Assembly: GCA_030609325.1 (NCBI GenBank) | Contig: JAUWCL010000005.1 | Coordinates: forward strand, 1-64,000 | DNA length: 64,000 nucleotides | Direction of reading: 5' to 3' | Source of the DNA: Candidatus Krumholzibacteriota bacterium | GTDB lineage: Bacteria; Krumholzibacteriota; Krumholzibacteriia; Krumholzibacteriales; Krumholzibacteriaceae | In this document: one piece after another, positions 1 through 64,000 of the stretch | Position numbering within the stretch: the first letter of the stretch is position 1 | How the letters are laid out: each line of letters starts with the position of its first letter | Notes under the pieces: generated by a model | The model's input: only the letters and a program-made list of their open reading frames with translations | The model's database searches: none | What the model was told of the DNA's origin: nothing | Position numbers and translations under genes: made by a program

Positions 1-399
1 AGGATCAGGAGGAAGGCCGAGCGCGAGAAGCGGAAAGACGGACAAAAAGGGCCGAAATCCTCGCAGAAGCATCTGAGACCCTCTCAGAAGCAGACAAAAC
101 CGTCACAGTCAAAGCAGCCGCAACCGAAGCGTCCGCAGAAACGGGAAGAGTCGCGATATATTCCCCGGTCTGTGCGTGACGAGGTCTACGCCAGGGACAG
201 GGGGCGGTGTACGTTTGTGGCACCCGGGGGAAAACGGTGCGGCTCGACGTGGGACCTGCAGATAGACCACATCGTCCCATTTGCAAGGGGCGGGGACAAC
301 TCGCCATCCAACCTGAGATTGTTATGCGCGAAGCATAACCGCCTGGAGGCGGAGAGGGCTTTCGGGGAAAAGCACATGGAACAGTACTGCGATCCATGA
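1..399 (+). CDS. HNH endonuclease, C-terminal part
   Basis: The frame is open from the first base of the window, so this is the C-terminal end of a longer protein. A lysine/glutamine-rich linker (about residues 1-48 of the visible part) leads into an HNH nuclease domain. Visible motifs are the Cys-containing beta-hairpin (RCTF, KRCG), the core IDHIVPFARGG and the final NLRLLCAKHNRLEAER. The family cuts DNA using a single metal held by the His-Asn-His core. This linker-plus-HNH arrangement is common in GC-rich environmental bacteria, where the upstream part is a variable helical domain. That part is not visible here, so the biological role cannot be judged. Confidence 0.85.
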   Translation, partial: RIRRKAEREKRKDGQKGPKSSQKHLRPSQKQTKPSQSKQPQPKRPQKREESRYIPRSVRDEVYARDRGRCTFVAPGGKRCGSTWDLQIDHIVPFARGGDNSPSNLRLLCAKHNRLEAERAFGEKHMEQYCDP

Positions 400-469
400 G
401 GTCCTGTGATCCATGGAGTCGCGTGAATTATAAAGCCCTGGATTCATAGAGCCGTGTGATCCATGAAAA
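391..469 (+). repeat. short GATCCATG direct repeats
   Basis: The octamer GATCCATG occurs at 391, at about 418 and at about 458, twice within the longer string TGTGATCCATG. A degenerate copy (GATTCATAG) lies between. The copies start at the stop codon of the HNH gene and run up to the terminator hairpin. No function is evident. Confidence 0.6.
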
Positions 470-508
470 ACCCGGCTGCAGAATCCCGGATTTCTTCAGG
501 GCCGGGTT
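465..508 (-). terminator. Rho-independent terminator of the C25 peptidase gene
   Basis: Arms AACCCGGC (469-476) and GCCGGGTT (501-508) are perfectly complementary with a 24-base loop. On the minus strand the stem is followed directly by a T run (complement of 466-470). It lies 33 bases beyond the peptidase stop codon. The stem could also stop plus-strand transcription from the HNH gene, but the T run there is poor. Confidence 0.7.
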
Positions 509-540
509 GCCTTTAAATCAATTTTCTCAAAAGAGAGAGG

Positions 541-3500
541 TCACCTGATCAGGATCATCTTCTTCACCGACTTGTATCCGCCCGAAGCGAACTTCGTGAA
601 GTAGACGCCGCTGGCGACCTGTTCACCGCGGTTGTTCGTGCCGTTCCAGTTCACCTCGTGCCTGCCACCGGCCACAGGGCCGTTCACGAGTGATTTCACC
701 AGGGCTCCACGGAGGTTGTAAACGTTGAGGGCCACATTCTGCTTCGATCCCGAGCTTCCCGGCACCGTGAATGCTATCGTGGTGCTCGGGTTAAACGGGT
801 TTGGATGGTTCTGGTAGAGTTTCGCGCTGACTACCGGTACCTCGATCGACTCGGTCTCGAACGAAGCGCCTCCTCCTGCGACCTCGAGCCGATACTTGTA
901 AATCAGGCCCTCTTCGACCATCCTGTCGGTGAACGATACCGTGCCGCTCTCCTCCGTTCTCAGGGCCGCGGCGATCAGCTCGTAGTCACCGTCGCCCGTC
1001 TGCCTGTAGAGATCCCATTCCTCGATCTCGCCGGATACGGCCCAGGTCAGCCTGAGGTAGCCGGCGCCGATCTCGTACATCCAGGCTGTGACGGACGCAT
1101 CGGTCCTCACGTTGAGCTCCTTCCAGCCACTATTGAACTGGTTGCCATGAAACCCGTTCCACTGAACGTAGCCGGCATAGGCCTGCGCATCGAGATCCCA
1201 GACGTATACATTCTGGTCCCAGCAGGTCGCGATCAGCTCGACGTCGCCATCGAAGTCTAAATCCCTCACCATCGGTGTCGCCCGGATGAATCCGTTGAGC
1301 TGGATGGGAAATCCGGGGATCACGTTCCCGTCGATGTCCCATGCGTTCAGCCGTCCTTCCTCACCGCCGAGAATGATATCCAGGCTGCCGTCTCCATTGA
1401 TGTCGGCGATGACCGGCGACGATTCGGTCGTGCCGCTCAAGGAGTACGCCTTGGGCCATCCGGGCATCGTGGAACCGTCATACCTGAAGAAGTAACAGAG
1501 GCTGTTCATGCCCGGTATCACGACCTCGAGCCGTCCGTCTCCGGTAAAATCGGCAAGCGCTGCCGAACCGGCGAAGAAACTGCCGCCGTTTACCCAGCGT
1601 GGCCAACCGGACATCGGTGTCCCATCGTGGTTGAGGCCCAGCACCCTCGAGTACGAGTTCTGCATTATGACTTCGGGGAAGGTGTCTCCATCGATATCGC
1701 CGACTACGGGGCTGGCCCCTACATTGGCGCCTTCATTGCCGATATGAACGGGCCATCCGACCACCGACGAGCCGTCGGAATTGAGGACATATATAGAATC
1801 GGACGGCGCCGCTACTATGAGCTCTACGATGCCATCGTTGTCCATGTCGGCGAGAGCCGGTGTCGAGACATGCCATCCGTCGGCAGACGAGCCCGCCGCG
1901 AAGAAGGGTCCATCCGTGACCGGATCGCCGTCCCCGTCCATCAGCTCGGTCCCGTCGTGGTGCCAGACGTATACCGTGCCGTCAACGTCGTACGCTATGA
2001 CCTCGCGGTCGCCGTCCCCGTCGAAATCTCCTATGACCGGGCTCGCCCAGCAGAGGTTGATGGTGGTCTTCGGCCATCCGGGCAATATGCTGCCGTCATG
2101 GGTGAAGACGTGGATCTCCTTCGTGTTCCACGACGCGCCGACTATTTCCGCACCGAGAACACCGTCGAGATCCCCGAGGGCAACAGAAGCGGTGTAGTTG
2201 TCACCTTCCGTGTTGAAGATACCCCATGTCAGGGCATAGTTGTCGCCGTCGCGCAGTTCGATCCCGCTTCCATCCCAGGCATACACGTACTCTGCCCCGA
2301 CGACTACATCGGCATGCGTGTCACCGTCGACATCAGCAATATTCGGGCTCGATGCCGATTCTTTGCCGAGGCGGTTGGGCCAGCCGGTCAGCTGAGGCGG
2401 GTTTGTTGTGATGGTGACCTCGCCGCTCGGCTCGCTGACGTTGCCGCACGAGTCGATCATCGCTATCACAAAGTAATACCGCGTGCTCGCCTGAAGACCG
2501 CGGTCTCGGTACAGGGTGTAACAAACTGGGTCGGCGCTTGCCTGATCGTACGGTCCTCCCTGCTGCATCGAATGGTAGACCAGATATCTGTAGGCATCGA
2601 GCGAATCGGGGCGATGCCACGTGACATGTATCTGGTCCGGGGCAAGGCTGGCGTCGAGAGTGATCGAATGCGGTACTCCGGGGGGCCTCAGTTCCATCCT
2701 TTTCGTGAACATCCGCCCGTAGAGATCGACCAGCTCGAATGTGAAGTAATTCTCGCTACCTGTATTCGCCTCGGAGAGGATGAATCCATCTCCGTAGCCC
2801 GTTTCGAGAAGAGCCAGATCGCTGTAACTCGAGACGCTGTCGGCCACGGTGATGCCTGCATCCTCGAGCCTTATCTTGCCCTCGAGCCCGATCGCCGTTC
2901 CCGTGCCGTAGTTCTTGACGCCGACCCTGAGCAGGAAATCCTCGCCGCTGCCGATCACTCCGTCTCCGTTGCCGATCGGCACGCTGTCGGTCACCGTGTT
3001 GACGTACAGTTCCAGCTGCGGGGCGTGGACCTCCATGGCGAACTGCTCGGACCAGTATCCACCGGTCGAGTCATGTATCTCGACAAGGAATTCGACAGAA
3101 GCCTCGTCCGGGACTACCGGATCGACCGTGAAATCGAACGCGCTGATGTTATACTCCGACCCGCCGACGGGGATATCGGGATAGAGAGAGACGCTCCCGT
3201 TCATCGTGACGTCGGGGTGCAGCGCGGTGACTTCCGCCCAGAGCTTCTCCCCTCCCGTCTGACCGGTGCTGAAGACGTCGACCCAGAGTGTGACAGTCTC
3301 TCCGGAGTCGAGGACGCCGTCTCCGTTTCCGCCGGCTGTATCGTTTATGGTCGTCCTTTTGACTCGCAGATAGGTCCCTGCCTCAGGATTCACCGGGATC
3401 TCAGCGGTGGCCCTGCAGTGATCGATACCCGTGACGGTAACGGTCACTACGCCCGAATCCCTCACGAGGAAATCGTCGAACGTGATCTGGCCGGTCCCGT

Positions 3501-5514
3501 CGGTATACCCGTGAACGTAATCGTCGTTGAACTTGTAGAGACAGACATAGGCGGAATCGGCGGGAGACCCGCCGCTGGTCACCTCGATCGTCACCATGTT
3601 ATATCCATACGGCATGGTCCCGGGAGCCGTGATCGCATATGTGCCGACCTGTTCCCTGAACATGTTGCATTCGGGGTCGCCGAGGTAATTGTAGATGAAA
3701 TGTGTCCATCTGTCCGCCGTCTCTCCATGGGCGCTGTTAGTGAAGGGCTCTCGAGACTTCGTATACAGCTTGCCGAGCTGGACGATGCCTTCGGTGAACA
3801 GCAGGTCGTAATACTCGTCCATATACGGCCTCATGGCGCTCGGGAATGCCGAGCGGCTCGCGCCGGTGACGGCGAAGGCTCCGCCGTTCGGATTGAGCAT
3901 GAAGTACTCGGCGAGACAGTCTGTATCGAAAGCCACGTTCGTGCAGTTCATCAGGTACATCGAGAACGTCTCGCCGCCGTTTGTCAGATTGAAGGCGTCG
4001 TAGTTGACGATGCTGCCGTCCCCGACCGACATGTTGTACTTGTATCCGTGGCCCGAATGGATGACGTGATTCGATCCGAGGTTCATCGCCGCTATCGTCG
4101 AGGCCATGGTGAGGTCCGCCGACCCGGCGTATGCGGGATAGTTCTCGTAGAGGCGGGTGACGGTGGTGGCGGGATTGCCCGCCAAATATCCATCGTATAT
4201 CGCCTCCAGGAGCTCCGCTCCGTCGAGGATGATCTGGTCGCCCGGATTGAAGTTTGACGGAAATATCACCTCTGCGAGGAAGAGGAAATCCTCCTTGTAG
4301 ACCGTATCTGTCGGTTCCTCGTAGGCGATAGTCTTGTCGACCAGTAAGCGTGCTTCGTCGACGTTGGAGGCGGGAAGCCTCCCGACGTAGACCTCCGCGA
4401 AAAGATCGACGTCGTCGCCAGGGTCGCTCAGCGAATGAAACGCCTCGCCCCAGAGCGAATCTCCGTCGGCGTTCCATGTACCGTCGAGGCACGAGAAGTA
4501 CATGTCAGTCGGTATGAAATCACCTGTATAGAATGTCGTGTAGGCGTAGCGCTCGGAAATGATGTCGGTATCGCCTCCGAGAAGAACGTATTCGACTCCC
4601 CATTTCTCGTACGTTTCCCTGATGAAGTTCCTGATCGACTCGGACTGATCGGCTCCGCTCCAGTAGTTCTGCTCGATCCATCCGATCGTCCTGACCACCG
4701 CGGGAATGCCCTTAAGAGTCTTCCAGTCAGCCAGGCGCTGGAATTCAGCTTCCATCTCACTGCTTGTGATGATGAGGTAATTTACCGCGCTGCCCTCGAG
4801 GCCGGGCTGATAGGCGGGCATGAATCCCCTGTTGCCTTCGTCCACGACGATATCGTCGAACATGTACGCACCGGAAGCGAACGGGTTCTCGACGATCTTC
4901 CTGACTTCTCTCTCGGCACTTTCCCGGAAGCCGGCGACGTGACGCCGCCGCGCAGCGACGATCCTCTCGCCTTCGACAGGCGCGGTCTCCACGACCAGGG
5001 TCATGTCCTCGTCTACCGTGAGCCTGCCGGAATCGAGGTCGTACCTGACCGGATAGACCTCGAATGTGGCTATCCTGTATCCCTTCCACTGAGACGTGCC
5101 GGTGTGCCTTACCTGCCATGCGGGGAAGACCGAGCCTCCACCCGTCGCCTCGTCCATCGCGAGGCTCACGCCCCGGACAGTCCCGTCGTCGAGCATCATC
5201 CCTTCGAACCTGGCGAGTTCGACCGAGTCAGACAGCTCGACCGTGCGGGCGTCGACCAGGCGGAAGGAGACCACATCCTCACCCCGGGGAATGAGCACGC
5301 TCAGCGACCTGAAAGGCAGAGAGGGGAACTCGAAATAGTTTGTTCCGTTCATACCGTCGACCGAGACGATCGATCCGCCCCTGCCGTTATCTATTACTCT
5401 GACGGCGGACGCATCGACATCTATTCTGACGGAAACAGTAGCCGCCGATAGGCTGCCGGCAAGCAGTGACGGCAGAGCGACAAGGACAATAAGCGCGGAT
5501 ACTATCCGACCCAT
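541..5514 (-). CDS. secreted C25 (gingipain-family) cysteine peptidase with VCBS repeats and FlgD-like sorting domain
   Basis: A 1657-residue secreted protein. The chosen ATG has a perfect AGGAGG seven bases upstream; an in-frame start seven codons earlier lacks this. Residues 1-24 form a signal peptide. A propeptide-like region leads to a peptidase C25 domain (about 245-620) with a plausible His-Cys dyad: His in HSGHG near 486 and Cys in LMNCTN near 523. Then come beta-sandwich repeats, an Fn3-like segment, about six VCBS/FG-GAP units (DVDGD, DFDGDGD, DINGDG; about 1040-1460), and a C-terminal FlgD-like domain (about 1560-1657) with NHPNPFNPST and GVYF. Such tails act as surface-sorting or anchoring signals in FCB-type bacteria. 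The substrate is unknown. It is transcribed alone, between its own promoter and terminator. Confidence 0.9.
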   Translation of the reverse strand: MGRIVSALIVLVALPSLLAGSLSAATVSVRIDVDASAVRVIDNGRGGSIVSVDGMNGTNYFEFPSLPFRSLSVLIPRGEDVVSFRLVDARTVELSDSVELARFEGMMLDDGTVRGVSLAMDEATGGGSVFPAWQVRHTGTSQWKGYRIATFEVYPVRYDLDSGRLTVDEDMTLVVETAPVEGERIVAARRRHVAGFRESAEREVRKIVENPFASGAYMFDDIVVDEGNRGFMPAYQPGLEGSAVNYLIITSSEMEAEFQRLADWKTLKGIPAVVRTIGWIEQNYWSGADQSESIRNFIRETYEKWGVEYVLLGGDTDIISERYAYTTFYTGDFIPTDMYFSCLDGTWNADGDSLWGEAFHSLSDPGDDVDLFAEVYVGRLPASNVDEARLLVDKTIAYEEPTDTVYKEDFLFLAEVIFPSNFNPGDQIILDGAELLEAIYDGYLAGNPATTVTRLYENYPAYAGSADLTMASTIAAMNLGSNHVIHSGHGYKYNMSVGDGSIVNYDAFNLTNGGETFSMYLMNCTNVAFDTDCLAEYFMLNPNGGAFAVTGASRSAFPSAMRPYMDEYYDLLFTEGIVQLGKLYTKSREPFTNSAHGETADRWTHFIYNYLGDPECNMFREQVGTYAITAPGTMPYGYNMVTIEVTSGGSPADSAYVCLYKFNDDYVHGYTDGTGQITFDDFLVRDSGVVTVTVTGIDHCRATAEIPVNPEAGTYLRVKRTTINDTAGGNGDGVLDSGETVTLWVDVFSTGQTGGEKLWAEVTALHPDVTMNGSVSLYPDIPVGGSEYNISAFDFTVDPVVPDEASVEFLVEIHDSTGGYWSEQFAMEVHAPQLELYVNTVTDSVPIGNGDGVIGSGEDFLLRVGVKNYGTGTAIGLEGKIRLEDAGITVADSVSSYSDLALLETGYGDGFILSEANTGSENYFTFELVDLYGRMFTKRMELRPPGVPHSITLDASLAPDQIHVTWHRPDSLDAYRYLVYHSMQQGGPYDQASADPVCYTLYRDRGLQASTRYYFVIAMIDSCGNVSEPSGEVTITTNPPQLTGWPNRLGKESASSPNIADVDGDTHADVVVGAEYVYAWDGSGIELRDGDNYALTWGIFNTEGDNYTASVALGDLDGVLGAEIVGASWNTKEIHVFTHDGSILPGWPKTTINLCWASPVIGDFDGDGDREVIAYDVDGTVYVWHHDGTELMDGDGDPVTDGPFFAAGSSADGWHVSTPALADMDNDGIVELIVAAPSDSIYVLNSDGSSVVGWPVHIGNEGANVGASPVVGDIDGDTFPEVIMQNSYSRVLGLNHDGTPMSGWPRWVNGGSFFAGSAALADFTGDGRLEVVIPGMNSLCYFFRYDGSTMPGWPKAYSLSGTTESSPVIADINGDGSLDIILGGEEGRLNAWDIDGNVIPGFPIQLNGFIRATPMVRDLDFDGDVELIATCWDQNVYVWDLDAQAYAGYVQWNGFHGNQFNSGWKELNVRTDASVTAWMYEIGAGYLRLTWAVSGEIEEWDLYRQTGDGDYELIAAALRTEESGTVSFTDRMVEEGLIYKYRLEVAGGGASFETESIEVPVVSAKLYQNHPNPFNPSTTIAFTVPGSSGSKQNVALNVYNLRGALVKSLVNGPVAGGRHEVNWNGTNNRGEQVASGVYFTKFASGGYKSVKKMILIR

Positions 5515-5673
5515 CAATGGACCTCCTGGAGGCATGGGGATTTCCGTTCGTTCTGTTACTTGGTCTTAACAACTGTAGCGGTAAATCTGTACGCTGCGAC
5601 TCCTTGAAGATGTCATCCTTCGAAAGATCTCAGCAGGGGAGAAAGATGAGCAGTCCTGCTAAACTGTAACTAT

Positions 5674-5702
5674 ATTTTACATCATTCGTAAGTATGTGTC
5701 AA
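5674..5702 (-). promoter_or_regulatory. sigma-70-type promoter for the C25 peptidase gene
   Basis: On the minus strand TTGACA (complement of 5697-5702) is separated by exactly 17 bases from TAAAAT (complement of 5674-5679). This gives a 5' untranslated region of about 150 bases before the peptidase start at 5514. Confidence 0.75.
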
Positions 5703-5758
5703 GTATGAGATTTATGAGATATATCTAACGGGTCGTGTTTGAGGTATAACCCGGTTTG

Positions 5759-5788
5759 AAAAAAGGGGTTTTCGCACACGGCAGCCCC
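5759..5788 (-). terminator. possible terminator after clpB
   Basis: On the minus strand AGGGG (complement of 5784-5788 region) can pair with CCCCT, followed by a run of T (complement of 5759-5764). The stem is only five base pairs, so this is tentative. It lies just past the clpB stop codon. Confidence 0.35.
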
Positions 5789-5805
5789 TGGATCGATCAC
5801 AGCCA

Positions 5806-8400
5806 TCATTCGAACTTGAAAACCACCTGTCCGTCTTTCCAGTCGGCCTCTACCACACTTCCTGCGGGGATGTCTCCCTCGAGAAGCCTCGTCGCCAGGG
5901 GATCGAGGAGTATCTTCTGGATAAGCCTCTTCAGCAGCCTCGCACCGAATTCGGGATCGTATCCCCTGTCGGCGAGGGTGTCGAGGAACCCGTCTGTGAA
6001 CCTGAGCTCGAGGTCGTTTTCCTTCAGCCGCTCATTGACCTTCTCGACCTGGAGGACGACTATCCGGGCGATGTCCTCTCTCGAGAGAAACCCGAATACG
6101 ACCGTCTCGTCGACCCTGTTGAGGAACTCTGGCCTGAAAAATTCCCTGAGGGATTCCTTCATCTTCGCTGCTATTTCCGCCTCGTCGAGCGTGCCGCGCT
6201 CGGCGAGGAAACGGCTCCCCAGGTTCGACGTCATGATAACGATCGTGTTCCTGAAATCGACCGTGTGTCCCTGCGAGTCGGTGAGCCTTCCGTCGTCGAG
6301 AAGCTGCAGCAGTACATTAAAAACATCCGGGTGCGCCTTCTCGATCTCGTCGAAGAGGATCACAGAGTATGGATTGCGGCGCACCGCCTCTGTGAGATAG
6401 CCTCCCTCCTCGTAACCCACGTACCCCGGGGGGGCGCCGAGCAGACGCGAAACGGCGTGCTTCTCCATGAACTCCGACATGTCGATCCTGACCATTGCAT
6501 TCTCGTCGTCGAAGAGCTGCTCGGCCAGTGCCTTCGCCAGCTCGGTCTTCCCGACGCCGGTCGGGCCGAGGAATATGAACGACCCGAGCGGCTGACACGG
6601 ATCGTGCAGACCTGCTCTCGACCTGCGCACGGCCGAGCTGACCGCCTCTATCGCCTCGTCCTGTCCGACCACCCTCGCGGCGAGCCTCTCATCGAGGTGG
6701 AGGATCTTCTGCTTCTCCTCCTCGATCATCCTGCTGACCGGGATGCCGGTCCACTTGCTCACGATCCCCGCGATGTCGTTCTCGGCGACCTCCTCACGCA
6801 TCAGGCTGTTCCCGGAATCCTGCAATTCCCGGAGCCGGGTACGAACCTCGTCGATTTTCTTCTCGAGCTCCACGATGATACCGTACCTCAGCTCGGCAAC
6901 ACGCTCGAGCTTGCCGTCGCGCTGTGCAAGCTGCTCCTCGGTACGGGCGGCGTCGAGCTCTTCCTGGAGCTTCCTGATCTTCTCGACGACCTCCTTCTCC
7001 CCCTCCCATCTGACCTTCAGTGCAGAGGCCTTCTCGTCGAGCTCCGCCAGCCTCTCCCTCACCTCCCCAAGGCGCATCTTAACCGAGCCCTTTTTTTTCT
7101 CCTTCTCCAGAGCCGTCTTCTCGATCTCGAGCTGGGTCATCCTGTCCTGAATCTCGGCGAGCTCAATAGGTACCGATTCCATCTCCATGCGGAGGCAGGA
7201 CGCCGCCTCGTCTACGAGATCGATCGCCTTGTCGGGCAGGAACCTGCTCGAGATATACCTGTTCGAGAGCTTCGCCGCCGCTATCAGCGCGGAATCCTCT
7301 ACCCTAACACCGTGATGGATCTCGTACTTCTCCTTCAGCCCCCTGAGGATCGACACGGTCTCGTCGACGTCGGGCTCGCCGATGAGCACCGTCTGGAAGC
7401 GTCTCTCCAACGCGGCGTCCTTCTCGATATATTTCCTGTACTCGTCGAGCGTCGTCGCCCCGACGCAGCGAAGCTCGCCGCGGGCGAGTGCCGGCTTGAT
7501 CATGTTCGAAGCGTCGACGGCGCCCTCGGCTGCTCCCGCTCCGACGAGCGTGTGCAATTCGTCAATAAACAGTATGATCCCGCCGTCGGAGGAGGTGACC
7601 TCCTCGAGGACCGCCTTGAAACGCTCCTCGAACTCACCGCGGAATTTCGCCCCGGCGATCAGTGTGCCCATGTCGAGGCCGAGCAGCCTCTTGTCGCGTA
7701 TACTCTCGGGAACGTCGCCGGCGGCGATCCGCTGGGCAAGTCCTTCTACTATAGCGGTCTTGCCGACGCCCGGCTCGCCTATCAGAACGGGATTGTTCTT
7801 CGTCCTGCGCAAGAGCACCTGGCTGACGCGCCTTATCTCCTCATCGCGCCCGATCACAGGGTCGAGCTTTCCAACCCTTGCGAGTTTTACAAAATCGGTG
7901 GTGAACCGCTCGAGAGCCCTGTACCTGCTCTCAGCGTTCTGGTCCGTGACCCTCTGCGAGCCGCGCAGACCGGCGAGCACCTGAAGAGCTGCGTCCCTCG
8001 TGACGCCGGCCGCACCGAGCATCTTTCCCGTCTCACCGCTGTCTTCTACCAGTGCGAGAAAGAGGTGTTCGGTGCTGACGTACTCGTCCTTCAGCGAGTC
8101 GGTTTCCTCCATCGCCTTCCTGACCGTCTCCTGGAAGGGGAGCGACGGCCTCGTGTCGGGCAGGCCCTTCTCTATCCTCGGACAGCACGACAACCCGTCC
8201 TCGATCCCGCTCTCTATCCTCGACATGTCGACGCCGAGTTTCCTCAGGAGCGGGGCAACTATCCCCTCCTCCTGGCGCACGAGTGCGGCAAGGAGATGGA
8301 CGGGAAGTACTTCCGTGTTATTTGCCCTGAAGGCGATCTCCTGCGCCGCTGACAGCGCCTCCTGCGCCTTTACCGTAAATCTGTCTGCATTCAGCATCAT
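5806..8400 (-). CDS. clpB: ATP-dependent disaggregase ClpB
   Basis: An 864-residue Hsp100 chaperone, the usual ClpB length. The order is an N-terminal Clp repeat domain (about 1-150), a first AAA+ module with Walker A GEPGVGKT, a long coiled-coil middle domain rich in Glu/Lys/Arg (about 400-540) that distinguishes ClpB from ClpA/ClpC, a second AAA+ module with GPTGVGKT, and a D2-small C-terminal domain. ClpB extracts polypeptides from aggregates together with DnaK, in the cytoplasm. A GAGGAGAAAG ribosome site precedes the double ATG. No clear heat-shock (sigma-32 or CIRCE) element was seen in the 240 bases upstream. Confidence 0.97.
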
Positions 8401-8565
8401 GATCTTTCTCCTCGTATTGTATTCTTAAAGCCATGTTCTTCATATTTGAAACGCCATAACACACCCGATCTATTCGCACCTTGCGTGCCAGAAGACCGGC
8501 GAGACGACTGACTCACGTATCTGATGTCATATTAAATGGATAGAGTCCTGGCCACCCCGGATATA

Positions 8566-8606
8566 ATAAAACGAACGCCGGGAGAGTCGCGGCTTTCCTG
8601 GCGTTC
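8566..8606 (-). terminator. Rho-independent terminator after the metzincin gene
   Basis: Arms GAACGCC (8573-8579) and GGCGTTC (8600-8606) pair perfectly. On the minus strand the stem is followed by GTTTTATT. It lies about 40 bases downstream of the stop codon at 8647. Confidence 0.65.
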
Positions 8607-8646
8607 TGTCATATCATCCGTTATGATTGCTGCCATATTGGCAGAG

Positions 8647-10488
8647 CTATTCGTCAATATACCAGGCCGCGTCGAATATCGTCGGCATCCCGAAAAGCGC
8701 CGTGACCAGGTTGATCTCGTCCTGTGACGGGTCGTCTATCAGGGGCGCCGTCCCTCCGACCATCAGGTGACCGAGATCACTGCTGTGGCTCAGCTGGAGG
8801 ATATGCCCCAGCTCATGGGCAAATATCCTCCTGCCCCTGATCTGTATCGGTGCGCGCTGATTGATCGGACAGATCCAGATCAGCATCTTCGCCGGCGTAC
8901 CGTCCTCGTTCGATCTGATCGTCTCGACATGATGCTTCGACTCATACTCGGTATCATAGATGATCTCGACGTCCGCCGCGTCGGGATCGGAGATCTCGAT
9001 GAAAAGCTCGAGCTCCGTCAGATCGTTCCAGGCGGTCATCGCGATCCTCGCCAGTGCCTGGATATCGACCCCCTCCCACAAGAACGGAGGGTTGCAGACC
9101 GTCACGGGATAGTGGTCCCAGTTCCTGAAGATCGTAGGCCTTCCGAGCAGGCCCCTCGTATTCGTCATATACCTGAAGAACGTGTAGAAGCTCCCGTCGT
9201 AGGTGCCGTGGAGCTCGCTCACCAGGTCGACGTACGGCATCATCGTCAGATCCTTGCGGAAATGCCAGCTGATGCCCGAAACGGGTATCGCCATATCGTA
9301 GTATGTTCCCTGGTCGCCGACTATATGCTCGTCCCTGATCCTGATGAGATCGGTGTACAGGGGAAGATTGGCGAGCTTGTAGTACCCGTCGGCCAAGGTC
9401 GTATCGGCGATTCCCTCCGCCGAGACAACAACCCCCCCGAGGGAAGCGCCCGTCGCCGCGTCGGTTATATAGCCGTCTGCGTCTATTCCGCGCACGAGCA
9501 GCCTGATGCAGTTGCCCAGCTGCGACATGTTTCCGAAATCGTCCACGACCCTTACCGTGACAAAGAGCCAGGTCCCCGGATTGAGGTTCACGACGATCAT
9601 CTCCTCGATCGTTCCGGGCAGTCCGGGCACCGGCACGCCGTTCTTCTGCGAGGCCTCATTCCAGTCGTCCTCGTTGAGTATAGAGATGGTATGCGTCCTG
9701 ACACGGTAGTGGTTCGCTCTCCCGTCCATGTCATCATCGCCGGACGCTGTCCACTGGAGCCGGATCGTTCCGGGATCGGGCCCCGTCCAGCCGATCAGGT
9801 CGGTGATCCTCGCCGGCAGGATCGTGTCAGGTTCTCCGACCACCCTGACCACCCACAACAGCGTGTCCCCGTACTCGCCGTCCCAGACAATGCCGGTAAC
9901 ATCGAAAAAACCGTTTTCCGTGAACCTGTACTGTGCGGCCGAAGTCTCGTCCATGATCTCGATCGGGACACTGCCGGCGTAGTACGAATACCGCAGGTCC
10001 TCGGGATGGTCGTCCTCGACACCCATCCTGAACTCGATCGTCGAGCCTATGAGCGTAGTGATACTGTCCTGATCGGGTGAGTACCAGTTGATCACGGGCG
10101 GGTCGTTGTGCAGCTCTATAGCGGTGACGTACCAGTCCCTTGCCGCGTAATCAGAATGATCGTGCGCCCTTCCCTGAAGATGATAGAACCCCCCTTCCTG
10201 GGGTTCGAAGACGTAATCCGGCCCGTTATGCAGAATCTCCAGAACCTCGCCCTCGTTATCGACGAGGACATAACTGTAGGTCAGCTCGTCACGGTCAGGA
10301 TCGCCGGCTGTGAAGCTGAACAGGATCGAGTCGATGGGCACCTCGATCACGAGGAGGAGATCCTCGGGGCAGGAGTCCTTGATGTATGGAGGGGAATTCG
10401 GCCTGGCAGGGTCGGTCTGGAAGATGCAAGACTGAAACGCCATTCCCCACGCGAGTCCCAATATGATTAACCCAGTGGCTTTTCGCAT
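8647..10488 (-). CDS. metzincin-type zinc metalloprotease lipoprotein
   Basis: A 613-residue predicted lipoprotein. The chosen ATG (MRKATG) follows GAGGTG, and the N-terminus is a hydrophobic signal ending at a Cys after AFQS. The middle has several beta-sandwich segments, including an Fn3-like one (around ARITDLIGW), then a carboxypeptidase-regulatory-like domain (GYITDAATGASLGGVV). The C-terminal catalytic domain carries HELGHILQLSH, the HExxHxxxxxH zinc motif, followed by a Met-turn candidate (GHLMVGG). This is the metzincin pattern seen in matrixins. It is probably anchored to the envelope and acts on extracellular protein, perhaps host or community matrix. The specific family assignment is inferred. 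Confidence 0.8.
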   Translation of the reverse strand: MRKATGLIILGLAWGMAFQSCIFQTDPARPNSPPYIKDSCPEDLLLVIEVPIDSILFSFTAGDPDRDELTYSYVLVDNEGEVLEILHNGPDYVFEPQEGGFYHLQGRAHDHSDYAARDWYVTAIELHNDPPVINWYSPDQDSITTLIGSTIEFRMGVEDDHPEDLRYSYYAGSVPIEIMDETSAAQYRFTENGFFDVTGIVWDGEYGDTLLWVVRVVGEPDTILPARITDLIGWTGPDPGTIRLQWTASGDDDMDGRANHYRVRTHTISILNEDDWNEASQKNGVPVPGLPGTIEEMIVVNLNPGTWLFVTVRVVDDFGNMSQLGNCIRLLVRGIDADGYITDAATGASLGGVVVSAEGIADTTLADGYYKLANLPLYTDLIRIRDEHIVGDQGTYYDMAIPVSGISWHFRKDLTMMPYVDLVSELHGTYDGSFYTFFRYMTNTRGLLGRPTIFRNWDHYPVTVCNPPFLWEGVDIQALARIAMTAWNDLTELELFIEISDPDAADVEIIYDTEYESKHHVETIRSNEDGTPAKMLIWICPINQRAPIQIRGRRIFAHELGHILQLSHSSDLGHLMVGGTAPLIDDPSQDEINLVTALFGMPTIFDAAWYIDE

Positions 10489-10592
10489 CCTGTCCACCTC
10501 TTCCATCGGTGGGGCCGATACTTCACTTGAAAGGTAATCAATCGGAGGGCGTTGCGAAAGTCGATATTGCGTAATTCCGGAGTGCGGGTCCG

Positions 10593-10919
10593 TCAGGCCC
10601 GCGGCGCGGATGCGGAGAGAAAACATTCCAGGGCAAGGTCGATGGCCCTGAGAAGTCCATCCTCGTCTGATACCCTTATCTCAACCGGGGACTCGCAGCC
10701 GGCCGAGACGAGGAAGAGCTCGCGGTATGGAGAGACCTTCACGTACATGCCCGAATCCGTGGCGAATCTTGTCTCGAAAGGGGCGGCCTCGACGGCCACC
10801 GACGGCGAGAACCCGATGATCTCATCGCAGAGGATCGAGTAGAGGCGCCTTATGCCCCCGTCGGCGATCCTTGAGCCGTTGCGTCCCGCAGTTGCGCGGC
10901 GCTCATCCGCTCCCGTCAC
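10593..10919 (-). CDS. unknown 108-residue protein near parA
   Basis: Not recognised. A GTG start with GGAGGAG six bases upstream is clear, and it overlaps the end of the preceding gene by 17 bases, so the two are probably translationally coupled. The product is soluble and acidic-to-neutral, without signal or membrane segments. The region around YSILCDEIIGF and YRELFLVSAGC looks like a compact alpha/beta fold. Such small proteins next to ParA-like genes can be regulators or adaptors, but nothing in the sequence proves that here. Confidence 0.6.
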   Translation of the reverse strand: MTGADERRATAGRNGSRIADGGIRRLYSILCDEIIGFSPSVAVEAAPFETRFATDSGMYVKVSPYRELFLVSAGCESPVEIRVSDEDGLLRAIDLALECFLSASAPRA

Positions 10920-11703
10920 TTGCCACTCCTCCCTTTCTCGAACCGAGCCTCTGTAGTATCTCACCGGCGAGCCCCGAAAGAAAGACCGAGGCGGGCGGTT
11001 TTCTCCTGCCCAACCCCTCGAGCATCTCCGCCGGGAAGGGGCATGGCTCGATGCCCTGCGCCGCTTCAGCGTTTTCCCCTCCCGGAAAGAGGGCAAGCGC
11101 GGGTCCTCCCGGAAAGAGTTCCTCGAAGTCGCGTAATATCCCTTCCGCCGTTCCGGGGTGACAGTCAGAGACCGTGAGCAGGAAGGCGGGGAGTCCCTCC
11201 CATCCACCCGACCCTTCGAAGGCCGGAACGGAATCGAGCAACCCGCGCAACCCGGCGGTTCCGACGCTTCCCGGCCAGTCAAATGCAAAAAGAAGGACAC
11301 GGGGCCCTGACGCATGCCCGATGCCGGTGTGCCGCAGAAGGGCCGGATCCCTTGTACAGAAAACTCTTATCCTCCGGCCGGCGTCCGCCTCTACGACCAC
11401 CCCACCCTCTATCACAGGACGCAGGTAACGATCGGGACCCAGGGCGAAGTAGTACCCCGCGCAAGGCAGGCCCGGGCCCGTCTCGAGCAGAGTCACGGCG
11501 GCGTTCTGCGATCCGAACGCGGCGGCCAGCCCCGCCGACAACCAGGCCCGGAGCGGGCCGCCATCCAGCGAGGCGATCACGACGAGCGCAGTGGAGCCCG
11601 CCGCCTCCTCCCCCGGCACACGCGACGAGGAAAGATAGAGATGACTTATATCACGGAGATTTCTGGGCCTGTGTCCCCGGTGCATGGCGGTGAAGTCCGG
11701 CAA
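10903..11703 (-). CDS. unknown protein downstream of the ParA-CBM48 gene
   Basis: Not recognised. About 266 residues if it starts at TTG (11703), or 260 from the ATG at 11685; neither has a strong ribosome site. The gene begins within six bases of the ParA stop, so coupling with ParA is likely. The N-terminal part has alternating hydrophobic strands (STALVVIASLDGGP, NAAVTLLETGPG), reminiscent of a P-loop-type Rossmann core without a Walker A motif. Together with the ParA gene and the following 108-residue gene it forms a three-gene unit of unknown function. Confidence 0.6.
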   Translation of the reverse strand: MPDFTAMHRGHRPRNLRDISHLYLSSSRVPGEEAAGSTALVVIASLDGGPLRAWLSAGLAAAFGSQNAAVTLLETGPGLPCAGYYFALGPDRYLRPVIEGGVVVEADAGRRIRVFCTRDPALLRHTGIGHASGPRVLLFAFDWPGSVGTAGLRGLLDSVPAFEGSGGWEGLPAFLLTVSDCHPGTAEGILRDFEELFPGGPALALFPGGENAEAAQGIEPCPFPAEMLEGLGRRKPPASVFLSGLAGEILQRLGSRKGGVASDGSG

Positions 11704-11708
11704 GGTGT

Positions 11709-12782
11709 TCAGACGATCAGCAGAGAGTTTTCCTGCCCGAATTCATTAAGGACCGAATCGACGTTCCTGGGATCCTTTATCCAGACTCCGTCGACGATAT
11801 ACCTGTACTCGTATTCTCCCGGATCGAGATCGACGGCGACCTTCCACAACCCGTCATCGCCGTCCCTATCCATCCTGATCCCGTCGCGCGACCAGTTGGT
11901 GAATTCCCCGGTGAGGTAGACGCTTCCGACCGCAGGGGCATCGAGAACGAAGATCACGCGGCCGGACGCGACACGAGGTCCGTGAAGCTTTTCCATCCAT
12001 TCGCCCATGTCAGCCGTCTCGATAAGCGAGCTCCTGTCCTCGAGCTCCCTCGCCAGCGTGAGGAATTCCCATTTAAGCCGGTCGGAACGCGGGATCCCGA
12101 AGATCGGGACGCCCCTCATGGCCGCTTCCTTGTACTTGACCGAATGGCTTATCGTCACCTCTATCAGCTCGGCTCCGTAAAGCCGCTCAAGCTCCAGGAC
12201 GATGTCTTTCGAGAAATTGGTCCTCTTCTCGATATTGTTGACGAGGATCGACACGGTGACGCGGTGCTTCGTCTCGTTCTCGAGAAGTTCGACCGTCTCA
12301 AGCAGATTGCCCACTCCCTGCAGGGAATAATAGCTCGGATCGACCGGGATGACGACCTCACCGGCGGCCATGAGCGCGTTGAAGGTGAGAAGCCCCACGT
12401 TCGGAGGGGAGTCTATGATGACATAGTCATACCTGTCCTCTATACGTACGAGTTTGGAGGCCAGCCTGGTCTCCCTCGCGTCCTTGCCGGCGAGCTCCTG
12501 CTCCACCGCTCCGAGCACCGGTGAGGACGGGATGACGTCGAGATGGTCGTCGTAGCGGCATGTTGCGTCTTCGACCATCACTCGCGGATCCCTGAGAAGG
12601 TCGTACGTGGTGTGATCGACCTCGCGGCAGGTTACATCGAGACTTAGCGAGGCATGAGATTGGGGATCCATGTCGATAAGAAGCACCTTCTTCTCGAGCT
12701 CCCCGAGCGCTGCGGCGAGATTGACGGCAACCGTCGTCTTGCCGCAACCGCCCTTCTGGTTTATCACCGCTATAGTCCGCAT
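11709..12782 (-). CDS. ParA/Soj-type ATPase fused to a CBM48 glycogen-binding domain
   Basis: A 357-residue protein; the ATG at 12782 is preceded by AGGAGGTG. Residues 1 to about 255 are a ParA/MinD-class ATPase: deviant Walker A KGGCGKTT (residues 10-17), DMDPQ, and Walker B region YVIIDSPPN. Residues about 270-357 match the AMPK-type glycogen-binding / CBM48 fold, with VYLTGEFTNW, the GLWKVAVDLDPGEYEYRY core and DGVWIKDP. ParA ATPases position chromosomes, plasmids or large cytoplasmic cargo by dynamic binding to the nucleoid. CBM48 binds alpha-glucan or serves as an oligomer contact in AMPK-like proteins. The inferred, untested role is positioning or segregation of a glucan-containing body, or glucan-responsive control. 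No ParB gene is adjacent. Confidence 0.88.
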   Translation of the reverse strand: MRTIAVINQKGGCGKTTVAVNLAAALGELEKKVLLIDMDPQSHASLSLDVTCREVDHTTYDLLRDPRVMVEDATCRYDDHLDVIPSSPVLGAVEQELAGKDARETRLASKLVRIEDRYDYVIIDSPPNVGLLTFNALMAAGEVVIPVDPSYYSLQGVGNLLETVELLENETKHRVTVSILVNNIEKRTNFSKDIVLELERLYGAELIEVTISHSVKYKEAAMRGVPIFGIPRSDRLKWEFLTLARELEDRSSLIETADMGEWMEKLHGPRVASGRVIFVLDAPAVGSVYLTGEFTNWSRDGIRMDRDGDDGLWKVAVDLDPGEYEYRYIVDGVWIKDPRNVDSVLNEFGQENSLLIV

Positions 12783-12838
12783 GCTGATCTGCACCTCCTG
12801 ACTTCTGCTCCGAATGCCTGCACCCCTCTCCAGAAAAA

Positions 12839-12867
12839 GGGCCGAATCACCCCCGGCGATTCGGCCC
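12839..12867 (-). terminator. Rho-independent terminator between the DUF212 and ParA genes
   Basis: GGGCCGAATC (12839-12848) pairs perfectly with GATTCGGCCC (12858-12867). On the minus strand the stem is followed by a five-T run. It closes the transcript of the DUF212 gene and the binding-protein gene, and separates it from parA. Confidence 0.8.
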
Positions 12868-13065
12868 CGCTAAGATTCTGAAGTGGAAAAACGCATACAC
12901 GGATCGGAATCCGATGATCTCTGCACGGTCAGCCCCGTTCCGATCTCATCACCCTTTCTGTCCGTTGCCGGCCGATGATGTACCGACATGATACTATCCG
13001 AGTCTCAGTGACCATTTTCCACCCCGGGGAATTAAGTGTCAAGGGTTTTTCGGAGGACTGAAAGA

Positions 13066-13488
13066 CTAGAACATCATCCAGGCGACGAGCAGTCCGAGCG
13101 CGAATCCACCCGTCACCTCGGCCCACGTATGGCCGATAAGTTCGTGCAGTTCATCGGCGTTGAAGTGATGCGTCTCGCGAACCTTGTCGATGATCTCGTT
13201 GAGGACCCTCGCCTGGTTGCCCACTTCCTGCCGCAGCCCGGTCGCCTCGAATATGAAGTAGAGACTTATCACAAGGGTGATGCCGAACAGAGGCGAGGAC
13301 ACGCCCTCGTAGGCCGCCACTCCCGCCGTGAGTGTCGTCACGACAGACGTGTGGGAGCTCGGCATGCCGCCCGTGTCGAGCATGCGGAAGATATTGAAAC
13401 CCTTCCCCTGGATCATGTCCACGAAGGGCTTCAGTACCTGGGCCGCGACGGCGCTGACAAGGGCTCCGATTCCTACCTCATGGACCAT
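13066..13488 (-). CDS. DUF212 (divergent PAP2-related) membrane protein
   Basis: A 140-residue integral membrane protein of the DUF212/YuiD family, related to PAP2 phosphatases. Signature segments are GGMPSSHTS (about residues 41-49) and GHTWAEV near the C-terminus, with about four hydrophobic helices. The family is distantly phosphatase-like; its substrate is not established. The ATG overlaps the end of the upstream binding-protein gene by 11 bases and has GAAAGG upstream, so the two are probably co-translated. Confidence 0.85.
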   Translation of the reverse strand: MVHEVGIGALVSAVAAQVLKPFVDMIQGKGFNIFRMLDTGGMPSSHTSVVTTLTAGVAAYEGVSSPLFGITLVISLYFIFEATGLRQEVGNQARVLNEIIDKVRETHHFNADELHELIGHTWAEVTGGFALGLLVAWMMF

Positions 13489-15097
13489 CGTCGCCTTTCT
13501 TTTCTTTCACTGGTCCGACCCGCCACTCGTGGAGGTTGTGATAATTACTTATCACATCAGGTCTGGCGTCCTCGAAACGTTCATGTAGTGCAAGCCGTTC
13601 GTTGGGAGTCAGCAGGAAAGTATAAGGCTGCTCATCATAGATGATCCGCTGTGCCTCGTAGAACAGAGGCCTGGCTTCATCAAAATTCAGAATGCCGCGG
13701 GCGGTGGAGTTGAGCCTGTCCACCTCGACATTGCAGTAGTCAACCCTGTTGTACCCGCCGACTTTCCTCGCCTCACATGACCATATCGGAGCAAGATCGA
13801 CCTTCGTCCCGACCCTCCATCCGCTGAGAATGGATGCAAAATCAGAGGCCTTGTGCCGCTCAAGCATTACCGTCCACTCGAGGATGACCAGCTCTACCTT
13901 AACACCGATCCTTCCGAGATGTTCCTGGACCATCACCAGTATGTCATTCCTGATCTGAATCCCATGATTGGTCATCATCTCGAACTCGAACCTTTTGCCG
14001 TCGCGGTCGAGCCAGCCGTCGCCGTCGGAGTCGGTGAATCCCGCTTCGGTGAGCAACCGTTTCGCTTCTTCCGGATCGTATGCAACAGGTTTGATATCAT
14101 CATTATATGCCCACATCTGGGGAATAAACGGACTCTTGCATTCAATGGCCAACCCGTAATAGAGGTTCTCTATGATCTCATTCCTGTCGATCGCCATAGT
14201 CATCGCCCTGCGGATATTAACATCCCGGAACAGGGGGTGCTTTCCATTCCAGCCTACATAGAGGTAAGCTCGACTGGGAAAGCTGAAAATGTTTATCCCG
14301 TAATCTTCTTTACGAAGCTTGTCGACCTCAGCCGGTGGAATGCTCTCCATGTAATCAACTTCTCCGCTCTTGAGCTGTGTGATGAGATTGACCTGGTCGG
14401 GGACGATCTTGAAGACCACGCGGTCGAGGTACGGCTTTCCCTCCTCGTAATAGCCCTCATAGGGAACGAGTGTGAGCGACTGCCCCCTGATCCATTCCCT
14501 CACGCGGAACGGGCCGTTCGAAGGGATCTCCTCTACCTTCGCCGCCCTTACCTCCTCGGGCGTCCTGCTCTCGAGGAAATGCTTCGGCAGGATCGGGCCG
14601 TCGTTGGCGTCCATGACCTGGTAGGGATATACATGGCTGAAATGGTATACGACGGTGTAGTCGTCGACGACACGCACCTCGTCGATATGCTCCTTGAGGT
14701 GCCTGCCGCTCCACACCATCGCAGTATCCTTCTGGGCGGTGAAGGTGGCGAGCACGTCATGAGCGGTGAATCCGACGCCGTCGCTCCATACGACGTCGTC
14801 GCGAAGGTGGAATGTCAGCTCTCTGCGGTCGGCGGAAAACTTCCAGGATTTTGCAAGCCTGGGTCTGAATGTTAAAAAATCATCGTTCTCGTCTAGGAGA
14901 GAAAGAAAAATCTGGTTATAGATATCCCGTGCATGCGCATCGGTCGCCTTCATGGGATTGAGGCCTTCGTATGCACTCGGTTCCCCTACGACCAGGGTGC
15001 CGCCGCGAAGCCCCGGCTCCCTGTCACCGGCACACGAAGAGACTAGAACAGCGACAGCAAGAACCGCAATTAAAAGATAACCGGTCTTTCTGGACAT
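13478..15097 (-). CDS. family 5 extracellular solute-binding lipoprotein (oligopeptide/nickel type)
   Basis: A periplasmic binding protein of the SBP_bac_5 (OppA/DppA/NikA) class, about 539 residues. The preferred ATG (MSRKTG) follows GGAAGGTGGG; an upstream ATG at 15121 is also possible. Residues 1-22 are a lipoprotein signal with lipobox LVSSC. The typical openings GGTLVVGEP, GLNPMKATD and the FRPRLAKSW segment are present, as is the C-terminal lobe. Such proteins deliver peptides, sugars or metals to an ABC importer, but no permease or ATPase gene lies nearby, so it is an orphan here. The ligand cannot be read from sequence. Confidence 0.88.
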   Translation of the reverse strand: MSRKTGYLLIAVLAVAVLVSSCAGDREPGLRGGTLVVGEPSAYEGLNPMKATDAHARDIYNQIFLSLLDENDDFLTFRPRLAKSWKFSADRRELTFHLRDDVVWSDGVGFTAHDVLATFTAQKDTAMVWSGRHLKEHIDEVRVVDDYTVVYHFSHVYPYQVMDANDGPILPKHFLESRTPEEVRAAKVEEIPSNGPFRVREWIRGQSLTLVPYEGYYEEGKPYLDRVVFKIVPDQVNLITQLKSGEVDYMESIPPAEVDKLRKEDYGINIFSFPSRAYLYVGWNGKHPLFRDVNIRRAMTMAIDRNEIIENLYYGLAIECKSPFIPQMWAYNDDIKPVAYDPEEAKRLLTEAGFTDSDGDGWLDRDGKRFEFEMMTNHGIQIRNDILVMVQEHLGRIGVKVELVILEWTVMLERHKASDFASILSGWRVGTKVDLAPIWSCEARKVGGYNRVDYCNVEVDRLNSTARGILNFDEARPLFYEAQRIIYDEQPYTFLLTPNERLALHERFEDARPDVISNYHNLHEWRVGPVKEKKGDDGP

Positions 15098-15212
15098 CCT
15101 TCCCACCTTCCTTCCGGACATGATTTTTTCCTGTACGGGAAATATATCAGCCTTTACGATGTCTGGAAACAGAATAGTTCGTTCCTGATCCGCTCCCGGA
15201 AGGAGGCCCGAG

Positions 15213-16913
15213 ATGAAAGCTGCGAGATATCTTGTATTCCTGGTCGCGGTCGTGACGATGGCGCTCTTCGCCCTCTACGGCTGCTCGTCGGAGGAGACGG
15301 TTGGAAAGCCCGATCCCGGCGACACCACCCCGCCGATCCTCGTCGGCAGTTATCCGCTCGACGGTGCGACGGGCGTTTCGAGATCCGGTCCCTACTGGTT
15401 CGCCTTCAACGAGGCGATGGACGAGGAGTCGGTGGAGGACAACATCAGCGCTTCTCCCGATTTCGGGCACGACATCCATACCAACGCGTCCGCTGACACC
15501 TTCTGGCTGACGCCGCACAGCGCCCTGACGGGATCGACCGGTTACGAGTTCATTATCGGCGCCGAGTGCGAGGACCTGGCGGGAAACCAGATGGGCACCC
15601 TTGTTTCTATCGATTTCACAACGACGGCGCAGCAGGATATGGACCCGCCCACCGTCGTATCTACCGATCCCGAAGACGGCTCGACCGGTGTAAACCCCGG
15701 CGAGGTCATCAGGATCACCTTCTCCGAGCCTGTCTCCTACCCCGGGGCGTGGAATTCACAGACCGCCATCGAGATAGATCCGAGGCCCGACGACGGCTAT
15801 TTCGACAGGGAGGGAAACGACCTCCTCATATGGCACTATCCCTTCCCCGTCGACAGCCTGATCGAGGTTACGGTGACGACCGACCTCACCGATATCGCCG
15901 GAAACAATCTCGAGGCTCCGTACACGTTCACGTTCAGGACGCTGAACGATACGACGAGTCCCTACCTCGCCAGCGCCACACCTGCCAACGGAGCGACCGG
16001 CGTATCGGCCGGCACCTCGAGCATCGTCCTGACATTCAGCGAGCCGATGTTCCCCGAGTTCGACATGCCGCCGGAGAACGTCGACGCAAGAATCGTACTG
16101 GCAATAGACGAGGAGCCGGAGTGGAACGCCGATTTCTCGAGCATACATCTCACCTTCCCCCAAGGCCTCCAGCCCGGATGCACGTACTGGGTCTACTTCG
16201 AGAACGTGACCGACATGGCCGGCAACTTCATCGACCCGAACCCGACCTACTACTGGTTCAGGACCTCCGGCACGGCGGACTACTACCCGATCGCCGAAGG
16301 GGATCTCTGGTACTTCCTCGACTGCGAAATGCCTGTCGCGAAGCTTCCCGGACTGGATTTCGGTTCGCGCAGAAGGGTCATCGAAAACCACAATACCTCC
16401 ACAGGCGAATTCGAAGAGGTCTGGTACGTCTGGGAAGGAGACGTGTGGGTAATACAGGAAAAGACGTTCCTGCACGACACGGGCACCGTGCTGCTCCACC
16501 TGGGCCGCGAGGAATACCACGACGGAGTGCTGGATCAGACGATGATGTGGGACTCGCCGATGACCTACCTCAAGCTTCCCCCGCAGAACAACATGGGCGA
16601 TTCGTGGGATATCGAAACGACCGTCGACCTGGGAGAGGGATTCTCGATGGTCCTCAACGGCACCGTCACGATCTCCGCCGGAACAGTGGACGTGCTTGTG
16701 CCGTTCGCCGAAGCGATATTCAGGGACTGCCTCGAATGGATCCTCTACGTCGAGATATCGATATATTACGACAGCACCCCGGTCGAGGGGGACGAGTTCC
16801 ACCAGACCATATACCTCTGCGAGGGAATAGGCCCGGTGATGGTCATCAACGAGAACCTCGACCCACCCTCGGAGCCCGACACAATGATCGTCACGGGATG
16901 GGATATCGACTGA
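15213..16913 (+). CDS. lipoprotein with three bacterial Ig-like (Big_5) domains
   Basis: A 566-residue predicted lipoprotein. The ATG follows AAGGAGG at six bases. The signal peptide ends in lipobox LYGC (Cys about residue 24). Three SbsA-type Ig-like repeats follow (about 38-130, 145-245, 250-350). Each opens with a PP(T/I) or SP element and the pattern P-DGATGV / PEDGSTGV / PANGATGV, and ends with a calcium-like TD(I/M)AGN loop. The remaining 220 residues form an unassigned, probably beta-rich domain. It lies only seven bases before namZ, so it may share a transcript with the cell-wall recycling genes. It is likely surface-exposed and structural. Confidence 0.85.
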   Translation: MKAARYLVFLVAVVTMALFALYGCSSEETVGKPDPGDTTPPILVGSYPLDGATGVSRSGPYWFAFNEAMDEESVEDNISASPDFGHDIHTNASADTFWLTPHSALTGSTGYEFIIGAECEDLAGNQMGTLVSIDFTTTAQQDMDPPTVVSTDPEDGSTGVNPGEVIRITFSEPVSYPGAWNSQTAIEIDPRPDDGYFDREGNDLLIWHYPFPVDSLIEVTVTTDLTDIAGNNLEAPYTFTFRTLNDTTSPYLASATPANGATGVSAGTSSIVLTFSEPMFPEFDMPPENVDARIVLAIDEEPEWNADFSSIHLTFPQGLQPGCTYWVYFENVTDMAGNFIDPNPTYYWFRTSGTADYYPIAEGDLWYFLDCEMPVAKLPGLDFGSRRRVIENHNTSTGEFEEVWYVWEGDVWVIQEKTFLHDTGTVLLHLGREEYHDGVLDQTMMWDSPMTYLKLPPQNNMGDSWDIETTVDLGEGFSMVLNGTVTISAGTVDVLVPFAEAIFRDCLEWILYVEISIYYDSTPVEGDEFHQTIYLCEGIGPVMVINENLDPPSEPDTMIVTGWDID

Positions 16914-16920
16914 GGTCGAC

Positions 16921-18087
16921 ATGGTACTGACCGGATGCGACATACTGAGCGGCGGCGGATACATCCTGCCCTCCGGGGCCAGGGTCGGCCTTCTCACCAA
17001 CCAGGCTTCCGTCTCCGCTTCCCTCGTGCACACGGCCGACATCATCGCCCGGAACGACGCCGGGCTCGCATGCCTCTTCGGGCCGCAGCACGGCCCGTCC
17101 GGCCTGACCCAGGCGAACATGATCGAATGGGAGGGGTACACCGATCCGCGGCTCGGCATCCCCGTCCATTCCCTCTACGGCGAGACGAGGTCCCCTCTTC
17201 CGGAGATGCTCGAGAAACTCGACATCGTCGTAGTGGACCTGCAGGACGTCGGTGCGCGCCCCTATACGTATATATGGACGGCTCTCCTGATGATGCGGGC
17301 GTGCGCGGCGGCCGGCATCGACATGATCGTCCTGGACAGGCCGAATCCTCTCGGCGGGATCGAGGTCGAGGGTCCGGTCCTCGAGGAAGGATACGAGTCG
17401 TTCGTCGGTCTCTGGCCCCTGCCGCTGCGCCACGGGATGACGATCGGCGAGATACTGCTGGGGATAAACAGGGAGGAGCCCAATCCCTGCACCCTGGAGA
17501 TCGTCAAGATGAAGGGCTGGAAGAGAGATATGCTCTTCACCGATACGGGGCTTCCATGGGTCATGCCCTCCCCCAACATGCCGACGCCCGATACGGCGCT
17601 CGTCTACCCGGGAATGGTCCTGCTCGAGGGAACGAACATCTCGGAAGGCAGAGGCACTACCCGGCCGTTCGAGCTGTCAGGAGCGCCGTGGATCGATCCC
17701 CTGGAATTCTCTTCCGCGCTCGGCGCTGCCGGCGTCCCCGGAGCGGTCTTCAGGCCTGTAGTATTCGGGCCGACCTTCGACAAGTATGCAGGCAAGGAAT
17801 GCGGGGGCATGCAGGTTCATGTCACCGATCCGGCCTCGTTCAGGCCGGCGCTCTGCGCCGTCGCCGTAATAAGGGCGGCCTCAGAGCTCTATCCGGAGAG
17901 TTTCGCCTGGCTTGACCCTCCATACGAATACGAGACAGACAAACTGCCGATAGACATAATATACGGCGGCCCCGGATTGAGGGAAGGGATCGGCGGTGGG
18001 ATGACCGCCGAAGAGATCGCCTTCTCCTGGAAAAGACCGCTCGACCGTTTCCTCGAGTCGAGAACCGGACTGATCCTCTACGACTGA
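16921..18087 (+). CDS. namZ: exo-beta-N-acetylmuramidase NamZ (DUF1343)
   Basis: A 388-residue DUF1343-family protein. Family hallmarks include RVGLLTNQASV, LFGPQHG, a conserved Arg-Ser segment (YGETRSPLPEML), DLQDVGARPYTY, DRPNPLGG and EGTNISEGRGTTRPFE. Characterised NamZ enzymes release terminal MurNAc from the non-reducing end of peptidoglycan fragments. No signal peptide is visible, which fits a cytoplasmic enzyme acting on imported disaccharides. GAGG lies five bases before the ATG. The two genes that follow can convert free MurNAc to UDP-MurNAc, which strongly supports the assignment. Confidence 0.92.
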   Translation: MVLTGCDILSGGGYILPSGARVGLLTNQASVSASLVHTADIIARNDAGLACLFGPQHGPSGLTQANMIEWEGYTDPRLGIPVHSLYGETRSPLPEMLEKLDIVVVDLQDVGARPYTYIWTALLMMRACAAAGIDMIVLDRPNPLGGIEVEGPVLEEGYESFVGLWPLPLRHGMTIGEILLGINREEPNPCTLEIVKMKGWKRDMLFTDTGLPWVMPSPNMPTPDTALVYPGMVLLEGTNISEGRGTTRPFELSGAPWIDPLEFSSALGAAGVPGAVFRPVVFGPTFDKYAGKECGGMQVHVTDPASFRPALCAVAVIRAASELYPESFAWLDPPYEYETDKLPIDIIYGGPGLREGIGGGMTAEEIAFSWKRPLDRFLESRTGLILYD

Positions 18088-18102
18088 GCGAAAGGCAATG
18101 AC

Positions 18103-19065
18103 ATGACCGGCGGGAGAATCGAGGGGATCATACTTGCGGCGGGAAAGGGCACGAGGATGCTGCCTCTTACCAACGTACTGCCCAAACCCCTCCTCCCCAT
18201 CACCGGGGTCCCCCTGCTCGAAATCGCGGCGGAGAAGCTTCTCCGCTCCGGCGCTGCGAGACTTCACGTCAATCTGTTCCATCTGGGAGAGATGATACGG
18301 GAATACGCCGATGGAAAAGGATGGCCGCTGCTCTTCCACGAGGAAGAGGAGCTTCTCGACACGGGCGACGGCATCGGAAACATGGCCGGCGATCTCCGGG
18401 ATGCAGATCACATACTGCTCCACAACGGGGACGTTCTCTCCTCGTTCGGTTTCGACGAAGCGCTCGCATTCCACATCAAACACGAGGCGCTCGTGACCAT
18501 GATACTGATGAGGCCGGGAGACAAGGGCCGGACACCTCCGCCGGCGGTCACGGCGACCGCCGGCGGCGATGTGCTCGGCATAGGTACGGTTCCGCCGGAC
18601 GGGTCCACAGCACTGGGATACACGGGTATGGCGATAATCTCCGGCGAGGCGCTCGGATATTTCCCCGGGGAAAAGAAGGGTCTCGTCCCCGTGCTTCTCG
18701 AGATGATCTCCGACCGGCCCGGCTCGGTCGCCGGATTCGACGCCTCATCGATCGATGCGGCGGTCTGGGGCGAGATCGGCTCTCCCTCGTCATATCTCGA
18801 CATACACAGGAGGATCATGATAGAAAGGGTCCTGTTCGACGGGGCCGTTCAGCCTCCGCCGATGCCGCTGAGGACAGGCGCCGGTTCCTCGGTCGATCCC
18901 GGAGCGGAATGGACCGGATTCCTCGACGTGGGAAACGGCGCCCGCATAGAGGGAAACACCTTCCTCGAAGACTGCGTAGTACTGGATGGCGCCATCGTAC
19001 GGAACGGTACGAGGCTGAGATCGGCCGTTGTCTACGATGACAAAGTACTGGAGGTAGAAAAGTGA
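18103..19065 (+). CDS. murU: MurU-like N-acetylmuramate-1-phosphate uridylyltransferase
   Basis: A 320-residue nucleotidyltransferase of the MurU/RmlA class. The N-terminus has the signature GIILAAGKGTRMLPLT (about residues 6-21) and the sugar-phosphate pocket motif PKPLLPI. A short beta-helical tail (SVDPGAEWTGFLDVGNGARI) follows the catalytic domain, making it longer than Pseudomonas MurU (about 225 residues). The sequence alone fits any sugar-1-phosphate nucleotidyltransferase. The MurNAc assignment is inferred from its place between namZ and the amgK-like kinase, which it overlaps by four bases. It would form UDP-MurNAc from MurNAc-1-P and UTP. Confidence 0.8.
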   Translation: MTGGRIEGIILAAGKGTRMLPLTNVLPKPLLPITGVPLLEIAAEKLLRSGAARLHVNLFHLGEMIREYADGKGWPLLFHEEEELLDTGDGIGNMAGDLRDADHILLHNGDVLSSFGFDEALAFHIKHEALVTMILMRPGDKGRTPPPAVTATAGGDVLGIGTVPPDGSTALGYTGMAIISGEALGYFPGEKKGLVPVLLEMISDRPGSVAGFDASSIDAAVWGEIGSPSSYLDIHRRIMIERVLFDGAVQPPPMPLRTGAGSSVDPGAEWTGFLDVGNGARIEGNTFLEDCVVLDGAIVRNGTRLRSAVVYDDKVLEVEK

Positions 19066-20093
19066 CAGATCCCGATATCCTCGAACTGGCGGGCAGGGCA
19101 CTCGAAGGCCCGTGGGACCGCATGCCGGGCGGCGGATTCTCGAAACAGGCCTCGGTCAGCGAGATGACCCGGGGAGGTTCCGACAGGCATTTCCTCAGGG
19201 TCAAGGAAGACGGCCTCTCCGCTGTCGTCCTCATCCAGCCCGGAGGGGGCGCGGAGTTCGACCGATATGTGCGGATCGGAGACTTTCTGCGCGAAAACGG
19301 CGTCGCAGTCCCCGGTTTCTATTTCGTCGACAAGGGCGGAGTGGTGGTGATGGAGGATCTCGGCGACATCCATCTCGTCGATGCTCTCGAAGACGCCGAC
19401 CCGCCGGTGGAACTCGCCTTCTACCGCGACTGCATCGATATACTGTACCGGCTCCAGACATCGGTGACCAGGGCGGAGAAAGAGACCGGGGTCCTCGGCG
19501 ATATGGTCTTCTCGGAGGAGGTGCTTCTCGGCGAGACCGACTACTTAGCGAGGGAATTCGTCGTGCATTACGCCGGCCTGCCGGTGCCCGAAGGGTGGGA
19601 CGCCGAGAGAAGAACACTGGCCGCAGAGCTCGCCTTGCATCCGCTGGTCTTCATGCACAGGGATTTCCAGAGCCGGAATATCATGGTCAAGGACGGGACC
19701 CTGCGGATCGTCGACTTCCAGACCGCTCACAGGGGGCTCGGTATGTACGACGTCGCCTCCCTTCTGAAGGACCCATACCACCCCGTTGAGCCCGGAACGA
19801 GGAAGACGCTGCTGATGGAGCTCTACTACAGATTCACAGGAGACGGCCCCGAACCGGAAGGAGGCTTCGAGGCGTTCAACGACCGGTTCGTACTCGCCGG
19901 CATCCAGAGGAATATGCAGGCCCTGGCGGCGTTCGCCTTCCTCGGCCTGAAGAAGGGCAAGAAGGAATTCCTGGAGTTCATCGATCCGGGTCTGGCGCTG
20001 CTAGAGGAGGGCCTCGCAGAATCGAACAGGTTTCCCGCGACGTCGGGCCTCGTCGTCACCATCAGGGAAAAGATCACAGGAAGGAACAAGTAA
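19062..20093 (+). CDS. amgK: AmgK-like anomeric MurNAc/GlcNAc kinase
   Basis: A 343-residue kinase of the aminoglycoside-phosphotransferase superfamily. The GTG start overlaps the murU stop (GTGA) and follows GGAGG. Catalytic loop HRDFQSRNIM (about residues 198-207) and metal-binding IVDFQTA are intact. The opening GGGFSKQASVSEMTRGGSDRHFLRV resembles the nucleotide-binding lobe of AmgK. AmgK phosphorylates MurNAc at C1, feeding MurU and bypassing de novo UDP-MurNAc synthesis (the route that gives fosfomycin tolerance in pseudomonads). Substrate choice is inferred from the operon. Confidence 0.82.
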   Translation: MTDPDILELAGRALEGPWDRMPGGGFSKQASVSEMTRGGSDRHFLRVKEDGLSAVVLIQPGGGAEFDRYVRIGDFLRENGVAVPGFYFVDKGGVVVMEDLGDIHLVDALEDADPPVELAFYRDCIDILYRLQTSVTRAEKETGVLGDMVFSEEVLLGETDYLAREFVVHYAGLPVPEGWDAERRTLAAELALHPLVFMHRDFQSRNIMVKDGTLRIVDFQTAHRGLGMYDVASLLKDPYHPVEPGTRKTLLMELYYRFTGDGPEPEGGFEAFNDRFVLAGIQRNMQALAAFAFLGLKKGKKEFLEFIDPGLALLEEGLAESNRFPATSGLVVTIREKITGRNK

Positions 20094-20094
20094 A

Positions 20095-20361
20095 GTGTGG
20101 AAGGTATTCTTTACGACGTTCGGCATCATGTTTCTCGCCGAGCTTGGTGACAAGACGCAGCTGACCATACTGAGCCTCGCCGGAAAGTTCCGGTCACCGT
20201 GGGTCGTCTTTGCAGGCGCTGCAGTCGCGATGGTGCTGGCGACCGGCCTCGGGGTCCTGGCAGGCAACTTCCTCCCATCCATTATCGGCGAGAAGGTGGT
20301 ACGATACGTTTCCGGCGGCCTCTTCGTGCTCTTCGGGGTCCTTGTCCTCGCCGGCAAATAA
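20095..20361 (+). CDS. GDT1/UPF0016-family cation transporter, single-repeat form
   Basis: An 88-residue membrane protein with the family motif ELGDKTQL (about 16-23) and three hydrophobic helices. Most GDT1/TMEM165/MneA proteins contain two such repeats; this is the single-repeat form that must assemble from two chains. The family exchanges Mn2+ or Ca2+ for protons. The GTG start is one base after the amgK stop with AGGAA upstream, so it reads as the last gene of the recycling operon, though a functional link is not obvious. No Mn riboswitch is seen. Confidence 0.85.
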   Translation: MWKVFFTTFGIMFLAELGDKTQLTILSLAGKFRSPWVVFAGAAVAMVLATGLGVLAGNFLPSIIGEKVVRYVSGGLFVLFGVLVLAGK

Positions 20362-20372
20362 CCCCTGATGAT

Positions 20373-21392
20373 TTATTTTGGCGATCCGAGAAGGACCGCC
20401 ATCCACATCGTATCTTCCCTTGTTTCCAGCGCGATCTTCATCATCATCGTAAGCGGTACGGAAAGTATCATACCGACCGGCCCAAAGACCCATCCCCAGA
20501 AGATCAGGGAAAGGAATACGACGAGTGTCGAGAGTCCCAGCCCTTTTCCCATCACCCGAGGCTCGATGAAATTGCCGATGACGAGGTTAAGCACGATGTA
20601 CCCGACAGCCACGATGATCCCCCTCGTATACCCGTACTGGACGAAGGCAAGCATGACCGGCGGGATCGCCGCGATGAACGAGCCGATCGTCGGGATGTAA
20701 TTGAGCAGAAATGCAAGCGCTCCCCAGAGGAACGGATAGTCCACTCCCGTCGCCAGAAGAAAGACCGTGGCGAGCGCTCCGGTCGCCAGGCATATCCACG
20801 TCTTGAATGCGAGATAACGTCTTATCTCGTTAGCTAATTTCTCGAAATGGGGCAGGGTTCTGTCGGGATTGTCGAGGATCTCCCTGAGTTTCTTCGGGAA
20901 ACTCGAAGCCTCGAGCAGTATGAATACCACTGTGATGATGACGAGGAATCCGTTGGCAAGCGCATCTTTCAGGCTGTTGAGCAGTATCGCCGTGTAGCCC
21001 ATGACCTTTCCCGGCTCGATCCTGCCGAGAAGATCCAGATTTTTCATGTCGATCCCGCGGCCCTCCAGCCATGCGTAGATACCCGAGAACCGCCGCTCGA
21101 TGTCAATGGTGTAACGCGGGTAGGACCTGATGAAATCCCCGATCGATGCGCCGAGGAATCCGGTGACGAACGAGCTGACGGCGAGAATCGCGACGATCAC
21201 TACTAAAATCGCCAGCCATGCGGGGACGCCCTTCCCATGCATCCACGAGACTGGAGAAGAGCATATTATGGCAAGAAAGAGAGCGAGAAGGAACGGGACG
21301 ACAATTGTCGCGGCTGCCTTCATCCCCGCCACGATAACGATGAAAGCGGCGAATGTGATGAGTATCCTCGATGTCGAATGGTTTTCGGCCAT
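20373..21392 (-). CDS. AI-2E / PerM-family transporter
   Basis: A 339-residue polytopic protein of the AI-2 exporter (UPF0118/PerM) family, with about eight membrane helices. The family block near the C-terminus (LNYIPTIGSFIAAIPP, GNFIEPRVMGKGLGLS) is well preserved. Members have been linked to autoinducer-2 or ion export; the substrate here is unknown. The gene converges on the GDT1-like gene with only 11 bases between stops, and its ATG has only a weak upstream GGGG. Confidence 0.9.
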   Translation of the reverse strand: MAENHSTSRILITFAAFIVIVAGMKAAATIVVPFLLALFLAIICSSPVSWMHGKGVPAWLAILVVIVAILAVSSFVTGFLGASIGDFIRSYPRYTIDIERRFSGIYAWLEGRGIDMKNLDLLGRIEPGKVMGYTAILLNSLKDALANGFLVIITVVFILLEASSFPKKLREILDNPDRTLPHFEKLANEIRRYLAFKTWICLATGALATVFLLATGVDYPFLWGALAFLLNYIPTIGSFIAAIPPVMLAFVQYGYTRGIIVAVGYIVLNLVIGNFIEPRVMGKGLGLSTLVVFLSLIFWGWVFGPVGMILSVPLTMMMKIALETREDTMWMAVLLGSPK

Positions 21393-21491
21393 ATAACGAT
21401 CCCCGTTCCGTGATCCACATACACCACACCGGCGGTCGAAGTCAATTAGGAATGCGTCCGATAACGGAATTCCTGCGGGTAGGGCTTCCGC

Positions 21492-23768
21492 CTACCTTCT
21501 TCTCCTCTGCCCGTTGCTCTTCGACCTCGTGTTCCTCTGGCCGGATGTGCTCTGCCGGGTGCTCCTCTGGCCCGTGCTCTTCTGCCGGGTATCTCTCTGT
21601 GTGGACGATTTCTGTTTCGTGTCGCGCCGTGTCGTCGTCTGCTGCCTCGTGTCGCGCTGTCCGCTCGATTTCTGTCTCTGGTACTGCTTGTAGCTGCGGG
21701 CACTCTTCTCCCTGGAGTTCTGGTGTTTGTTCAGGTCCTGTCTGGAGACGTCACTGGGCTTCTGCGCGGCCTTGCCCCTCTTCTTCGAGCCTCCCTGCTT
21801 CTCCCAGTTCCCTTTGTTCTTGCGGTATACGTTGCCGTTCCTGTCGGCGTAGGCATCGTTCCTGCTCTTGCCGGTCGACGGCCGCTGCCTGTCCATTGTC
21901 GAGGGAACTCCGGTCGGCCTCTTGTCGACAGTGCGGACCTCACCTGTCCGGCTGACGCCGGTGGATCTGTTCTTGTAGAGATTGTTCGATCTCGCTTGAT
22001 TCTGCCCCACCCTGTAGCCGACGGCATAACCGCGCCTGACCCCGTGATGGTAGCCGTGACGGTATCCACGCCTGTATCCGCCCCAGTACCCTCTCGGCCC
22101 CCAGTAACTGTATGGATGTCCCCAGCCGATCCGGAACCATCCGTACGGGCCTCCTAACCTGATGCCGAAGGAAAAGCCCCATCCGGTATAACGGTTCCAG
22201 TGAACGCCGTATCCCCAGGTGGCCGGTCGGGGATAGTAGTAATTGCCGTACCACGGCCTGTAGTAATACCCCGTCCCGTGGATCACCGTTCCACCGTAAA
22301 CGTACGAGCTGGTATAGCCGGGCGTGTAGCCGACGTAGACAACGTCGGGCGAGTAGTCGTAGACGTGGACGTAGATCACGTTGTAGACGGGACAGCTCGG
22401 CGGAATCGTGTAGATCGCGTCGGGGACCTCGACGCATACCGTCCAGGGGCCTGTCGGAGCCGCCGACACGAACCAGACCGCCTCGTCGCAGCAATAGTAG
22501 CTGTTATCGGCCCTGATGACGGTGTTCGACGTGTTGACCGCGTAAGTCATGTCGGTATCCTCGATCTTCTCGAACTTCGGTTCACCGTCATACCCGACCT
22601 CCACGGCGGCCGTCTTCCTGTCCACCTCGGCTGTCTGCGGCACGTACATATCGAGAACGGCGTCGCGCGCCTGGTCGGTGCCTGCGACGCTTGCAAGCAC
22701 ATGCCCGTTGTCGGACTCAGGAGGTATCTTCGCAAAATCTTCCGGCAGCGCATCGGCGGCAACATACTTCCAGCCGCCCTCTATCGACGGAGCCGTATAC
22801 CAGCGACCCGACATCAGGGAAAAGTACTGCTGACCCCTTGTATCGATGAACACGTCAAAGTCGGTATTGGTCATGTAGAGGAGATCGGTCCCCTCGACGG
22901 GAGCGAAGTCGGGCTCGCCCTCCGATACGATCAGCTCTGCCGGCTCGGTCGAGATGATGATCTCGGGAGGCGTCGCGCCTGCGAAAGCCGAATCGGGATC
23001 GGCCAGGTTGCCCTCTTCCAAAGCGGCAGCTTCGGCGGCAGCCTTCTCGGCGGCCTCGGCCAGGCTCGCCACCTCGTCTGGCACCTTGTCGACTGGCGCG
23101 TACCCCGATTTGACCTTCTTTGAGGCGTACCACCACGGGCCGCCCCTGAGATAGTAAGTCTTGCTCTTCTTGTCGTAGACGATGAAGAAGGCCGTGTTTA
23201 CCACGTACTTGAGATTCGAATCCTCCAGATCCTCTTTCTTCGGCTTGCCGTCGATCGTGATGAGAACCGCCGGAGTGCTCCTGAAATAGATCTTCGGTGG
23301 ATCGTTCTTCATCCCCTCGGCCGCTACCTGCTGCTTCTCGACATTTTCGAGAGCCGCTTTCATATCGTCCAGCGTCAGGAGGAACTCCCATTCCTCTATC
23401 TCCCTGTTGACGAGTTCCCCGTACCTGTCGAGAGTTTCCCCTTCCAGCGAGGGAAACCGGGCACCCATGATGTTCACATCGGAGAGTACGACCGTCCGCG
23501 TCTCGCGGTCGGTCAGGGCATACGATTCGAACCAGACCGCGCCGAAGACGGGTGTCTCCGCGCCAGGCACGGTAAGCGAGACGGCAGCCCTGGCGGTGAC
23601 CATGTCGCCCTCGAGGGTCTCGATCTGCGGCATGTATATCGTGATGAGCGTATCGCCCACCTCGATCCTGAATGGCCAGTCGAGTGCGGACGCGGGGGAA
23701 GATACCAGCAGCGCCGTCAGAACGGCGACTGCGGCGATGATCCTGATCATGTTGATCCATGGTCTCAT
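21492..23768 (-). CDS. large secreted Tyr/Gly-rich protein with basic repetitive tail
   Basis: A 758-residue exported protein. The ATG (MRPWIN) is preceded by AAGGAGG; the signal peptide ends near PASA. The first ~480 residues hold three related beta-rich units, each built around a 'predicted value ... YVVNT/YMTNT/YAVNT ... V-D/A ... W(W/Y/F)' pattern. Similar proteins in proteobacteria are often labelled 'carbohydrate-binding family V/XII' but have no proven role. About 480-600 is rich in Tyr, Gly, Trp and His (YYYRPWYGNYYYP, RRGYRHGYHHG). About 600-758 is a basic, Gln/Arg/Thr/Ser tail with imperfect QRDTRQK-like repeats. It is probably cell-surface or matrix-associated. Confidence 0.8.
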   Translation of the reverse strand: MRPWINMIRIIAAVAVLTALLVSSPASALDWPFRIEVGDTLITIYMPQIETLEGDMVTARAAVSLTVPGAETPVFGAVWFESYALTDRETRTVVLSDVNIMGARFPSLEGETLDRYGELVNREIEEWEFLLTLDDMKAALENVEKQQVAAEGMKNDPPKIYFRSTPAVLITIDGKPKKEDLEDSNLKYVVNTAFFIVYDKKSKTYYLRGGPWWYASKKVKSGYAPVDKVPDEVASLAEAAEKAAAEAAALEEGNLADPDSAFAGATPPEIIISTEPAELIVSEGEPDFAPVEGTDLLYMTNTDFDVFIDTRGQQYFSLMSGRWYTAPSIEGGWKYVAADALPEDFAKIPPESDNGHVLASVAGTDQARDAVLDMYVPQTAEVDRKTAAVEVGYDGEPKFEKIEDTDMTYAVNTSNTVIRADNSYYCCDEAVWFVSAAPTGPWTVCVEVPDAIYTIPPSCPVYNVIYVHVYDYSPDVVYVGYTPGYTSSYVYGGTVIHGTGYYYRPWYGNYYYPRPATWGYGVHWNRYTGWGFSFGIRLGGPYGWFRIGWGHPYSYWGPRGYWGGYRRGYRHGYHHGVRRGYAVGYRVGQNQARSNNLYKNRSTGVSRTGEVRTVDKRPTGVPSTMDRQRPSTGKSRNDAYADRNGNVYRKNKGNWEKQGGSKKRGKAAQKPSDVSRQDLNKHQNSREKSARSYKQYQRQKSSGQRDTRQQTTTRRDTKQKSSTQRDTRQKSTGQRSTRQSTSGQRNTRSKSNGQRRRR

Positions 23769-24090
23769 ACTGTAACCTCCTTGCTGTACCATTCTGTGAG
23801 TCGGGCCGCCATTCTGTCCAGCAGATTATAATAAAGAGCCGCCTGTCAGCACCGGTGAAAGGCGGGAAGACGGCTCCTGCTGTCATGACATGTCGATTCC
23901 ACTCGTTGCGGGAGACACTCCCGCAGGGACGATGAAACTGACGATCATCATACAGGTCGGCATGATAGTCGGGATGGTAGACACCGTTGAAGTTCTCTCC
24001 GATATATTTTCTTGTTGATCTTCTCGATGCTTACGAAACCGTTCACCACGAGGTCCGGATTCTCATCGATTCCGCGTCAACGGCGCGATT
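23769..24090. other. intergenic region with a strong hairpin
   Basis: No gene was found. The region lies between the start of the secreted YG-rich gene and the end of dodecin. An AT-rich stretch with TATAAT on the minus strand (complement of 23825-23830) may be a -10 element for the secreted protein, but no good -35 is seen. A separate perfect hairpin is listed at 23907-23925. Confidence 0.5.
23907..23925. repeat. perfect inverted repeat, 8-bp arms, 3-base loop
   Basis: TGCGGGAG and CTCCCGCA flank the loop ACA. There is no T run on either strand, so it is not a classical terminator. It lies between dodecin's end and the promoter region of the secreted YG-rich gene. Confidence 0.6.
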
Positions 24091-24300
24091 TCAGCCCTCG
24101 TACTTGAACGAGACCTTCACTTTGGCCCTGTACGCCTTGATCTTGCCGTCCTCGAGGTGCATGTCGAGCTGTGTGATCTCGGCGACACGCAGGTCGCGCA
24201 GCGATTTCGCCGTCATGTCTATCGCGTTCGCAGCCGCCTTTTCCCACGAATCGGGGCTCGTTCCGACCAGTTCGATGATCTTGTAGACGCTATCCGGCAT
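24091..24300 (-). CDS. dodecin flavin-binding protein
   Basis: A 69-residue dodecin. The family pattern VYKIIELVGTSPDSWEKAA and the C-terminal IKAYRAKVKVSFKYE strand are clear. Dodecins form hollow dodecamers that store riboflavin or FMN and buffer reactive flavins in the cytoplasm. AAAGGAGA lies six bases before the ATG, and a near-consensus promoter lies upstream, so it is expressed alone. It lies beside a locus rich in flavoenzymes, although no direct link can be shown. Confidence 0.93.
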   Translation of the reverse strand: MPDSVYKIIELVGTSPDSWEKAAANAIDMTAKSLRDLRVAEITQLDMHLEDGKIKAYRAKVKVSFKYEG

Positions 24301-24340
24301 TGCCGTCTCCTTTCGTTTTCAGGGATTGATTGCCGGGACC

Positions 24341-24369
24341 ATCATACTCCCGCCGGCCACCGCGGTCAA
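24341..24369 (-). promoter_or_regulatory. sigma-70-type promoter for dodecin
   Basis: On the minus strand TTGACC (complement of 24364-24369), a 17-base spacer and TATGAT (complement of 24341-24346) lie about 40 bases before the dodecin start. Confidence 0.75.
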
Positions 24370-24441
24370 CCGATAACCGGGAATCAGATGCGGGTGACTT
24401 GATGACGATGTTTGCCTTGTCGGAGAGATGGGGCAGGCCTT

Positions 24442-24909
24442 TCAGTGATCGCCGCCCCGAATCATACCTGCTGCGTGCGCCAGAAGAGGCGCGAGCAGCC
24501 GGACGCAGAAGGATGCCCCGCGCACCGAGCCGGGAATGTTCACGATCAGCGTCTTCCCCCTCATCCCTGACCAGCCCCTCGAGAGGGCAGCGTTCGGCGT
24601 CTCCTTCAGCGATTCCGATCTGAGCATCTCGGAGATTCCCGGAACGGCACGGTCGCAGAAACGTTCGGTGACCTCGGGGGTGATGTCCCTCGGCCCGAGA
24701 CCGGTGCCCCCCGTAGTGATGATCGCGTCTCCACCGAGGCCCGACTCGAGCGAACGCTCGATCTCCTTCTCTTCGTCGGGCACGACAGCGACCTCAACTT
24801 CGGCGCCGGGGATCGACTCCTCCAGTATCTCTCTGACGGCCGGGCCGGAGAGGTCCTCGTACTCGCCCCTCGAGGCCCTGTCAGATATCGTAATGACCAG
24901 TATCTTCAT
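24442..24909 (-). CDS. mogA: MogA/MoaB-family molybdopterin adenylyltransferase
   Basis: About 155 residues from the ATG at 24909; a GTG four codons upstream is an alternative. The family core is intact: [18 protein letters not shown] at the N-terminus and TTGGTGLGPRDITPE (about 80-94), which binds molybdopterin. The enzyme adenylates molybdopterin (or its tungsten-pathway equivalent) before metal insertion by MoeA. It is the last gene of the eleven-gene tungsten/pterin operon and overlaps the MOSC gene by 29 bases, so the translation of the two is probably coupled. Confidence 0.92.
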   Translation of the reverse strand: MKILVITISDRASRGEYEDLSGPAVREILEESIPGAEVEVAVVPDEEKEIERSLESGLGGDAIITTGGTGLGPRDITPEVTERFCDRAVPGISEMLRSESLKETPNAALSRGWSGMRGKTLIVNIPGSVRGASFCVRLLAPLLAHAAGMIRGGDH

Positions 24910-25321
24910 CTGTGATCTCACCGCCCTCGACTACACTGGCGAAGACGCCCCTTCGCGGCATCACACAGTCGCCGGTCTTCTCGCGGATCGCGCAACCGTC
25001 GTGGCATTCCTTCCCGATCTGCGATATTTCGAGTACAGCATCCCCGATGCGCAGCTTCGTCCCGAGGGGAAGAGAAGGAAGGTCTATGCCTCTCGTCGTG
25101 ATGTTCTCGGCGAAGGCTCCCGGCACGAGCGAGTCGAGCCGCGCGCGCATCGTGTCGATGTCTTCGCAGGCGAGAAGCGACACCTGCCTCTTCCCCGGTC
25201 CGGCGTGCGCGTCCCCCTCGATCCCGTGCCCGGCGACCAGTCTGAACCTCGGTACCGGTTTCTTCGCCGTACCTTTCTCTTTCGATATGTTCAGCGATAC
25301 TATCTCAAATCTCTTCGTCAT
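24881..25321 (-). CDS. stand-alone MOSC-domain protein
   Basis: A 146-residue single-domain MOSC protein. The ATG overlaps the moaC stop (ATGA). Visible family features are [20 protein letters not shown], the [11 protein letters not shown] strand and KECHDGCAI with the conserved Cys that carries persulfide in this superfamily. Stand-alone MOSC proteins lie beside mog/moa genes and are thought to sulfurate or otherwise mature Mo/W cofactors or enzymes. That fits its place between moaC and mogA; exact chemistry is unproven. Confidence 0.9.
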
Positions 25322-25770
25322 ATATCTTCCTTCGTCTTCGACATCAGGGTGATATTCTCGATTGTCATATTCTTGTCGACAGCCTTGCACATGTCATAGA
25401 GAGTGAGTGCGGCGACCGACACGGCGGTCAGCGCCTCCATCTCGACGCCCGTCCTCGCCGTGCATGTGACCGTCGAGGTAATAGAGACACCGTCTTCCTT
25501 CAGTTCCAGGTCGACGGCGATGTCATCTATCGGGAGGGGATGACACAGGGGAATGAGTTCGCTCGTCTTCTTCGCCCCCATGATGCCGGCGATCCTCGCC
25601 GTCGCGAGGGCGTCGCCCTTCTTCAGCAGTCCTTCGCGAAGTTTCTCCACAGTCTCTCCGGCCATCCTGACGTATCCGGAAGCGATTGCGGTACGTCTCG
25701 AGACGGGCTTCCCGGAAACGTCGACCATCTTCACCTTTCCCTCCCTGTCGATATGCGAGAAATTTCTCAA
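25318..25770 (-). CDS. moaC: cyclic pyranopterin monophosphate synthase MoaC
   Basis: A 150-residue MoaC. The family blocks [32 protein letters not shown] and [24 protein letters not shown] are complete. MoaC converts the MoaA product to cyclic pyranopterin monophosphate, the first stable intermediate of pterin cofactors. The start is TTG with GGAGG eight bases upstream, four bases after the moaA stop. Confidence 0.96.
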
Positions 25771-25774
25771 CTTT

Positions 25775-26590
25775 CTAACCTCCGATCTGTCTCATCGACC
25801 TTTCGCTGCACGACGTGCCCTCTTCCGGCTTGGCCGCCACCGCTCTCATTATGCTCCCCTCGATATCCTCGAAATCGACCTTGATCTCGACGTCGGAGAA
25901 GAGGCACGGCTTGAGGTATCCGTCGGCGGTCAGCCTCAGCCTGTTACACCTGTCGCACGGAAGCGGCCTGTCGAAGTCGTGCGGGGATTCAGTCTCACCG
26001 GCACGCCGTACGAGAGAAAACCTGTTTATCGTCTGCAGGACGAGCCCTTCCCGCGCGCAGAACGCCCGCATCCTGTCGACATCCTCGCGCGACTCGGTCG
26101 CGGATACGACCATGTTGATCTTGGTCCCCTCGAATCCCGCAGCCTGCGCCGCCTCGATCCCCCTGATAACGTCGGTCACGTCCCCTCCTCGGGTCAGCTC
26201 CCGGTACCTGACCGGATCGAGCGTGTCGAGCGAGATGTTGAGCCGGTCCAGCCCCGCATCTCTCAGTTCCACAGCCGTCTCCAGGGTGAGCAGGATCCCG
26301 TTCGTCGTCATCGAGATCTCGTCGAGGCCTTCAATCTTTCTCATCATCCTGACGAGGCCCGACAACCCCTTTCTCACAAGCGGCTCTCCCCCGGTCAGCC
26401 TGACCTTGCCGATCCCGAGGCCCGCCGCCGCACGAACGATCTCCGCGATCTCCTCGTAGGAGAGCATTTCACCGTGGCTCTTGAGCTCTATCCCTTCGGG
26501 AGGCATGCAGTACTCACATCTGAGGTTGCACCTGTCGGTCACCGACACCCTGAGATAGTTTATCTCTCTTCCGATCTTGTCTCTCAGCAT
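25775..26590 (-). CDS. moaA: GTP 3',8-cyclase MoaA, short form
   Basis: A radical-SAM MoaA of about 271 residues (ATG at 26590; one codon earlier at 26593 is equally possible). It has the SAM-cluster motif CNLRCEYC near residue 20, the SAM-binding [10 protein letters not shown], a C-terminal cluster motif [18 protein letters not shown] and the conserved C-terminal Gly-Gly. Typical MoaA has about 320-340 residues. The missing ~50 residues lie between the barrel and the C-terminal cluster, where the usual FMP-containing loop region is very short. All six cluster Cys are present, so activity is plausible. It overlaps the end of moeA. Confidence 0.92.
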
Positions 26591-27828
26591 CATCTCAATC
26601 CATTCGCCCGGCGCGGCGGTCCGGGAACGACGATCCTGACCTCCTCGCCCTTCTTGAGTGACTCGACCCCCGCAGGTATGCGAAGTATCCCGTCCGCCCG
26701 AGTGTAGGCATTGATGTGGGCCGAACCGTGATACTCGATTAATCGGGCCCATCCGTCGGGCGTCAGCCGTACCGGCACGTGCGCCGTCCGTACGGCGCTC
26801 TTTCTCGTGAAATCGCTGCCGAGCCGCACCGTGACCTCCAGCGGCCTATAAGCGTGCCCCATCAATCCGAAGCAGAACGGCTTGACGATTATCTCGAAGA
26901 GGACGAAGGCCGAGACGGGATTTCCCGGAAGGCCGAACACCCATGCGTCTTCGTGCCTGCCGAAGAGAAGGGGCCGGCCCGGCTTTATCGCAGCTCCGTG
27001 CACGAGCAGCTCGAATCCCGCCTCCTCGAGGCCGCCCGGAACAAAGTCGTAGTCGCCCATCGAGACGCCGCCGGAGAATATGTATACGTCGATCTCTCCA
27101 GACATGTGTTCGATCAGTTCCGGCACAGCGCCGGGCGTATCGGGCACGATACCGAGATACTCAGCCGACAGGCCTGTTTCTGCCGCCTGCGCCATCAGCT
27201 GCGGCCCGTTTGAGTTTCGTATCATTCCCTTTCGGATCGGCTCTCCCGGCTCTGCCAGCTCGTCACCGGTAACGGCGATCCCGAGAGCGGGCCTGACAGC
27301 GACCGGCGCCTTCGCATTGCCCATTGCCGCGAGAACAGCGATCTCCGAAGGGCGGATCAGCGATCCTTTTTCCAGAACTGTCTCCCCCCTGCGGATATCC
27401 TCGCCGAGAAGACATATGTTACTTCTGCCGCTGCCGCGGGTCACCGTGACGATGCCGTCTTCTTCCTCTGTATACTCGACCATGACGACCATATCCGCCC
27501 CGCGGGGCACGGCCGCGCCGGTCATGATCCTCGCGCATTCGCCCTCGCCGATCTCCTTTTCCGGCATCCGGCCGGCTGCCACCGTCTCGACGATCCTCAA
27601 CGGGCGATCGAGATCGGCGCTCCTGCAGGCGAAGCCGTCCATCGCCGACTTGTCGAACGGCGGCATGTCGATGTCGGAGACAATATCGGAGGCGAGCACC
27701 CTGCCCGCCGCATCGGCGAGGTCCACCTCTTCGCTGCCGAGCAGGCGCGTCGAGCCGAGTATCGTGTCCATCACCTCGTCGAACGGCATCAGCTTCCAGC
27801 CGGTCCGGTCTCTTTCAGGCCCAGTCAT
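26590..27828 (-). CDS. moeA: molybdopterin molybdenumtransferase MoeA
   Basis: A 412-residue MoeA with all expected segments: DMPPFDKSAMDGFA, ARIMTGAAVPRGADMVV, the central GIAVTGDELAEPGEPI, SGGVSMGDYDFVP, GLPGNPVSAFVLFE and a C-terminal beta-barrel. MoeA inserts Mo or W into adenylated pterin. In organisms with several copies one is often tungsten-specific; the genomic setting suggests tungsten here. It overlaps the preceding mobB-like gene by 14 bases with GGAG upstream. Confidence 0.96.
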   Translation of the reverse strand: MTGPERDRTGWKLMPFDEVMDTILGSTRLLGSEEVDLADAAGRVLASDIVSDIDMPPFDKSAMDGFACRSADLDRPLRIVETVAAGRMPEKEIGEGECARIMTGAAVPRGADMVVMVEYTEEEDGIVTVTRGSGRSNICLLGEDIRRGETVLEKGSLIRPSEIAVLAAMGNAKAPVAVRPALGIAVTGDELAEPGEPIRKGMIRNSNGPQLMAQAAETGLSAEYLGIVPDTPGAVPELIEHMSGEIDVYIFSGGVSMGDYDFVPGGLEEAGFELLVHGAAIKPGRPLLFGRHEDAWVFGLPGNPVSAFVLFEIIVKPFCFGLMGHAYRPLEVTVRLGSDFTRKSAVRTAHVPVRLTPDGWARLIEYHGSAHINAYTRADGILRIPAGVESLKKGEEVRIVVPGPPRRANGLR

Positions 27829-28270
27829 CCCCGTCTCCGTTTTCGGTCGAGTCCACAGCTCCGGCGAGCCTGATCAGCTCTTCCGCAGTTCCAATATCTA
27901 TTCCCAGTCTTTCCGCGATATCTTTAGCGGCCCCCTCTCCTGTTTCCCTCCCCCTGATCAGATCAGCCCTCGTCTCGGCAAGCGCCGCAGAGGGCTTCGG
28001 ATCGTCTGCGGGCAGATAGATCGCGAGGTCGGGTTCGATCTCCTCCAGTATACTGTTGCTCTCTATAATCAGATAATCCGCTTGCGGATTTTCCTCTTTT
28101 ATCCGCTCGTATGGAGTCCCTGCATGATAGAAAACATCATCCATATCTTCTTTCAGTTCCCCATGCCCGAGCTTTACGCGCACACTTCCGGGAAGCAACT
28201 GGCGGATCTTCTCCGCCAGCGTCGTCTTGCCGACGTTCGATCTCGCTCCCGATATGACGATAGTCTTCAT
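27815..28270 (-). CDS. mobB: MobB-like P-loop GTPase
   Basis: A 151-residue P-loop protein with Walker A GARSNVGKTT (about residues 8-17). Size and layout resemble MobB, which assists guanylation of molybdopterin, but the region after the P-loop is diverged. YLIIESNSILEEIEPDLAIYL resembles the MobB Walker B region. AOR-family enzymes use an unguanylated bis-pterin cofactor, so this gene may serve another enzyme or have a cofactor-chaperone role. It sits between the small Cys protein and moeA. Confidence 0.75.
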   Translation of the reverse strand: MKTIVISGARSNVGKTTLAEKIRQLLPGSVRVKLGHGELKEDMDDVFYHAGTPYERIKEENPQADYLIIESNSILEEIEPDLAIYLPADDPKPSAALAETRADLIRGRETGEGAAKDIAERLGIDIGTAEELIRLAGAVDSTENGDGDDWA

Positions 28271-28282
28271 CCTGTGTAATCC

Positions 28283-28471
28283 TCAATCGAAGCAGCCGAG
28301 CTGGCACATGATTATCTTGATCCCGTTGTCGGTACAGTACGCGCCGATGTCCTTCCGCGGAATGCCGTACCTGCCCGACAGATCGAAGGCCTTCGCGCAG
28401 GGCAGGACCTTTCTGCCGTTCTGTTCGATAGATGATTCCTCTATGATCTTTCCGTACTCTTCAGCGTTCAT
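28283..28471 (-). CDS. small Cys-containing protein of unknown function
   Basis: A 62-residue protein starting at the ATG with AAAGGAG six bases upstream; it overlaps the end of the ModE-like gene. No family can be named with certainty. It contains a helix-turn-helix-like stretch (KAFDLSGRYGIPRKDIGAYC) and four Cys (LPC, AYC, IMC, LGC), the last two in the C-terminal CQLGCFD. Its place between a metal-response regulator and cofactor genes suggests a metal- or redox-linked accessory role. Similar small proteins seem to occur beside Mo/W genes in other anaerobes; this is recollection, not a search. Confidence 0.65.
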   Translation of the reverse strand: MNAEEYGKIIEESSIEQNGRKVLPCAKAFDLSGRYGIPRKDIGAYCTDNGIKIIMCQLGCFD

Positions 28472-28844
28472 CTTCGCTCCTTTCAAGAAGGCCGGAGAGA
28501 TGGAGCTCGAACGCCCCTTCCATCCCCTCCATGACGGCCTCCCTGTATCTCTGCCATCCTTCGAGAAGCTCCCTGCCGAACTCGGTGAGCTCGGTCGCGC
28601 CGCCTGTCGGGCCTCCCCTCGTTTTCCTCACAAGTTCCCGGCCGAGCGCGTTCTCGGTCCGCTTGATGTCGCCCCAGGCCTTACGGTATCCCCTGCCCAG
28701 CTTTTCGGCCGCCCTTCTGATCGATCCCTCCTCCTCGATCGACCTGAGCAGGCGCCACTTCCCGTCGCCGAACATCCCCTCGCTCCCGTCGTCGGAGAGA
28801 TAGAGCCTGATCCCCGGTCTCACCGGACCTGATTCCTTTTTCAT
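28461..28844 (-). CDS. ModE-like HTH regulator without oxyanion-binding domain
   Basis: A 127-residue winged-helix protein matching the N-terminal domain of ModE: GKWRLLRSIEEEGSIRRAAE, then RKAWGDIKRTE and the wing GGPTGGATELTEFG. Classical ModE adds two molbindin domains that sense molybdate; they are absent, so how this protein senses metal is open. It lies four bases after the transporter ATPase gene and overlaps the small Cys gene. It is the best candidate for regulating the divergent tungsten island promoters. Confidence 0.88.
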   Translation of the reverse strand: MKKESGPVRPGIRLYLSDDGSEGMFGDGKWRLLRSIEEEGSIRRAAEKLGRGYRKAWGDIKRTENALGRELVRKTRGGPTGGATELTEFGRELLEGWQRYREAVMEGMEGAFELHLSGLLERSEDER

Positions 28845-28848
28845 CGCA

Positions 28849-29943
28849 TCATCCTTCGATTATCTTCACGGCGCTCGCCTTGATGGAGGCGAAGACCCTG
28901 CTCCCCCTCTCGAGACCGAGTGATTCCACCGACCGCTCGGTGACTATCGCGACTATCGCCGCGCCCGCGTCGACGGTAACCTCCACTCCCCTCCTTGCGG
29001 GAACTATCTCGCTGACCGTTCCTTCGAACAGATTTCTCGCGCTCGTGTCGGGACGGTATGCCGACAGTGTCACGGCCTCGCTCCTCACCACGGCGGTCGC
29101 CTCGCCCTCACCGGCCTCACACAATGCCTCGAGACGGAACGGGGCCTCAGCATCCGACTCGAATACGGTCGTTCCGTCGGATTCCCTGCGCAGCCAGCCC
29201 CTGTACACATTCCTGATCCCGACGAACCTCGCGATGAACTCGGAGCCGGGATGGGTGAGGATGCGCTGCGGCGTGTCTACCTGAACCACCGTCCCGTTCT
29301 CCATGATCCCTATCTTCGTGGCCAGGGCCGCCGCTTCCTCGTAATCGTGCGTAATGTGGAGCATCGTCATCCCGCCGCGGTTGAGCTTTTTAAGGAGCGT
29401 GCGGATCTCGACCCTCGCCCCCGAATCGAGCGAGGACAACGGCTCGTCGAGCAGGAGGCACTCGGGGCCCGCGGCCAGGGCGCGCGCGAGTGCGGCCCTC
29501 TGCGCCTCACCGCCGGAAAGTGTCGCTGGGCTGCGGTCGAGCAGATGGCCGATGCCCGTCTCGGACGCGAGCAGTTCGACAAGTTTCTCGATATCGGAAT
29601 GCTTCATCCCCGAGGAGGCCGGCCCGTAGGCGATGTTCCTTCTCACCGACATGTGGGGAAAGAGCGCCTGGTCCTGGAAGACCATCCCGAGCCTCCTGCG
29701 CTGCATCCTCTCGCGGGTGATGTCGCGCCCGGCGAGAATGACACGCCCCGAATCGGACCGGATAACGCCGGTCAGCGTTTCCAGGAGGACCGTCTTGCCG
29801 GTGCCCGAAGCGCCGAGAAGGACGAAATATTCCCCTTCGTCGACGGTGAACGAGACACCCGAGATCGAAAACGCCCCGAGTCTCTTCGCAAGCCCATCGA
29901 CCTCCAGCATGGCGGCGCTTGTGATCTTCTCATACTTCGGCAT
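28849..29943 (-). CDS. wtpC: tungstate/molybdate ABC transporter ATPase with C-terminal TOBE domains
   Basis: A 364-residue ABC ATPase. Walker A GASGTGKT, Q-loop VFQDQALFP, signature LSGGEAQRAALARALA, Walker B LLLDEPLSS and the switch His (HITHD) are all intact. Residues about 235-364 form two TOBE-like segments, which in this subfamily can bind the oxyanion and regulate transport. GGAGG lies seven bases before the ATG, which overlaps the permease gene by 14 bases. With the neighbouring permease and binding protein it makes a complete importer. Confidence 0.93.
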   Translation of the reverse strand: MPKYEKITSAAMLEVDGLAKRLGAFSISGVSFTVDEGEYFVLLGASGTGKTVLLETLTGVIRSDSGRVILAGRDITRERMQRRRLGMVFQDQALFPHMSVRRNIAYGPASSGMKHSDIEKLVELLASETGIGHLLDRSPATLSGGEAQRAALARALAAGPECLLLDEPLSSLDSGARVEIRTLLKKLNRGGMTMLHITHDYEEAAALATKIGIMENGTVVQVDTPQRILTHPGSEFIARFVGIRNVYRGWLRRESDGTTVFESDAEAPFRLEALCEAGEGEATAVVRSEAVTLSAYRPDTSARNLFEGTVSEIVPARRGVEVTVDAGAAIVAIVTERSVESLGLERGSRVFASIKASAVKIIEG

Positions 29944-30724
29944 GGCTCCGCCTCCCCGCTATCATCCTCAGCGCTATAAAAAAAACGAGACAGACGGCGA
30001 CGAAGAGGACCGTCACCGGCCTTGCGTATTTCAGTCCGAAAGCGCCGAAGCGCTCGTAAATAAGTACAGGAGTGATCATCGGATGGTAGGCAATGATCAG
30101 CACCGCGCCGAACTCGCTCATACCCCTCGCCCACATCAGAACGAGGCCGGAGATGATCGACCTCCACGCCATCGGCATCGAGACGGTGAGAAACACCCTC
30201 AGCGGAGACGCGCCGAGGTTAAGCGCGGCCTGCTCGAGCCGGACAGGCACGGCGGCGAATCCGTCCCTGGCGGCGTTGACGAGGAAGGGGACGGAGACGA
30301 AGGCCATCGCGGCCATTATTCCCGCGACTCCACCGATGAAGGTCACTCCCAGCTTCTCACCGAGCGAACCGACCGGCGTTCCCGGCGCGAGCACCCCAAG
30401 CAGGGCTATCCCCACCGCCGAATGCGGTATGACTATCGGAAGATCGACAATGCCGTTGACCAGCTTCTTGAACGGGAATTCCTTTCTCGCCAGGATCCAG
30501 GCGAAGGGAACGGCGCCGAACGAGGCAATAAGCGTAGCCGCCATCGAGGCGCCCAGTGTCAGCCAGATGCTCGAAGTGACTTCCCGATCGGTCACAGCCT
30601 CTGACAGCTCCGCCTTACCGACGCTGAGAAACATCCCCGCCAGCGGCGCGACTATGAAGAGGAGCAACACTCCTCCGAGCGCCGCGAAGACGAGATGCAT
30701 CGGTTCGATGCGGGAGATACTCAA
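29930..30724 (-). CDS. wtpB: tungstate/molybdate ABC transporter permease
   Basis: A 264-residue inner-membrane permease with about six helices and the coupling (EAA) loop EQAALNLGASPLRVFLTVSMP. This ModB/WtpB-type domain forms a homodimeric channel. The likely start is TTG with AAGGA six bases upstream; an ATG at 30700 is a less supported alternative. It follows the binding-protein gene after 29 bases. Confidence 0.93.
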   Translation of the reverse strand: MSISRIEPMHLVFAALGGVLLLFIVAPLAGMFLSVGKAELSEAVTDREVTSSIWLTLGASMAATLIASFGAVPFAWILARKEFPFKKLVNGIVDLPIVIPHSAVGIALLGVLAPGTPVGSLGEKLGVTFIGGVAGIMAAMAFVSVPFLVNAARDGFAAVPVRLEQAALNLGASPLRVFLTVSMPMAWRSIISGLVLMWARGMSEFGAVLIIAYHPMITPVLIYERFGAFGLKYARPVTVLFVAVCLVFFIALRMIAGRRSHAEV

Positions 30725-30753
30725 TGTCGTTCCTTCACTTTAAACACCCTGCT

Positions 30754-31740
30754 CTATGCAGCCGGTCTCGCGTATTTCTTCAATCGGTCCGGGATAGCGC
30801 GATATGTCCCGGAGGGCGACGGGACCATCGACGGCTGGCCGGCCTCCTTCATCACCTTCATCCCCCCCGCCGGATCGAGGATGAAATCGACGAACTTGCG
30901 CGCGAGCTCCCGGCTCGGCGAGTTCGAGGGGATCGTGATCCCGTAGACCATTGGGTCGCCGCGCTTCATTATCTTCTCTCCAGGCTTCTTTCCCGAGATC
31001 TCGACGCTCACAGTACCGTAGTCGTCGGCAAACTCAGGCCTCTTGAGATTAATCTCATCGGGCAGGATAAGGAACTCGAGCCCGTGCTGCTGCGCCACCG
31101 AGCGATAGAGAAAGATATAATCGATCGTCCCAGTCTCGAGCAGGGCGAGAAGATCGGTCTCCTTCGGCCTGATGAAACGGTTGTCTTTCTCAAGCAGCCG
31201 AGCGGCCAGGCCGCTTTCGCCGTAATACTTCCCGGCGAGTTTCATCGTCAGCACGGCCCTGTAGCCGCACGGGTCGGCGTCGGGATCGGAGCGTCCGAAG
31301 ACCACACCGCGGTCGAGCAGCACCTCGTGCCAGTTCCCCGCGTCGATCTCGCCGTGCCGCTTCGAATGTTCCGTGTAGACGATCGACATCTCGTTGCTCG
31401 CAAACTTGATGTTCCAGGAGGCGTGGTCAGGGATGAGGAGCGCGTCGATCACCGTGTAGTCTGCCGACGCCATCACGTCGCATTTCCTTCCGAGGTCGGA
31501 TATCTTCCTCGCGCACGACCTGCTCCCGGCGGATTCGAGCCGAACGGCAACGCCGGGATTCTCCTCCATGAATATCCTGGAGATCCTCTTGAACGGCACC
31601 GACAGGCTGCCCGCGTGAAATACGATCAGCGTCCCTCCGGCGCTCTCTTTCGCCCTTTCCCCACCCCCGCATGACGGCAGGAGAATCGATCCGAAAACGA
31701 TCGCGACAGCAAGAAAAACCGATAATACGCGAACCCGCAT
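30754..31740 (-). CDS. wtpA: WtpA-type tungstate/molybdate-binding lipoprotein
   Basis: A 328-residue periplasmic lipoprotein. The ATG (MRVRVL) follows GGGAGG; the signal ends at lipobox LLPSC. After it comes the oxyanion-protein opening LIVFHAGSLSVPF. Further on, DPDADPCGYRAVLTMKLA is typical of WtpA, which binds tungstate and molybdate in octahedral geometry and favours tungstate; ModA-type proteins differ there. This and the AOR domains point to tungsten as the metal. It is the first gene of the eleven-gene minus-strand operon. Confidence 0.92.
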   Translation of the reverse strand: MRVRVLSVFLAVAIVFGSILLPSCGGGERAKESAGGTLIVFHAGSLSVPFKRISRIFMEENPGVAVRLESAGSRSCARKISDLGRKCDVMASADYTVIDALLIPDHASWNIKFASNEMSIVYTEHSKRHGEIDAGNWHEVLLDRGVVFGRSDPDADPCGYRAVLTMKLAGKYYGESGLAARLLEKDNRFIRPKETDLLALLETGTIDYIFLYRSVAQQHGLEFLILPDEINLKRPEFADDYGTVSVEISGKKPGEKIMKRGDPMVYGITIPSNSPSRELARKFVDFILDPAGGMKVMKEAGQPSMVPSPSGTYRAIPDRLKKYARPAA

Positions 31741-31784
31741 CCGCGGGTACCTCCCGGCGACAAAACCCCCCCTCCTGCTACCGC

Positions 31785-31812
31785 AAGATATCAAACGACA
31801 ATGAGTTGTCAA
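31785..31812 (-). promoter_or_regulatory. candidate promoter for the wtpA operon with overlapping inverted repeat
   Basis: On the minus strand TTGACA (complement of 31807-31812), a 16-base spacer and TATCTT (complement of 31785-31790) lie 45 bases before wtpA. The inverted repeat GACAA-N4-TTGTC (31797-31810) covers the -35 and spacer, as a repressor site would. Confidence 0.55.
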
Positions 31813-31814
31813 TG

Positions 31815-31836
31815 GATATGTACGACCATGCATATC
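31815..31836. promoter_or_regulatory. inverted repeat in the divergent control region
   Basis: GATATG (31815-31820) and CATATC (31831-31836) are perfect inverted arms with a 10-base spacer. They sit just upstream of the wtpA -35 and upstream of the AOR-fusion gene, the natural place for a shared operator. A weak plus-strand promoter (TTGCCG at 31839, TAATTT 18 bases on) would lie next to it. Arm sequence partly recalls the AT-rich ModE site, but this is not proof. Confidence 0.5.
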
Positions 31837-31951
31837 GGTTGCCGTAACGACCTCGGATAAAATAATTTATGCTTCATATCTGAATCCAAAGGATGTATAT
31901 TCTTACCCCTTACTGTCTCTGCAATCGATAACACGAAGGAGGCCTCACGGA

Positions 31952-34900
31952 ATGTCTTCACACGATCGTATCGCTGAAATGAAGGGGGCGCGCGAAATCG
32001 TCACCCGATCCGACTTCGAGGTCGTGCCCCTGGACAAAGGCTACGCGAATCGCTGGCTGCGGATCGACGTCGGTACTGGAGAGATCTCGATCCACCCCGT
32101 CGATGACGAGATGAAGAGGCTCTGGACCGGCGGAAAGGGATTCGATCTCTGGATGACGTTCGGTGAGATCGATAAAGACACGAAGTGGGACAGCCCGAAC
32201 AATCCGATCTGTTTCTCGTCCGGCCCGCTCGGCGGCACGGTCTCTTTCCCCGGTTCGGGAAAGACGATCGCCACGGCGATATCCCCTCTGACCAGTTCGA
32301 TCATGGACTGCAACGTCGGCGGATACTTCGGGCCGTACCTCAAGTTCGCAGGATTCGACGCGATGATGGTGACCGGCAAGGCAGATGAGGATGTCATAGT
32401 CCTGATCAACGCGGTCGCGGGAAATGTAACTATCGAGAAGGCGCCCCTGGAAAGCGTCGACTCGCACCTGCTCGCCGAAGAGCTCGCCGAGATGTACGCC
32501 GACGACGAGCTCGACCTCCAGAACATCGCGTGCGTGTCGGCCGGACGCGGCGCGGAGCATACGAGGATGGGTATCCTCAACTTCTCCTTCTGGGACTGGC
32601 GGCGCGGCGTTGCGAGACTCAAGCAGGCCGGGCGCGGCGGTATCGGCACCGTCTTCCGCAACAAGAAAATCAAGGCCGTGGTCATCAAGAACAACCAGGT
32701 CACTCCCGCGTGGAAGATCGAGGAGAACAAGGCCGCGAAGATGATCACCCCGAAGAAGATCTCGATTCAGTGCAAGAACGAGATCGGGGAACTCCACGAA
32801 ATCATAGAAAAGTGGAACTGCGATCCCGAATATGTCATCGAGATGATGCAGGACATCCAGGAGCGCTTCCGCCATATCTCCAGGACGGCGATCGACGAGA
32901 TCAACCGCAAGACGGGCAAGCCGAAGTCGCATCTCTACCATATCGCGACCTTCTACAAGACCTTCTCCCTCGAGCCGAAGGGCGAGACGGTCATTCAGGT
33001 CTGCGTGGGAACCGCCTGCCACGTCAAGGGCTCGGCGAAGATCCTCGACTCGTTCGAGAGAGTCCTCGGAGTCGATACCGGCGGGACGACAGACGACAAC
33101 AGATACTCGCTCGAGGCGGTCGCCTGCCTCGGCGCCTGCTCGATAGCGCCGGTGGTGAAGATCGGCGAGGAGATATTCGGCAACGTCCAGTCGAAGGACG
33201 TCGAGAAGCTCCTTAAGCAGGCAAAGAGCGGCGGGGCGAAGAAGAAAAAGGCCGCTGCGGAGATCGCAAAGAGCGGCGAGGCGAAGATCGCGCCGGCAGA
33301 TCTCGAGAAGATAGCATCCGCACAAAAAGAAAAAGATGCCGGTTTCAAGAAGATGCTGATGGTCTGCACAGGCACAGGCTGTGTCGCCGCCAGGGGCTTC
33401 GACATCCGCGACGGGCTCGTGAAGACTCTCGAGGAGAAGGGGGTCTCTTCCGACTACGCCGTGGTCGCGACCGGGTGCAACGGCTTCTGCGCTTCCGGCC
33501 CGATTATCGTCATTCAGCCCGACGGTATATTCTACCAGAAGGTAAAGGAAAAGGACCTCGACGAGATCGTCGCCTCACTCGAGAGCGGTGAGACGATAGA
33601 ACGCCTCCTCTACAAAAACCCGGTCTCGGGCGAGACGAACGAGAAGATGGGCGACATCCCCTTCTTCAGCAAGCAGCAGCTTATCGCGCTGCGCAACAAG
33701 GGAATCATCGACCCGGAAAACATAGACCACTATATCGCGCGCGGCGGATATGCCGCGCTCCGCAAAGTCCTCGGCAGGATGAAGCCGGAGGAGGTCATCG
33801 ACGAGGTGATCGCCTCGGGCATCCGGGGACGCGGAGGCGGAGGCTTCCCCGCCGGCGTGAAATGGAGATCAGGCTGGAAGGCCGCGCAGGAGCGCGAGGA
33901 GGAGATCTTCGTAGTCTGCAACGCCGACGAGGGCGACCCCGGCGCCTTCATGGACCGCTCGATCATCGAGACCGACCCCCATTCGGTCATCGAGGGAATA
34001 ATCATCGGCGCCCGCGCCGTCGGCTCGACCGAGGGCTACATATACATCAGGAAGGAATACCCGCTCGCGCAGACGAGGCTGGCCAGGGCGATCGACCAGG
34101 CCCGCGAGTACGGACTGCTCGGCGACGACATCCTCGGCAGCGGGTTCTCATTCGACATTCACGTGCACCGCGGAGCGGGCGCGTTCGTATGTGGCGAGTC
34201 GAGCGCACTGATGGCCTCGATGGCCGGAAAGCCCGGAGAGCCGCGCGCGAAGTACGTGCACAGCGTCGAGTACGGGTTCCGCGACAAGCCGACCGTACTC
34301 AACAACGTCGAGACCTGGGCGAACATCCCCGAGATCATATCGAAGGGCGCGAAGTGGTTCGCCTCTATCGGCACGGGCGACGTCAGCGGGAATCCGTGGA
34401 ACGGCTCTTCGGGCACGAAGGTCTTCTCGCTCGTCGGCAACGTCCGCAACACCGGCCTCGTGGAGGTCCCGATGGGGATAACGCTCCGCGAAATCATCGA
34501 GGAGGTCGGCGGCGGCATCCCCGACGGACGGGAGTTCAAGGCCGTCCAGACCGGCGGGCCATCGGGCGGCTGCCTGCCGGCGGCGAAGCTAAACATGGAG
34601 GTCGACTTCGACTCGCTCATCGAGGCCGGCTCGATGATGGGATCGGGCGGCATGATCGTCATGGACGATCACACATGCATGGTCGACGTCGCGCGCTATT
34701 TCATCGACTTCCTCATGGACGAGTCGTGCGGGAAGTGCACCGCCTGCCGCGAGGGGCTCCACCTGATGAGCAACATCCTGAACCGTCTCTGCAATGGTGA
34801 GGGCCGGACCGGAGACATCGAGCGGCTCGAGGAACTCTGCGCGACAGTGCAGGACACGAGCCTCTGCCAGCTCGGAGGCTCGGCGCCCAATCCGGTGATG

Positions 34901-35158
34901 AGCACTATCAACTACTTCCGGGATGAATACAAGGAGCACATAAAGGAGAAGAAATGCCGCGCCGGGGTGTGCAAGGCGCTGATCGAATACCGGATCAGCG
35001 CGGACAACTGCACGGGATGCACGCTCTGCTTCAAGAACTGCCCCGTAGACGCGATCACCGGTGAGAAAAAAGAGGTCCACGTGATCGATCCCGGAAAATG
35101 CATCAAGTGCGGTATCTGCTACGAAGTCTGCAATTTCGACGCTGTGGAGGTGATATAA
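31952..35158 (+). CDS. AOR N-terminal domain fused to NuoE and NuoF-type diaphorase modules
   Basis: A 1068-residue fusion; AAGGAGG lies nine bases before the ATG. Residues about 29-250 match the N-terminal domain of aldehyde:ferredoxin oxidoreductase (GYFGPYLKFAGFDAMMVTGKA; RLKQAGRGGIGTVFRNKKIKAVV), which holds one side of the tungstopterin. About 262-440 is NuoE with [2Fe-2S] ligands Cys351, 356, 392, 396. A Lys/Ala linker leads to NuoF: a second thioredoxin-like [2Fe-2S] domain (Cys472, 477, 509, 513), the NADH/FMN glycine loop RGRGGGGFPAG (about 623), NADEGDPGAFMDRS, an SLBB region, and a [4Fe-4S] site (ESCGKCTAC from about 925). The C-terminus adds two ferredoxin clusters, as in HydB/Bfu-type bifurcating enzymes. 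It lacks the AOR catalytic C-terminal domains, which are in the next gene. Confidence 0.93.
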   Translation: MSSHDRIAEMKGAREIVTRSDFEVVPLDKGYANRWLRIDVGTGEISIHPVDDEMKRLWTGGKGFDLWMTFGEIDKDTKWDSPNNPICFSSGPLGGTVSFPGSGKTIATAISPLTSSIMDCNVGGYFGPYLKFAGFDAMMVTGKADEDVIVLINAVAGNVTIEKAPLESVDSHLLAEELAEMYADDELDLQNIACVSAGRGAEHTRMGILNFSFWDWRRGVARLKQAGRGGIGTVFRNKKIKAVVIKNNQVTPAWKIEENKAAKMITPKKISIQCKNEIGELHEIIEKWNCDPEYVIEMMQDIQERFRHISRTAIDEINRKTGKPKSHLYHIATFYKTFSLEPKGETVIQVCVGTACHVKGSAKILDSFERVLGVDTGGTTDDNRYSLEAVACLGACSIAPVVKIGEEIFGNVQSKDVEKLLKQAKSGGAKKKKAAAEIAKSGEAKIAPADLEKIASAQKEKDAGFKKMLMVCTGTGCVAARGFDIRDGLVKTLEEKGVSSDYAVVATGCNGFCASGPIIVIQPDGIFYQKVKEKDLDEIVASLESGETIERLLYKNPVSGETNEKMGDIPFFSKQQLIALRNKGIIDPENIDHYIARGGYAALRKVLGRMKPEEVIDEVIASGIRGRGGGGFPAGVKWRSGWKAAQEREEEIFVVCNADEGDPGAFMDRSIIETDPHSVIEGIIIGARAVGSTEGYIYIRKEYPLAQTRLARAIDQAREYGLLGDDILGSGFSFDIHVHRGAGAFVCGESSALMASMAGKPGEPRAKYVHSVEYGFRDKPTVLNNVETWANIPEIISKGAKWFASIGTGDVSGNPWNGSSGTKVFSLVGNVRNTGLVEVPMGITLREIIEEVGGGIPDGREFKAVQTGGPSGGCLPAAKLNMEVDFDSLIEAGSMMGSGGMIVMDDHTCMVDVARYFIDFLMDESCGKCTACREGLHLMSNILNRLCNGEGRTGDIERLEELCATVQDTSLCQLGGSAPNPVMSTINYFRDEYKEHIKEKKCRAGVCKALIEYRISADNCTGCTLCFKNCPVDAITGEKKEVHVIDPGKCIKCGICYEVCNFDAVEVI

Positions 35159-37156
35159 ATGGCCGACGGAAAGATCAACATCACGATCAACGGTATCGAG
35201 GCCTCCGTCCAGAAGGGCTCGTATCTCCTTCAGGCGCTCCGCGACAACGGAGTCGCGGTCCCGACGCTCTGCCACCACAAGGACCTCACCCCCTCGGGGA
35301 CGTGCAGGCTCTGCGTAGTCGAGGTCGAGCAGAGGGGAAAGAAGAAGCTCGTCACGTCGTGTAACTTCCCCGTACGCGGGGAGATCGCCGTGGACACCGA
35401 GTCGGAGAGGGTAAAGACCCACCGCAGGGTGCTCGCCGAGATGTACCTCGGCCGATGGCCGAACGTTCCGCTGATCCAGGAGGTCGCGGCGATTTGCGGC
35501 GCCACCGATAAAGAAAAATATCGCAGCGAGCTGACCGACGAGAATCCCAAAGCGTGCATCCTCTGCACCCACTGCGTGCGCGCGTGCGACGAGTTTGTAA
35601 AGGAGAGAATACTCGATTTCGCCGGCCGCGGGATCAAGCGTCACCTGACGATGCCCTTCGGCGAGGTCGATCCTCACTGCATCAACTGCACCTCGTGCGC
35701 GTATGTATGCCCGACCGGGGCGATCGAGATCGTCGACGACATGAACAACCCGGTCAACCCTCAGATGATCCGCGACTTCGGGATGAAGATAAACGCCGAG
35801 ATGGCCACCCTCGACAAAGACCAGTGCAGGATGCGCGAGGTCGGCACGGCGAACATCGTCGACGTGATGGACGCCTACGACCTGCTCCCCGTCCACAACT
35901 ACAAGTTCGGCTCGCATCCCGACACGAAGAACATCGACTCGAAGATCCTCAAAGCGAAGTACTTCACGCAGGACCACCCCGACGGTTGCTGGAAGGGATG
36001 TTCAATGGCGTGCGCCAAGGCCGTAGACGGCTTCGAGCTCAGGACCGGCCCATACAAGGGCGATCGCGTGGTAGTCGACGGTCCCGAGTACGAGACGTCT
36101 GCCGCGGGGGCCAACATGGGCTGCTTCGACGCCGACTTCATCGTCGAGTGGAACTTCTACTGCGACACGTACGGAATCGACACGATCTCGTTCGGCACCT
36201 GCATGGCCTTCGTGATGGAGGCCTTCGAGGCAGGCGTCATAACGACGGAGCACACGGGCGGCAAGGAGCTGAAATTCGGCGCCACCGAAGCGGTGATGGA
36301 GTGCATGCACGAGATCGCCGCAGGCGAGGGCTTCGGTGTCGAGGTCGGCCAGGGCATCCGTTACCTCAAGGAGAAATGGATAAGGGAGCTCGGCGCAGAC
36401 GCCGACTTCCTCCAGGACATCGGGATGGAGGTAAAGGGTCTCGAGTACTCCGAGTACGTCTCGAAGGAGTCGCTCGCCCAGCAGGCCGGCTACACGATGG
36501 CCGTCAAGGGCCCGCAGCACGACGAGGCCTGGCTGATCTTCATGGACATGGTAAACAACCAGATACCCACTTTCGAGGACAAGGCCGACGCCCTCTACTA
36601 CTATCCCCTCTGGAGAACGTGGTTCGGGCTTCACGGCCTGTGCAAGCTGATCTGGAACGACATCGTCCCGCTGAGCAACAAGGACTACGAACCCCAGGTA
36701 GCAGCGAAGGTCCCCGACCATGTCGAGGACTTCTTCCGCTTCTACGAGGGAATGACCGGTGAGCCGCTCGACGAGGAAGGGATGCTCGCCCAGTCGGCCC
36801 GTGTACACAACCTCCAGCGCGTGATGACGAGGATGCTCGGTTACGGCACCCGCAAAGACGACATGCCCCCGTTCAGGGCCGTCGGACCGGTGACGGCCGA
36901 GGAGTACGAGTCGCGCGCCGAGAGGTACGACAAGCAGCTCGAGGAGCTTGCCGGGTTCGACATGAAGGGTAAATCGACAGAGGAGAAGATGAAGGCGATC
37001 CGCGAGTACCGCATGGATCAGTACAACAGGGTCGTCGACGCCGCCTACGACCGCAGGGGCTGGACCCGCAACGGAGTCCCGAAGATCGAGAGGCTCAGGG
37101 AGCTCGGCATCGACATTCCCGAGCTCGTCGAGATAATAAAGGACGACCAGGAATAG
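35159..37156 (+). CDS. NuoG-type Fe-S domain fused to AOR C-terminal catalytic domains
   Basis: A 665-residue fusion, its ATG directly after the stop of the preceding gene. Residues 1-80 are a plant-type [2Fe-2S] domain (Cys38, 49, 52, 68). Next are two [4Fe-4S] sites, CILCTHCVRAC (about 133) and CINCTSCAYVC (about 174), as in NuoG/HoxU. From about 215 onward lie AOR domains 2 and 3: a cluster motif Cys277-x3-Cys281-x3-Cys285 with the fourth ligand Cys495 (GLHGLCKL), the GPEYET block near 308, and YGIDTISFG. Canonical AORs have C-x2-C-x3-C, so the first spacing is one residue longer. The AOR N-terminal domain is missing here and present in the previous gene. Together the two chains would make an NAD(P)-linked, perhaps bifurcating, tungsten aldehyde oxidoreductase. 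Confidence 0.93.
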   Translation: MADGKINITINGIEASVQKGSYLLQALRDNGVAVPTLCHHKDLTPSGTCRLCVVEVEQRGKKKLVTSCNFPVRGEIAVDTESERVKTHRRVLAEMYLGRWPNVPLIQEVAAICGATDKEKYRSELTDENPKACILCTHCVRACDEFVKERILDFAGRGIKRHLTMPFGEVDPHCINCTSCAYVCPTGAIEIVDDMNNPVNPQMIRDFGMKINAEMATLDKDQCRMREVGTANIVDVMDAYDLLPVHNYKFGSHPDTKNIDSKILKAKYFTQDHPDGCWKGCSMACAKAVDGFELRTGPYKGDRVVVDGPEYETSAAGANMGCFDADFIVEWNFYCDTYGIDTISFGTCMAFVMEAFEAGVITTEHTGGKELKFGATEAVMECMHEIAAGEGFGVEVGQGIRYLKEKWIRELGADADFLQDIGMEVKGLEYSEYVSKESLAQQAGYTMAVKGPQHDEAWLIFMDMVNNQIPTFEDKADALYYYPLWRTWFGLHGLCKLIWNDIVPLSNKDYEPQVAAKVPDHVEDFFRFYEGMTGEPLDEEGMLAQSARVHNLQRVMTRMLGYGTRKDDMPPFRAVGPVTAEEYESRAERYDKQLEELAGFDMKGKSTEEKMKAIREYRMDQYNRVVDAAYDRRGWTRNGVPKIERLRELGIDIPELVEIIKDDQE

Positions 37157-37159
37157 ATC

Positions 37160-37789
37160 GTGTATATTCCAGGTATGAAAGGCCGCAATCCGATATTCGA
37201 ACGGAACGTTCCCGGCACGACGGAGAAGCTCCAGAAGGCTACAGTCGGGATCGCCGGCTGTGGCGGTCTCGGCTCGAACGCCGCGGTGGCGCTCGTGCGC
37301 GCCGGCATCGGACGGCTGATCCTCGTCGACCACGATATAGTCGAGGCCTCGAATCTCAACCGCCAGCACTACTTCCAGACCGACATCGGGAAGCCCAAGG
37401 TCGAAGCGCTCGCGGCGCATCTGAAGGCGATCAATCCCGACGTGGAGCTGACCCTTCAGGATGTCGAGCTGACGCCGGAGGCCATTGCGTCGATCTTCGT
37501 GAACGCAGACCTGCTTATCGAGGCGTTCGACAGGGCCGAACTCAAGCACTGGCTGATTCAGGCGTGGTGCCTCGCCTTCCCCGACAAGCCTGTCATCGCG
37601 GCGAGCGGTGTTTCGGGGTGTGGGAATACCGGCGCGATGCGCGTTCACTCCTCGGGCAACATCCATGTATGCGGCGACGAGGAATCGGACATGAGCATGG
37701 GACTCTGCGCGGCGCGTGTGATGATGGCGGCGAGCATGGAGGCAAACGTAGCGATAGAGCTGCTCACATCAGAAGATAAACGGTCATGA
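37160..37789 (+). CDS. ThiF/MoeB-family adenylyltransferase (short form)
   Basis: A 209-residue E1-like enzyme of the short ThiF type. The nucleotide site GCGGLGSNAAVALVRAGIG and NLNRQHYF are intact. It adenylates the C-terminal Gly-Gly of a small sulfur carrier; the carrier gene follows with a four-base overlap. ThiF in thiamine synthesis is the textbook role, but the place after the AOR subunits and the lack of thiamine genes favour tungstopterin dithiolene sulfur supply. GTG at 37160 with AGGAA upstream is the likely start. Confidence 0.85.
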   Translation: MYIPGMKGRNPIFERNVPGTTEKLQKATVGIAGCGGLGSNAAVALVRAGIGRLILVDHDIVEASNLNRQHYFQTDIGKPKVEALAAHLKAINPDVELTLQDVELTPEAIASIFVNADLLIEAFDRAELKHWLIQAWCLAFPDKPVIAASGVSGCGNTGAMRVHSSGNIHVCGDEESDMSMGLCAARVMMAASMEANVAIELLTSEDKRS

Positions 37790-37986
37790 TAATCGTCAAC
37801 AACAGGGACAAGGTCGAATGGCACGAGGGGATGACCGTCCAGGACGTGCTCGACGCGATGGGATACGATTACGCGCTGATAACGGTGACTGTAGAGGGAA
37901 CGCTCGTTCCCGAAGACGACTACGGCACCCAGACCGTACCCGACGGCTCGAATGTCGGACTCTTCCACCTCGCCCACGGCGGCTGA
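37786..37986 (+). CDS. MoaD/ThiS-like sulfur carrier
   Basis: A 66-residue ubiquitin-like protein ending in the functional Gly-Gly (FHLAHGG). The MTVQDVLDAMGYDYALITVTVEG segment fits the MoaD/ThiS beta-grasp fold. It would be activated by the overlapping ThiF-like enzyme and donate sulfur to the pterin. No MoaE partner is in the window. In several bacteria a MoaD-like gene lies beside AOR genes, supporting a dedicated carrier. Confidence 0.87.
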   Translation: MIIVNNRDKVEWHEGMTVQDVLDAMGYDYALITVTVEGTLVPEDDYGTQTVPDGSNVGLFHLAHGG

Positions 37987-38330
37987 GACCTGCTGTCATC
38001 AAGCAGGAGGCCTGAGCCTCGAATAATGCCTCACGAACCGGCTTTTATCAAATAATTCAAATTGTTATGGGATAATTGAGCTGGGGAATTATCGGCAGGA
38101 TATGGTAGGGGCATCGTGGGGGCAGCACCACTATGATGGGAGGCAGATCCTGTCGGATATATGGGGGCATCAGGCATGCTTATTGCTCAATTTCGTGACC
38201 GGATGAGGGAGATCGCTTCAATTTTCAACTAACCTTCAACTAACCTTAGGACACTTTCAAAAATGGGGAAACTCGTGGTATACTTTCTGATGGACAAAAA
38301 GTGCATTCGCATGTATGAAATACCACAACT
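37987..38330. other. gene-free region upstream of the sensor kinase
   Basis: No coding sequence recognised. Base composition falls noticeably after about 38040. Features seen: a small hairpin CCTGCT/AGCAGG (37989-38007) just past the MoaD-like stop, without T run; an 11-base tandem repeat TTCAACTAACC (38224-38234 and 38235-38245); and an inverted repeat GTGGTAT (38275-38281) / ATACCAC (38320-38326) next to the kinase promoter. Confidence 0.55.
38224..38245 (+). repeat. tandem 11-base repeat TTCAACTAACC
   Basis: Two exact adjacent copies, about 90-105 bases upstream of the promoter -35. Possibly a regulator-binding site; otherwise unexplained. Confidence 0.6.
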
Positions 38331-38359
38331 TTGACATTCAACGGACACATCTGTTAAAT
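38331..38359 (+). promoter_or_regulatory. sigma-70-type promoter for the sensor kinase operon
   Basis: TTGACA (38331-38336), a 17-base spacer and TTAAAT (38354-38359) lie about 40 bases before the kinase start. The inverted repeat ending at 38326 abuts the -35. Confidence 0.75.
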
Positions 38360-38398
38360 TGTATTTGATTGTCGCTGGAGGGGAGGAATCGTCCGGAA

Positions 38399-40348
38399 AT
38401 GAAGGTTTCGCTGCTTACAAGGCTGTTGTTGAGTTTTATTATCGTGATCGTCATCAGCGGGACATTTTCTACGGTGGTCGGGGTGAGGATGATAAGCGAC
38501 AGGATCATGAGACAAGCCCAGGATAAGGTCAGGCTGGATCTGAATACCGCACGTATGGAGTACGCTGAATCAATCAAAAACGTGCGGAATGTTGTCCGGT
38601 GCACTTGTATCAGGACCTTTATTAAAGACGCTCTGGCAACCGGAAACGCCGCGATTCTGGCGCGTGAGCTGGAAAGCATCAGACAACGCGAATCAGTGGA
38701 CGTCCTGACATTGACCGACTCGAACGGTAAGGTCCTTCTTAGGGCGCGAAATCCATCGGTCAAAGGCGACAGCCAGGCAGATAATCCGATAATAGCGAAG
38801 GTATTATCAGAGAAACGCGTGGTCGCTTCAACCGAGATCGTTGCAGAAGAGCAGCTTCAGATGGAATCCCAAGACTTGGCTAAACGGGCTCGCATGAGAT
38901 TAATCCCGATCCCGAAGATGAAGCCGACCGAAAATACTGAAGAAACATCGGGAATGATGATCAAGGCCGCGGGACCCATCCTAAGCGATCACGGAGAGCT
39001 GCTGGGGGTGCTTTACGCTGGCAGACTGCTGAACCGGGACAACAGGCTCGTTGATAGTATAAAAGAGACGGTGTACCAGAATGAGGTATATCAGGGGAGA
39101 GAGATAGGCGCCGCAACGATTTTTCAAGGAGATCTCCGTATATCGACGAACATCCAGATGGAGGATGGCAGGCGGGCGATAGGCACTCGTGTTTCAGCGG
39201 AGGTGAACGAATGTGTCCTGAGTGAAGGGAAGCGCTGGATGGAACGGGCCTTCGTCGTGAATGACTGGTATATAACAGCGTACGAACCGATACGGGATGT
39301 ATCCGGAAAGGTCATAGGCATCTTGTACGTCGGGATGCTCGAGCGGAAATTCACCGATATGAGGAGAAACGTTCTATGGGCCTTCGTGGGAATTTCGTTT
39401 GGCGGGATCGTCCTGTCCGTCGTGATATGCTATTTCTTGTCCAGGGCTCTTACAAAACCGGCAGACGACCTGGTCCTCGCCGCACGGCGCTTGGCCGACG
39501 GTGATTTCAAACAACGTGTGCAGCCTGAGGAGTCTATCGTAGAGATCGGACTACTGGGCAGAACGTTCAACATAATGGCTTCTTCGATAGAAGAGAGGGA
39601 CGAGCAACTGCGTCAGCGGGCGGAGAATGAGATCAAGGAGTCAAAGAAACTGGCAATGATAGGCCAGTTGGCCTCCGGTGTCGCTCATGAGATAAACAAC
39701 CCGCTGGGAGGGATTCTGCTCTTCAGCCGGCTGCTTTTACGAAAGGCTCCTGCCGAAGGCACTGAGAGGGAAAACTTAGAACGGATTGCCAGGGAGGCTG
39801 AGCGCTGCCAGAAGATCGTTCGGGGCCTGCTGGAATTCGCCGGCCAGCGAGAACCGAAAACCGAACAGCTCAATTTGAACGATGTTGTTCAAAAGGCGTT
39901 ATGCCTTCTAGAAAACCAGGCGTTGTTCCATAACATCGAAGTAGTCAAACGTCTTCAGCCGGATCTTCCGCCGGTCTTCGCTGACGAGTCCCAGATAGAG
40001 CAGGTATTTGTCAACATCTTGATGAATGCGGCCGAAGCTATGGAGGGAAAGGGCGTTATGACAATCACCACGAGACAGGCCGCTGCGGACGACCGGATTG
40101 AGATCAGCTTCACCGATACCGGCCCCGGGATATCCGAGAAGGACCTTCAGCAACTGTTCGAGCCGTTCTTCACGACCAAGGAAGTAGGACACGGAACGGG
40201 CCTGGGCCTGTCGATCAGCTACGGAATAATCGAAAGACACGGAGGGTCTATGGAAGTCATCAGCAGTCTCGGCGAGGGAAGTACTTTCACCGTATCGCTG
40301 CCGCCGACTTCAAACTGTGCGGCACGACAGACGAGGGAAAATACCTGA
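38399..40348 (+). CDS. Cache-domain sensor histidine kinase (NtrB-class)
   Basis: A 649-residue membrane kinase. Residues about 5-28 are the first membrane helix; about 30-325 an extracytoplasmic double-Cache-like sensor (GVLYAGRLLNRDN, GRRAIGTRV, GKVIGILYVGML); then a second helix (about 335-358), HAMP linker, HisKA with the phospho-acceptor motif GVAHEINNPLGG, and an HATPase domain with NILMNAAEA, DTGPGIS and HGTGLGLS. Its stop overlaps the start of the next gene, an NtrC-type regulator, which is surely its partner. The signal is unknown; Cache domains usually bind small organic molecules, and an aldehyde, acid or amine linked to the AOR pathway is a guess. Confidence 0.93.
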   Translation: MKVSLLTRLLLSFIIVIVISGTFSTVVGVRMISDRIMRQAQDKVRLDLNTARMEYAESIKNVRNVVRCTCIRTFIKDALATGNAAILARELESIRQRESVDVLTLTDSNGKVLLRARNPSVKGDSQADNPIIAKVLSEKRVVASTEIVAEEQLQMESQDLAKRARMRLIPIPKMKPTENTEETSGMMIKAAGPILSDHGELLGVLYAGRLLNRDNRLVDSIKETVYQNEVYQGREIGAATIFQGDLRISTNIQMEDGRRAIGTRVSAEVNECVLSEGKRWMERAFVVNDWYITAYEPIRDVSGKVIGILYVGMLERKFTDMRRNVLWAFVGISFGGIVLSVVICYFLSRALTKPADDLVLAARRLADGDFKQRVQPEESIVEIGLLGRTFNIMASSIEERDEQLRQRAENEIKESKKLAMIGQLASGVAHEINNPLGGILLFSRLLLRKAPAEGTERENLERIAREAERCQKIVRGLLEFAGQREPKTEQLNLNDVVQKALCLLENQALFHNIEVVKRLQPDLPPVFADESQIEQVFVNILMNAAEAMEGKGVMTITTRQAAADDRIEISFTDTGPGISEKDLQQLFEPFFTTKEVGHGTGLGLSISYGIIERHGGSMEVISSLGEGSTFTVSLPPTSNCAARQTRENT

Positions 40349-41697
40349 TGCCCTATTGCGCGAATATCCTGATTGTGGACGATGATGAATCCATGAGGGC
40401 TGGATGTGTTCAGACCTTGACCGAAGAAGGATACAGGGCGCAATCCGTGGATAATGGAAAGCGCGCTCTGGAAGAAATCGATAAAGTATCTTTCGATGTG
40501 ATCATTCTGGATTTGAAAATGCCCGGTATACCCGGAATGGAGGTCCTGAAAAAGATCAAGGAGTCCGACGCGACTTCCATTGTCATCATTATTACCGGTT
40601 ACGGGACGATAGATGTGGCTGTCGAGTCGATGCGGAAGGGGGCATACGACTTCATCACCAAGCCGTTCACCCCGGAAGCGCTTTTAAAGGTTGTAGAGAG
40701 GGCAGTCGACAGCCGCAGGCGGGAGCTCGAGTATTCGCTGGCTGATACCGAGGCGGCGGGTAGCGTTTCCGGAGACAAGATCATCGGGCGTTCACACGTC
40801 ATCATGAAGATCACAGAGCTTATCGAGCAGGTCGCACGCACCGACTCCACGGTGCTGATTTACGGGGAAACAGGTGTCGGCAAGGAGCTCGTTGCGAATA
40901 ACATTCACAACTTGAGCTTGCGCCGGAAAAAGCCTTTCGTGGTGGTGGATTGCGGAACATTGGTCGAAACCCTGTTTGAAAGCGAGATGTTCGGGCATGC
41001 AAAAGGTTCTTTCACGGGGGCTATAGAAACCACGCGGGGAAAATTCGAGCTAGCCAACGGCGGGACGATATTCTTGGATGAAATTACGAACATATCTATC
41101 GGCCTGCAATCCAGGCTGTTACGTGTCATCCAAGAAAAGGAAATCTCGAAGATTGGCAGCCTGGAAAAGATAATAGTCGATGTCCGGATTATATCGGCTA
41201 CCAACAAGGATCTTCCCAAGGAAGTTCGGGAAGGCCGGTTCAGGGAGGATTTGTTCTACAGGCTGAATGTAGTTCCTGTACATCTATTGCCCTTACGGGA
41301 AAGAAAGGAAGACATTCCCATCCTCGCCGAGCATTTCCTGGCCAGGGCGTGCATAAATGAAAAAGCCAAGATACCAAGATTATCCGCCGATGCCGTGCGC
41401 TTCCTGCAAGATTACGGTTGGCCTGGAAACGTAAGGGAACTTAAAAATACGATAGAATATGCGATAGTCACATGTAAGGGTGATACGATCGGCCCCGGAG
41501 ATCTGTCGATCATCGGCAAGGATGGGGCGGATGAATCAAAGGAATTCAAGGAAGGATCACTTGCCCAATCGGAAAAGAAAGAGATAATCCGGACCCTTGA
41601 GCAATTTGACGGGCACAGAGCCAAGACGGCCGAATATCTCGGAATAAATCGAAAGACGCTGCGTGAGAAGATTCGGAAGTATGGAATCGAGATATAG
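40348..41697 (+). CDS. NtrC-family sigma-54-dependent response regulator
   Basis: A 449-residue activator. The receiver domain has the DDDES acidic pocket and phospho-Asp in VIILDLKMPG. The AAA+ domain has Walker A GETGVGKE and a sigma-54 contact loop GSFTGA (usually GAFTGA; Ser at position two). The C-terminal Fis-type HTH is KTAEYLGINRKTLREKIRKYG. It activates sigma-54 promoters after phosphorylation by the preceding kinase. A near-perfect sigma-54 promoter lies 190 bases past its stop, ahead of the diaphorase operon, which is the obvious target. Confidence 0.95.
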   Translation: MPYCANILIVDDDESMRAGCVQTLTEEGYRAQSVDNGKRALEEIDKVSFDVIILDLKMPGIPGMEVLKKIKESDATSIVIIITGYGTIDVAVESMRKGAYDFITKPFTPEALLKVVERAVDSRRRELEYSLADTEAAGSVSGDKIIGRSHVIMKITELIEQVARTDSTVLIYGETGVGKELVANNIHNLSLRRKKPFVVVDCGTLVETLFESEMFGHAKGSFTGAIETTRGKFELANGGTIFLDEITNISIGLQSRLLRVIQEKEISKIGSLEKIIVDVRIISATNKDLPKEVREGRFREDLFYRLNVVPVHLLPLRERKEDIPILAEHFLARACINEKAKIPRLSADAVRFLQDYGWPGNVRELKNTIEYAIVTCKGDTIGPGDLSIIGKDGADESKEFKEGSLAQSEKKEIIRTLEQFDGHRAKTAEYLGINRKTLREKIRKYGIEI

Positions 41698-42067
41698 CGG
41701 CTCGGCCGATAGACCGCCCGTCGAGAATTGTCACAATAATACCCGTCGCCTCTTATGGCGGATACATAAAGTACCGTTCCGGCTGCTATAAACCGACGTG
41801 TTAATTATTGCAGCGGACACGGATCTCAATTTTATCCCTTTGAACAGCACAGCGTTATGGAAAGCAGGTATTGCCCGGCTTGTGAGGGGGCACGCTGTTT
41901 GCTCATATACAAGTTGCACCCCCGTGCGCGGCAAAGGGTTCTCGAAGAGAACCGCTGCGGCTGGGGTCAGGCAGGGTTACACGCCCGGAGCGCCAAGTAC
42001 CGAGGACCGAGGTGATTGAAAGGTGCCTGAAGCTTACTGTCGGCCGGGTCGGAAAGGAGCGCGAACG
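41698..42067 (+). other. regulatory region of the diaphorase operon
   Basis: No gene recognised. It holds an odd-spaced palindrome ATTGTCACAAT (41727-41737), a candidate activator site about 150 bases upstream of the sigma-54 promoter listed separately. The transcript leader would be about 150 bases, with no clear riboswitch. Confidence 0.6.
41888..41903 (+). promoter_or_regulatory. sigma-54 promoter
   Basis: GGCACG-CTGT-TTGCT matches the sigma-54 consensus (T)GGCACG-N4-TTGCW. The invariant GG (41889-41890) and GC (41901-41902) are exactly ten bases apart. It precedes the RR-NuoE gene and follows the gene for a sigma-54 activator. Confidence 0.85.
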
Positions 42068-43198
42068 ATGTATCTCGATGAAAAAGGTGCCGCGGGGGCA
42101 AAGACGGCCGATGTTTTGGTAATAGACGACGAGGAGTCGATGCGCGAGGGCTGCCACCAAACATTGGAAGCGGATGGGTATCGAGCCACTACGGCGCAAG
42201 ATGGTCGAAGAGGCCTGGAACTGATTGAGACGATGCATCCAAAAGTGGTTATCGTTGATCTCAAAATGCCGGGCATTACCGGTATGGAGGTGCTGGCGGA
42301 GATCTCTAAGATCGATCCGACAATCGTGTCGATTGTCATAACCGGCTACGGTTCCGTTGAATCAGCTGTTGAGTCCATGAAGATCGGCGCTTTCGACTAC
42401 ATGACCAAGCCGTTCGGACCCGAGCGCCTGCTGGAGTCCGTCAAGCGGGGAATGAATCTGAACGAGGAACGGAAAGCGGCGGCGCAACCATCCATCTCGC
42501 CAGAAGCGGGAGAAGCGGTCGAGGGGCCGGCCTTGGATCAGCAGACAGTGGCCCTGAAAAGCCTGGAACTGCTCGGACAGTATTATTCGCTCGGTCTGGA
42601 CAAGCGTGATTTTCTCGACGAACTGGTGAATCTGGAGACCGAGGCTAGGTTTCACGCCGAGACTCTGGGCTGGATCAAGGAAAGAGAAAAGATCTTACGC
42701 GAGGTCCTGCAGAACCTCAGAGTAGTCGACGAAGTCATCGCACAGTACGAATACGAAAAAAGTGCCGTCCTTCAGGTCATGCTGGAGGTTCAGAGACGAT
42801 TGAACTGGCTGCCCAGACACGCGCTGAAATGGATTTCCAGGCGGTTGAAGGTTTCTCTCGGCCGTCTCTACAGCATTGCAACCTTTTATGAAGCCCTAAG
42901 CCTCGAACCGTCCGGTGCATATCTGGTCGAAGTCTGTACAGGAACAGCTTGTCACGTGCGCGGGGCGCCCCAGTTGAATGCCACTGTTTCGGCACTTCTC
43001 GGTATTCAACCCGGACAGACGGATTCGAACATGTTGTTCACATTGAAGAACGTCCACTGCTTGGGGTGCTGCGCTCTGGCCCCCGTAATGAAGATCGGTG
43101 AGCAGTACTACAGCAATCCGACAATGAAAAAACTAGAGGGTATCTTCGATTCGCTGAAACGGGAGAAGCAAGATTATGCCAAGGTTGAAGTCGCCTGA
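42068..43198 (+). CDS. response-regulator receiver domain fused to NuoE
   Basis: A 376-residue fusion; the ATG follows AAAGGAG at eight bases. Residues about 14-130 are a CheY-like receiver with Asp20/Asp21, phospho-acceptor Asp64 (VVIVDLKMPG) and the TKPF Lys. A linker and helical segment (about 130-225) follow. Residues about 225-376 are NuoE with [2Fe-2S] ligands in CTGTACHVRG and CLGCCALAP. There is no DNA-binding output, so phosphorylation would act directly on, or be affected by, an NADH-diaphorase subunit. The receiver resembles that of the NtrC-type protein upstream, suggesting the same kinase may phosphorylate both. Start and stop lie within an operon with the NuoF gene, which it overlaps by 23 bases. 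Confidence 0.92.
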   Translation: MYLDEKGAAGAKTADVLVIDDEESMREGCHQTLEADGYRATTAQDGRRGLELIETMHPKVVIVDLKMPGITGMEVLAEISKIDPTIVSIVITGYGSVESAVESMKIGAFDYMTKPFGPERLLESVKRGMNLNEERKAAAQPSISPEAGEAVEGPALDQQTVALKSLELLGQYYSLGLDKRDFLDELVNLETEARFHAETLGWIKEREKILREVLQNLRVVDEVIAQYEYEKSAVLQVMLEVQRRLNWLPRHALKWISRRLKVSLGRLYSIATFYEALSLEPSGAYLVEVCTGTACHVRGAPQLNATVSALLGIQPGQTDSNMLFTLKNVHCLGCCALAPVMKIGEQYYSNPTMKKLEGIFDSLKREKQDYAKVEVA

Positions 43199-45068
43199 TG
43201 ACCTTTACGAATTGAGAGAAAAGCTGAAACAAGAGCGTGACCAGAGGCACACGTGTGTGACCATCTGCTCCGGAACCGGATGTATAGCGTGCCGTTCCCA
43301 GGACGTTGTAGCGGAATTCGAGCGAGAGATGGCCGAAAAAGGTCTCGAGGATAAAGTGGCCCTTCGCCGGACCGGGTGCTACGGGTTGTGTGAACGCGGG
43401 CCGATCGTCGTGATTCTACCCGAAAGAATCTGCTATCTCGGTACCAAGGCGGAGGACGTATCTGAGATAGTCTCGGAAACGTTAGTGAAAGGCCGGCACG
43501 TAGATCGGCTGCTCTATGAGGATGTAGAGACTGGTCAGCGCATTGTTCGCTTGGACGATATCCCCTTCTACAGGAAACAGGAGCGTCTACTCCTGGAGGC
43601 CAATTCCCTGGTCGATCCAAAGAGGATCGAGGACTACATTGCCATCGGGGGATACTCTGCGCTCGCGAAGGTTCTGCTCGAGATGAATGCGGAGGCTGTG
43701 ATCGAAGAAATCGAGAAGGCCGGGCTTCGCGGCCGGGGAGGTGGCGGGTTCCCCGTCGGCTCGAAGTGGCGGACCACGCGAGATGTCCCGAGCGATCCCA
43801 AATATATAATCGTGAACGCCGACGAGGGCGACCCGGGTGCATACATGGACAGAAGTATACTGGAGGGTAATCCGCACAGTGTATTGGAGGGGCTCATCAT
43901 CGGGGCATTCGCGATCGGTTCGCAGAAGGGTTATGTCTATGTACGCCAGGAGTACCCCCTGGCCGTAGAAAACACGGAGATCGCTATAAAGCAGTTGGAA
44001 GAATACGGCTTGATAGGCAAGGACATTCTTGGATCCGGATTTTCTTTCACTGTCGACATCCAGCGCGGAGCCGGGGCATTTGTCTCCGGTGAGTCGAGCG
44101 CCCTGATGTCGGCTATCGAAGGCAAGGTCGGAGAGCCGAGGCTCAAGTACGTACATACCGCCGTCAAAGGCCTGTGGGATAAGCCGACCTGTTTGAACAA
44201 CGTGGAGACCTTTGCCAACGTTCCTTTGATAATCAATAATGGCTCCGATTGGTACGGCAGGATCGGATCAGACAATAGCAAGGGGACTAAAATATTCTCG
44301 CTCGTCGGAAAGGTCAACAACACCGGACTGGTTGAAATACCGATGGGGATGTCCCTGCGTGAGATCGTTTACGACATCGGCGGTGGTATTCCCAACGGAA
44401 AGAAATTCAAGGCCGTACAGACTGGAGGTCCCTCGGGTGGAGTCCTGCCGGAAGGCATGCTCGATATCCCGGTGGACTTTGACCGGCTTGAAAAGGTAGG
44501 ATCGATGATGGGTTCCGGCGGCATGATCGTCATGGATGAGGACACCTGCATGGTCGATACTGCACGATACTATACCGATTTTCTTGCCCACGAGTCCTGT
44601 GGTAAGTGCGTCCCGTGCCGCGAGGGCTTGAGGCAAATGCTCAGGATCCTTGACAATATAACCTCGGGAAAGGGCAGGGAGGGAGATATTGAACTGCTTG
44701 AGGAACTATCGGAGTTCCTCCAGGAAGCTGCGTTTTGCGCACTTGGCTCGACTGCGCCAAATCCGGTTCTCAGCACCATCGCTCATTTCAGAGACGAGTA
44801 TGATGCGCACATCAGGGATAAGCGCTGCCCGTCAGGTGTTTGCAAAGACCTTATCGCGTATCAGATTGATGCGGAAGCCTGCATCGGTTGCGGGACATGT
44901 GCCAGGAATTGTCCTGTTGACGCAATATCGGAAGTCGAAGGTGAAAATACGGTCTATGAAATAGACCAGGGGAAATGCATCAAATGCGGTAATTGCATAG
45001 ATGTCTGTCCTCCCAAAGTCGAGGCAGTTGTAAAGATATCCTCGAGTGTCTTGCTCGAGAGTGCATAA
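43176..45068 (+). CDS. NuoF/HydB-type NADH-binding flavoprotein
   Basis: A 630-residue diaphorase subunit. The N-terminal thioredoxin-like [2Fe-2S] domain has CSGTGC and CYGLC. The FMN/NADH region has RGRGGGGFPVG, NADEGDPGAYMDRS, then SLBB and a [4Fe-4S] site ESCGKCVPC. Two C-terminal ferredoxin clusters follow (CIGCGTCARNC, CIKCGNCIDVC). It closely parallels the NuoF part of the AOR fusion gene at 31952. Such subunits oxidise NADH or reduce NAD+, and in bifurcating complexes couple it to ferredoxin. It is translated from an ATG inside the end of the RR-NuoE gene. Confidence 0.95.
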   Translation: MPRLKSPDDLYELREKLKQERDQRHTCVTICSGTGCIACRSQDVVAEFEREMAEKGLEDKVALRRTGCYGLCERGPIVVILPERICYLGTKAEDVSEIVSETLVKGRHVDRLLYEDVETGQRIVRLDDIPFYRKQERLLLEANSLVDPKRIEDYIAIGGYSALAKVLLEMNAEAVIEEIEKAGLRGRGGGGFPVGSKWRTTRDVPSDPKYIIVNADEGDPGAYMDRSILEGNPHSVLEGLIIGAFAIGSQKGYVYVRQEYPLAVENTEIAIKQLEEYGLIGKDILGSGFSFTVDIQRGAGAFVSGESSALMSAIEGKVGEPRLKYVHTAVKGLWDKPTCLNNVETFANVPLIINNGSDWYGRIGSDNSKGTKIFSLVGKVNNTGLVEIPMGMSLREIVYDIGGGIPNGKKFKAVQTGGPSGGVLPEGMLDIPVDFDRLEKVGSMMGSGGMIVMDEDTCMVDTARYYTDFLAHESCGKCVPCREGLRQMLRILDNITSGKGREGDIELLEELSEFLQEAAFCALGSTAPNPVLSTIAHFRDEYDAHIRDKRCPSGVCKDLIAYQIDAEACIGCGTCARNCPVDAISEVEGENTVYEIDQGKCIKCGNCIDVCPPKVEAVVKISSSVLLESA

Positions 45069-45102
45069 CTGAGCCTGGAAAGATAAAAGGTGGGAATCCA
45101 AC

Positions 45103-45651
45103 ATGAAAATGTTAAAACTTCAAATCGACGGTCAGGAATTACAGGCGCAAAAGGGAACGACCATCCTTCAGGCCGCTAAATCAATCGGCATCGACATACC
45201 TACACTCTGCCATTCCGAGAACCTCAAGCCATATGGAGCATGCCGGCTGTGCATGGTAGAAATCACGAAGGATGAGCGGACAAGGCTTGTGGCTTCGTGT
45301 GTCTACGAGATTGAGGACGGTCTTGTCGTCAAGACCAATACCGAAAGGGTCAAAAAGATCCGCCGCATGATTATCGAGCTGTTGTGGCCTTCCCTGACGG
45401 GTCTAGCGAAGGAGTACGACGTGGCAAGCTCGAGATTCTGGCCTAAAGAAACTGAGTGCAACCTTTGCGGCCTGTGCGTCAGGTATTGTTCGGAGATCAG
45501 GAAATTGGACGCGGTCTACTTCAAGGGTAGAGGAATTGACCGCGAGCTTGCCATTGTTCCGGAACTCGCAAGAGAGTGCGCTTTTTGTCATCAATGTCAC
45601 GAGCTCTGTACCGGCGGGTGGATCGTATACCATTCTGACCAGGCCTTCTAA
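45103..45651 (+). CDS. HoxU/NuoG-N-type iron-sulfur subunit
   Basis: A 182-residue protein with a plant-type [2Fe-2S] domain (CHSENLKPYGACRLC and a later Cys) and two [4Fe-4S] motifs, CNLCGLCVRYC and CAFCHQCHELC. It stops directly after the second, where NuoG, [FeFe]-hydrogenases or formate dehydrogenases would continue with a catalytic domain. With the two preceding genes it forms a three-subunit diaphorase (E, F, U), but the enzyme it serves is not encoded beside it. Confidence 0.9.
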   Translation: MKMLKLQIDGQELQAQKGTTILQAAKSIGIDIPTLCHSENLKPYGACRLCMVEITKDERTRLVASCVYEIEDGLVVKTNTERVKKIRRMIIELLWPSLTGLAKEYDVASSRFWPKETECNLCGLCVRYCSEIRKLDAVYFKGRGIDRELAIVPELARECAFCHQCHELCTGGWIVYHSDQAF

Positions 45652-45778
45652 AAGGACCCGGTGCTTGTCGCCCCAAAATGGGATTCGTAAGCAGCCGATC
45701 CGGCAATATCCTCTGCCCTGGTGTAAAATAAACAGAAGCTACAAGGGTGAATTTGCTTGTACGTCGGCTTTTTCTACC

Positions 45779-46186
45779 CTACTCATCTACCGGCTTATAC
45801 ACGAACTCCCTGCTCAGAAGCACCTCTCCGTCCGGCGGCCCCAGGATGTCGACTCGCCATACGCCCGACCAGGCGGGCAGCATCCTCTTGGAGCTCCAGG
45901 TCCTCCACGACGCAGACTGGACGGTCAGGTCGACCCTGGCCTTCTCCTCATCGCCGTAGTACCAGACGTGAGTGACGTCCAGCGTATCGACCGCGCCGTT
46001 TATCCTCGTGTAGCAGTATATCCTCTCGGCCGTCTCGAAAAACTGCGTGCTCTCCCCCACCGGCAGCCTGTCCTCGATGCCCGAGCAGAAGCTCATCTTT
46101 TCGACTGTCAGTCCGCTTTCCTGCGTAGTCGACGAAACGACCGCCGCCGCGATCAGGACAGCCGCGATAACGAGTGTGCGTCTCAT
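45779..46186 (-). CDS. DUF2914 exported protein
   Basis: A 135-residue protein with an N-terminal signal peptide (MRRTLVIAAVLIAAAVV) and a DUF2914 domain: IYCYTRINGAVDTLDVTHVWYY and the closing GVWRVDILGPPDGEVLLSREF. The family is periplasmic and of unknown function; members often accompany envelope or regulatory genes. AAGGAAGG precedes the ATG. It lies 44 bases after the cotransporter gene and is probably co-transcribed. Confidence 0.85.
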   Translation of the reverse strand: MRRTLVIAAVLIAAAVVSSTTQESGLTVEKMSFCSGIEDRLPVGESTQFFETAERIYCYTRINGAVDTLDVTHVWYYGDEEKARVDLTVQSASWRTWSSKRMLPAWSGVWRVDILGPPDGEVLLSREFVYKPVDE

Positions 46187-46230
46187 CTCAGCCTTCCTTT
46201 CTTTGCCTGTCGAGCCGGTCCATCCAGCTG

Positions 46231-48456
46231 TCATACCAGGCTGCCGGAGAACCTGCTCGCGTTTCTTACGAATATGACGGAGCCCAGTCCCTCGGAGAAC
46301 TGGATGAGCCAGTCTGCGTATCCCTCCAGCGCATCCTTCTCGGGGATCATCAATCCCATGAAGACAAGGTCGGCCCCGATACTGCTCACCGTTATTATAT
46401 CCTCGATCGACGTGTCGGGCGGCCTCAAAATCACCTCGGCTTCCGCCTCGATGCGCACCGATTCGATCAGCTCGAGCAGACTCTCGATCTGCGTCACTCT
46501 CTCCTCCTCGCTCTCAACGATCGAGTGGATCTTGATCCGAGACGCCTCCCAGGCGGTGTTCATCCGCATCATGTGAGCGAGCAGGAGCATCAGGTCGCCG
46601 TTGTTCTCCAGACCTCCCCACCACAGGTCGATGCGCCTGTTCAGTCTCTTCTTCTGAATGTGCCTGAGCCTGCATATCAGAGTGTTCTTCTCGATCTTCG
46701 AGATGGTGCGCATGATCTCGAGCTCGGCGACAAGCTTCTCCTTCTTCGCCGGCCAGCCGAACATCAGCGTGTTCGAGTGAAGGCCCGCGATCCCGTTGGC
46801 CTGCGCGATGTTGATCACTCCAGTGACGATATCGGGGGCCACATATACCTCGCAGAAGCCGACGAGGTTTTTCGACTTGAGGACACGGTTCATCTCGGCG
46901 CCTTCGTGGTCGATATCTATATCGAGCTCGAGGAGGTTTCCCTCGACGATCCTGGATACGGTCACGATTCCGTGGTGCTGGTTGAAGCAGTTGGCAATGT
47001 ATATCAGGTCCGCTTCCTTCTTCACGTCCTCGGTGAAGGCGATTATGTGGGGCCGCCAGTTTCGCGAGTCGGGACGGTGATTCTTCAGCTTGAGCAGCGC
47101 GAACCTCGCCAGCGACATGTATGCGCCGGCCCTGACGTCCCCCCATCTTTTTTCCAGAGTCCTGCGCCGCAGATACATGAAAAGGATCACCTCGATAAAG
47201 GCCGCGACGAGGCAGGCCAGGGGATTGAGAAGGAACATCACGAAGAGGGCCCCGGCCGATCCTATCAGGGAGACGTACCAGGGGACGTTTATCGTCGGCC
47301 TGTATGACGGGTCGCCTACAAGCTTCTCGACGGCGGCGCTGAGATTGATGATCACGTAGAGAGTAAGAAACAGGACCGTGACGTACTGCGCGACAGCGTT
47401 AAGGTCCCCCAGCAGGACCGCGGAGAGGGCCAGCGCGCCCGTGATCCATGTCGCGATCGCCGGCTGCCCGCGCGTCGAGAGCCGCGACAGGAACCTCGGC
47501 GCGAGGCCGTCCAGCGAGAGAGCCTGAAGGACCCTCGGGCCCGAGAGCACGCTGCCGAAGACAGAGGAGAGGATCGCGCCCCACATCCCGGCAAAAACGA
47601 AGAGAGGCCCGCCGATGCAGATCAGTGTCCAGGCCTGGACGCCTCTCGAGGCGAGGGTGTCCCTGCCGATCGCTGACGTGATCGAGAAAAAGAAAGGCAC
47701 GGCCAGGTAGACCACCGCCCCGGTCAGCACGGCGAGAAGTGTGCCTTTCGGTATGCTGCGGCTCGGGTCCTTCAGGTCGCCGCTCATCCCTATTCCGGCG
47801 GTGAACCCCGTCACTGCGGGAAAGAAGACGGCGAATACGTACCAGAACCCTTCGGGCGCTGTTCTGTACGTGGCGACGACCTCGGGCGCGCGCAGGTCCC
47901 TGGTCAGCACCCCGATGAAAAGGGCCAGAAGCGAAAGCCCGACGGCGATCATGATCGGGACCTGGAGCTTCAGGGCGAGCGAGGCGCTCTTTCCCGAGAG
48001 TATCGTGCTGACGATGATAATGATCGCCGCGAGAATCTGCACCATGAAGACCGGTACGGCCCCCCATGCTGCGGGCCACAGCACTATGAGACTCTCCGCC
48101 AGGCCGAAGCTGTAAAATGTGATGCTCAGCGTGCGGCAGAAATAGAGGGGGATCCCGATTGCGCCGCCGAGTTCGAGCCCGAGGCTGTGCGCGATCATGA
48201 AATACTCGCCGCCGACGCCGACCCTCATGTTCGTCGCGATCGCCGAGGCGCTCAGGCCGGTGATGAAGGTGATCGAGCTCGCGACAAGGACCACAACGAT
48301 GGTGAGCGGCAGCCCCAGGTTGCCCACGACCCAGCCAAACCTCAGGTACATTATGAGTCCGAGGATCGTCAGCACGCTCGGAGTGAAGACACCGAGGAAG
48401 GTGCCGAACTTCGGGGCCTCCTCGACCTGACCGTTATCGTTTTCGTGTTCGTTCAT
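46231..48456 (-). CDS. bacterial SLC12-family (cation-chloride cotransporter-like) permease
   Basis: A 741-residue protein. The first ~430 residues are an APC-fold permease with about 12 helices and the opening GVFTPSVLTILGLIMYLRFGWVVGN, diagnostic of cation-chloride cotransporters. The last ~300 residues are a soluble C-terminal domain with a USP-like region (PHIIAFTEDVKKEADLIYIANCF), also as in eukaryotic NKCC/KCC proteins. Bacterial members are often listed only as amino-acid permeases; substrate is unproven. The ribosome site is weak. Confidence 0.9.
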   Translation of the reverse strand: MNEHENDNGQVEEAPKFGTFLGVFTPSVLTILGLIMYLRFGWVVGNLGLPLTIVVVLVASSITFITGLSASAIATNMRVGVGGEYFMIAHSLGLELGGAIGIPLYFCRTLSITFYSFGLAESLIVLWPAAWGAVPVFMVQILAAIIIIVSTILSGKSASLALKLQVPIMIAVGLSLLALFIGVLTRDLRAPEVVATYRTAPEGFWYVFAVFFPAVTGFTAGIGMSGDLKDPSRSIPKGTLLAVLTGAVVYLAVPFFFSITSAIGRDTLASRGVQAWTLICIGGPLFVFAGMWGAILSSVFGSVLSGPRVLQALSLDGLAPRFLSRLSTRGQPAIATWITGALALSAVLLGDLNAVAQYVTVLFLTLYVIINLSAAVEKLVGDPSYRPTINVPWYVSLIGSAGALFVMFLLNPLACLVAAFIEVILFMYLRRRTLEKRWGDVRAGAYMSLARFALLKLKNHRPDSRNWRPHIIAFTEDVKKEADLIYIANCFNQHHGIVTVSRIVEGNLLELDIDIDHEGAEMNRVLKSKNLVGFCEVYVAPDIVTGVINIAQANGIAGLHSNTLMFGWPAKKEKLVAELEIMRTISKIEKNTLICRLRHIQKKRLNRRIDLWWGGLENNGDLMLLLAHMMRMNTAWEASRIKIHSIVESEEERVTQIESLLELIESVRIEAEAEVILRPPDTSIEDIITVSSIGADLVFMGLMIPEKDALEGYADWLIQFSEGLGSVIFVRNASRFSGSLV

Positions 48457-48579
48457 AACCTGTCGGCCACGAATATATTTGAAACGGGGTGTCGTGTAAA
48501 GGACGGTAATCCGGGGGAACCGGCGTGAACGGACGAGGCACGGTACGGATTATCAGGCTATTTCTCAAAACATTGATTA

Positions 48580-48741
48580 TCAATCACTTATCGCGTCGGG
48601 TGGGTCATTCCCGGTCCGCTTCAGGGTCTCCCTCCCGAACGGTTCGAATCTCCTCTTCGCTCTGCGGCTCCGGGCCGCCACGGTGCCGAAGAGAAAGCCG
48701 CAGCCTATGCCGGCGGTGAGTTTTCCGACGGTGCTTTTCAT
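48580..48741 (-). CDS. small 53-residue protein
   Basis: A short frame from an ATG with AAAGGA about 11 bases upstream to a TGA. It reads MKSTVGKLTAGIGCGFLFG, then a basic stretch rich in Arg and a short acidic tail. A single glycine-rich hydrophobic segment followed by Arg residues suggests a small membrane-associated protein. It lies 34 bases past the end of... the upstream DUF523-DUF1722 gene, in the same direction. Not recognised; could be chance. Confidence 0.45.
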   Translation of the reverse strand: MKSTVGKLTAGIGCGFLFGTVAARSRRAKRRFEPFGRETLKRTGNDPPDAISD

Positions 48742-48775
48742 ATAGCAATCTTCCTTTCGCCGATCGTCACTCCGT

Positions 48776-49699
48776 TCAGGACCTTCTCCTATCGAGATAG
48801 TACTGACCCTGCATGTATTCCGGCCTGTATTTCCTCACATAGTGGTTCAGCAGAGTCACCGGCACGACGAGCGGTATCTGCTCTGTACGGTACCTCTCGA
48901 TGACCTCGAGCAGCTCCTTCTCCTCGTCGCCGCTCAGAACCTTCTTGAAATACCCTATGATGTGCATCAGGACGCCGGTATTCTTCTTCACCGTTGCCAG
49001 CAGCTTCAATCCGTCCATGAGCGTTTCGATGTAGCTGCCGTAAAGTTCCGCGGGGCGCTCCTTTCCGCTCAGTGCCACGAGGGTGTCGAGCTTCGTCAGT
49101 GTCTTCCTGCTGTGCGAGAGGATCAGTAGCTTGTGCCTCGCGTGAAACTCCACGAGCTTCCCCCTGGTCCTGCCCGACGACTCCATCCTCCGCCACCGGT
49201 CGAATGTGAAGATGCGTTCGATGAAGTTCTCGCGCAGGCTGTCGTAGTGAAGGCGGCAGTCGTCCTCCACCGGAAACACGGGGAACCTGTCCATGAAAGC
49301 GCGGGCGAAGAGGCCCGTGCCCTTTCTTGTACGCGATCCTGTTTTATCGTAGACCTTCACCCCCATCATCCCCGAGCTCGGAGATCCGCTCTTGAAGATG
49401 AACCCGCAGAGTTCCTCCTGCTCGAGCCCGCGCAGTCGCTTCGATGCCCAGCTCTTCATCCTCTCCGTATGGTCAATGAGCGTATTGCGCGTTATAAGCC
49501 GCGGGGCTCGAGGATCACCGACCAGCCGCATCGCCTCTCTCGGGACGCCGAGGCCACATTCCGCCTCAGGGCATACGGGGACGAAGTCGACGTACCTGCC
49601 CAGCCTGTCTCTGAGGAAACTGTCGAGCTTGTGTCCGCCGTCGTACCTGACCTTCTCCCCGAGCAGGCAGGAGCTTATACCCAGTCTGATCTTCTTCAT
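48776..49699 (-). CDS. DUF523-DUF1722 fusion protein (TudS/YbgA-like)
   Basis: A 307-residue two-domain protein. DUF523 (about 1-150) has GISSCLLGEKVRYDGGHK, PVCPEAECGLGVPR and GSPSSGMMGVKVYD; three Cys probably hold a [4Fe-4S] cluster, as in TudS thiouracil desulfurase. DUF1722 (about 180-295) includes LVEFHARHKLLILSHS and the helical YVRKYRPEYMQGQYYL end. The fusion is common. It may repair or recycle thiolated bases; function of DUF1722 is unknown. ATG at 49699 is preferred over TTG upstream. Confidence 0.9.
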   Translation of the reverse strand: MKKIRLGISSCLLGEKVRYDGGHKLDSFLRDRLGRYVDFVPVCPEAECGLGVPREAMRLVGDPRAPRLITRNTLIDHTERMKSWASKRLRGLEQEELCGFIFKSGSPSSGMMGVKVYDKTGSRTRKGTGLFARAFMDRFPVFPVEDDCRLHYDSLRENFIERIFTFDRWRRMESSGRTRGKLVEFHARHKLLILSHSRKTLTKLDTLVALSGKERPAELYGSYIETLMDGLKLLATVKKNTGVLMHIIGYFKKVLSGDEEKELLEVIERYRTEQIPLVVPVTLLNHYVRKYRPEYMQGQYYLDRRRS

Positions 49700-49858
49700 C
49701 CGCCCTTCAGCCAATCAATCACCTCTGATTCCGAATCGAAAAGGTGGATCAGTACTGCCATCTTCAGGGAACGGGGAAATCCGGATGATTATAGCACAGA
49801 TAAGGACCCGCATTGAAAAGTACTATTCGATAATTACAGCTCCGCTCATACGCGATCC

Positions 49859-50101
49859 CTAGGCGATGATGCACAGGACGAGGTACGGGACCAGGTTGAA
49901 CACAAATACCGCGACCTTGTATCCGCCCAGTATCTGGTAGTGGATCTTCCCGAATTTCTCGGGCGGAATATCGAACATTTTGCCGTGCATCCTGTAGGTC
50001 CAGCTCCGGCCGAGCGTGATGAACATGAAGTAAATGATCATGATCCCCCAGTTCAAGAGGGTGCACCAGCCGAAAAAAACACGTATCATCTCGACAGTCA
50101 T
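49859..50101 (-). CDS. DUF6868-type small membrane protein
   Basis: An 80-residue protein with two membrane helices and a short polar loop (GRSWTYRMHGKMFDIPPEKF). It starts at an ATG with a perfect AAGGAGG. This resembles the DUF6868 family, conserved as single genes in many proteobacteria; function unknown. It is likely transcribed alone. Confidence 0.82.
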   Translation of the reverse strand: MTVEMIRVFFGWCTLLNWGIMIIYFMFITLGRSWTYRMHGKMFDIPPEKFGKIHYQILGGYKVAVFVFNLVPYLVLCIIA

Positions 50102-50159
50102 GATTCCTCCTTTACAAGTTCTTACATCACCTTTGATAGCGCAGCCCGAGTCGCCGGGA

Positions 50160-50629
50160 TCATTCGTCGAAAAGCACTACCTTGTTCAGTACGACTTCTT
50201 TTCTGCTGCCATCATGAAAGAATCCGATCGTTACGGACCTGAAATCGTCGCTTCCGATCAGCGGCATCGAGAGAGGCGGTGGCAGCTCTCCGAAGAGACA
50301 GATGACATTTTCGAGCTCGATATTCCCGAACTCGAAGGATCTGAGCCTTGCCAGGTAGTTATGATCCGCATCGGTCATCGGCCACTCTACCATGAGCCCC
50401 TTCGATCTGATCGTTCCGGACAATCCGCTGTCACGATGAAAATCACGGTCGATTCGCGAAAATCGAGGACGAGATTATAACTTTCCTTCGAACCATTGAT
50501 CGAAGCCCTTACGAGAATGAGATGTCCGAGTTTCTCGAACGGAACGGCTGCATGGCTCGATGCAGATGGATTTCCGGGAAACGATGCGAGCAACACGATC
50601 GACAGGTAGATAGAAATTGATCTTTTCAT
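50160..50629 (-). pseudogene. frameshifted retropepsin-like aspartyl protease
   Basis: Two overlapping frames appear to be one broken gene. The first (50629 down to about 50440) starts at an ATG with GGAGG, has a signal peptide and the segment VPFEKLGHLILVRASINGS typical of bacterial retropepsin-like proteases. Where DTG-A should be, it reads LDFRESTVI. The second frame then continues the same domain (SGLSGTIRSKG, NIELENVICLFG, PLIGSDDF) to 50160. Thus the reading frame is lost near 50440 and the active-site triad is degenerate. A sequencing error could explain the frameshift but not the altered active site. Confidence 0.55.
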
Positions 50630-50686
50630 GTCTGGAACCTCCGGTACTGACTTCCTGTGGCTATGCCGGAGATGCTCTCTCTGCTG

Positions 50687-51178
50687 TCAGAAAGAAAAGT
50701 TTACGATCGGGAAGACGGGAAGAAAGCCTCCCTCACGGATGACGTTGATCAATCCTATCTGAAGCCCGTACATCGTCTCCGTGTAGTTGAAGAAACCGAG
50801 CTGGAAACCCCTGGCGTGTCCCGTGTAATTGATGAATCCCCACTGCCAGCCTTTGAAGGTGCCTTTAGTCACATTCATCGTGTTGTACTGGAGCCCAGTA
50901 AAATCGGCGTCCACCCAGCTGGCGAAACCTATCTGGACACCCTTCGACTCTCCCGAAGTAAGATGGTTGACGAGACCAAGATCGAGACCGGTCAGCGAAG
51001 CATTCCTCCCGTAGATCAGGTTGAAACGGAGCGCCGTTATCGAAGTCTCTTCAGGATAGATCTGCAGGGGAGTGAACAGCGAGAGCTGTACGGGCTTTTC
51101 TTCGGCCGTGCCGTCGGACGGCACGCATACCATGATCACAAGCGCGAGAACAGCAATGGAAAGCGTCGATCTCATCAT
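50687..51178 (-). CDS. LA_2272-type surface repeat protein
   Basis: A 163-residue exported protein: signal peptide (to about residue 25), then repeated short beta elements G(L/V/F)(D/Q)(L/I)G(L/F)(V/A/F)N, for example GLDLGLVN, GVQIGFA, GFQLGFFN, GLQIGLIN. The pattern matches the LA_2272 surface-repeat family, thought to be an outer-membrane or surface beta structure. Function unknown. GGAAAG precedes the start ATG. Confidence 0.8.
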   Translation of the reverse strand: MMRSTLSIAVLALVIMVCVPSDGTAEEKPVQLSLFTPLQIYPEETSITALRFNLIYGRNASLTGLDLGLVNHLTSGESKGVQIGFASWVDADFTGLQYNTMNVTKGTFKGWQWGFINYTGHARGFQLGFFNYTETMYGLQIGLINVIREGGFLPVFPIVNFSF

Positions 51179-51257
51179 TGTCTCTTTCCGTTTCCAGTAT
51201 ACCTGAAGCTACGGGGTCCGATCCCCGCCTGAGCCCGATAGTAAAACAGCGACAGCG

Positions 51258-51455
51258 CTATTTACAGCCCTTTCTCCATTCAGGGATGTTGCGGATGACC
51301 TCGCTGCTGAACCTGTCCCTTACATCGCACCGGCAGCCGCCTCGATCTACACGCCATTCACCGCCCCGGAAGCTCGCGGATCCTGTCTCATGAGCCGTGG
51401 CGATGTCATCCCGGCCGTCACCGTTAAAATCCCCTGAACATACTAATCCAGGCCC
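51258..51455 (-). pseudogene. remnant of a VCBS/FG-GAP-repeat protein C-terminus
   Basis: On the minus strand one frame reads GDFNGDGRDDIATAHETG and continues about 45 residues to a TAG at 51258 with a natural-looking end (IRNIPEWRKGCK). The Asp-rich calcium loop is unmistakable for an FG-GAP unit. There is no start codon with a ribosome site, and no further repeat upstream, where the CPBP gene ends. It looks like the tail of a lost gene. The rest of 51179-51500 shows nothing. Confidence 0.5.
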
Positions 51456-51500
51456 ACAGCAGCAGGGGTAGTATGATGGCCGCCGCTGGCATCCCGGGGA

Positions 51501-52124
51501 TCACCCGCGGGTAAGAAGATATATGGCCGTCATTATACCCAGCCCCGCGGTCATGTGGGATATCACTGGAATGGCCAGGCCGTGATAGCGCCCGGCCATG
51601 CGTCGCCACAGCGAGGAGACCAGGACCAGGATCACGAACACGACGATGACCCAGGGAATCTTCAGGAAAAGCAGGAGTACGAGCACGTGATACGCGGCAA
51701 AAGCAATATCCACGATATCGATGCTTCGGTTCCGCTCTGCCAGCGCGTCTCTCCAGAAGATCTCCTCGAGGATCGGATGCAGGGAGACGTAATACGCGGC
51801 GAACAGCCACCAGCTCGTCCCGCGGAGCCCGAATGATTCGAGGACCGCGGAGAGGCTGCCCTGTACGTTTTCTATCACGGTCCATAGAATGACCAGAAGC
51901 GGCCCGGAGCAAGCACACAGAAGGACGAGCCCGATACCGGTCGGGGTATGCCACCCCCGGAACAACGCCGGCCGGGGGCGATCGCTGCGCGCAAGAAACA
52001 GATATATCACGATGCCTGCATGATAGAGCAGGATCGCCGTCCACGCCGACCTGAGGTAATACAGACCTGCCAGGACGGCGATGCATGGCATCAGCAAGAC
52101 GACATACCGCGATCTGAGCATCAT
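51501..52124 (-). CDS. CPBP-family intramembrane protease-like protein
   Basis: A 207-residue polytopic protein with about seven hydrophobic segments. The CPBP motif EEIFWR (about 120-125) corresponds to EExxxR. Downstream FAAYHVL and ISHMTAG supply the expected His residues. These proteins are glutamic intramembrane peptidases related to CAAX proteases and are often involved in self-immunity or envelope processes. Start is ATGATG with weak ribosome site. Confidence 0.8.
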   Translation of the reverse strand: MMLRSRYVVLLMPCIAVLAGLYYLRSAWTAILLYHAGIVIYLFLARSDRPRPALFRGWHTPTGIGLVLLCACSGPLLVILWTVIENVQGSLSAVLESFGLRGTSWWLFAAYYVSLHPILEEIFWRDALAERNRSIDIVDIAFAAYHVLVLLLFLKIPWVIVVFVILVLVSSLWRRMAGRYHGLAIPVISHMTAGLGIMTAIYLLTRG

Positions 52125-52257
52125 GCTGTATTTCCGTTTAAATCATTCTGAAGGATGACCGCGTTCAATTCTTCTTGCATGCAGCGGCATTCCTCCTGTA
52201 AGTAAAATACCATAATAACTGGCTCCTTCAGCGTACCAGTTTACCGGGACATCGCCT

Positions 52258-53580
52258 ATGGTTGATAATCAGGATATATCTCGAGTGGTCGAGAACGGCC
52301 TCTGCCATTCCTGCGGCGCCTGCTCGGGAACCTGTCCGGAAGGCGCCATCCGGTTTGAGGAGACGATCAGCGGCTTCCTCTTCCCCATCGTTGATCCGGA
52401 GAAATGCACGTCGTGCGGCTTGTGCCTGGCCGTGTGTCCCGGAGAGTCCTTCGGCGATGCCCTGGTCGACAAGCTGCCCGAGGACCCGTTTACCGGCCGG
52501 TCAATCAGGTCCTATGTGGGCAGGAGCCTCGACGAGCGTGTCTATTCCAATTCACAAAGCGGCGGTGTCGCCTCAGAGCTGCTGATCCATGCCCTCCGAT
52601 CGAAGGATATATCGGGTGCCATCGTCGTGACGATGAATCCGGGAGTCCATCCTCGTCCCGAGGCGTATATCGCATCCAGCGAAGAAGAGATCATGGCCGC
52701 CCAGAAATCGAAGTACTGTCCGGTTCCCCTGCTCGATATCCTCGGCCAACTGGAGCATTTTCCCGGCGCCGTGGCTATTGTGGGACTCTCCTGCCACATT
52801 CACGGCATTATCAAGGCTCTCGATCTGTTCCCCGGCCTGACAGAAAAAGTCAAATACAGGATCGGTCTTATATGCAACCACTCTCTCAGCTGCGTATCGA
52901 TCGATTATCTGGTCATGAAGGCCGGCTTTGAGGACAGCGAGGAAAAAAACTTGATCTTTCGCGACAAGTCCTGCAGAGGCTATCCGGGCGATATTTGGGT
53001 ATCATCGACTGATGGACGCTCTGTTATTCTAAGGGACAGAAACCGCAAGCGGATCAAACCCTACCTCACTCCTCCACGCTGCCATCTCTGTTTCGACAAG
53101 ATGAATGTTTTGTCGGATGTGACGCTCGGTGATCCGCACGGGATTATTTCTGCCGACCGGAAAAACGGAGAATCCGTCTGTATCGCCCGCAGCCGCGCGG
53201 GACTTGCGCTTGTCGAATCCGCCATCGGATCCGGAAGAGTCACTCTGCGGGAGATCCCCTATTCCGATATAGTCCGGGGGCAGAAGATAGACCGCAAGAG
53301 AGCCGCCTGGCGGGGATTCTGTGAAGAATGGCAATCTCTCGGGAAGCCCCTTCCTGACTATTTCCCGTCCATAAGGAAACACGCGGACTCTATCGCCGGA
53401 CATTCGCACAGAAGTGTAGAGAATACGCTTCGCTTGAGTTCGTTCGGTGACAGAAAGGAACTCCTGGACTGGATAAAAGAAAACGATCGAAAAGACTTGT
53501 TACTGGACGCCGTCAGAAGCGTCTATACTTACCCGTTGCTGGCAGCGCGTAAACTCGTTTCAATTTTTATGCGAGGCTAG
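52258..53580 (+). CDS. FrhB-family coenzyme F420-type hydrogenase/dehydrogenase beta subunit-like protein
   Basis: A 440-residue protein. Two ferredoxin clusters (CHSCGACSGTC, about 16; CTSCGLCLAVC, about 50) precede an FrhB-like flavin domain (YSNSQSGGVASELLIHAL; VGLSCHIHGI; RCHLCFDKMNVLSDVTLGDP). The family includes F420- and ferredoxin-dependent reductases. In many bacteria lacking F420 it sits beside polysaccharide pyruvyl transferases, as here, and presumably reduces a glycan intermediate. Confidence 0.9.
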   Translation: MVDNQDISRVVENGLCHSCGACSGTCPEGAIRFEETISGFLFPIVDPEKCTSCGLCLAVCPGESFGDALVDKLPEDPFTGRSIRSYVGRSLDERVYSNSQSGGVASELLIHALRSKDISGAIVVTMNPGVHPRPEAYIASSEEEIMAAQKSKYCPVPLLDILGQLEHFPGAVAIVGLSCHIHGIIKALDLFPGLTEKVKYRIGLICNHSLSCVSIDYLVMKAGFEDSEEKNLIFRDKSCRGYPGDIWVSSTDGRSVILRDRNRKRIKPYLTPPRCHLCFDKMNVLSDVTLGDPHGIISADRKNGESVCIARSRAGLALVESAIGSGRVTLREIPYSDIVRGQKIDRKRAAWRGFCEEWQSLGKPLPDYFPSIRKHADSIAGHSHRSVENTLRLSSFGDRKELLDWIKENDRKDLLLDAVRSVYTYPLLAARKLVSIFMRG

Positions 53581-53604
53581 AAACCCTGAGCGAGGTTCGA
53601 CCTG

Positions 53605-54747
53605 ATGATGATCGAGGTCAGAAAAGCGGGATTCGTCAATAAAGGGGCCGAGCTCATGCTCTTGAGCGTCCTCGACCGTGTCGGCAGGGAACTGCCCGAT
53701 GCGGATCTTGTCATGGCGCCTAACCTCAGAACGGCACCTTACAGGAAGCGGGCAGTACTCGGACTGTATCAGAAGGTCTGGTTTCAGCGTTACCGCGTTC
53801 AATGGGGTCATCTCGGCGGACTGATGCCTCGTGGAATGAGGGAGTTCTTCGGCCTGGTGCTCGATTCCGAGGTCGATGTCGTCCTCGATGCGTCAGGTTT
53901 TTCCTACAGTGACCAGGTCGGATTATCGAGCACTCTGGCAACTGCCAGGGCTTTGAGAAGGTGGAAGAAGCAGGAGACAAAGGTCATCCTGCTGCCTCAG
54001 GCCTTTGGCCCTTTCGAGGACAACAGGATCAGGTCCTCGATGCGATACATCGCCGAACATGCCGACCTGATCTTCGCCCGCGACGAGATCTCGTACAATT
54101 ACCTGGCCGATATCGTCGGGGAAAAGGAACACATCAGGATCGCGCCGGATTTCACCTGTCTGCTCGATGGGAATGCTCCTGAATGGTTCGATCGGCACAA
54201 AAACAGGTTCTGTATTATCCCGAATCACAGGATGCTCGAGAAGACCTCGGCCCGCGACGCGGCCGGGTATGTCTCTTTCCTGAGCAAATGCTGCAGGTAT
54301 CTTCATGATCGGGATCAGAAGCCGTTTTTCCTGATCCATGAAAGCGACAGGGATCTCGAGATCGCGAGAAGCGTCATCGATGACCTCGGCATCGATATAA
54401 AGGTTATTGTCGAAGGTGATCCTTTGATGATAAAGGGCATCCTGGGCAGATGCCATGGGGTTATCAGTTCCCGTTTTCACGGGCTGGTCAGCTCGCTGTC
54501 CCAGGGGGTCCCCGCGCTGACTGTCGGATGGAGTCACAAGTATGAGATGCTGTTCAGGGATTACAGATTCACGGACGGCCTGTTGAGTATCACGGCGCCC
54601 GATCGGGAAATCGAGAGCAGAATAGACCGGCTCATCGATAAAGATTCACACGACAAGCTGAGCGCCGGCCTGATCGAAGAAGCACAAAAGCAGAAAGATC
54701 TCTCCATCAGGATGTGGGACTCTGTTTTTTCCGTCCTGAGCCGTTGA
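53605..54747 (+). CDS. polysaccharide pyruvyl transferase family protein
   Basis: A 380-residue enzyme of the PS_pyruv_trans family. The GT-B-like fold shows KGAELMLLSVLDR, LDASGFSYSDQVG, LLPQAFGPF, ARDEISYNYL and the C-terminal VISSRFHGLVSSLSQGVP. Members transfer pyruvate ketals from PEP to sugars of surface polymers. It starts at an ATG pair with GAGG upstream, 24 bases after the FrhB-like gene. Confidence 0.88.
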   Translation: MMIEVRKAGFVNKGAELMLLSVLDRVGRELPDADLVMAPNLRTAPYRKRAVLGLYQKVWFQRYRVQWGHLGGLMPRGMREFFGLVLDSEVDVVLDASGFSYSDQVGLSSTLATARALRRWKKQETKVILLPQAFGPFEDNRIRSSMRYIAEHADLIFARDEISYNYLADIVGEKEHIRIAPDFTCLLDGNAPEWFDRHKNRFCIIPNHRMLEKTSARDAAGYVSFLSKCCRYLHDRDQKPFFLIHESDRDLEIARSVIDDLGIDIKVIVEGDPLMIKGILGRCHGVISSRFHGLVSSLSQGVPALTVGWSHKYEMLFRDYRFTDGLLSITAPDREIESRIDRLIDKDSHDKLSAGLIEEAQKQKDLSIRMWDSVFSVLSR

Positions 54748-54759
54748 TCTCGAGGCAAT

Positions 54760-55881
54760 ATGCATCAGGAGAACATGAACCGCAGGACAGCATTCTACGT
54801 ATCGAACCTGGGCGGCGGAGGCGCACAGAGAGTCATCATCAATCTGGCCCGGGGTTTCATTGAGCGCGGTCTTAATGTGGATGTCGTCGTTGCAAAGGCA
54901 GCCGGCCCCCTCCTGGAAGACGTGCCCGAAGACGCCAGGCTTGTCGACCTCGGGGCCGGGGGCACTCTTGGCAGTCTGCCGCGTCTTGTAAAGTACATAA
55001 AGCGCGAGAGGCCTGTCTCGATGCTGTCCACCATGAGTCATTGCAACGTCGTCGCTCTCATGGCCCGATGGTTTTCAAGGTCAGACATGCGGCTGGTCGT
55101 CCGGGAAGCCAATACATTGACCTTTCATGAGTATCGAACCCCCTCTGTCAGGGAACGTACGGTATTCCACCTTATGAAAAGACTGTATCCAAAGGCCGAC
55201 ATGGTCGTAGCCAATTCCCTGAATACCGCCGCCGACCTGGTCAGACACGGAATCGCAGGTGAAAATCGCGTTTGCGTGATCCACAATCCCATCATGTCAG
55301 ACAGTCTTCTCGAGAAACAGAAAGCAGCCATTGATCACCCATGGTTTCAGAACATGGAAATCCCGGTCGTACTGGGAATCGGTCGCCTTCACCAACAGAA
55401 GGATTATGAGACCATGATCCGCGCTTTCAGCACTGTCCGCAAGGATCGTACTGCACGGCTGGTCATCCTTGGGGAAGGGACTGAAAGAGGCCGCTTGCTC
55501 GAGCTCGCTGCGCAACTCGGCCTTGAAAAGGATATAGAATTCCCGGGTTTTGTGTCAAATCCCCATGCCTATATTGCCAGGGCTTCGGCTGTTGCTCTCT
55601 CCTCGAGATGGGAAGGTTTTGGAAACGTACTGGTCGAGGCCCTGGCGGCAGGCACACCTGTTGTCTCGACCGACTGCCCCGGCGGTCCTGCGGAGATCCT
55701 GGAAAACGGGAAGTTTGGAAAGCTCGTTCCAGTCGGCAACGCAGAAGCTTTCGCTGATGCGATATTGGACACCCTTGATAATCCCCAGGACAGGGATGCA
55801 CTTATCGATCGGGCAAAGGATTTTTCGATTGATATAGTAACTTCCCGGTATATCGATGTTCTCGGTGTCGATCGCTCCTAA
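54760..55881 (+). CDS. family 4 glycosyltransferase
   Basis: A 373-residue GT4 (GT-B) enzyme. The acceptor domain begins YVSNLGGGGAQRVIINLA; the donor domain has VLGIGRLHQQKDY, LVILGEGTERG and the retaining catalytic block SSRWEGFGNVLVEALAAGTPVV. It probably adds a sugar to the glycan modified by the two preceding enzymes; donor and acceptor are unknown. Twelve bases separate it from the pyruvyl-transferase gene. Confidence 0.92.
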   Translation: MHQENMNRRTAFYVSNLGGGGAQRVIINLARGFIERGLNVDVVVAKAAGPLLEDVPEDARLVDLGAGGTLGSLPRLVKYIKRERPVSMLSTMSHCNVVALMARWFSRSDMRLVVREANTLTFHEYRTPSVRERTVFHLMKRLYPKADMVVANSLNTAADLVRHGIAGENRVCVIHNPIMSDSLLEKQKAAIDHPWFQNMEIPVVLGIGRLHQQKDYETMIRAFSTVRKDRTARLVILGEGTERGRLLELAAQLGLEKDIEFPGFVSNPHAYIARASAVALSSRWEGFGNVLVEALAAGTPVVSTDCPGGPAEILENGKFGKLVPVGNAEAFADAILDTLDNPQDRDALIDRAKDFSIDIVTSRYIDVLGVDRS

Positions 55882-56144
55882 CCTTCACCACCCTCCCTGT
55901 CTTGCTTATAACGGAAAAGCGCTTCATCAAGGATGTTCTTGAACTCTTCGGGATCATTCGGTGTCAGGAGGATCCGCCGGATATGCCCTTCACTCTTGTC
56001 GATCACGACATGCTCGAGAAAGTTGGCCCAATCCACCTTCAGAGCAGGCCTGAATCCCTTCAGGTGCAGATCTCCTTTCAACAGGCCCTTGACCTCGGAT
56101 TCGGAAACGTCCACTCGTTCGATCTGGTCGAAAGGGATCGACAT
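55878..56144 (-). CDS. fragment with PH-like domain, possibly a broken gene
   Basis: An 88-residue frame without a ribosome site. The sequence (IPFDQIERVDVSESEVKGLL; HIRRILLTPNDPEEFKNILDEALF) resembles the second half of a bacterial PH-like domain. Upstream the same frame meets a TGA near 56184, while before it the frame again looks protein-like from an ATG near 56268 (MTGCVVTEVTIGGMRS). A compensating frame lies between. This suggests an interrupted gene of about 130 residues, or sequencing errors. Its end overlaps the glycosyltransferase stop by four bases. Confidence 0.45.
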   Translation of the reverse strand: MSIPFDQIERVDVSESEVKGLLKGDLHLKGFRPALKVDWANFLEHVVIDKSEGHIRRILLTPNDPEEFKNILDEALFRYKQDREGGEG

Positions 56145-56522
56145 GCACCCGAACAGCGTGTCGATCGGAACAGACGATCACGGCCGTTTTGCCGTTTTTC
56201 TCGACCGTCCCGGTTCGGCAGCCTTCGCGATGAAGGACCGCATGCCGCCGATCGTGACTTCGGTCACGACGCAACCCGTCATATCCCACAGTAGAAAAAC
56301 CAGCCCCATACATTTCTTCGCATAGCTATTTTGTATTCCTACTACCAAAGAAAGTCGTTATTGGTTTGATTGCAAATACAATAGACAGCAGAACAAACCA
56401 CCATACACTTATGGCATGAGCCTGGAAAATTGCAACATGTGTAGGTCAGTCAAATGATCTTTTATTAAGCTGCGAGCCGAGCCGGGCAGATCGAGCGCCC
56501 ATCGCTGAAGGGGGAAAAATGG
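56145..56522. other. region with broken coding trace, then AT-rich spacer
   Basis: 56145-56300 contains the possible disrupted 5' part of the PH-like gene. 56314-56522 is AT-rich, with no gene or clear signal, and lies before the convergent end of the methyltransferase. Confidence 0.4.
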
Positions 56523-57293
56523 CTATATCTCACCCTGGTCCAGACCCAAGACCTCCTGCCCGTCCAAAGTCACCAAGGGTAGTTCCCACAAACCCAGAAA
56601 CTTGTGACCAGGGTCCTTCTCGCTATAAATCGCAATCGGGTCCGCCAGACAAAATGGCTTTATGAGCAGATTCCTGTCGTGGCATTGTCCTACACGTTTA
56701 TCCCTTGCATTCCTCCAACCAAAGCGACGAAGGTGAGTAGTCGTGAGTAGATAATTTGCTCCGCTCCTGGAAAAGTTCTTTAGCACTCTGATAGCGTCCT
56801 TGATCGGCAAGTGTTGAATCACGTCGCGACAGAAGATCATATCGCAGCGCGGTAGCTCATCGATTACGAAATCGACGATCTTAAATTCATACTGCGGGTG
56901 TTCTTTCGCAAGCTTTTCAATTAGCGCAGGAACAATATCGCCCCCGACGTAACGAAATCCTTTTGGAAGCCGGTCAAGCACGGCTGGCATCCATATGAAA
57001 TCGCCACAACCGGCATCAAGCATCGAATTCACACCATATTCTCGAATCACTTTTTCAAGGATCTCCTGTGTCGCCCTGGTGTATTCGACCGTGGACCCGC
57101 CTCCAGAAAGATGCGATTCGCCCCAGCGTCCCTCGCGCGTGATTCTGATGAAGGCTTCCCGGCGAGCAGTCGAAGCCCATCGCTCTCTCTGTTCACCAGT
57201 TAGAAAGGCCATAGCGAACTTTTGCATCAAAGCGGTGGCCCGTTCCCGGTAGATCCTTATTCCGGATGGCAGCATAATAAGAGTCAATTCCAT
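56523..57293 (-). CDS. class I SAM-dependent methyltransferase
   Basis: A 256-residue Rossmann methyltransferase. Motif I MLDAGCGDFIWMPAVL (about 99), the acidic loop VGGDIVPALIEKL, and motif CDMIFCRDVIQHLP are present. The substrate is unknown. Codon use is less GC-rich than the neighbours. The gene begins two bases after the premature end of a truncated sorting-domain gene, so it may have been acquired by recombination. No good ribosome site; later Met codons could also serve as the start. Confidence 0.85.
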   Translation of the reverse strand: MELTLIMLPSGIRIYRERATALMQKFAMAFLTGEQRERWASTARREAFIRITREGRWGESHLSGGGSTVEYTRATQEILEKVIREYGVNSMLDAGCGDFIWMPAVLDRLPKGFRYVGGDIVPALIEKLAKEHPQYEFKIVDFVIDELPRCDMIFCRDVIQHLPIKDAIRVLKNFSRSGANYLLTTTHLRRFGWRNARDKRVGQCHDRNLLIKPFCLADPIAIYSEKDPGHKFLGLWELPLVTLDGQEVLGLDQGEI

Positions 57294-57295
57294 TC

Positions 57296-57739
57296 TTAGT
57301 TGAAACTCTGAGCGACCGTTCGCCCCCTGGCGTCCCCACCGTTCCACTCGATCTGATGCCGGCCCGCCTCCATGGGCCTGTCAACGAGCCTCCGCACGAG
57401 ACGCCCCGCGAGATCGTAGATATCAATCCTTACGCGCTCTGAGCCTGGCAGGGCCGCTACCAGGTAACAATACTCCTTTCCCGGTTCAATCGCTCTATCT
57501 TCGCAGGTTCTCGCATGCGGCGAAAGAGGGCTATCAGTGATGCACGAAAAATCTCCCGGGCGCAGGGTGCGATACAGTCGGAATCCGCTTAACGCCTCAT
57601 CCGCCTCAGTCTCCCAATTGAGCACAATGGCCCCTTCTCTGGAGTCAGCGATGCTGCTGAATGCAACGGCGGTAGAACTTCCGGATCTTATACCAAGGCT
57701 GTGAGTCCCGCCCCCGGCAACCGCCACGGCTCCTGACAA
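57296..57739 (-). pseudogene. truncated remnant: RCC1-like / Fn3 / FlgD-like sorting domain
   Basis: A 147-codon frame without a proper start. It opens with an RCC1-like unit (VAVAGGGTHSLGIRSG), continues with an Fn3-like segment (LNWETEADEALSGFRLYR), and enters a FlgD-like sorting domain (VRIDIYDLAGRLVRRLV; GRHQIEWNGGDARGRTVA) but ends before the usual final strand (GVYFYRL...). Both ends are missing. It marks a recombination scar beside the methyltransferase gene. Confidence 0.7.
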
Positions 57740-57753
57740 GCCCTGTCAGATCC

Positions 57754-59019
57754 TCATTCATCCCCGTTTTCAGACTCATCCTCCACGTGCTCCGCCTGTT
57801 CGTCCTCCGGCAGTTCCAGCAGCCTGGTCGTATCGGCATCGGGAAGGGTCTCGACGCCCCGGAGCTTGCGCTTCATCGCCCTCGTACGCACGCCGGTATC
57901 TTCGACCGTCTTCCTGGCCGTGTCGAGTTGCCTGCCGAGTTTCTGAAGTACTCCATCGAACTTTCCGAATTCCGTCTTGACCGCACTGAGAATTTTCCAG
58001 ACTTCGCTGGAACGCTTCTCTATAGCGAGCGTCCGGAATCCCATCCTCAGCGAACTCAGTATTGCAGCGAGGGTAGTCGGGCCGGCGACGACCACGCGCA
58101 TCTCCCTCTGCAGCCGCTCGACAATGCCGGACTGCCTCAGCACCTCGGCGTACAGTCCCTCGGTCGGCAGGAACATTATGGCGAAATCGGTCGTGTGCGG
58201 CGGCTCGAGATACTTGTCCCTGATATCCTTCGCCGACGAAAGCACCGCGGCGTTGAGAGCCGCCGTAGCCTTGCGGACCGCGTCCGCGTCTCCTGTCTCG
58301 GAAGCATCCACGAGGCGGAGATAGTCCTCCTGGGGAAATTTCGCGTCGATGGGCAGCCAGACACAAGCCTCAGGATCTTCTTCCGGTCCTGGCAGTTTTA
58401 CGGCGTACTCAACACGCTCGGCCGATCCGGGACAGGTAGCGACGTTGGTCCCATACTGGTCCTTCGTCAGGACCTGCTCAAGTATGGCCCCGAGTTGAAT
58501 CTCTCCCCACGTGCCCCGGGTCTTGACGTTGGTAAGGACCTTCTTCAGGTCCCCGACGCCGTTAGCCAGGTTCTTCATCTCGCCCAGGCCCTTGTGCACC
58601 GCCTCGAGATGCTCGCTGACACGCTTGAACGATTCTCCGATGCGTTTCTCCAATGTGCTCTGGAGCTTCTCGTCGACCGTCTCGCGCATCTTCTCGAGTT
58701 TCTTCTCGTTGCTCTCCTGGATTTCTTTCAGACGCTCCTCGACCTTGTCCCTCATACTGCCGAGTGCCTTCTCGCTCGTCTCGGTCAGCTCGCCGATGCG
58801 CTTCCCGATGCTCTCCTGCCGCGCATCCTGGGCCTCGCGCATCTCGCCGACCAGCCTGACGAGAGTGTTGGTGATCTCCTCGCGGTTCAGCTTCATCTCG
58901 TCCCGGAGAATCTTCCCGTGATCGGCGTCCGGGCCCCACCGCTTCCGCGAGAGGATGACGATCAGCGTGATATTCGCCGCGAGAATGATCAGGATGAATA
59001 TGAATGTGAGATTATCCAA
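57754..59019 (-). CDS. rmuC: DNA recombination protein RmuC
   Basis: A 421-residue RmuC. An N-terminal membrane helix (about 4-24) is followed by a long coiled coil (about 40-170) and the RmuC nuclease-like domain: RGTWGEIQLGAILEQVL, LPIDAKFPQEDY, FAIMFLPTEGLYAEVL and GPTTLAAILSSLRMGFRTLAI. RmuC limits recombination at inverted repeats. Start is TTG with GAGG seven bases upstream. Confidence 0.95.
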   Translation of the reverse strand: MDNLTFIFILIILAANITLIVILSRKRWGPDADHGKILRDEMKLNREEITNTLVRLVGEMREAQDARQESIGKRIGELTETSEKALGSMRDKVEERLKEIQESNEKKLEKMRETVDEKLQSTLEKRIGESFKRVSEHLEAVHKGLGEMKNLANGVGDLKKVLTNVKTRGTWGEIQLGAILEQVLTKDQYGTNVATCPGSAERVEYAVKLPGPEEDPEACVWLPIDAKFPQEDYLRLVDASETGDADAVRKATAALNAAVLSSAKDIRDKYLEPPHTTDFAIMFLPTEGLYAEVLRQSGIVERLQREMRVVVAGPTTLAAILSSLRMGFRTLAIEKRSSEVWKILSAVKTEFGKFDGVLQKLGRQLDTARKTVEDTGVRTRAMKRKLRGVETLPDADTTRLLELPEDEQAEHVEDESENGDE

Positions 59020-59177
59020 TGCCGTACCTCTTGGAACCGGTCGAATGATCCTGGGCCGAAGGTCCCGTTACCTATCCCGCATTCAGGTACAGTAGAGTAT
59101 TTCCCGCACCGTGTCAATTTGCATGCTGTCAATTCATGGGGCGGCGTTATGCTTTCCTTTGGCAGGGCCGGATGCCT

Positions 59178-60551
59178 TCAGCTGGCGGCCGCGTGGTAGA
59201 AGTGGTTGGAGATCACCCAGGAATAGGAATGCAGCATGAACAGCCACGCGCACAGGTATACGAGCCAGCATCTCCTGAGGATACACTCCGTGGAAAGCAT
59301 GTTGCGCAGCACGAGGAACGTGACCGGCAGGGCCGCCGCGGCGAACATGTTCCAATCCGAATAGACACCCAGCGTAGCCTTCCAGCCAACGAAGAAGATT
59401 CCCATGAATATCGCGGCGATTATGAGATGGATGTTCATCTCGTCGAGCCTGACCCGGCCGAAGAGGAGCTGGGGGATGAGCATGACCCACACGGGGACGA
59501 GAAGGAATGCCAGGTTCAGCATCTGAAAATAGTATCCGGGGGAAGGATCTACGAGCCTCAGCCTGATGTGCCCGCCGTGGCCGAACACGTGGCTGTGATA
59601 CCATAGATTCCTGATCGGCAGGTCGTTGAGGTGGAAAAAAAGCAGCGTAAGACCCACTACAGCGCAGAACATCCCTGTGGCGATAATCACAGGTCGCTTC
59701 TCGTCCCTCTTCCGGGCGATGTTGTAAAGTATGAGCAGGGACGGGATAAGGAACCCGGCGAGCAGGTGAAAGGTAAGGGCCGCCGCGAGTATCACAGATG
59801 GCGTGATGATGCTCATTCTGCCCTTGATGTAGGTCGCCGAAGCGACGAAGTACGCCATTATCAACGTTACAGTCAATGTATAGTTCTCTACGTCGCCGAA
59901 GAAGAGCTGCATGTACCCGCCGGAAACGCATACCACAAAGGCGAGAACGGGCCTTTCGGGAAACATGATGGAGCAGTAGTACATAAGCAGCAGGATGAAC
60001 GCTCCGCCGGCCACCGACGAGAGCACCTGATACGAGAGTTCAACGCTCCAGCCGAACAATCGGTTCGTGTAGAACCAGAAACGTGAATGGAGATAGAGCT
60101 CCCACATCTCATCGTGGGTGACATGCGCTCCGTGGAGAGGGACGTCGCGCGCGAACTTCTCGGCGAACATCTGTCCGTCGAAGTTGATGAACCGGTTCCG
60201 GAGAAGGAAGAAGACAACGACGAGTAGCAGCGAGAATCCGACCTTGAACCATGTGCTGCGGAAGATCTGTACGGCCCGCCCACGCATCCTTTCCATCGAC
60301 TCGGGCGATATCCTGCGGCGGACGATCAGGACGACCAGCGGGATCGACAGCCCAATGAGTATATAGGGGACCCCGAAAGAGCCCAGTTGAGAGAATCCGA
60401 AAAGCGTCTCCCGGACCCGGTCTCCGTCCTCGCTCAGGGCGGGCAGCACCAGACCGGACAGCAGATATACGAGGAACAGAGCGAGGAAAATCGCGAAATA
60501 AAGACGTGTTTCCCTCGGAGAACGATCGCTTTCAAATCCTGACTCGTTCAT
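59178..60551 (-). CDS. polytopic membrane protein of unknown function
   Basis: A 457-residue protein with about 12 membrane helices. A large periplasmic-type loop after helix 3 has FINFDGQMFAEKFARDV and HVTHDEMWELYLHSR. This overall design resembles GT-C glycosyltransferases, with an acidic residue in the first loop, but no family can be named. Its ATG overlaps the stop of the isomerase-like gene (ATGA), so the two are coupled. Confidence 0.8.
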   Translation of the reverse strand: MNESGFESDRSPRETRLYFAIFLALFLVYLLSGLVLPALSEDGDRVRETLFGFSQLGSFGVPYILIGLSIPLVVLIVRRRISPESMERMRGRAVQIFRSTWFKVGFSLLLVVVFFLLRNRFINFDGQMFAEKFARDVPLHGAHVTHDEMWELYLHSRFWFYTNRLFGWSVELSYQVLSSVAGGAFILLLMYYCSIMFPERPVLAFVVCVSGGYMQLFFGDVENYTLTVTLIMAYFVASATYIKGRMSIITPSVILAAALTFHLLAGFLIPSLLILYNIARKRDEKRPVIIATGMFCAVVGLTLLFFHLNDLPIRNLWYHSHVFGHGGHIRLRLVDPSPGYYFQMLNLAFLLVPVWVMLIPQLLFGRVRLDEMNIHLIIAAIFMGIFFVGWKATLGVYSDWNMFAAAALPVTFLVLRNMLSTECILRRCWLVYLCAWLFMLHSYSWVISNHFYHAAAS

Positions 60552-61369
60552 GTGGTTGCCCGGCCACGCAGGGTGAGAAGCCTGTCGAGGTATTCCCTTC
60601 CCCGCGGACCCCTCGGCAGGTCGACTTCGAGATCGAGAAGGGGAAACTGTATCGATGTCCCGTCAGATGACAGGTTTTTGGTTTCCCTGAGCTGATTCAG
60701 GCGATCGGCAAGCGTCTCGAAGTCGAACGTGCCCTCTCCGGGGGCCAGGTGGTCGTCGGAGAGCCCGTCGTTGTCATGAAGGTGGAGGGCGACGACCCGG
60801 TCGCCGATCATGTCCCACCATCTGGTTATGGACAGATGAGAAAACACGTTGACGTGGCCCGTGTCGAGGCAGAACCGCACCACGCCGCCGGGGAGCATGT
60901 CTGCCAGGTGCAGCATGATCTCGGGGCGGTCGTCCCAGGTATTCTCCAGCGCAAGCGTCACTCCGAGCTTTTCGGCGTGTTCGACGATCTTCGGCATCCG
61001 CTCTGCCCAGTTTCTCAGCCAGTGCCTGCGCCCGCCGCGAGAGAACTGGGGCATGTAGCCGGTGTGCATTACCATCACCCTGCCGCCCAGCGCTGCTGTC
61101 GCTTCCAGTCCGACGTCGAGGCAGTCGGCAGAGTACTCCGAGAGGCAGATGTCGAGGCTGGCGATGTCGAGCCCGAAGAACGGCCCGTGCGTAAACGTCC
61201 GCAGGGAACATTTCTCGAGAAGATCCCTCATATGCGCGAAATTCGACGGGGTCATTTTCGCCAGGTAGTCGGCTCTGGTCATCCGGATCTCGGGATAGAA
61301 TCCGGCCGATACGACATCATCTATCATGACGTCGAACCTGCTCAGGGGTACGCTGATGTAAAAATTCAT
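60548..61369 (-). CDS. sugar phosphate isomerase/epimerase-like TIM-barrel protein
   Basis: A 273-residue xylose-isomerase-like (AP endonuclease 2 superfamily) TIM barrel. Metal-site segments include VMVMHTGYMPQ, LALENTWDDRPE (Glu), CLDTGHVNVF (Asp-His) and ALHLHDNDGLSDDHLAPGEG. The start is the ATG with GAGG upstream, not the much longer open frame before it. The substrate is unknown. It precedes and overlaps the polytopic membrane gene. Confidence 0.9.
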   Translation of the reverse strand: MNFYISVPLSRFDVMIDDVVSAGFYPEIRMTRADYLAKMTPSNFAHMRDLLEKCSLRTFTHGPFFGLDIASLDICLSEYSADCLDVGLEATAALGGRVMVMHTGYMPQFSRGGRRHWLRNWAERMPKIVEHAEKLGVTLALENTWDDRPEIMLHLADMLPGGVVRFCLDTGHVNVFSHLSITRWWDMIGDRVVALHLHDNDGLSDDHLAPGEGTFDFETLADRLNQLRETKNLSSDGTSIQFPLLDLEVDLPRGPRGREYLDRLLTLRGRATT

Positions 61370-61490
61370 CGGTTTTCCGACCTCGATTTCATCTGTGCCG
61401 GCGCGTGGACCGCGCTGATACTTCCTTATGGAATCCGACAGTGTGCCTGCCTGCATTTCAACGGGGACGACTGGTGGGTCAACGCTGTGC

Positions 61491-61519
61491 TTGACCTGCC
61501 GGCGGCGCCTGTTTATCCT
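61491..61519 (+). promoter_or_regulatory. sigma-70-type promoter for ftcD
   Basis: TTGACC (61491-61496), a 17-base spacer and TATCCT (61514-61519), 52 bases before the start codon. Confidence 0.6.
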
Positions 61520-61571
61520 ATGGGCATATTGCCAGATATCCACTGTCAAAACAAGGAGAGTGATAGTCCCG

Positions 61572-63254
61572 ATGAGACTCGTAGAGTGCGTACCGAACTT
61601 CAGCGAAGGCCGGGATCTGGCCAGGATCGATGAGATCACGAACGAGATCAAGGGCGTAGAGGGCGTCAGGCTTCTCGACGCAGACCCGGGCAAGGACACC
61701 AACAGGACGGTCGTCACCATCCTCGGGACGCCCGACGAGGTCATCGAGGCTGCTTTCAGGGCTATCCGGAAGGCCGCCGAGGTGATCGACATGTCGAAGC
61801 ACTCCGGCGCGCACGCCCGGATGGGCGCCACCGATGTATGCCCGTTCATCCCCGTAAGCGATATGACTATGGACGACTGCGCAGAACTCGCGCGCAGGTT
61901 GGGCAGGCGCGTCGGCGACGAGCTGGGCATCCCCGTCTACCTCTACGAATACGCCGCATCGAAGCCGGAGAGGCGGAACCTCGCCAACATCCGCGCGGGG
62001 GAATATGAGGGGCTCGAGGCGAAGCTGGCCGATCCCGAGTGGAAGCCCGATTTCGGGCCGTCCAAGTTCAATCCCGGCGCCGGGGCGACCGTGATCGGCG
62101 CGAGGGAGTTCCTCATCGCCTACAACGTCAACCTCAATACCCGGGACACGAAGGTCGCCCGCGAGATCGCATTCACGATCCGCGAGAAGGGGCGCCTGAA
62201 ACGCGACAAGGCGGGCAATATCATCCGCGACGCGGACGGCAAGACCGTCAGGGAAAACGGCCTTTTCAAGGAGTGCAAGGCTGTCGGATGGTACATGGAG
62301 GACTTCGGCCGGGCGCAGGTGTCTATCAACCTGACCAACTACAAGGTCACCCCTCCCCATCTCGTATTCGACGAGTGCGAGCGGATAGCCGCCGAGCAAG
62401 GCGCCCGTGTCACGGGCAGCGAACTCGTCGGGCTGATTCCCATCGAGTCGCTCCTCGAGTCGGGCAGGCACTACCTCAGGAAGATGGGCAAAGCGACCGG
62501 TGTACCCGACTCCGAACTGGTGCACACCGCGGTCCTCTCACTCGGGCTCAGCGATCTCTACGAGTTCGAGCCCGACAAGAAGATCATCGAATTTTTCATG
62601 AGGCGCGATGACAGCCTCGTCGGCATGACGGCGACGCATTTCACGGATGTCCTCTCGACAGACGCGCCGGCGCCCGGCGGCGGCAGCGTCGCCGCTCTCT
62701 GCGGGGCGCTCAGCGGAGCGCTCACGGCGATGGTCGGAGCGCTGACGTACGGCAAGAAGGGATACGAGGAGGCGTTCGACGAGATGGAGCGTGTCGGCGT
62801 CGAGGCGCAGAAGATCAAGGACGAGTTCCTCGCCGATGTAGACCGCGACACCGATGCGTTCAACAGGGTAATGGACGCGATGCGGATGAAGAAGAAGACT
62901 GACGAGGAAAAAGCCGCCAGGGCCGCCGCGATCGAGGAGACGACGAAGGAAGCGACGCTCATCCCGATGAACGTCCTTCGCCGCACGAAAGATGCCGCCG
63001 AGTTGGCGCGAGTCGTTGCCGGGAAGGGCAACACAAACTCGATCAGCGATGCCGGCGTGGCGGCGCTCACCGCACGGACGGCGGCCGAGGGAGCCTACCT
63101 GAACGTCATCATCAACCTACCCGGGATCGAGGACGAGAAGTTCAAGGCCGAGATATCGAAGGAAGCGGGAGAGATCAGAGCCGAGGTGGTCTCGCATACA
63201 GAAGAGACCGTTCGGCTGGTAGAGAAGGCTCTGGCTGCTGAAAACCAGGGATAG
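61572..63254 (+). CDS. ftcD: glutamate formiminotransferase / formimidoyl-THF cyclodeaminase
   Basis: A 560-residue bifunctional enzyme. The formiminotransferase part (about 1-320) has LVECVPNFSEGRD, HSGAHARMGATDVCPF and NLTNYKVTPPHLVFDE. The cyclodeaminase part (about 350-560) has TDAPAPGGGSVAALCGALSG and GNTNSISDAGVAAL. It moves the formimino group of formiminoglutamate (from histidine breakdown) to tetrahydrofolate and deaminates it. No other histidine-degradation genes are in the window. AAGGAGA lies 12 bases before the ATG. Confidence 0.95.
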   Translation: MRLVECVPNFSEGRDLARIDEITNEIKGVEGVRLLDADPGKDTNRTVVTILGTPDEVIEAAFRAIRKAAEVIDMSKHSGAHARMGATDVCPFIPVSDMTMDDCAELARRLGRRVGDELGIPVYLYEYAASKPERRNLANIRAGEYEGLEAKLADPEWKPDFGPSKFNPGAGATVIGAREFLIAYNVNLNTRDTKVAREIAFTIREKGRLKRDKAGNIIRDADGKTVRENGLFKECKAVGWYMEDFGRAQVSINLTNYKVTPPHLVFDECERIAAEQGARVTGSELVGLIPIESLLESGRHYLRKMGKATGVPDSELVHTAVLSLGLSDLYEFEPDKKIIEFFMRRDDSLVGMTATHFTDVLSTDAPAPGGGSVAALCGALSGALTAMVGALTYGKKGYEEAFDEMERVGVEAQKIKDEFLADVDRDTDAFNRVMDAMRMKKKTDEEKAARAAAIEETTKEATLIPMNVLRRTKDAAELARVVAGKGNTNSISDAGVAALTARTAAEGAYLNVIINLPGIEDEKFKAEISKEAGEIRAEVVSHTEETVRLVEKALAAENQG

Positions 63255-63264
63255 GGAGAATACA

Positions 63265-64000
63265 TTGCTGACGCTCGATACGGGGAGTCTCGCTCCCCAT
63301 CTGACCGATGATGAGCTGAATAACGGGATGCACGGGGCGATCGAAGTCCTGGGCTCTCTTCTCAAGGGCAAGGGGCCTGGTTCCGATATGCTCGGCTGGC
63401 TGGCGCTGCCGTGCCTGCCACCGCGTGATATCGAAGAGATAGCGAACGCGGGCAAGCGGATCCAGGACCAGAGTGACTGCCTCGTCGTGGTCGGGATAGG
63501 AGGCTCATATCTCGGCGCCCGGGCGGGCATCGAGGCGCTCAAGGGGCATGCCCCGTTTCCGATCCTCTTCGCCGGAAACAGTCTCTCGCCAGAGTATCAT
63601 GCCGATCTTCTCGACTATCTGGAGGACAAGCGCTTCTCGATCTGCGTCATCTCGAAATCGGGCACGACGACCGAGCCGGCCATAGCATTCAGGCTGCTGC
63701 GCAACCGCCTGATGGAAGATTGTGGCCGGGAAGGGTGCAGCGAGAGGATCATCGCGATCACCGATCCGGTGAAGGGCGCCCTGAGACAGATGGCAGGGAC
63801 CGGGGGCTGGAAGATATACCCCATCTCACCCGACGTTGGCGGACGGTTCAGCGTCCTTTCCCCCGTCGGCCTGCTTCCCTTCGCCGCAGCCGGGATTCCG
63901 ATCGACGCGCTCGTCGCCGGAGCGTACCGGGGACTGGGCCTCTGGACGAGAGAGGAACCCGATAACGAGGCCCTGAGATACGCCCTGGCCAGGGCGCTCC
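63265..64000 (+). CDS. pgi: glucose-6-phosphate isomerase, N-terminal part
   Basis: The frame begins at TTG with GGGAG six bases upstream, ten bases after the ftcD stop, and runs off the window without a stop. Visible are VVGIGGSYLGARAGIEAL, the phosphate-binding SKSGTTTEPAIAF and the PGI signature DVGGRFSVLSPVGLLPFA. This is the shorter bacterial PGI type. It interconverts glucose-6-P and fructose-6-P. Being in the same transcript as ftcD is likely. Confidence 0.93.
   Translation, partial: MLTLDTGSLAPHLTDDELNNGMHGAIEVLGSLLKGKGPGSDMLGWLALPCLPPRDIEEIANAGKRIQDQSDCLVVVGIGGSYLGARAGIEALKGHAPFPILFAGNSLSPEYHADLLDYLEDKRFSICVISKSGTTTEPAIAFRLLRNRLMEDCGREGCSERIIAITDPVKGALRQMAGTGGWKIYPISPDVGGRFSVLSPVGLLPFAAAGIPIDALVAGAYRGLGLWTREEPDNEALRYALARAL

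Follow-up and report, generated by a model that had tools for sequence, protein, structure and literature searches.

A ParA-type ATPase carrying a predicted glycogen-binding CBM48 domain, conserved across several bacterial phyla

The ParA-CBM48 gene and its domains

The window analyzed here, i.e., the whole stretch of 64,000 nucleotides from a contig of a Candidatus Krumholzibacteriota bacterium, contains on its minus strand a gene for one 357-residue protein, in which an intact ParA ATPase is joined through a disordered linker to a CBM48/AMPK-type domain at the C-terminus (Table 1). We refer to this protein as ParA-CBM48. ParA ATPases serve bacteria in the positioning of DNA and organelles. 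Its neighbors in the window include genes for ClpB, a metalloprotease-like protein, a DUF212 protein and an ABC substrate-binding protein. An AGGAGG ribosome-binding site lies 11 nt upstream of the ATG; a GTG at 12794, inside that site, is a less likely start. Between the DUF212 gene and the start of ParA-CBM48, a 14-bp, GC-rich hairpin with a T-run (12838-12868, minus strand) resembles a terminator, and a sigma-70-like match was found at 13042-13014. This hairpin may work as a terminator or as a leader control; an Rfam scan of 10400-13700 retrieved no known RNA element.

Table 1. Features of the ParA-CBM48 locus in the window.
Feature	Position	Strand	Details
DUF212 (divergent PAP2) membrane protein	13066..13488	minus	PF02681, E 6.9e-35
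ParA-CBM48 ORF	11709..12782	minus	357 aa; ATG at 12782, stop at 11709
ParA ATPase core, residues 1-250	12033..12782	minus	AAA_31, Foldseek, residue table
Flexible linker, about residues 251-269	11976..12032	minus	pLDDT below 50 for 252-269; orthologue lengths differ
CBM48/AMPK-type domain, residues 270-357, predicted glucan-binding	11712..11975	minus	PF16561 and AMPK contact positions
Partner protein, 260 aa	10903..11685	minus	in most relatives, also the next gene downstream
Partner motif LRDISHLYLS, residues 10-19, after MHRGHRPRN	11629..11658	minus	
Third gene, 108 aa, GTG start	10593..10919	minus	overlaps the partner's end

An earlier note on this DNA had described the protein as a canonical ParA core followed by a complete CBM48/AMPK-type domain, and Pfam, AlphaFold2 and Foldseek all agree with that description. 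The Pfam family AAA_31 (ParA) matches residues 1-175 (E 1.7e-52), AMPK1_CBM (PF16561) matches residues 287-355 (E 1.9e-11; 44.4 bits, cut-off 26.8), and the CBM_48 profile likewise scores above its cut-off. Moreover, phmmer matched the tail to carbohydrate-binding structures of AMPK beta-1 (e.g., 1z0n, E 5.8e-7). In the AlphaFold2 model (mean pLDDT 86.4), built on an alignment of 50 sequences, the ParA domain and the beta-sandwich are both confident, and residues 252-269 between them form a low-confidence, disordered linker. Foldseek placed the core on Soj/ParA structures with E-values of 1e-22 to 3e-26 and a TM score, normalized to the target, of 0.93. Across the 50 aligned sequences, from which the longer Phycisphaerae proteins were left out, the linker measures between 19 and 85 residues.

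The deviant Walker A motif of the core, KGGCGKTT, conforms to KGGxGK[T/S] with its signature lysine; K10 and K15 are invariant in all 50 aligned sequences, as are the catalytic aspartates D37, D39 and D124 of the Walker A' and Walker B motifs. A cysteine directly after KGG, present in 49 of the 50, is a mark of the group. By its Walker motifs, its aspartates and its Soj/ParA fold, ParA-CBM48 belongs to the ParA/MinD (A/D) ATPase family. Basic residues also occupy the positions of the DNA contacts of Soj (R187 in 46/50 sequences, K/R216 in 47/50), as R187 and K216 align with R189 and R218 of Bacillus subtilis Soj. We take these to be the DNA-binding arginines of Soj, which Hester and Lutkenhaus reportedly described in a 2007 study (cited in PMC12462528); in the Soj sequence used for the alignment, arginines fall exactly at positions 189 and 218. 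The C-terminus consists of the CBM, and no MinD-type C-terminal membrane-targeting helix is found. The protein hence resembles nucleoid-binding ParA rather than membrane-binding MinD, and it is predicted to bind DNA.

Regarding the C-terminal domain, W297, R327, W334 and N352 occupy the positions of W100, K126, W133 and N150 of AMPK beta-1, for which structure and mutation show a role in glycogen binding (PMC4032982, PMC2642990). The two stacking tryptophans, W297 and W334, are invariant (50/50), and the remaining contacts are kept in 90-96% of the sequences (R/K327 in 48/50, N352 in 45/50). The earlier note had made its proposal depend on the sugar-contacting aromatics, and these are in place as far as sequence can tell. 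All four contacts are also kept by the CBM48 domains of relatives that lie beside or within alpha-glucan enzymes. The same genome encodes four exported CBM48 domains, three of which have lost the second tryptophan; the fourth, on a lipoprotein-like protein, retains all four contacts, so this signature is not exclusive to glycogen metabolism. These four domains, three of them in tandem, sit on exported or lipoprotein-like proteins at L108 (contig C46, 2073-4843) and L109 (5740-8418).

Distribution, partner gene and genomic surroundings

Proteins 94% and 86% identical are encoded in named Candidatus Krumholzibacteriota MAGs, to which the window's genome is close. Among the Krumholzibacteriota sampled, nearly all relatives, from those in its family and order up to the class, match over the full length (1-357), which places the architecture beyond chance. 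Outside the class, a profile of 50 sequences detected about 16 further families with full-length members, the full-length matches there scoring at least 332 bits and the ParA-only matches mostly at most 278. Full-length relatives occur in Nitrospirota, Planctomycetota, Omnitrophota, Thermodesulfobacteriota and other groups, and Omnitrophota, Desulfobacterales, Phycisphaerae and Nitrospirae are represented among the named loci. At least five bacterial phyla have ParA-CBM48, which forms an old and conserved family. The architecture search thereby removed the earlier note's reservation that the fusion might be limited to a single genome, and conservation across families and phyla rules out an artefact or chimera of one genome. 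With the sugar-contacting aromatics invariant and the fusion found across several phyla, the identification as a glucan-binding ParA is well supported at the level of sequence.

In a maximum-likelihood tree of the ParA cores only (94 rows, LG+C20), 75 CBM-bearing and 4 CBM-less members form one clade, split from 15 other ParAs with 100/97 support. Repeated independent fusions are rejected, as all 79 fall together; a single gain of the CBM followed by few losses would be the simplest reading. Two of the CBM-less members are Phycisphaerae proteins nested among CBM-bearing ones, and the other two (L140 and L141) have a neighboring gene that opens with a RKLGRGLAEVSNVF segment. Two genomes outside the class, G213 (L126/L127) and G306 (L133/L134), harbor two ParA-CBM copies each, one with a motif-bearing partner (see below) and a second with no detectable partner. 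Separately, Theseobacter-like genomes (L053-L055) encode a different, CBM-less ParA with a conserved downstream protein, in which N-terminal KSGLSKDVSSIL-type segments precede 'VLGIDIS...VK'; this could be another orphan ParA system.

The partner gene begins 23 nt past the stop codon of ParA-CBM48, and its ATG has no obvious ribosome-binding site. The first 19 residues of the protein read MHRGHRPRNLRDISHLYLS and hold a basic, ParB-like, putative ParA-activation motif ('[LGRG]LxDISHLFLS'). Partners from other phyla have an N-terminal motif of the LGRGLEDISHLFLS type: downstream genes in Nitrospirota and further lineages open with MKGRRLGRGLEEISDVFFS, MKTKSLGRGMEEISHIFLS and MDKGKKLGRGLEDISHLFLS, another with the same kind of segment (MEQRDAIVKNLREISHFFLS), and that of Desulfobacterales with MERKSLGRGIEDISNVFMS. 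The ParB adjoining the other ParA of the genome starts with MKKEVLGRGLEALLSP. Activators of ParA/MinD ATPases are poorly conserved, yet they have in common a short, basic peptide at the N-terminus (PMC13170346, PMC10241942, PMC12462528), and by resemblance the basic, aliphatic N-terminus of the partner qualifies as a putative ParA-activation motif. Of 81 clade loci, 45 matched a strict motif pattern just downstream, a count that is descriptive since the pattern was derived from the partners themselves; none of 13 other ParA loci or 936 other ORFs did, and these zeros serve as the control. Looser variants can be recognized by eye in several loci failing the strict pattern (L094, L097 and L103); in Omnitrophota, several further lineages and G033, the motif was not found. 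This conserved downstream partner, absent from the earlier note, is the strongest evidence for a real ParA-type switch.

After the motif, the partner consists of a diverged ParA/MinD domain: hhalign aligned it to the ParA alignment with a probability of 93.3% (E 2.6e-7), and its AlphaFold2 model (pLDDT 84.3, pTM 0.85) matched MinD and FleN in Foldseek with E about 1e-4. The P-loop of the window's partner is lost (SLDGGPLRAW), and GAPGKST persists in L041. The Pfam scan of this partner gave no match and no ParB/Srx (CTPase) domain. Pfam likewise gave no match for the third gene, which by eye resembles the C-terminal end of the longer third proteins in L041 and L128. Third genes following the partner in several phyla (L041, 10255-11148; L123, 2541-3104; L125, 2716-3258; L126, 8954-9748; L132, 9468-10154) show an 'IDL(I/V)A...LLI' pattern recalling PD-(D/E)XK-type folds, and had no significant Pfam match.

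We then turned to the gene neighborhoods. A DUF212 gene lies directly upstream of ParA-CBM48 in about 20 loci of the class. In family f7, the ParA-CBM gene of G033 is followed by genes for a small CBM48 protein, two GT4/GT5-type transferases, a GH57 branching enzyme and a phosphorylase; the G036 locus has the CBM48 protein along with a fragment of a transferase, its start. In the L041/L124 lineage, an alpha-amylase with a CBM48 domain is encoded three genes upstream. Adjacency to glycogen genes is limited to these two lineages, and most remaining loci, the window included, have no glucan gene near ParA-CBM. In families f5 and f6 (L093, L098-L103), the gene lies upstream of an O-antigen/exopolysaccharide cluster, the next genes encoding an O-antigen-ligase-like Wzy_C protein, a GT4, a WecA-like transferase and, in one locus, a GNVR/Wzz-like protein. 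Other contigs of the window's genome encode a GT5 synthase and a glycogen phosphorylase, the latter full-length. A GT5 synthase or phosphorylase was found in 59 of 60 genomes with a clade ParA versus 10 of 14 relatives without one (Fisher p 0.004, a value that ignores phylogeny, some of the gene-lacking genomes being incomplete and G036 having only its transferase fragment), a co-occurrence that we treat as weak evidence. Elsewhere in the window, genes for a NamZ exo-muramidase, a nucleotidyltransferase and an APH-type kinase stand in a row (16921-20093, plus strand) and, by Pfam families, look like a MurNAc salvage cluster of the NamZ-MurU-AmgK type.

Comparison with known systems

ParA-CBM48 shares with chromosomal ParABS (Soj/Spo0J) a core 33-39% identical to solved Soj/ParA structures, the catalytic residues, the basic DNA-contact positions and a downstream partner with a basic, LGRGL-like N-terminus. 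It differs in its C-terminal CBM48 and in its partner, a degenerate ParA/MinD fold instead of a ParB/Srx domain; no ParB with such a domain adjoins the gene. A role as the chromosomal ParA was rejected, given a canonical-looking run on contig C44 (L105) of a ParA gene with genes that, from their sequences, we take to be MnmE, MnmG and ParB, in the order MnmE-MnmG-ParA-ParB. Plasmid partition was also rejected: apart from four records with at least 80% coverage, the best plasmid matches listed span the ParA core only. Similarly, anti-phage defense was discarded, the PADLOC search yielding a single weak match, to a P-loop stretch.

In the McdAB carboxysome-positioning system, too, a ParA-type ATPase and its diverged partner serve a carbon-related cargo, as proposed here for ParA-CBM, but the putative cargo-binding domain of ParA-CBM is on the ATPase itself and not on the partner; neither McdB nor carboxysome genes occur among the window neighbors, which speaks against carboxysome positioning. 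For BcsQ of cellulose secretion, the NCBIfam score was 77.2 bits against a cut-off of 157.85, and no cellulose-synthesis genes were found among the scanned neighbors of ParA-CBM48. The protein is a member of the ParA family and lies outside the ParABS, McdAB and BcsQ systems. PomXYZ also relies on a nucleoid-bound ParA-type ATPase that is activated by the short basic N-terminal peptide of a partner, PomX; it differs in positioning the division site, in having no known CBM and in its other partners.

With the AMPK beta CBM48, the domain shares its family and all four main glucan contacts, R replacing K126; it differs in being fused to a ParA switch rather than to kinase-complex sequences, and its glucan binding is a prediction. 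Finally, PHB granules are held to the nucleoid by PhaM, PhaF and PhaH, proteins with a granule-binding and a DNA-binding end (PMC13052382). The logic proposed for ParA-CBM is the same, one end on the storage granule and the other on DNA non-specifically, whereas the PHB proteins use histone-like or helix-hairpin-helix domains with no ParA homology (PMC13052382).

Possible functions of the ParA-CBM48 module

The reading that we prefer, at somewhat under an even chance, is that ParA-CBM works as an ATP-gated tether between the nucleoid and alpha-glucan, reset by its partner. ParA-CBM would then be a molecular switch carrying its own alpha-glucan (glycogen) anchor, in a module that combines the ParA as switch, a resetter predicted from the partner motif, DNA as the predicted matrix and alpha-glucan as the predicted ligand. 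ATP-bound dimers would bind DNA non-specifically and, at the same time, their two CBM48 tails on flexible linkers would grip the outer chains of glycogen, tethering the particle to the nucleoid. The basic N-terminal motif of the partner would dock on the dimer in the way ParB docks on ParA, and trigger ATP hydrolysis, releasing the tether. Repeated cycles may spread glycogen particles over the nucleoid, or stop them from excluding it, so that glycogen would be inherited in part by both daughter cells. ParA-CBM would, in this way, be the ATP-switchable glycogen counterpart of the PHB granule tethers.

This tether is favored by the invariant ParA motifs, the kept CBM contacts, the well-supported clade and the partner motif, by the precedent of PHB granules tethered to the nucleoid, by the glucan-gene neighbors in G033, G036 and L041/L124, and by the glycogen phosphorylase and synthase of the genome. 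Against it stand the known systems, in which the partner and not the ATPase holds the cargo, the many loci with no nearby glycogen gene, the exopolysaccharide cluster of f5/f6, the four-contact signature on an exported lipoprotein-like CBM48, the lineages in which the motif is absent, and some glycogen-making relatives with no ParA-CBM48 gene. The earlier note's idea of a ParA that places glycogen granules is supported in part: a glucan-binding ParA is well supported by sequence, and placing at division is plausible, the points against it being that glucan genes are adjacent in only two lineages and that an exopolysaccharide cluster lies beside the gene in another.

We regard as unlikely that the CBM48 is instead a glucan sensor. 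It would inform the ParA switch of how much glycogen or maltodextrin is present, much as the AMPK beta CBM informs its kinase, and the ParA/partner pair would control some other process, e.g., division, growth or transcription, glucan being a signal rather than a cargo. The regulatory nature of the AMPK beta CBM, through which glycogen inhibits the kinase (PMC2642990), would fit such a sensor, as would the partner fold, similar to MinD/FleN-type regulators, and the glycogen genes mostly unlinked to ParA-CBM. However, a linker that is disordered in the model and varies from 19 to 85 residues is ill-suited to rigid allosteric coupling, which argues for a tether, and no conserved inter-domain interface was identified.

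Less probable still is a role connected with the envelope or with exopolysaccharide, in which ParA and its pseudo-ATPase partner would act where a polysaccharide is assembled, in the manner of BcsQ in cellulose secretion, the CBM48 binding nascent cytoplasmic alpha-glucan or glycan. The genes that follow ParA-CBM in f5/f6 point in this direction, together with a Pfam BcsQ profile match of 54 bits and the DUF212 membrane protein upstream across the class. The exopolysaccharide neighbors are, however, confined to f5/f6, and the NCBIfam BcsQ models score far under the cut-off with no bcs genes nearby. Moreover, the Wzy route handles short, lipid-linked repeat units that are polymerized outside the cytoplasm, not alpha-1,4-glucan.

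The least probable alternative is that the CBM48 was recruited for protein-protein interaction, with no sugar involved, in an ordinary orphan ParA positioning some protein cargo: CBM48 folds do occur on exported proteins of the same genome, and the ParA/partner pair can exist without a CBM, since at least L140 and L141 among the four CBM-less clade members retain the motif-bearing neighbor, but the stacking tryptophans are invariant across phyla, R/K327 and N352 are almost invariant, and the exported domains of the same genome mostly lack the second tryptophan.

Returning to the tether, the earlier note knew of no described system of this kind, and our search of the open-access literature bears this out, as it returned neither a ParA with a CBM48 nor a ParA system for glycogen. 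Glycogen is not mentioned in a paper on multiple ParA/MinD cargos, nor anywhere in a 2025 review of how organelles are positioned, which treats carboxysomes, magnetosomes, PHB and polyphosphate (PMC13052382). In E. coli, glycogen phase-separates and rearranges the cell interior (PMC12706056), and in a csrA mutant with glycogen piled at the old pole, old-pole cells arise that have no chromosome and no longer divide (PMC4836754). As a conserved multi-phylum family that keeps its sugar-gripping residues and usually has a ParB-like neighbor, ParA-CBM48 may be part of a hitherto undescribed system for holding or placing the glycogen that a cell stores. That it is a widespread bacterial system dedicated to the ATP-driven positioning and inheritance of glycogen, with a CBM48 hook on the ParA and a pseudo-ParA whose ParB-like peptide resets it, is a more doubtful proposal than the tether itself.

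Altogether, a gene pair with a ParA and a predicted glycogen-binding domain, present in multiple phyla, makes the sharing-out of bacterial glycogen directly testable, and extends ParA systems to a design in which the ATPase, and not just its partner, could hold the cargo. If true, the cargo of a ParA would be a soluble polymer, as opposed to DNA or a protein-shelled body, and the cargo hook would sit on the motor.

Follow-up and report, generated by a model that had tools for sequence, protein, structure and literature searches.

What enzyme would be made by two adjacent genes that share a single aldehyde oxidoreductase (AOR) fold between them? In the window, the 64,000-nucleotide stretch of a Candidatus Krumholzibacteriota contig that was analysed, each of two such genes joins part of an AOR to modules of electron-transfer proteins. 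We think it probable that together they specify one tungsten AOR built into a Bfu-type (HydABC-like) bifurcating module, with the catalytic subunit WorL split across both chains. The genes, their domains and their neighbours are:

24442..27828, - strand: pterin cofactor genes MoCF_biosynth (MogA/MoaB-like), MOSC, MoaC, MoaA and MoeA
28849..29943, - strand: WtpC, tungstate transporter ATPase
29930..30724, - strand: WtpB, tungstate permease
30754..31833, - strand: WtpA, tungstate-binding protein, divergently transcribed (TIGR03730, 301.8 bits, cut-off 242.75)
31952..35158, + strand: ORF1, 1068 aa, AOR_N + WorC (NuoE) + WorB (HydB-type NuoF)
32051..32692, + strand: AOR domain 1 (AFOR_N, residues 34-247), tungstopterin base (Pfam)
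32795..33223, + strand: NuoE/WorC [2Fe-2S] domain (residues 282-424; Pfam and cluster ligands)
33347..34942, + strand: HydB/WorB with Trx-like [2Fe-2S], FMN/NADH domain and N3-type [4Fe-4S] (residues 466-997)
34991..35149, + strand: HydB/WorB 2x[4Fe-4S] tail (residues 1014-1066; Pfam and ligands)
35159..37156, + strand: ORF2, 665 aa, WorA-type Fe-S domain + AOR domains 2-3
35171..35749, + strand: WorA/HydA-type N-terminal domain (residues 5-197) with [2Fe-2S] (C38/C49/C52/C68) and two [4Fe-4S]
35786..37111, + strand: AOR domains 2-3 (AFOR_C, residues 210-651) with T230, E312, Y433, H454, [4Fe-4S] C277/C281/C285/C495 and D336..D341
37160..37789, + strand: ThiF/MoeB-like adenylyltransferase, the usual partner of WOR genes
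37786..37986, + strand: WorX, 66-aa MoaD/ThiS-like protein with C-terminal GG (4-nt overlap with thiF)

Pfam matches account for the entire AOR fold. ORF1 opens with AFOR_N at residues 34-247 (7e-47, profile positions 2-198 of 199), followed by 2Fe-2S_thioredx/NuoE at 282-424, Complex1_51K, SLBB, NADH_4Fe-4S (HydB/NuoF) and two Fer4 domains; ORF2 carries Fer2_4 at residues 5-82, a Fer4 dicluster and AFOR_C at 210-651 (2e-85, profile positions 5-385 of 385). Because both AOR profiles are wholly consumed, the fold has been cut at the boundary between domains 1 and 2, with no part of it missing. An earlier, sequence-only reading had placed an AOR N-terminal domain ahead of NuoE-NuoF in the first gene and the AOR C-terminal domains behind an Fe-S domain in the second. 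Its coordinates proved exact and the Pfam domain order confirms both fusions, the Fe-S domain being of the WorA/HydA type; its claim that the fold is divided over two chains is borne out, since AFOR_N and AFOR_C are each complete and lie in neighbouring genes. The ATG of ORF2 directly follows the stop codon of ORF1, and in most relatives the two overlap as TAATG.

The NuoF part of ORF1 is HydB-like, since it has an extra Trx-like [2Fe-2S] domain and a 2x[4Fe-4S] tail. The solved chains nearest to ORF1 are HydB (7q4v_B) and WorB (9mqx_B), and WorA of 9mqx is the best solved relative of the ORF2 Fe-S domain, which, like that WorA, has no NuoG-type His-Cys3 cluster. The ligand set of BfuBC is complete in the window protein: the NuoE [2Fe-2S], the Trx [2Fe-2S], the N3-type [4Fe-4S], the H996/C1002/C1007 site, which we take to be the unusual cluster of BfuBC, and two Fer4 clusters. 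Single-chain AlphaFold2 models of the two proteins, made with shallow alignments (12-13 sequences), were too poor to inform on docking (pLDDT 49 and 62), and among the matches listed by Foldseek for these models we found only HydB/NuoF relatives. The sequence-only reading had made no mention of the Trx-like [2Fe-2S] domain, the 2x[4Fe-4S] tail or the downstream ThiF and WorX (MoaD-like) genes.

The active site is also conserved in both halves. K104, N121, K224 and R228 of domain 1 are invariant among the 64 sequences aligned; the domain 1 residues aligned to the pterin-binding positions of 1aor are invariant (64/64). Aldehyde-oxidising WORs use T243, E313, Y427 and H448 in PfAOR numbering (PMC13328260), and the equivalents here, T230, E312, Y433 and H454, are invariant in 81/81 sequences, as are the AOR [4Fe-4S] cysteines C277/C281/C285/C495 (81/81), so that all 81 carry the active-site and cysteine set of the WOR/AOR family. 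With the AOR_C profile, aldehyde oxidoreductases score between 1e-22 and 1e-25. Features specific to the family are a CxxxCxxxC spacing of the Fe-S ligands and changes in the second pterin motif, where Gly (G490) stands in place of the Asp/Asn of other AORs; in AOR domain 1, Lys replaces Arg76. Given G490 and this Lys, pterin binding may differ from that in other AORs.

To see whether the arrangement recurs, the sequence-only reading had proposed a search for other genomes with an AOR_N-NuoEF / NuoG-AOR_C pair. Indeed, no fewer than 80 further MAG loci, assigned by their titles to ~15 phyla, have the order AOR_N, C, B, A-AOR_C, which is far beyond chance. The relatives compared were 80 of the 177 stretches that passed the search; all 80 are MAGs, with no cultured member found among them. 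AOR_N was present in 63/63 loci whose contig extends far enough. The two halves co-evolve (r=0.86), and their trees are congruent, each half being monophyletic with the same first branch. The two 'giants' of the sequence-only reading stand at one end of a series, where fusion has gone furthest; in Fermentibacterota AOR_N, NuoE and HydB are three separate genes. A WorX-like gene lies in 51/69 loci. No conserved substrate gene was noticed in the neighbourhoods of the relatives, nor any consistent linkage. Among 249 plasmid records with AOR or Fe-S matches, 0 spanned 80% of ORF2. A 1785-aa open frame in one genome (G015; L011/L033) was considered as a natural single-chain fusion and rejected: the ORF1 homologue is read in a different frame and stops at 9936, so that the 1785-aa frame merely overlaps it.

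The likely origin of the split is indicated by unsplit sisters in Fermentibacterota (L180-L183, L185, L187, L188), in which both AOR domains lie on one chain of ~720 aa, its gene following and overlapping one for WorS, and which share 50-54% identity with the split family in AOR_N and 53-60% in AOR_C. These WorSL enzymes have the same CxxxCxxxC and GxxGLC signatures as the split family. No worABC matches were found in the 10-11 kb read around them. Because the unsplit sisters have WorS and diverge before the split clade, the most likely history is a single insertion of worCBA into worL, at the junction of domains 1 and 2, with loss of WorS. The analysis shows how the enzyme is arranged and that this arrangement is conserved, and the phylogeny shows its descent from an unsplit WorSL-type enzyme.

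The closest known system is the electron-bifurcating Class IV WorLSABC (Wor-Bfu of Acetomicrobium mobile, PDB 9mqx; ElWOR1 of Eubacterium limosum), which likewise combines an AOR-type catalytic unit with WorA, WorB and WorC of the same Fe-S make-up, has a WorA without the His-Cys3 cluster and in many cases has worX nearby. In Class IV, however, WorL is one chain, in operons ordered SLCBA or CBASL, whereas here the order is L_N-C-B / A-L_C with WorA fused to L_C. WorS is a separate four-cluster subunit in Class IV but is absent from the operon here (1 exception in 80 loci); among the genes around the core we found WorA, WorB and WorC, not WorS or a five-subunit make-up. By definition the BfuBC core holds FMN together with six Fe-S clusters, of which B has five and C one (PMC9304861), and the window ligands predict this complement. 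As in Type 1 Bfu enzymes (FeFe-HydABC, Nfn-Bfu, Fdh-Bfu), the catalytic domain is fused to BfuA, but only part of the catalytic fold is so placed, the remainder being on the BfuBC side, and BfuA has the Type 2 cluster set (no A3/A5). AorABC of Aromatoleum aromaticum (8c0z, Class III) and Pyrococcus AOR (1aor, Class I) share the AOR fold and active-site residues, but their AOR chain is undivided, and they pass electrons either to NAD+ through an FAD subunit or to ferredoxin alone.

The system is best described as a relative of bifurcating WorLSABC that is split and has no WorS. The earlier claim of an undescribed system is supported for the split form, which is akin to these known enzymes. As that reading had supposed, no earlier case of a split or NuoF-fused AOR was found in the literature searched, although the search was not exhaustive. 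The census of WOR/AOR enzymes takes IPR013983 and IPR001203 on one WorL chain as its criterion (PMC13328260); here both domains are complete but lie on two chains, and the whole split family is therefore absent from the census by construction.

We infer that the chains assemble, bind tungsten, oxidise an aldehyde and bifurcate its electrons. Chain 1 (AOR_N-WorC-WorB) would begin with domain 1 of WorL, and chain 2 (WorA-AOR_C) would end with domains 2-3. As the W-bis-pterin site would lie between domain 1 and domains 2/3, we propose that it forms only when both chains assemble. The unsplit sisters, where these two domains make up a single ordinary chain, give comparative support for the halves fitting together. 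Electrons would pass from aldehyde to W and the AOR [4Fe-4S] (C277/C281/C285/C495), then through the WorA-domain clusters, two [4Fe-4S] and one [2Fe-2S], to the FMN and clusters of WorBC, where NAD+ and ferredoxin would be reduced together. A relay by WorS, which is a separate subunit in other Class II-IV enzymes, would be dispensable. Tungstopterin could be supplied via ThiF, WorX, WtpABC and the Moa/Moe genes. Rnf, a sink for NADH/ferredoxin, is encoded in the genome, and no Fe-ADH was found there.

The split enzyme might instead be a plain NAD+-linked (non-bifurcating) or ferredoxin-linked AOR, with the module acting only as a diaphorase. Seven relatives, with a chain 1 of ~780 aa, keep the split AOR without the NuoE [2Fe-2S], the Trx-like [2Fe-2S] and both Fer4 clusters (2x[4Fe-4S]), which means that not every member of the family can be taken to bifurcate; in one of the seven (L066) a WorS-like ferredoxin gene lies immediately upstream, the only one near the core in any of the 80 loci, and clusters B2-B5 are absent from non-bifurcating homologues (Schut et al. 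2022, PMC9304861). Against this, the full BfuBC ligand set occurs in the window protein and most relatives, and the window module is nearest to bifurcating HydB/WorB chains; we consider a simple diaphorase unlikely.

A tungstopterin site acting on something other than free aldehyde, as in an aryl-CoA reductase, or working in reverse as a carboxylate reductase, is less likely still. The class II benzoyl-CoA reductase BamBCDEFGHI also couples an AOR homologue with BfuABC-like subunits (BamIHG) (PMC13328260), and the family-specific second pterin motif and CxxxCxxxC spacing would fit a different substrate. BamB is undivided (4z3w, one 653-aa chain), and the reductase has extra BamD-F subunits. 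Against this reading, the aldehyde-WOR residues are invariant in the split family, and AOR_C matches BamB at only 6e-6, over a short stretch, far from its scores with AORs. No Bam-like genes were recognised among the recurrent neighbours of the relatives' loci, and membership of the benzoyl-CoA reductases was rejected. There is a negligible chance that faulty assembly or annotation produced the split, or that decayed halves are complemented by a full-length AOR elsewhere, and for the family as a whole this is already refuted: the data all come from MAGs and one relative (L051) has an in-frame stop within ORF2, but mis-assembly of two loci is contradicted by the same arrangement on at least 80 MAG contigs, dN/dS of ~0.09 on both halves indicates purifying selection alongside the invariant active site, and no full-length AOR was found in this 95%-complete genome or in nine others searched. 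A full-length AOR in the genome and a mis-assembly were two of the refuting conditions named by the sequence-only reading, and the idea of a divided fold survived both checks.

The split bifurcating AOR would be a metalloenzyme whose catalytic fold was interrupted when its own electron-acceptor module was inserted into it. Many phyla have retained this state, while an unsplit form resembling the ancestor survives in one phylum, Fermentibacterota. It adds a WorS-less, putatively bifurcating WOR design, carried by numerous uncultured anaerobic bacteria. Conceivably the division has a function of its own: with domain 1 borne by the NADH/FMN chain and domains 2-3 by the WorA chain, the bifurcating module could, as it moves, open, close or re-dock the W site and so gate catalysis mechanically by the NAD+/ferredoxin redox state, an idea that we regard as rather improbable. 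The split itself offers an experimental handle, since mutating the halves, or expressing them separately, would allow formation of the pterin site and any coupling to bifurcation to be probed.

Two adjacent, collinear genes each encode one part of a tungsten aldehyde oxidoreductase (AOR) fold, and are followed by two small overlapping genes:

31952-35158: ORF1, 1068 aa
ORF1 residues 34-247: AFOR_N (Pfam, profile positions 2-198 of 199)
ORF1 residues 282-424: NuoE-type 2Fe-2S_thioredx (Pfam)
ORF1, further domains: Complex1_51K, SLBB, NADH_4Fe-4S, two Fer4 (Pfam)
35159-37156: ORF2, 665 aa
ORF2, further domains: Fer2_4, Fer4 dicluster (Pfam)
ORF2 residues 210-651: AFOR_C (Pfam, profile positions 5-385 of 385)
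37160-37789: ThiF-like gene, overlapping WorX
37786-37986: WorX, 66 aa, MoaD/ThiS-like, overlapping the ThiF-like gene

The Pfam assignments agree with the sequence-only reading, which had placed AOR_N before NuoE-NuoF in one gene and the AOR C-terminal domains after an Fe-S domain in the next. Using phmmer against PDB, the bifurcating HydB/WorB chains 7q4v_B and 9mqx_B match ORF1 466-1065, and the NuoG-like chain of 9mqx, titled as an electron-bifurcating tungstopyranopterin aldehyde oxidoreductase, matches ORF2 5-195. The AOR_N-half and AOR_C-half profiles cover 1aor 6-210 and 240-601, respectively, in a profile search, which places the cut in the fold at the domain 1/domain 2 boundary. AlphaFold single-chain models were of poor quality, probably owing to an input alignment of just 12-13 sequences.

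The split arrangement is a family, not an accident. It is present in 17 of 80 genomes of the same class (a phylum-level search covered the same 80), and scanning GTDB contigs with an alignment of AOR_C yielded 177 confirmed stretches, of which we examined the best 80 (AOR_C identity 58-95%). All of these best 80 come from MAGs, which by title belong to about 15 phyla (Krumholzibacteriota, Acidobacteriota/Aminicenantes, KSB1, Eiseniibacteriota, Fibrobacterota, Myxococcota, Bacillota, Bdellovibrionota, Elusimicrobiota, Cloacimonadota, Bacteroidota, Planctomycetota, Muiribacteriota, CSSED10-310, Fermentibacterota and others). Some of these names certainly reflect mis-binning, since two loci, L080 (Clostridia name) and L081 (Dojkabacteria name), have identical aligned AOR_C; one of these bins is probably contaminated. 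Mis-assembly, named beforehand as a refutation, is ruled out for the family as a whole by recurrence of the same order across these loci.

The family gene order is AOR_N, NuoE, HydB, WorA-AOR_C, with genes abutting mostly as TAATG. The WorA domain is fused to AOR_C in all of the best 80 of 177 loci, and AOR_N lies upstream in 63/63 whose contig reaches far enough. Most Fermentibacterota split loci have four genes, with AOR_N alone (∼262 aa); many loci are AOR_N-NuoE / HydB / WorA-AOR_C, and the window type is AOR_N-NuoE-HydB / WorA-AOR_C. The AOR_C tree requires 9 changes in HydB fusion state and 1 for stand-alone AOR_N. Opposite-strand open frames over the core genes in most of the split loci (L050-L129) seem to be a side effect of coding-sequence conservation. 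An in-frame stop within the ORF2 homologue of L051 (9380-11401; same case as L005/L035) is either a sequencing error or a pseudogene.

That near relatives are one chain is the strongest argument for the two halves making one enzyme. The AOR_C family occurs in 32 of 42 Fermentibacterota genomes searched, and 7 of the 10 examined in detail from these 32 have an undivided chain, which is 50-54% (AOR_N) and 53-60% (AOR_C) identical to the window proteins, compared to 25-35% for ordinary AORs. These chains have the same CxxxCxxxC and GxxGLC signatures as the window proteins. Each is overlapped and directly preceded by a WorS-type four-cluster ferredoxin gene, and the 10-11 kb examined around the 7 showed no WorABC domain. 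In the AOR_C tree (quick search, no bootstrap), the unsplit enzymes lie below a monophyletic split clade (SH-aLRT 97). The simplest reading is a single event, in which worCBA would have entered the worL gene of a WorSL enzyme at the domain 1/domain 2 junction; A would have fused to domain 2, and WorS would have been lost, we propose because it was no longer needed as a relay. A WorS-like gene adjoins the core in L066 only, among the best 80 of 177 split loci.

Selection acts on both halves, and they belong together. Comparing the window with relatives gives dN/dS values of about 0.08-0.16, for AOR_N and AOR_C alike. Two signatures mark the family: CxxxCxxxC in place of CxxCxxxC, and, in the second pterin motif, Gly at D489. 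The four cysteines of the AOR [4Fe-4S] cluster and D336/D341 are invariant in 81/81, and AOR_N K104, N121, K224 and R228 in 64/64. T243, E313, Y427 and H448, the residues given for aldehyde-oxidising WORs (PMC13328260), correspond to T230, E312, Y433 and H454, invariant in 81/81. In quick ML trees (SH-aLRT as sole support) with 21 full-length AORs from the same genome set, AOR_N and AOR_C each form one split clade (SH-aLRT 100), with Fermentibacterota as first branch in both, and their pairwise distances correlate (r=0.86, 64 pairs). A full-length AOR elsewhere, also named as a refutation, was not found: AFOR_N and AFOR_C each occur once in the window's genome (95% complete), both within the split-AOR operon. 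The sole AFOR_C match is likewise the split one in 9 of 44 other genomes.

Ligands of the BfuBC core clusters defined by Schut et al. 2022 (PMC9304861) are present in the window proteins (NuoE [2Fe-2S], Trx-like [2Fe-2S], N3-type [4Fe-4S], the H996/C1002/C1007 site and 2x[4Fe-4S]), and the WorA domain has a [2Fe-2S] and two [4Fe-4S], without the His-Cys3 cluster. The W site is predicted to lie where the two chains meet, and the reaction would be aldehyde + NAD+ + oxidised ferredoxin -> acid + NADH + reduced ferredoxin. Rnf could use both reduced products; an RnfC gene (G000:C8:68125-69414) is located on the operon's contig at a distance of ∼31 kb, slightly beyond the window. In 7 loci (L055, L060, L061, L064, L066, L078, L117), a reduced chain 1 (∼780 aa) keeps AOR_N and the FMN/N3-cluster NuoF without the NuoE/Trx [2Fe-2S] and 2x[4Fe-4S] (Fer4); in L066 the WorS-like gene sits just upstream of it. 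By the cluster criterion in PMC9304861 these 7 should be non-bifurcating, so a split AOR does not go hand in hand with bifurcation. Shorter chains still, with AOR_N and little recognisable NuoE/NuoF, occur in L094 (3300-4868, 522 aa) and L113 (3288-4823, 511 aa).

Class IV WORs, a small share of their family, are WorLSABC enzymes encoded as SLCBA or CBASL (PMC13328260), unlike the AOR_N, NuoE, HydB, WorA-AOR_C order. The census of 4,064 WOR sequences required both AOR domains on one sequence (PMC13328260), and therefore excluded split enzymes by definition. The sequence-only reading knew of no AOR fold divided across chains, and we found no description of one in the literature searched (subscription journals mostly outside scope).

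WtpABC is upstream of ORF1 and divergent, and beyond it are MoeA, MoaA, MoaC, MOSC and a MogA/MoaB-like gene. A second Bfu-like trio, with no catalytic subunit adjacent, lies at 42023-45651 (+) and comprises a 391-aa fusion of a response-regulator receiver domain to NuoE, a 630-aa HydB-like protein and a 182-aa WorA/HoxU-like protein that stands alone. A sensor kinase and sigma-54 regulator (38369-41697) adjoin this trio, and its receiver-NuoE fusion suggests redox-linked signalling.
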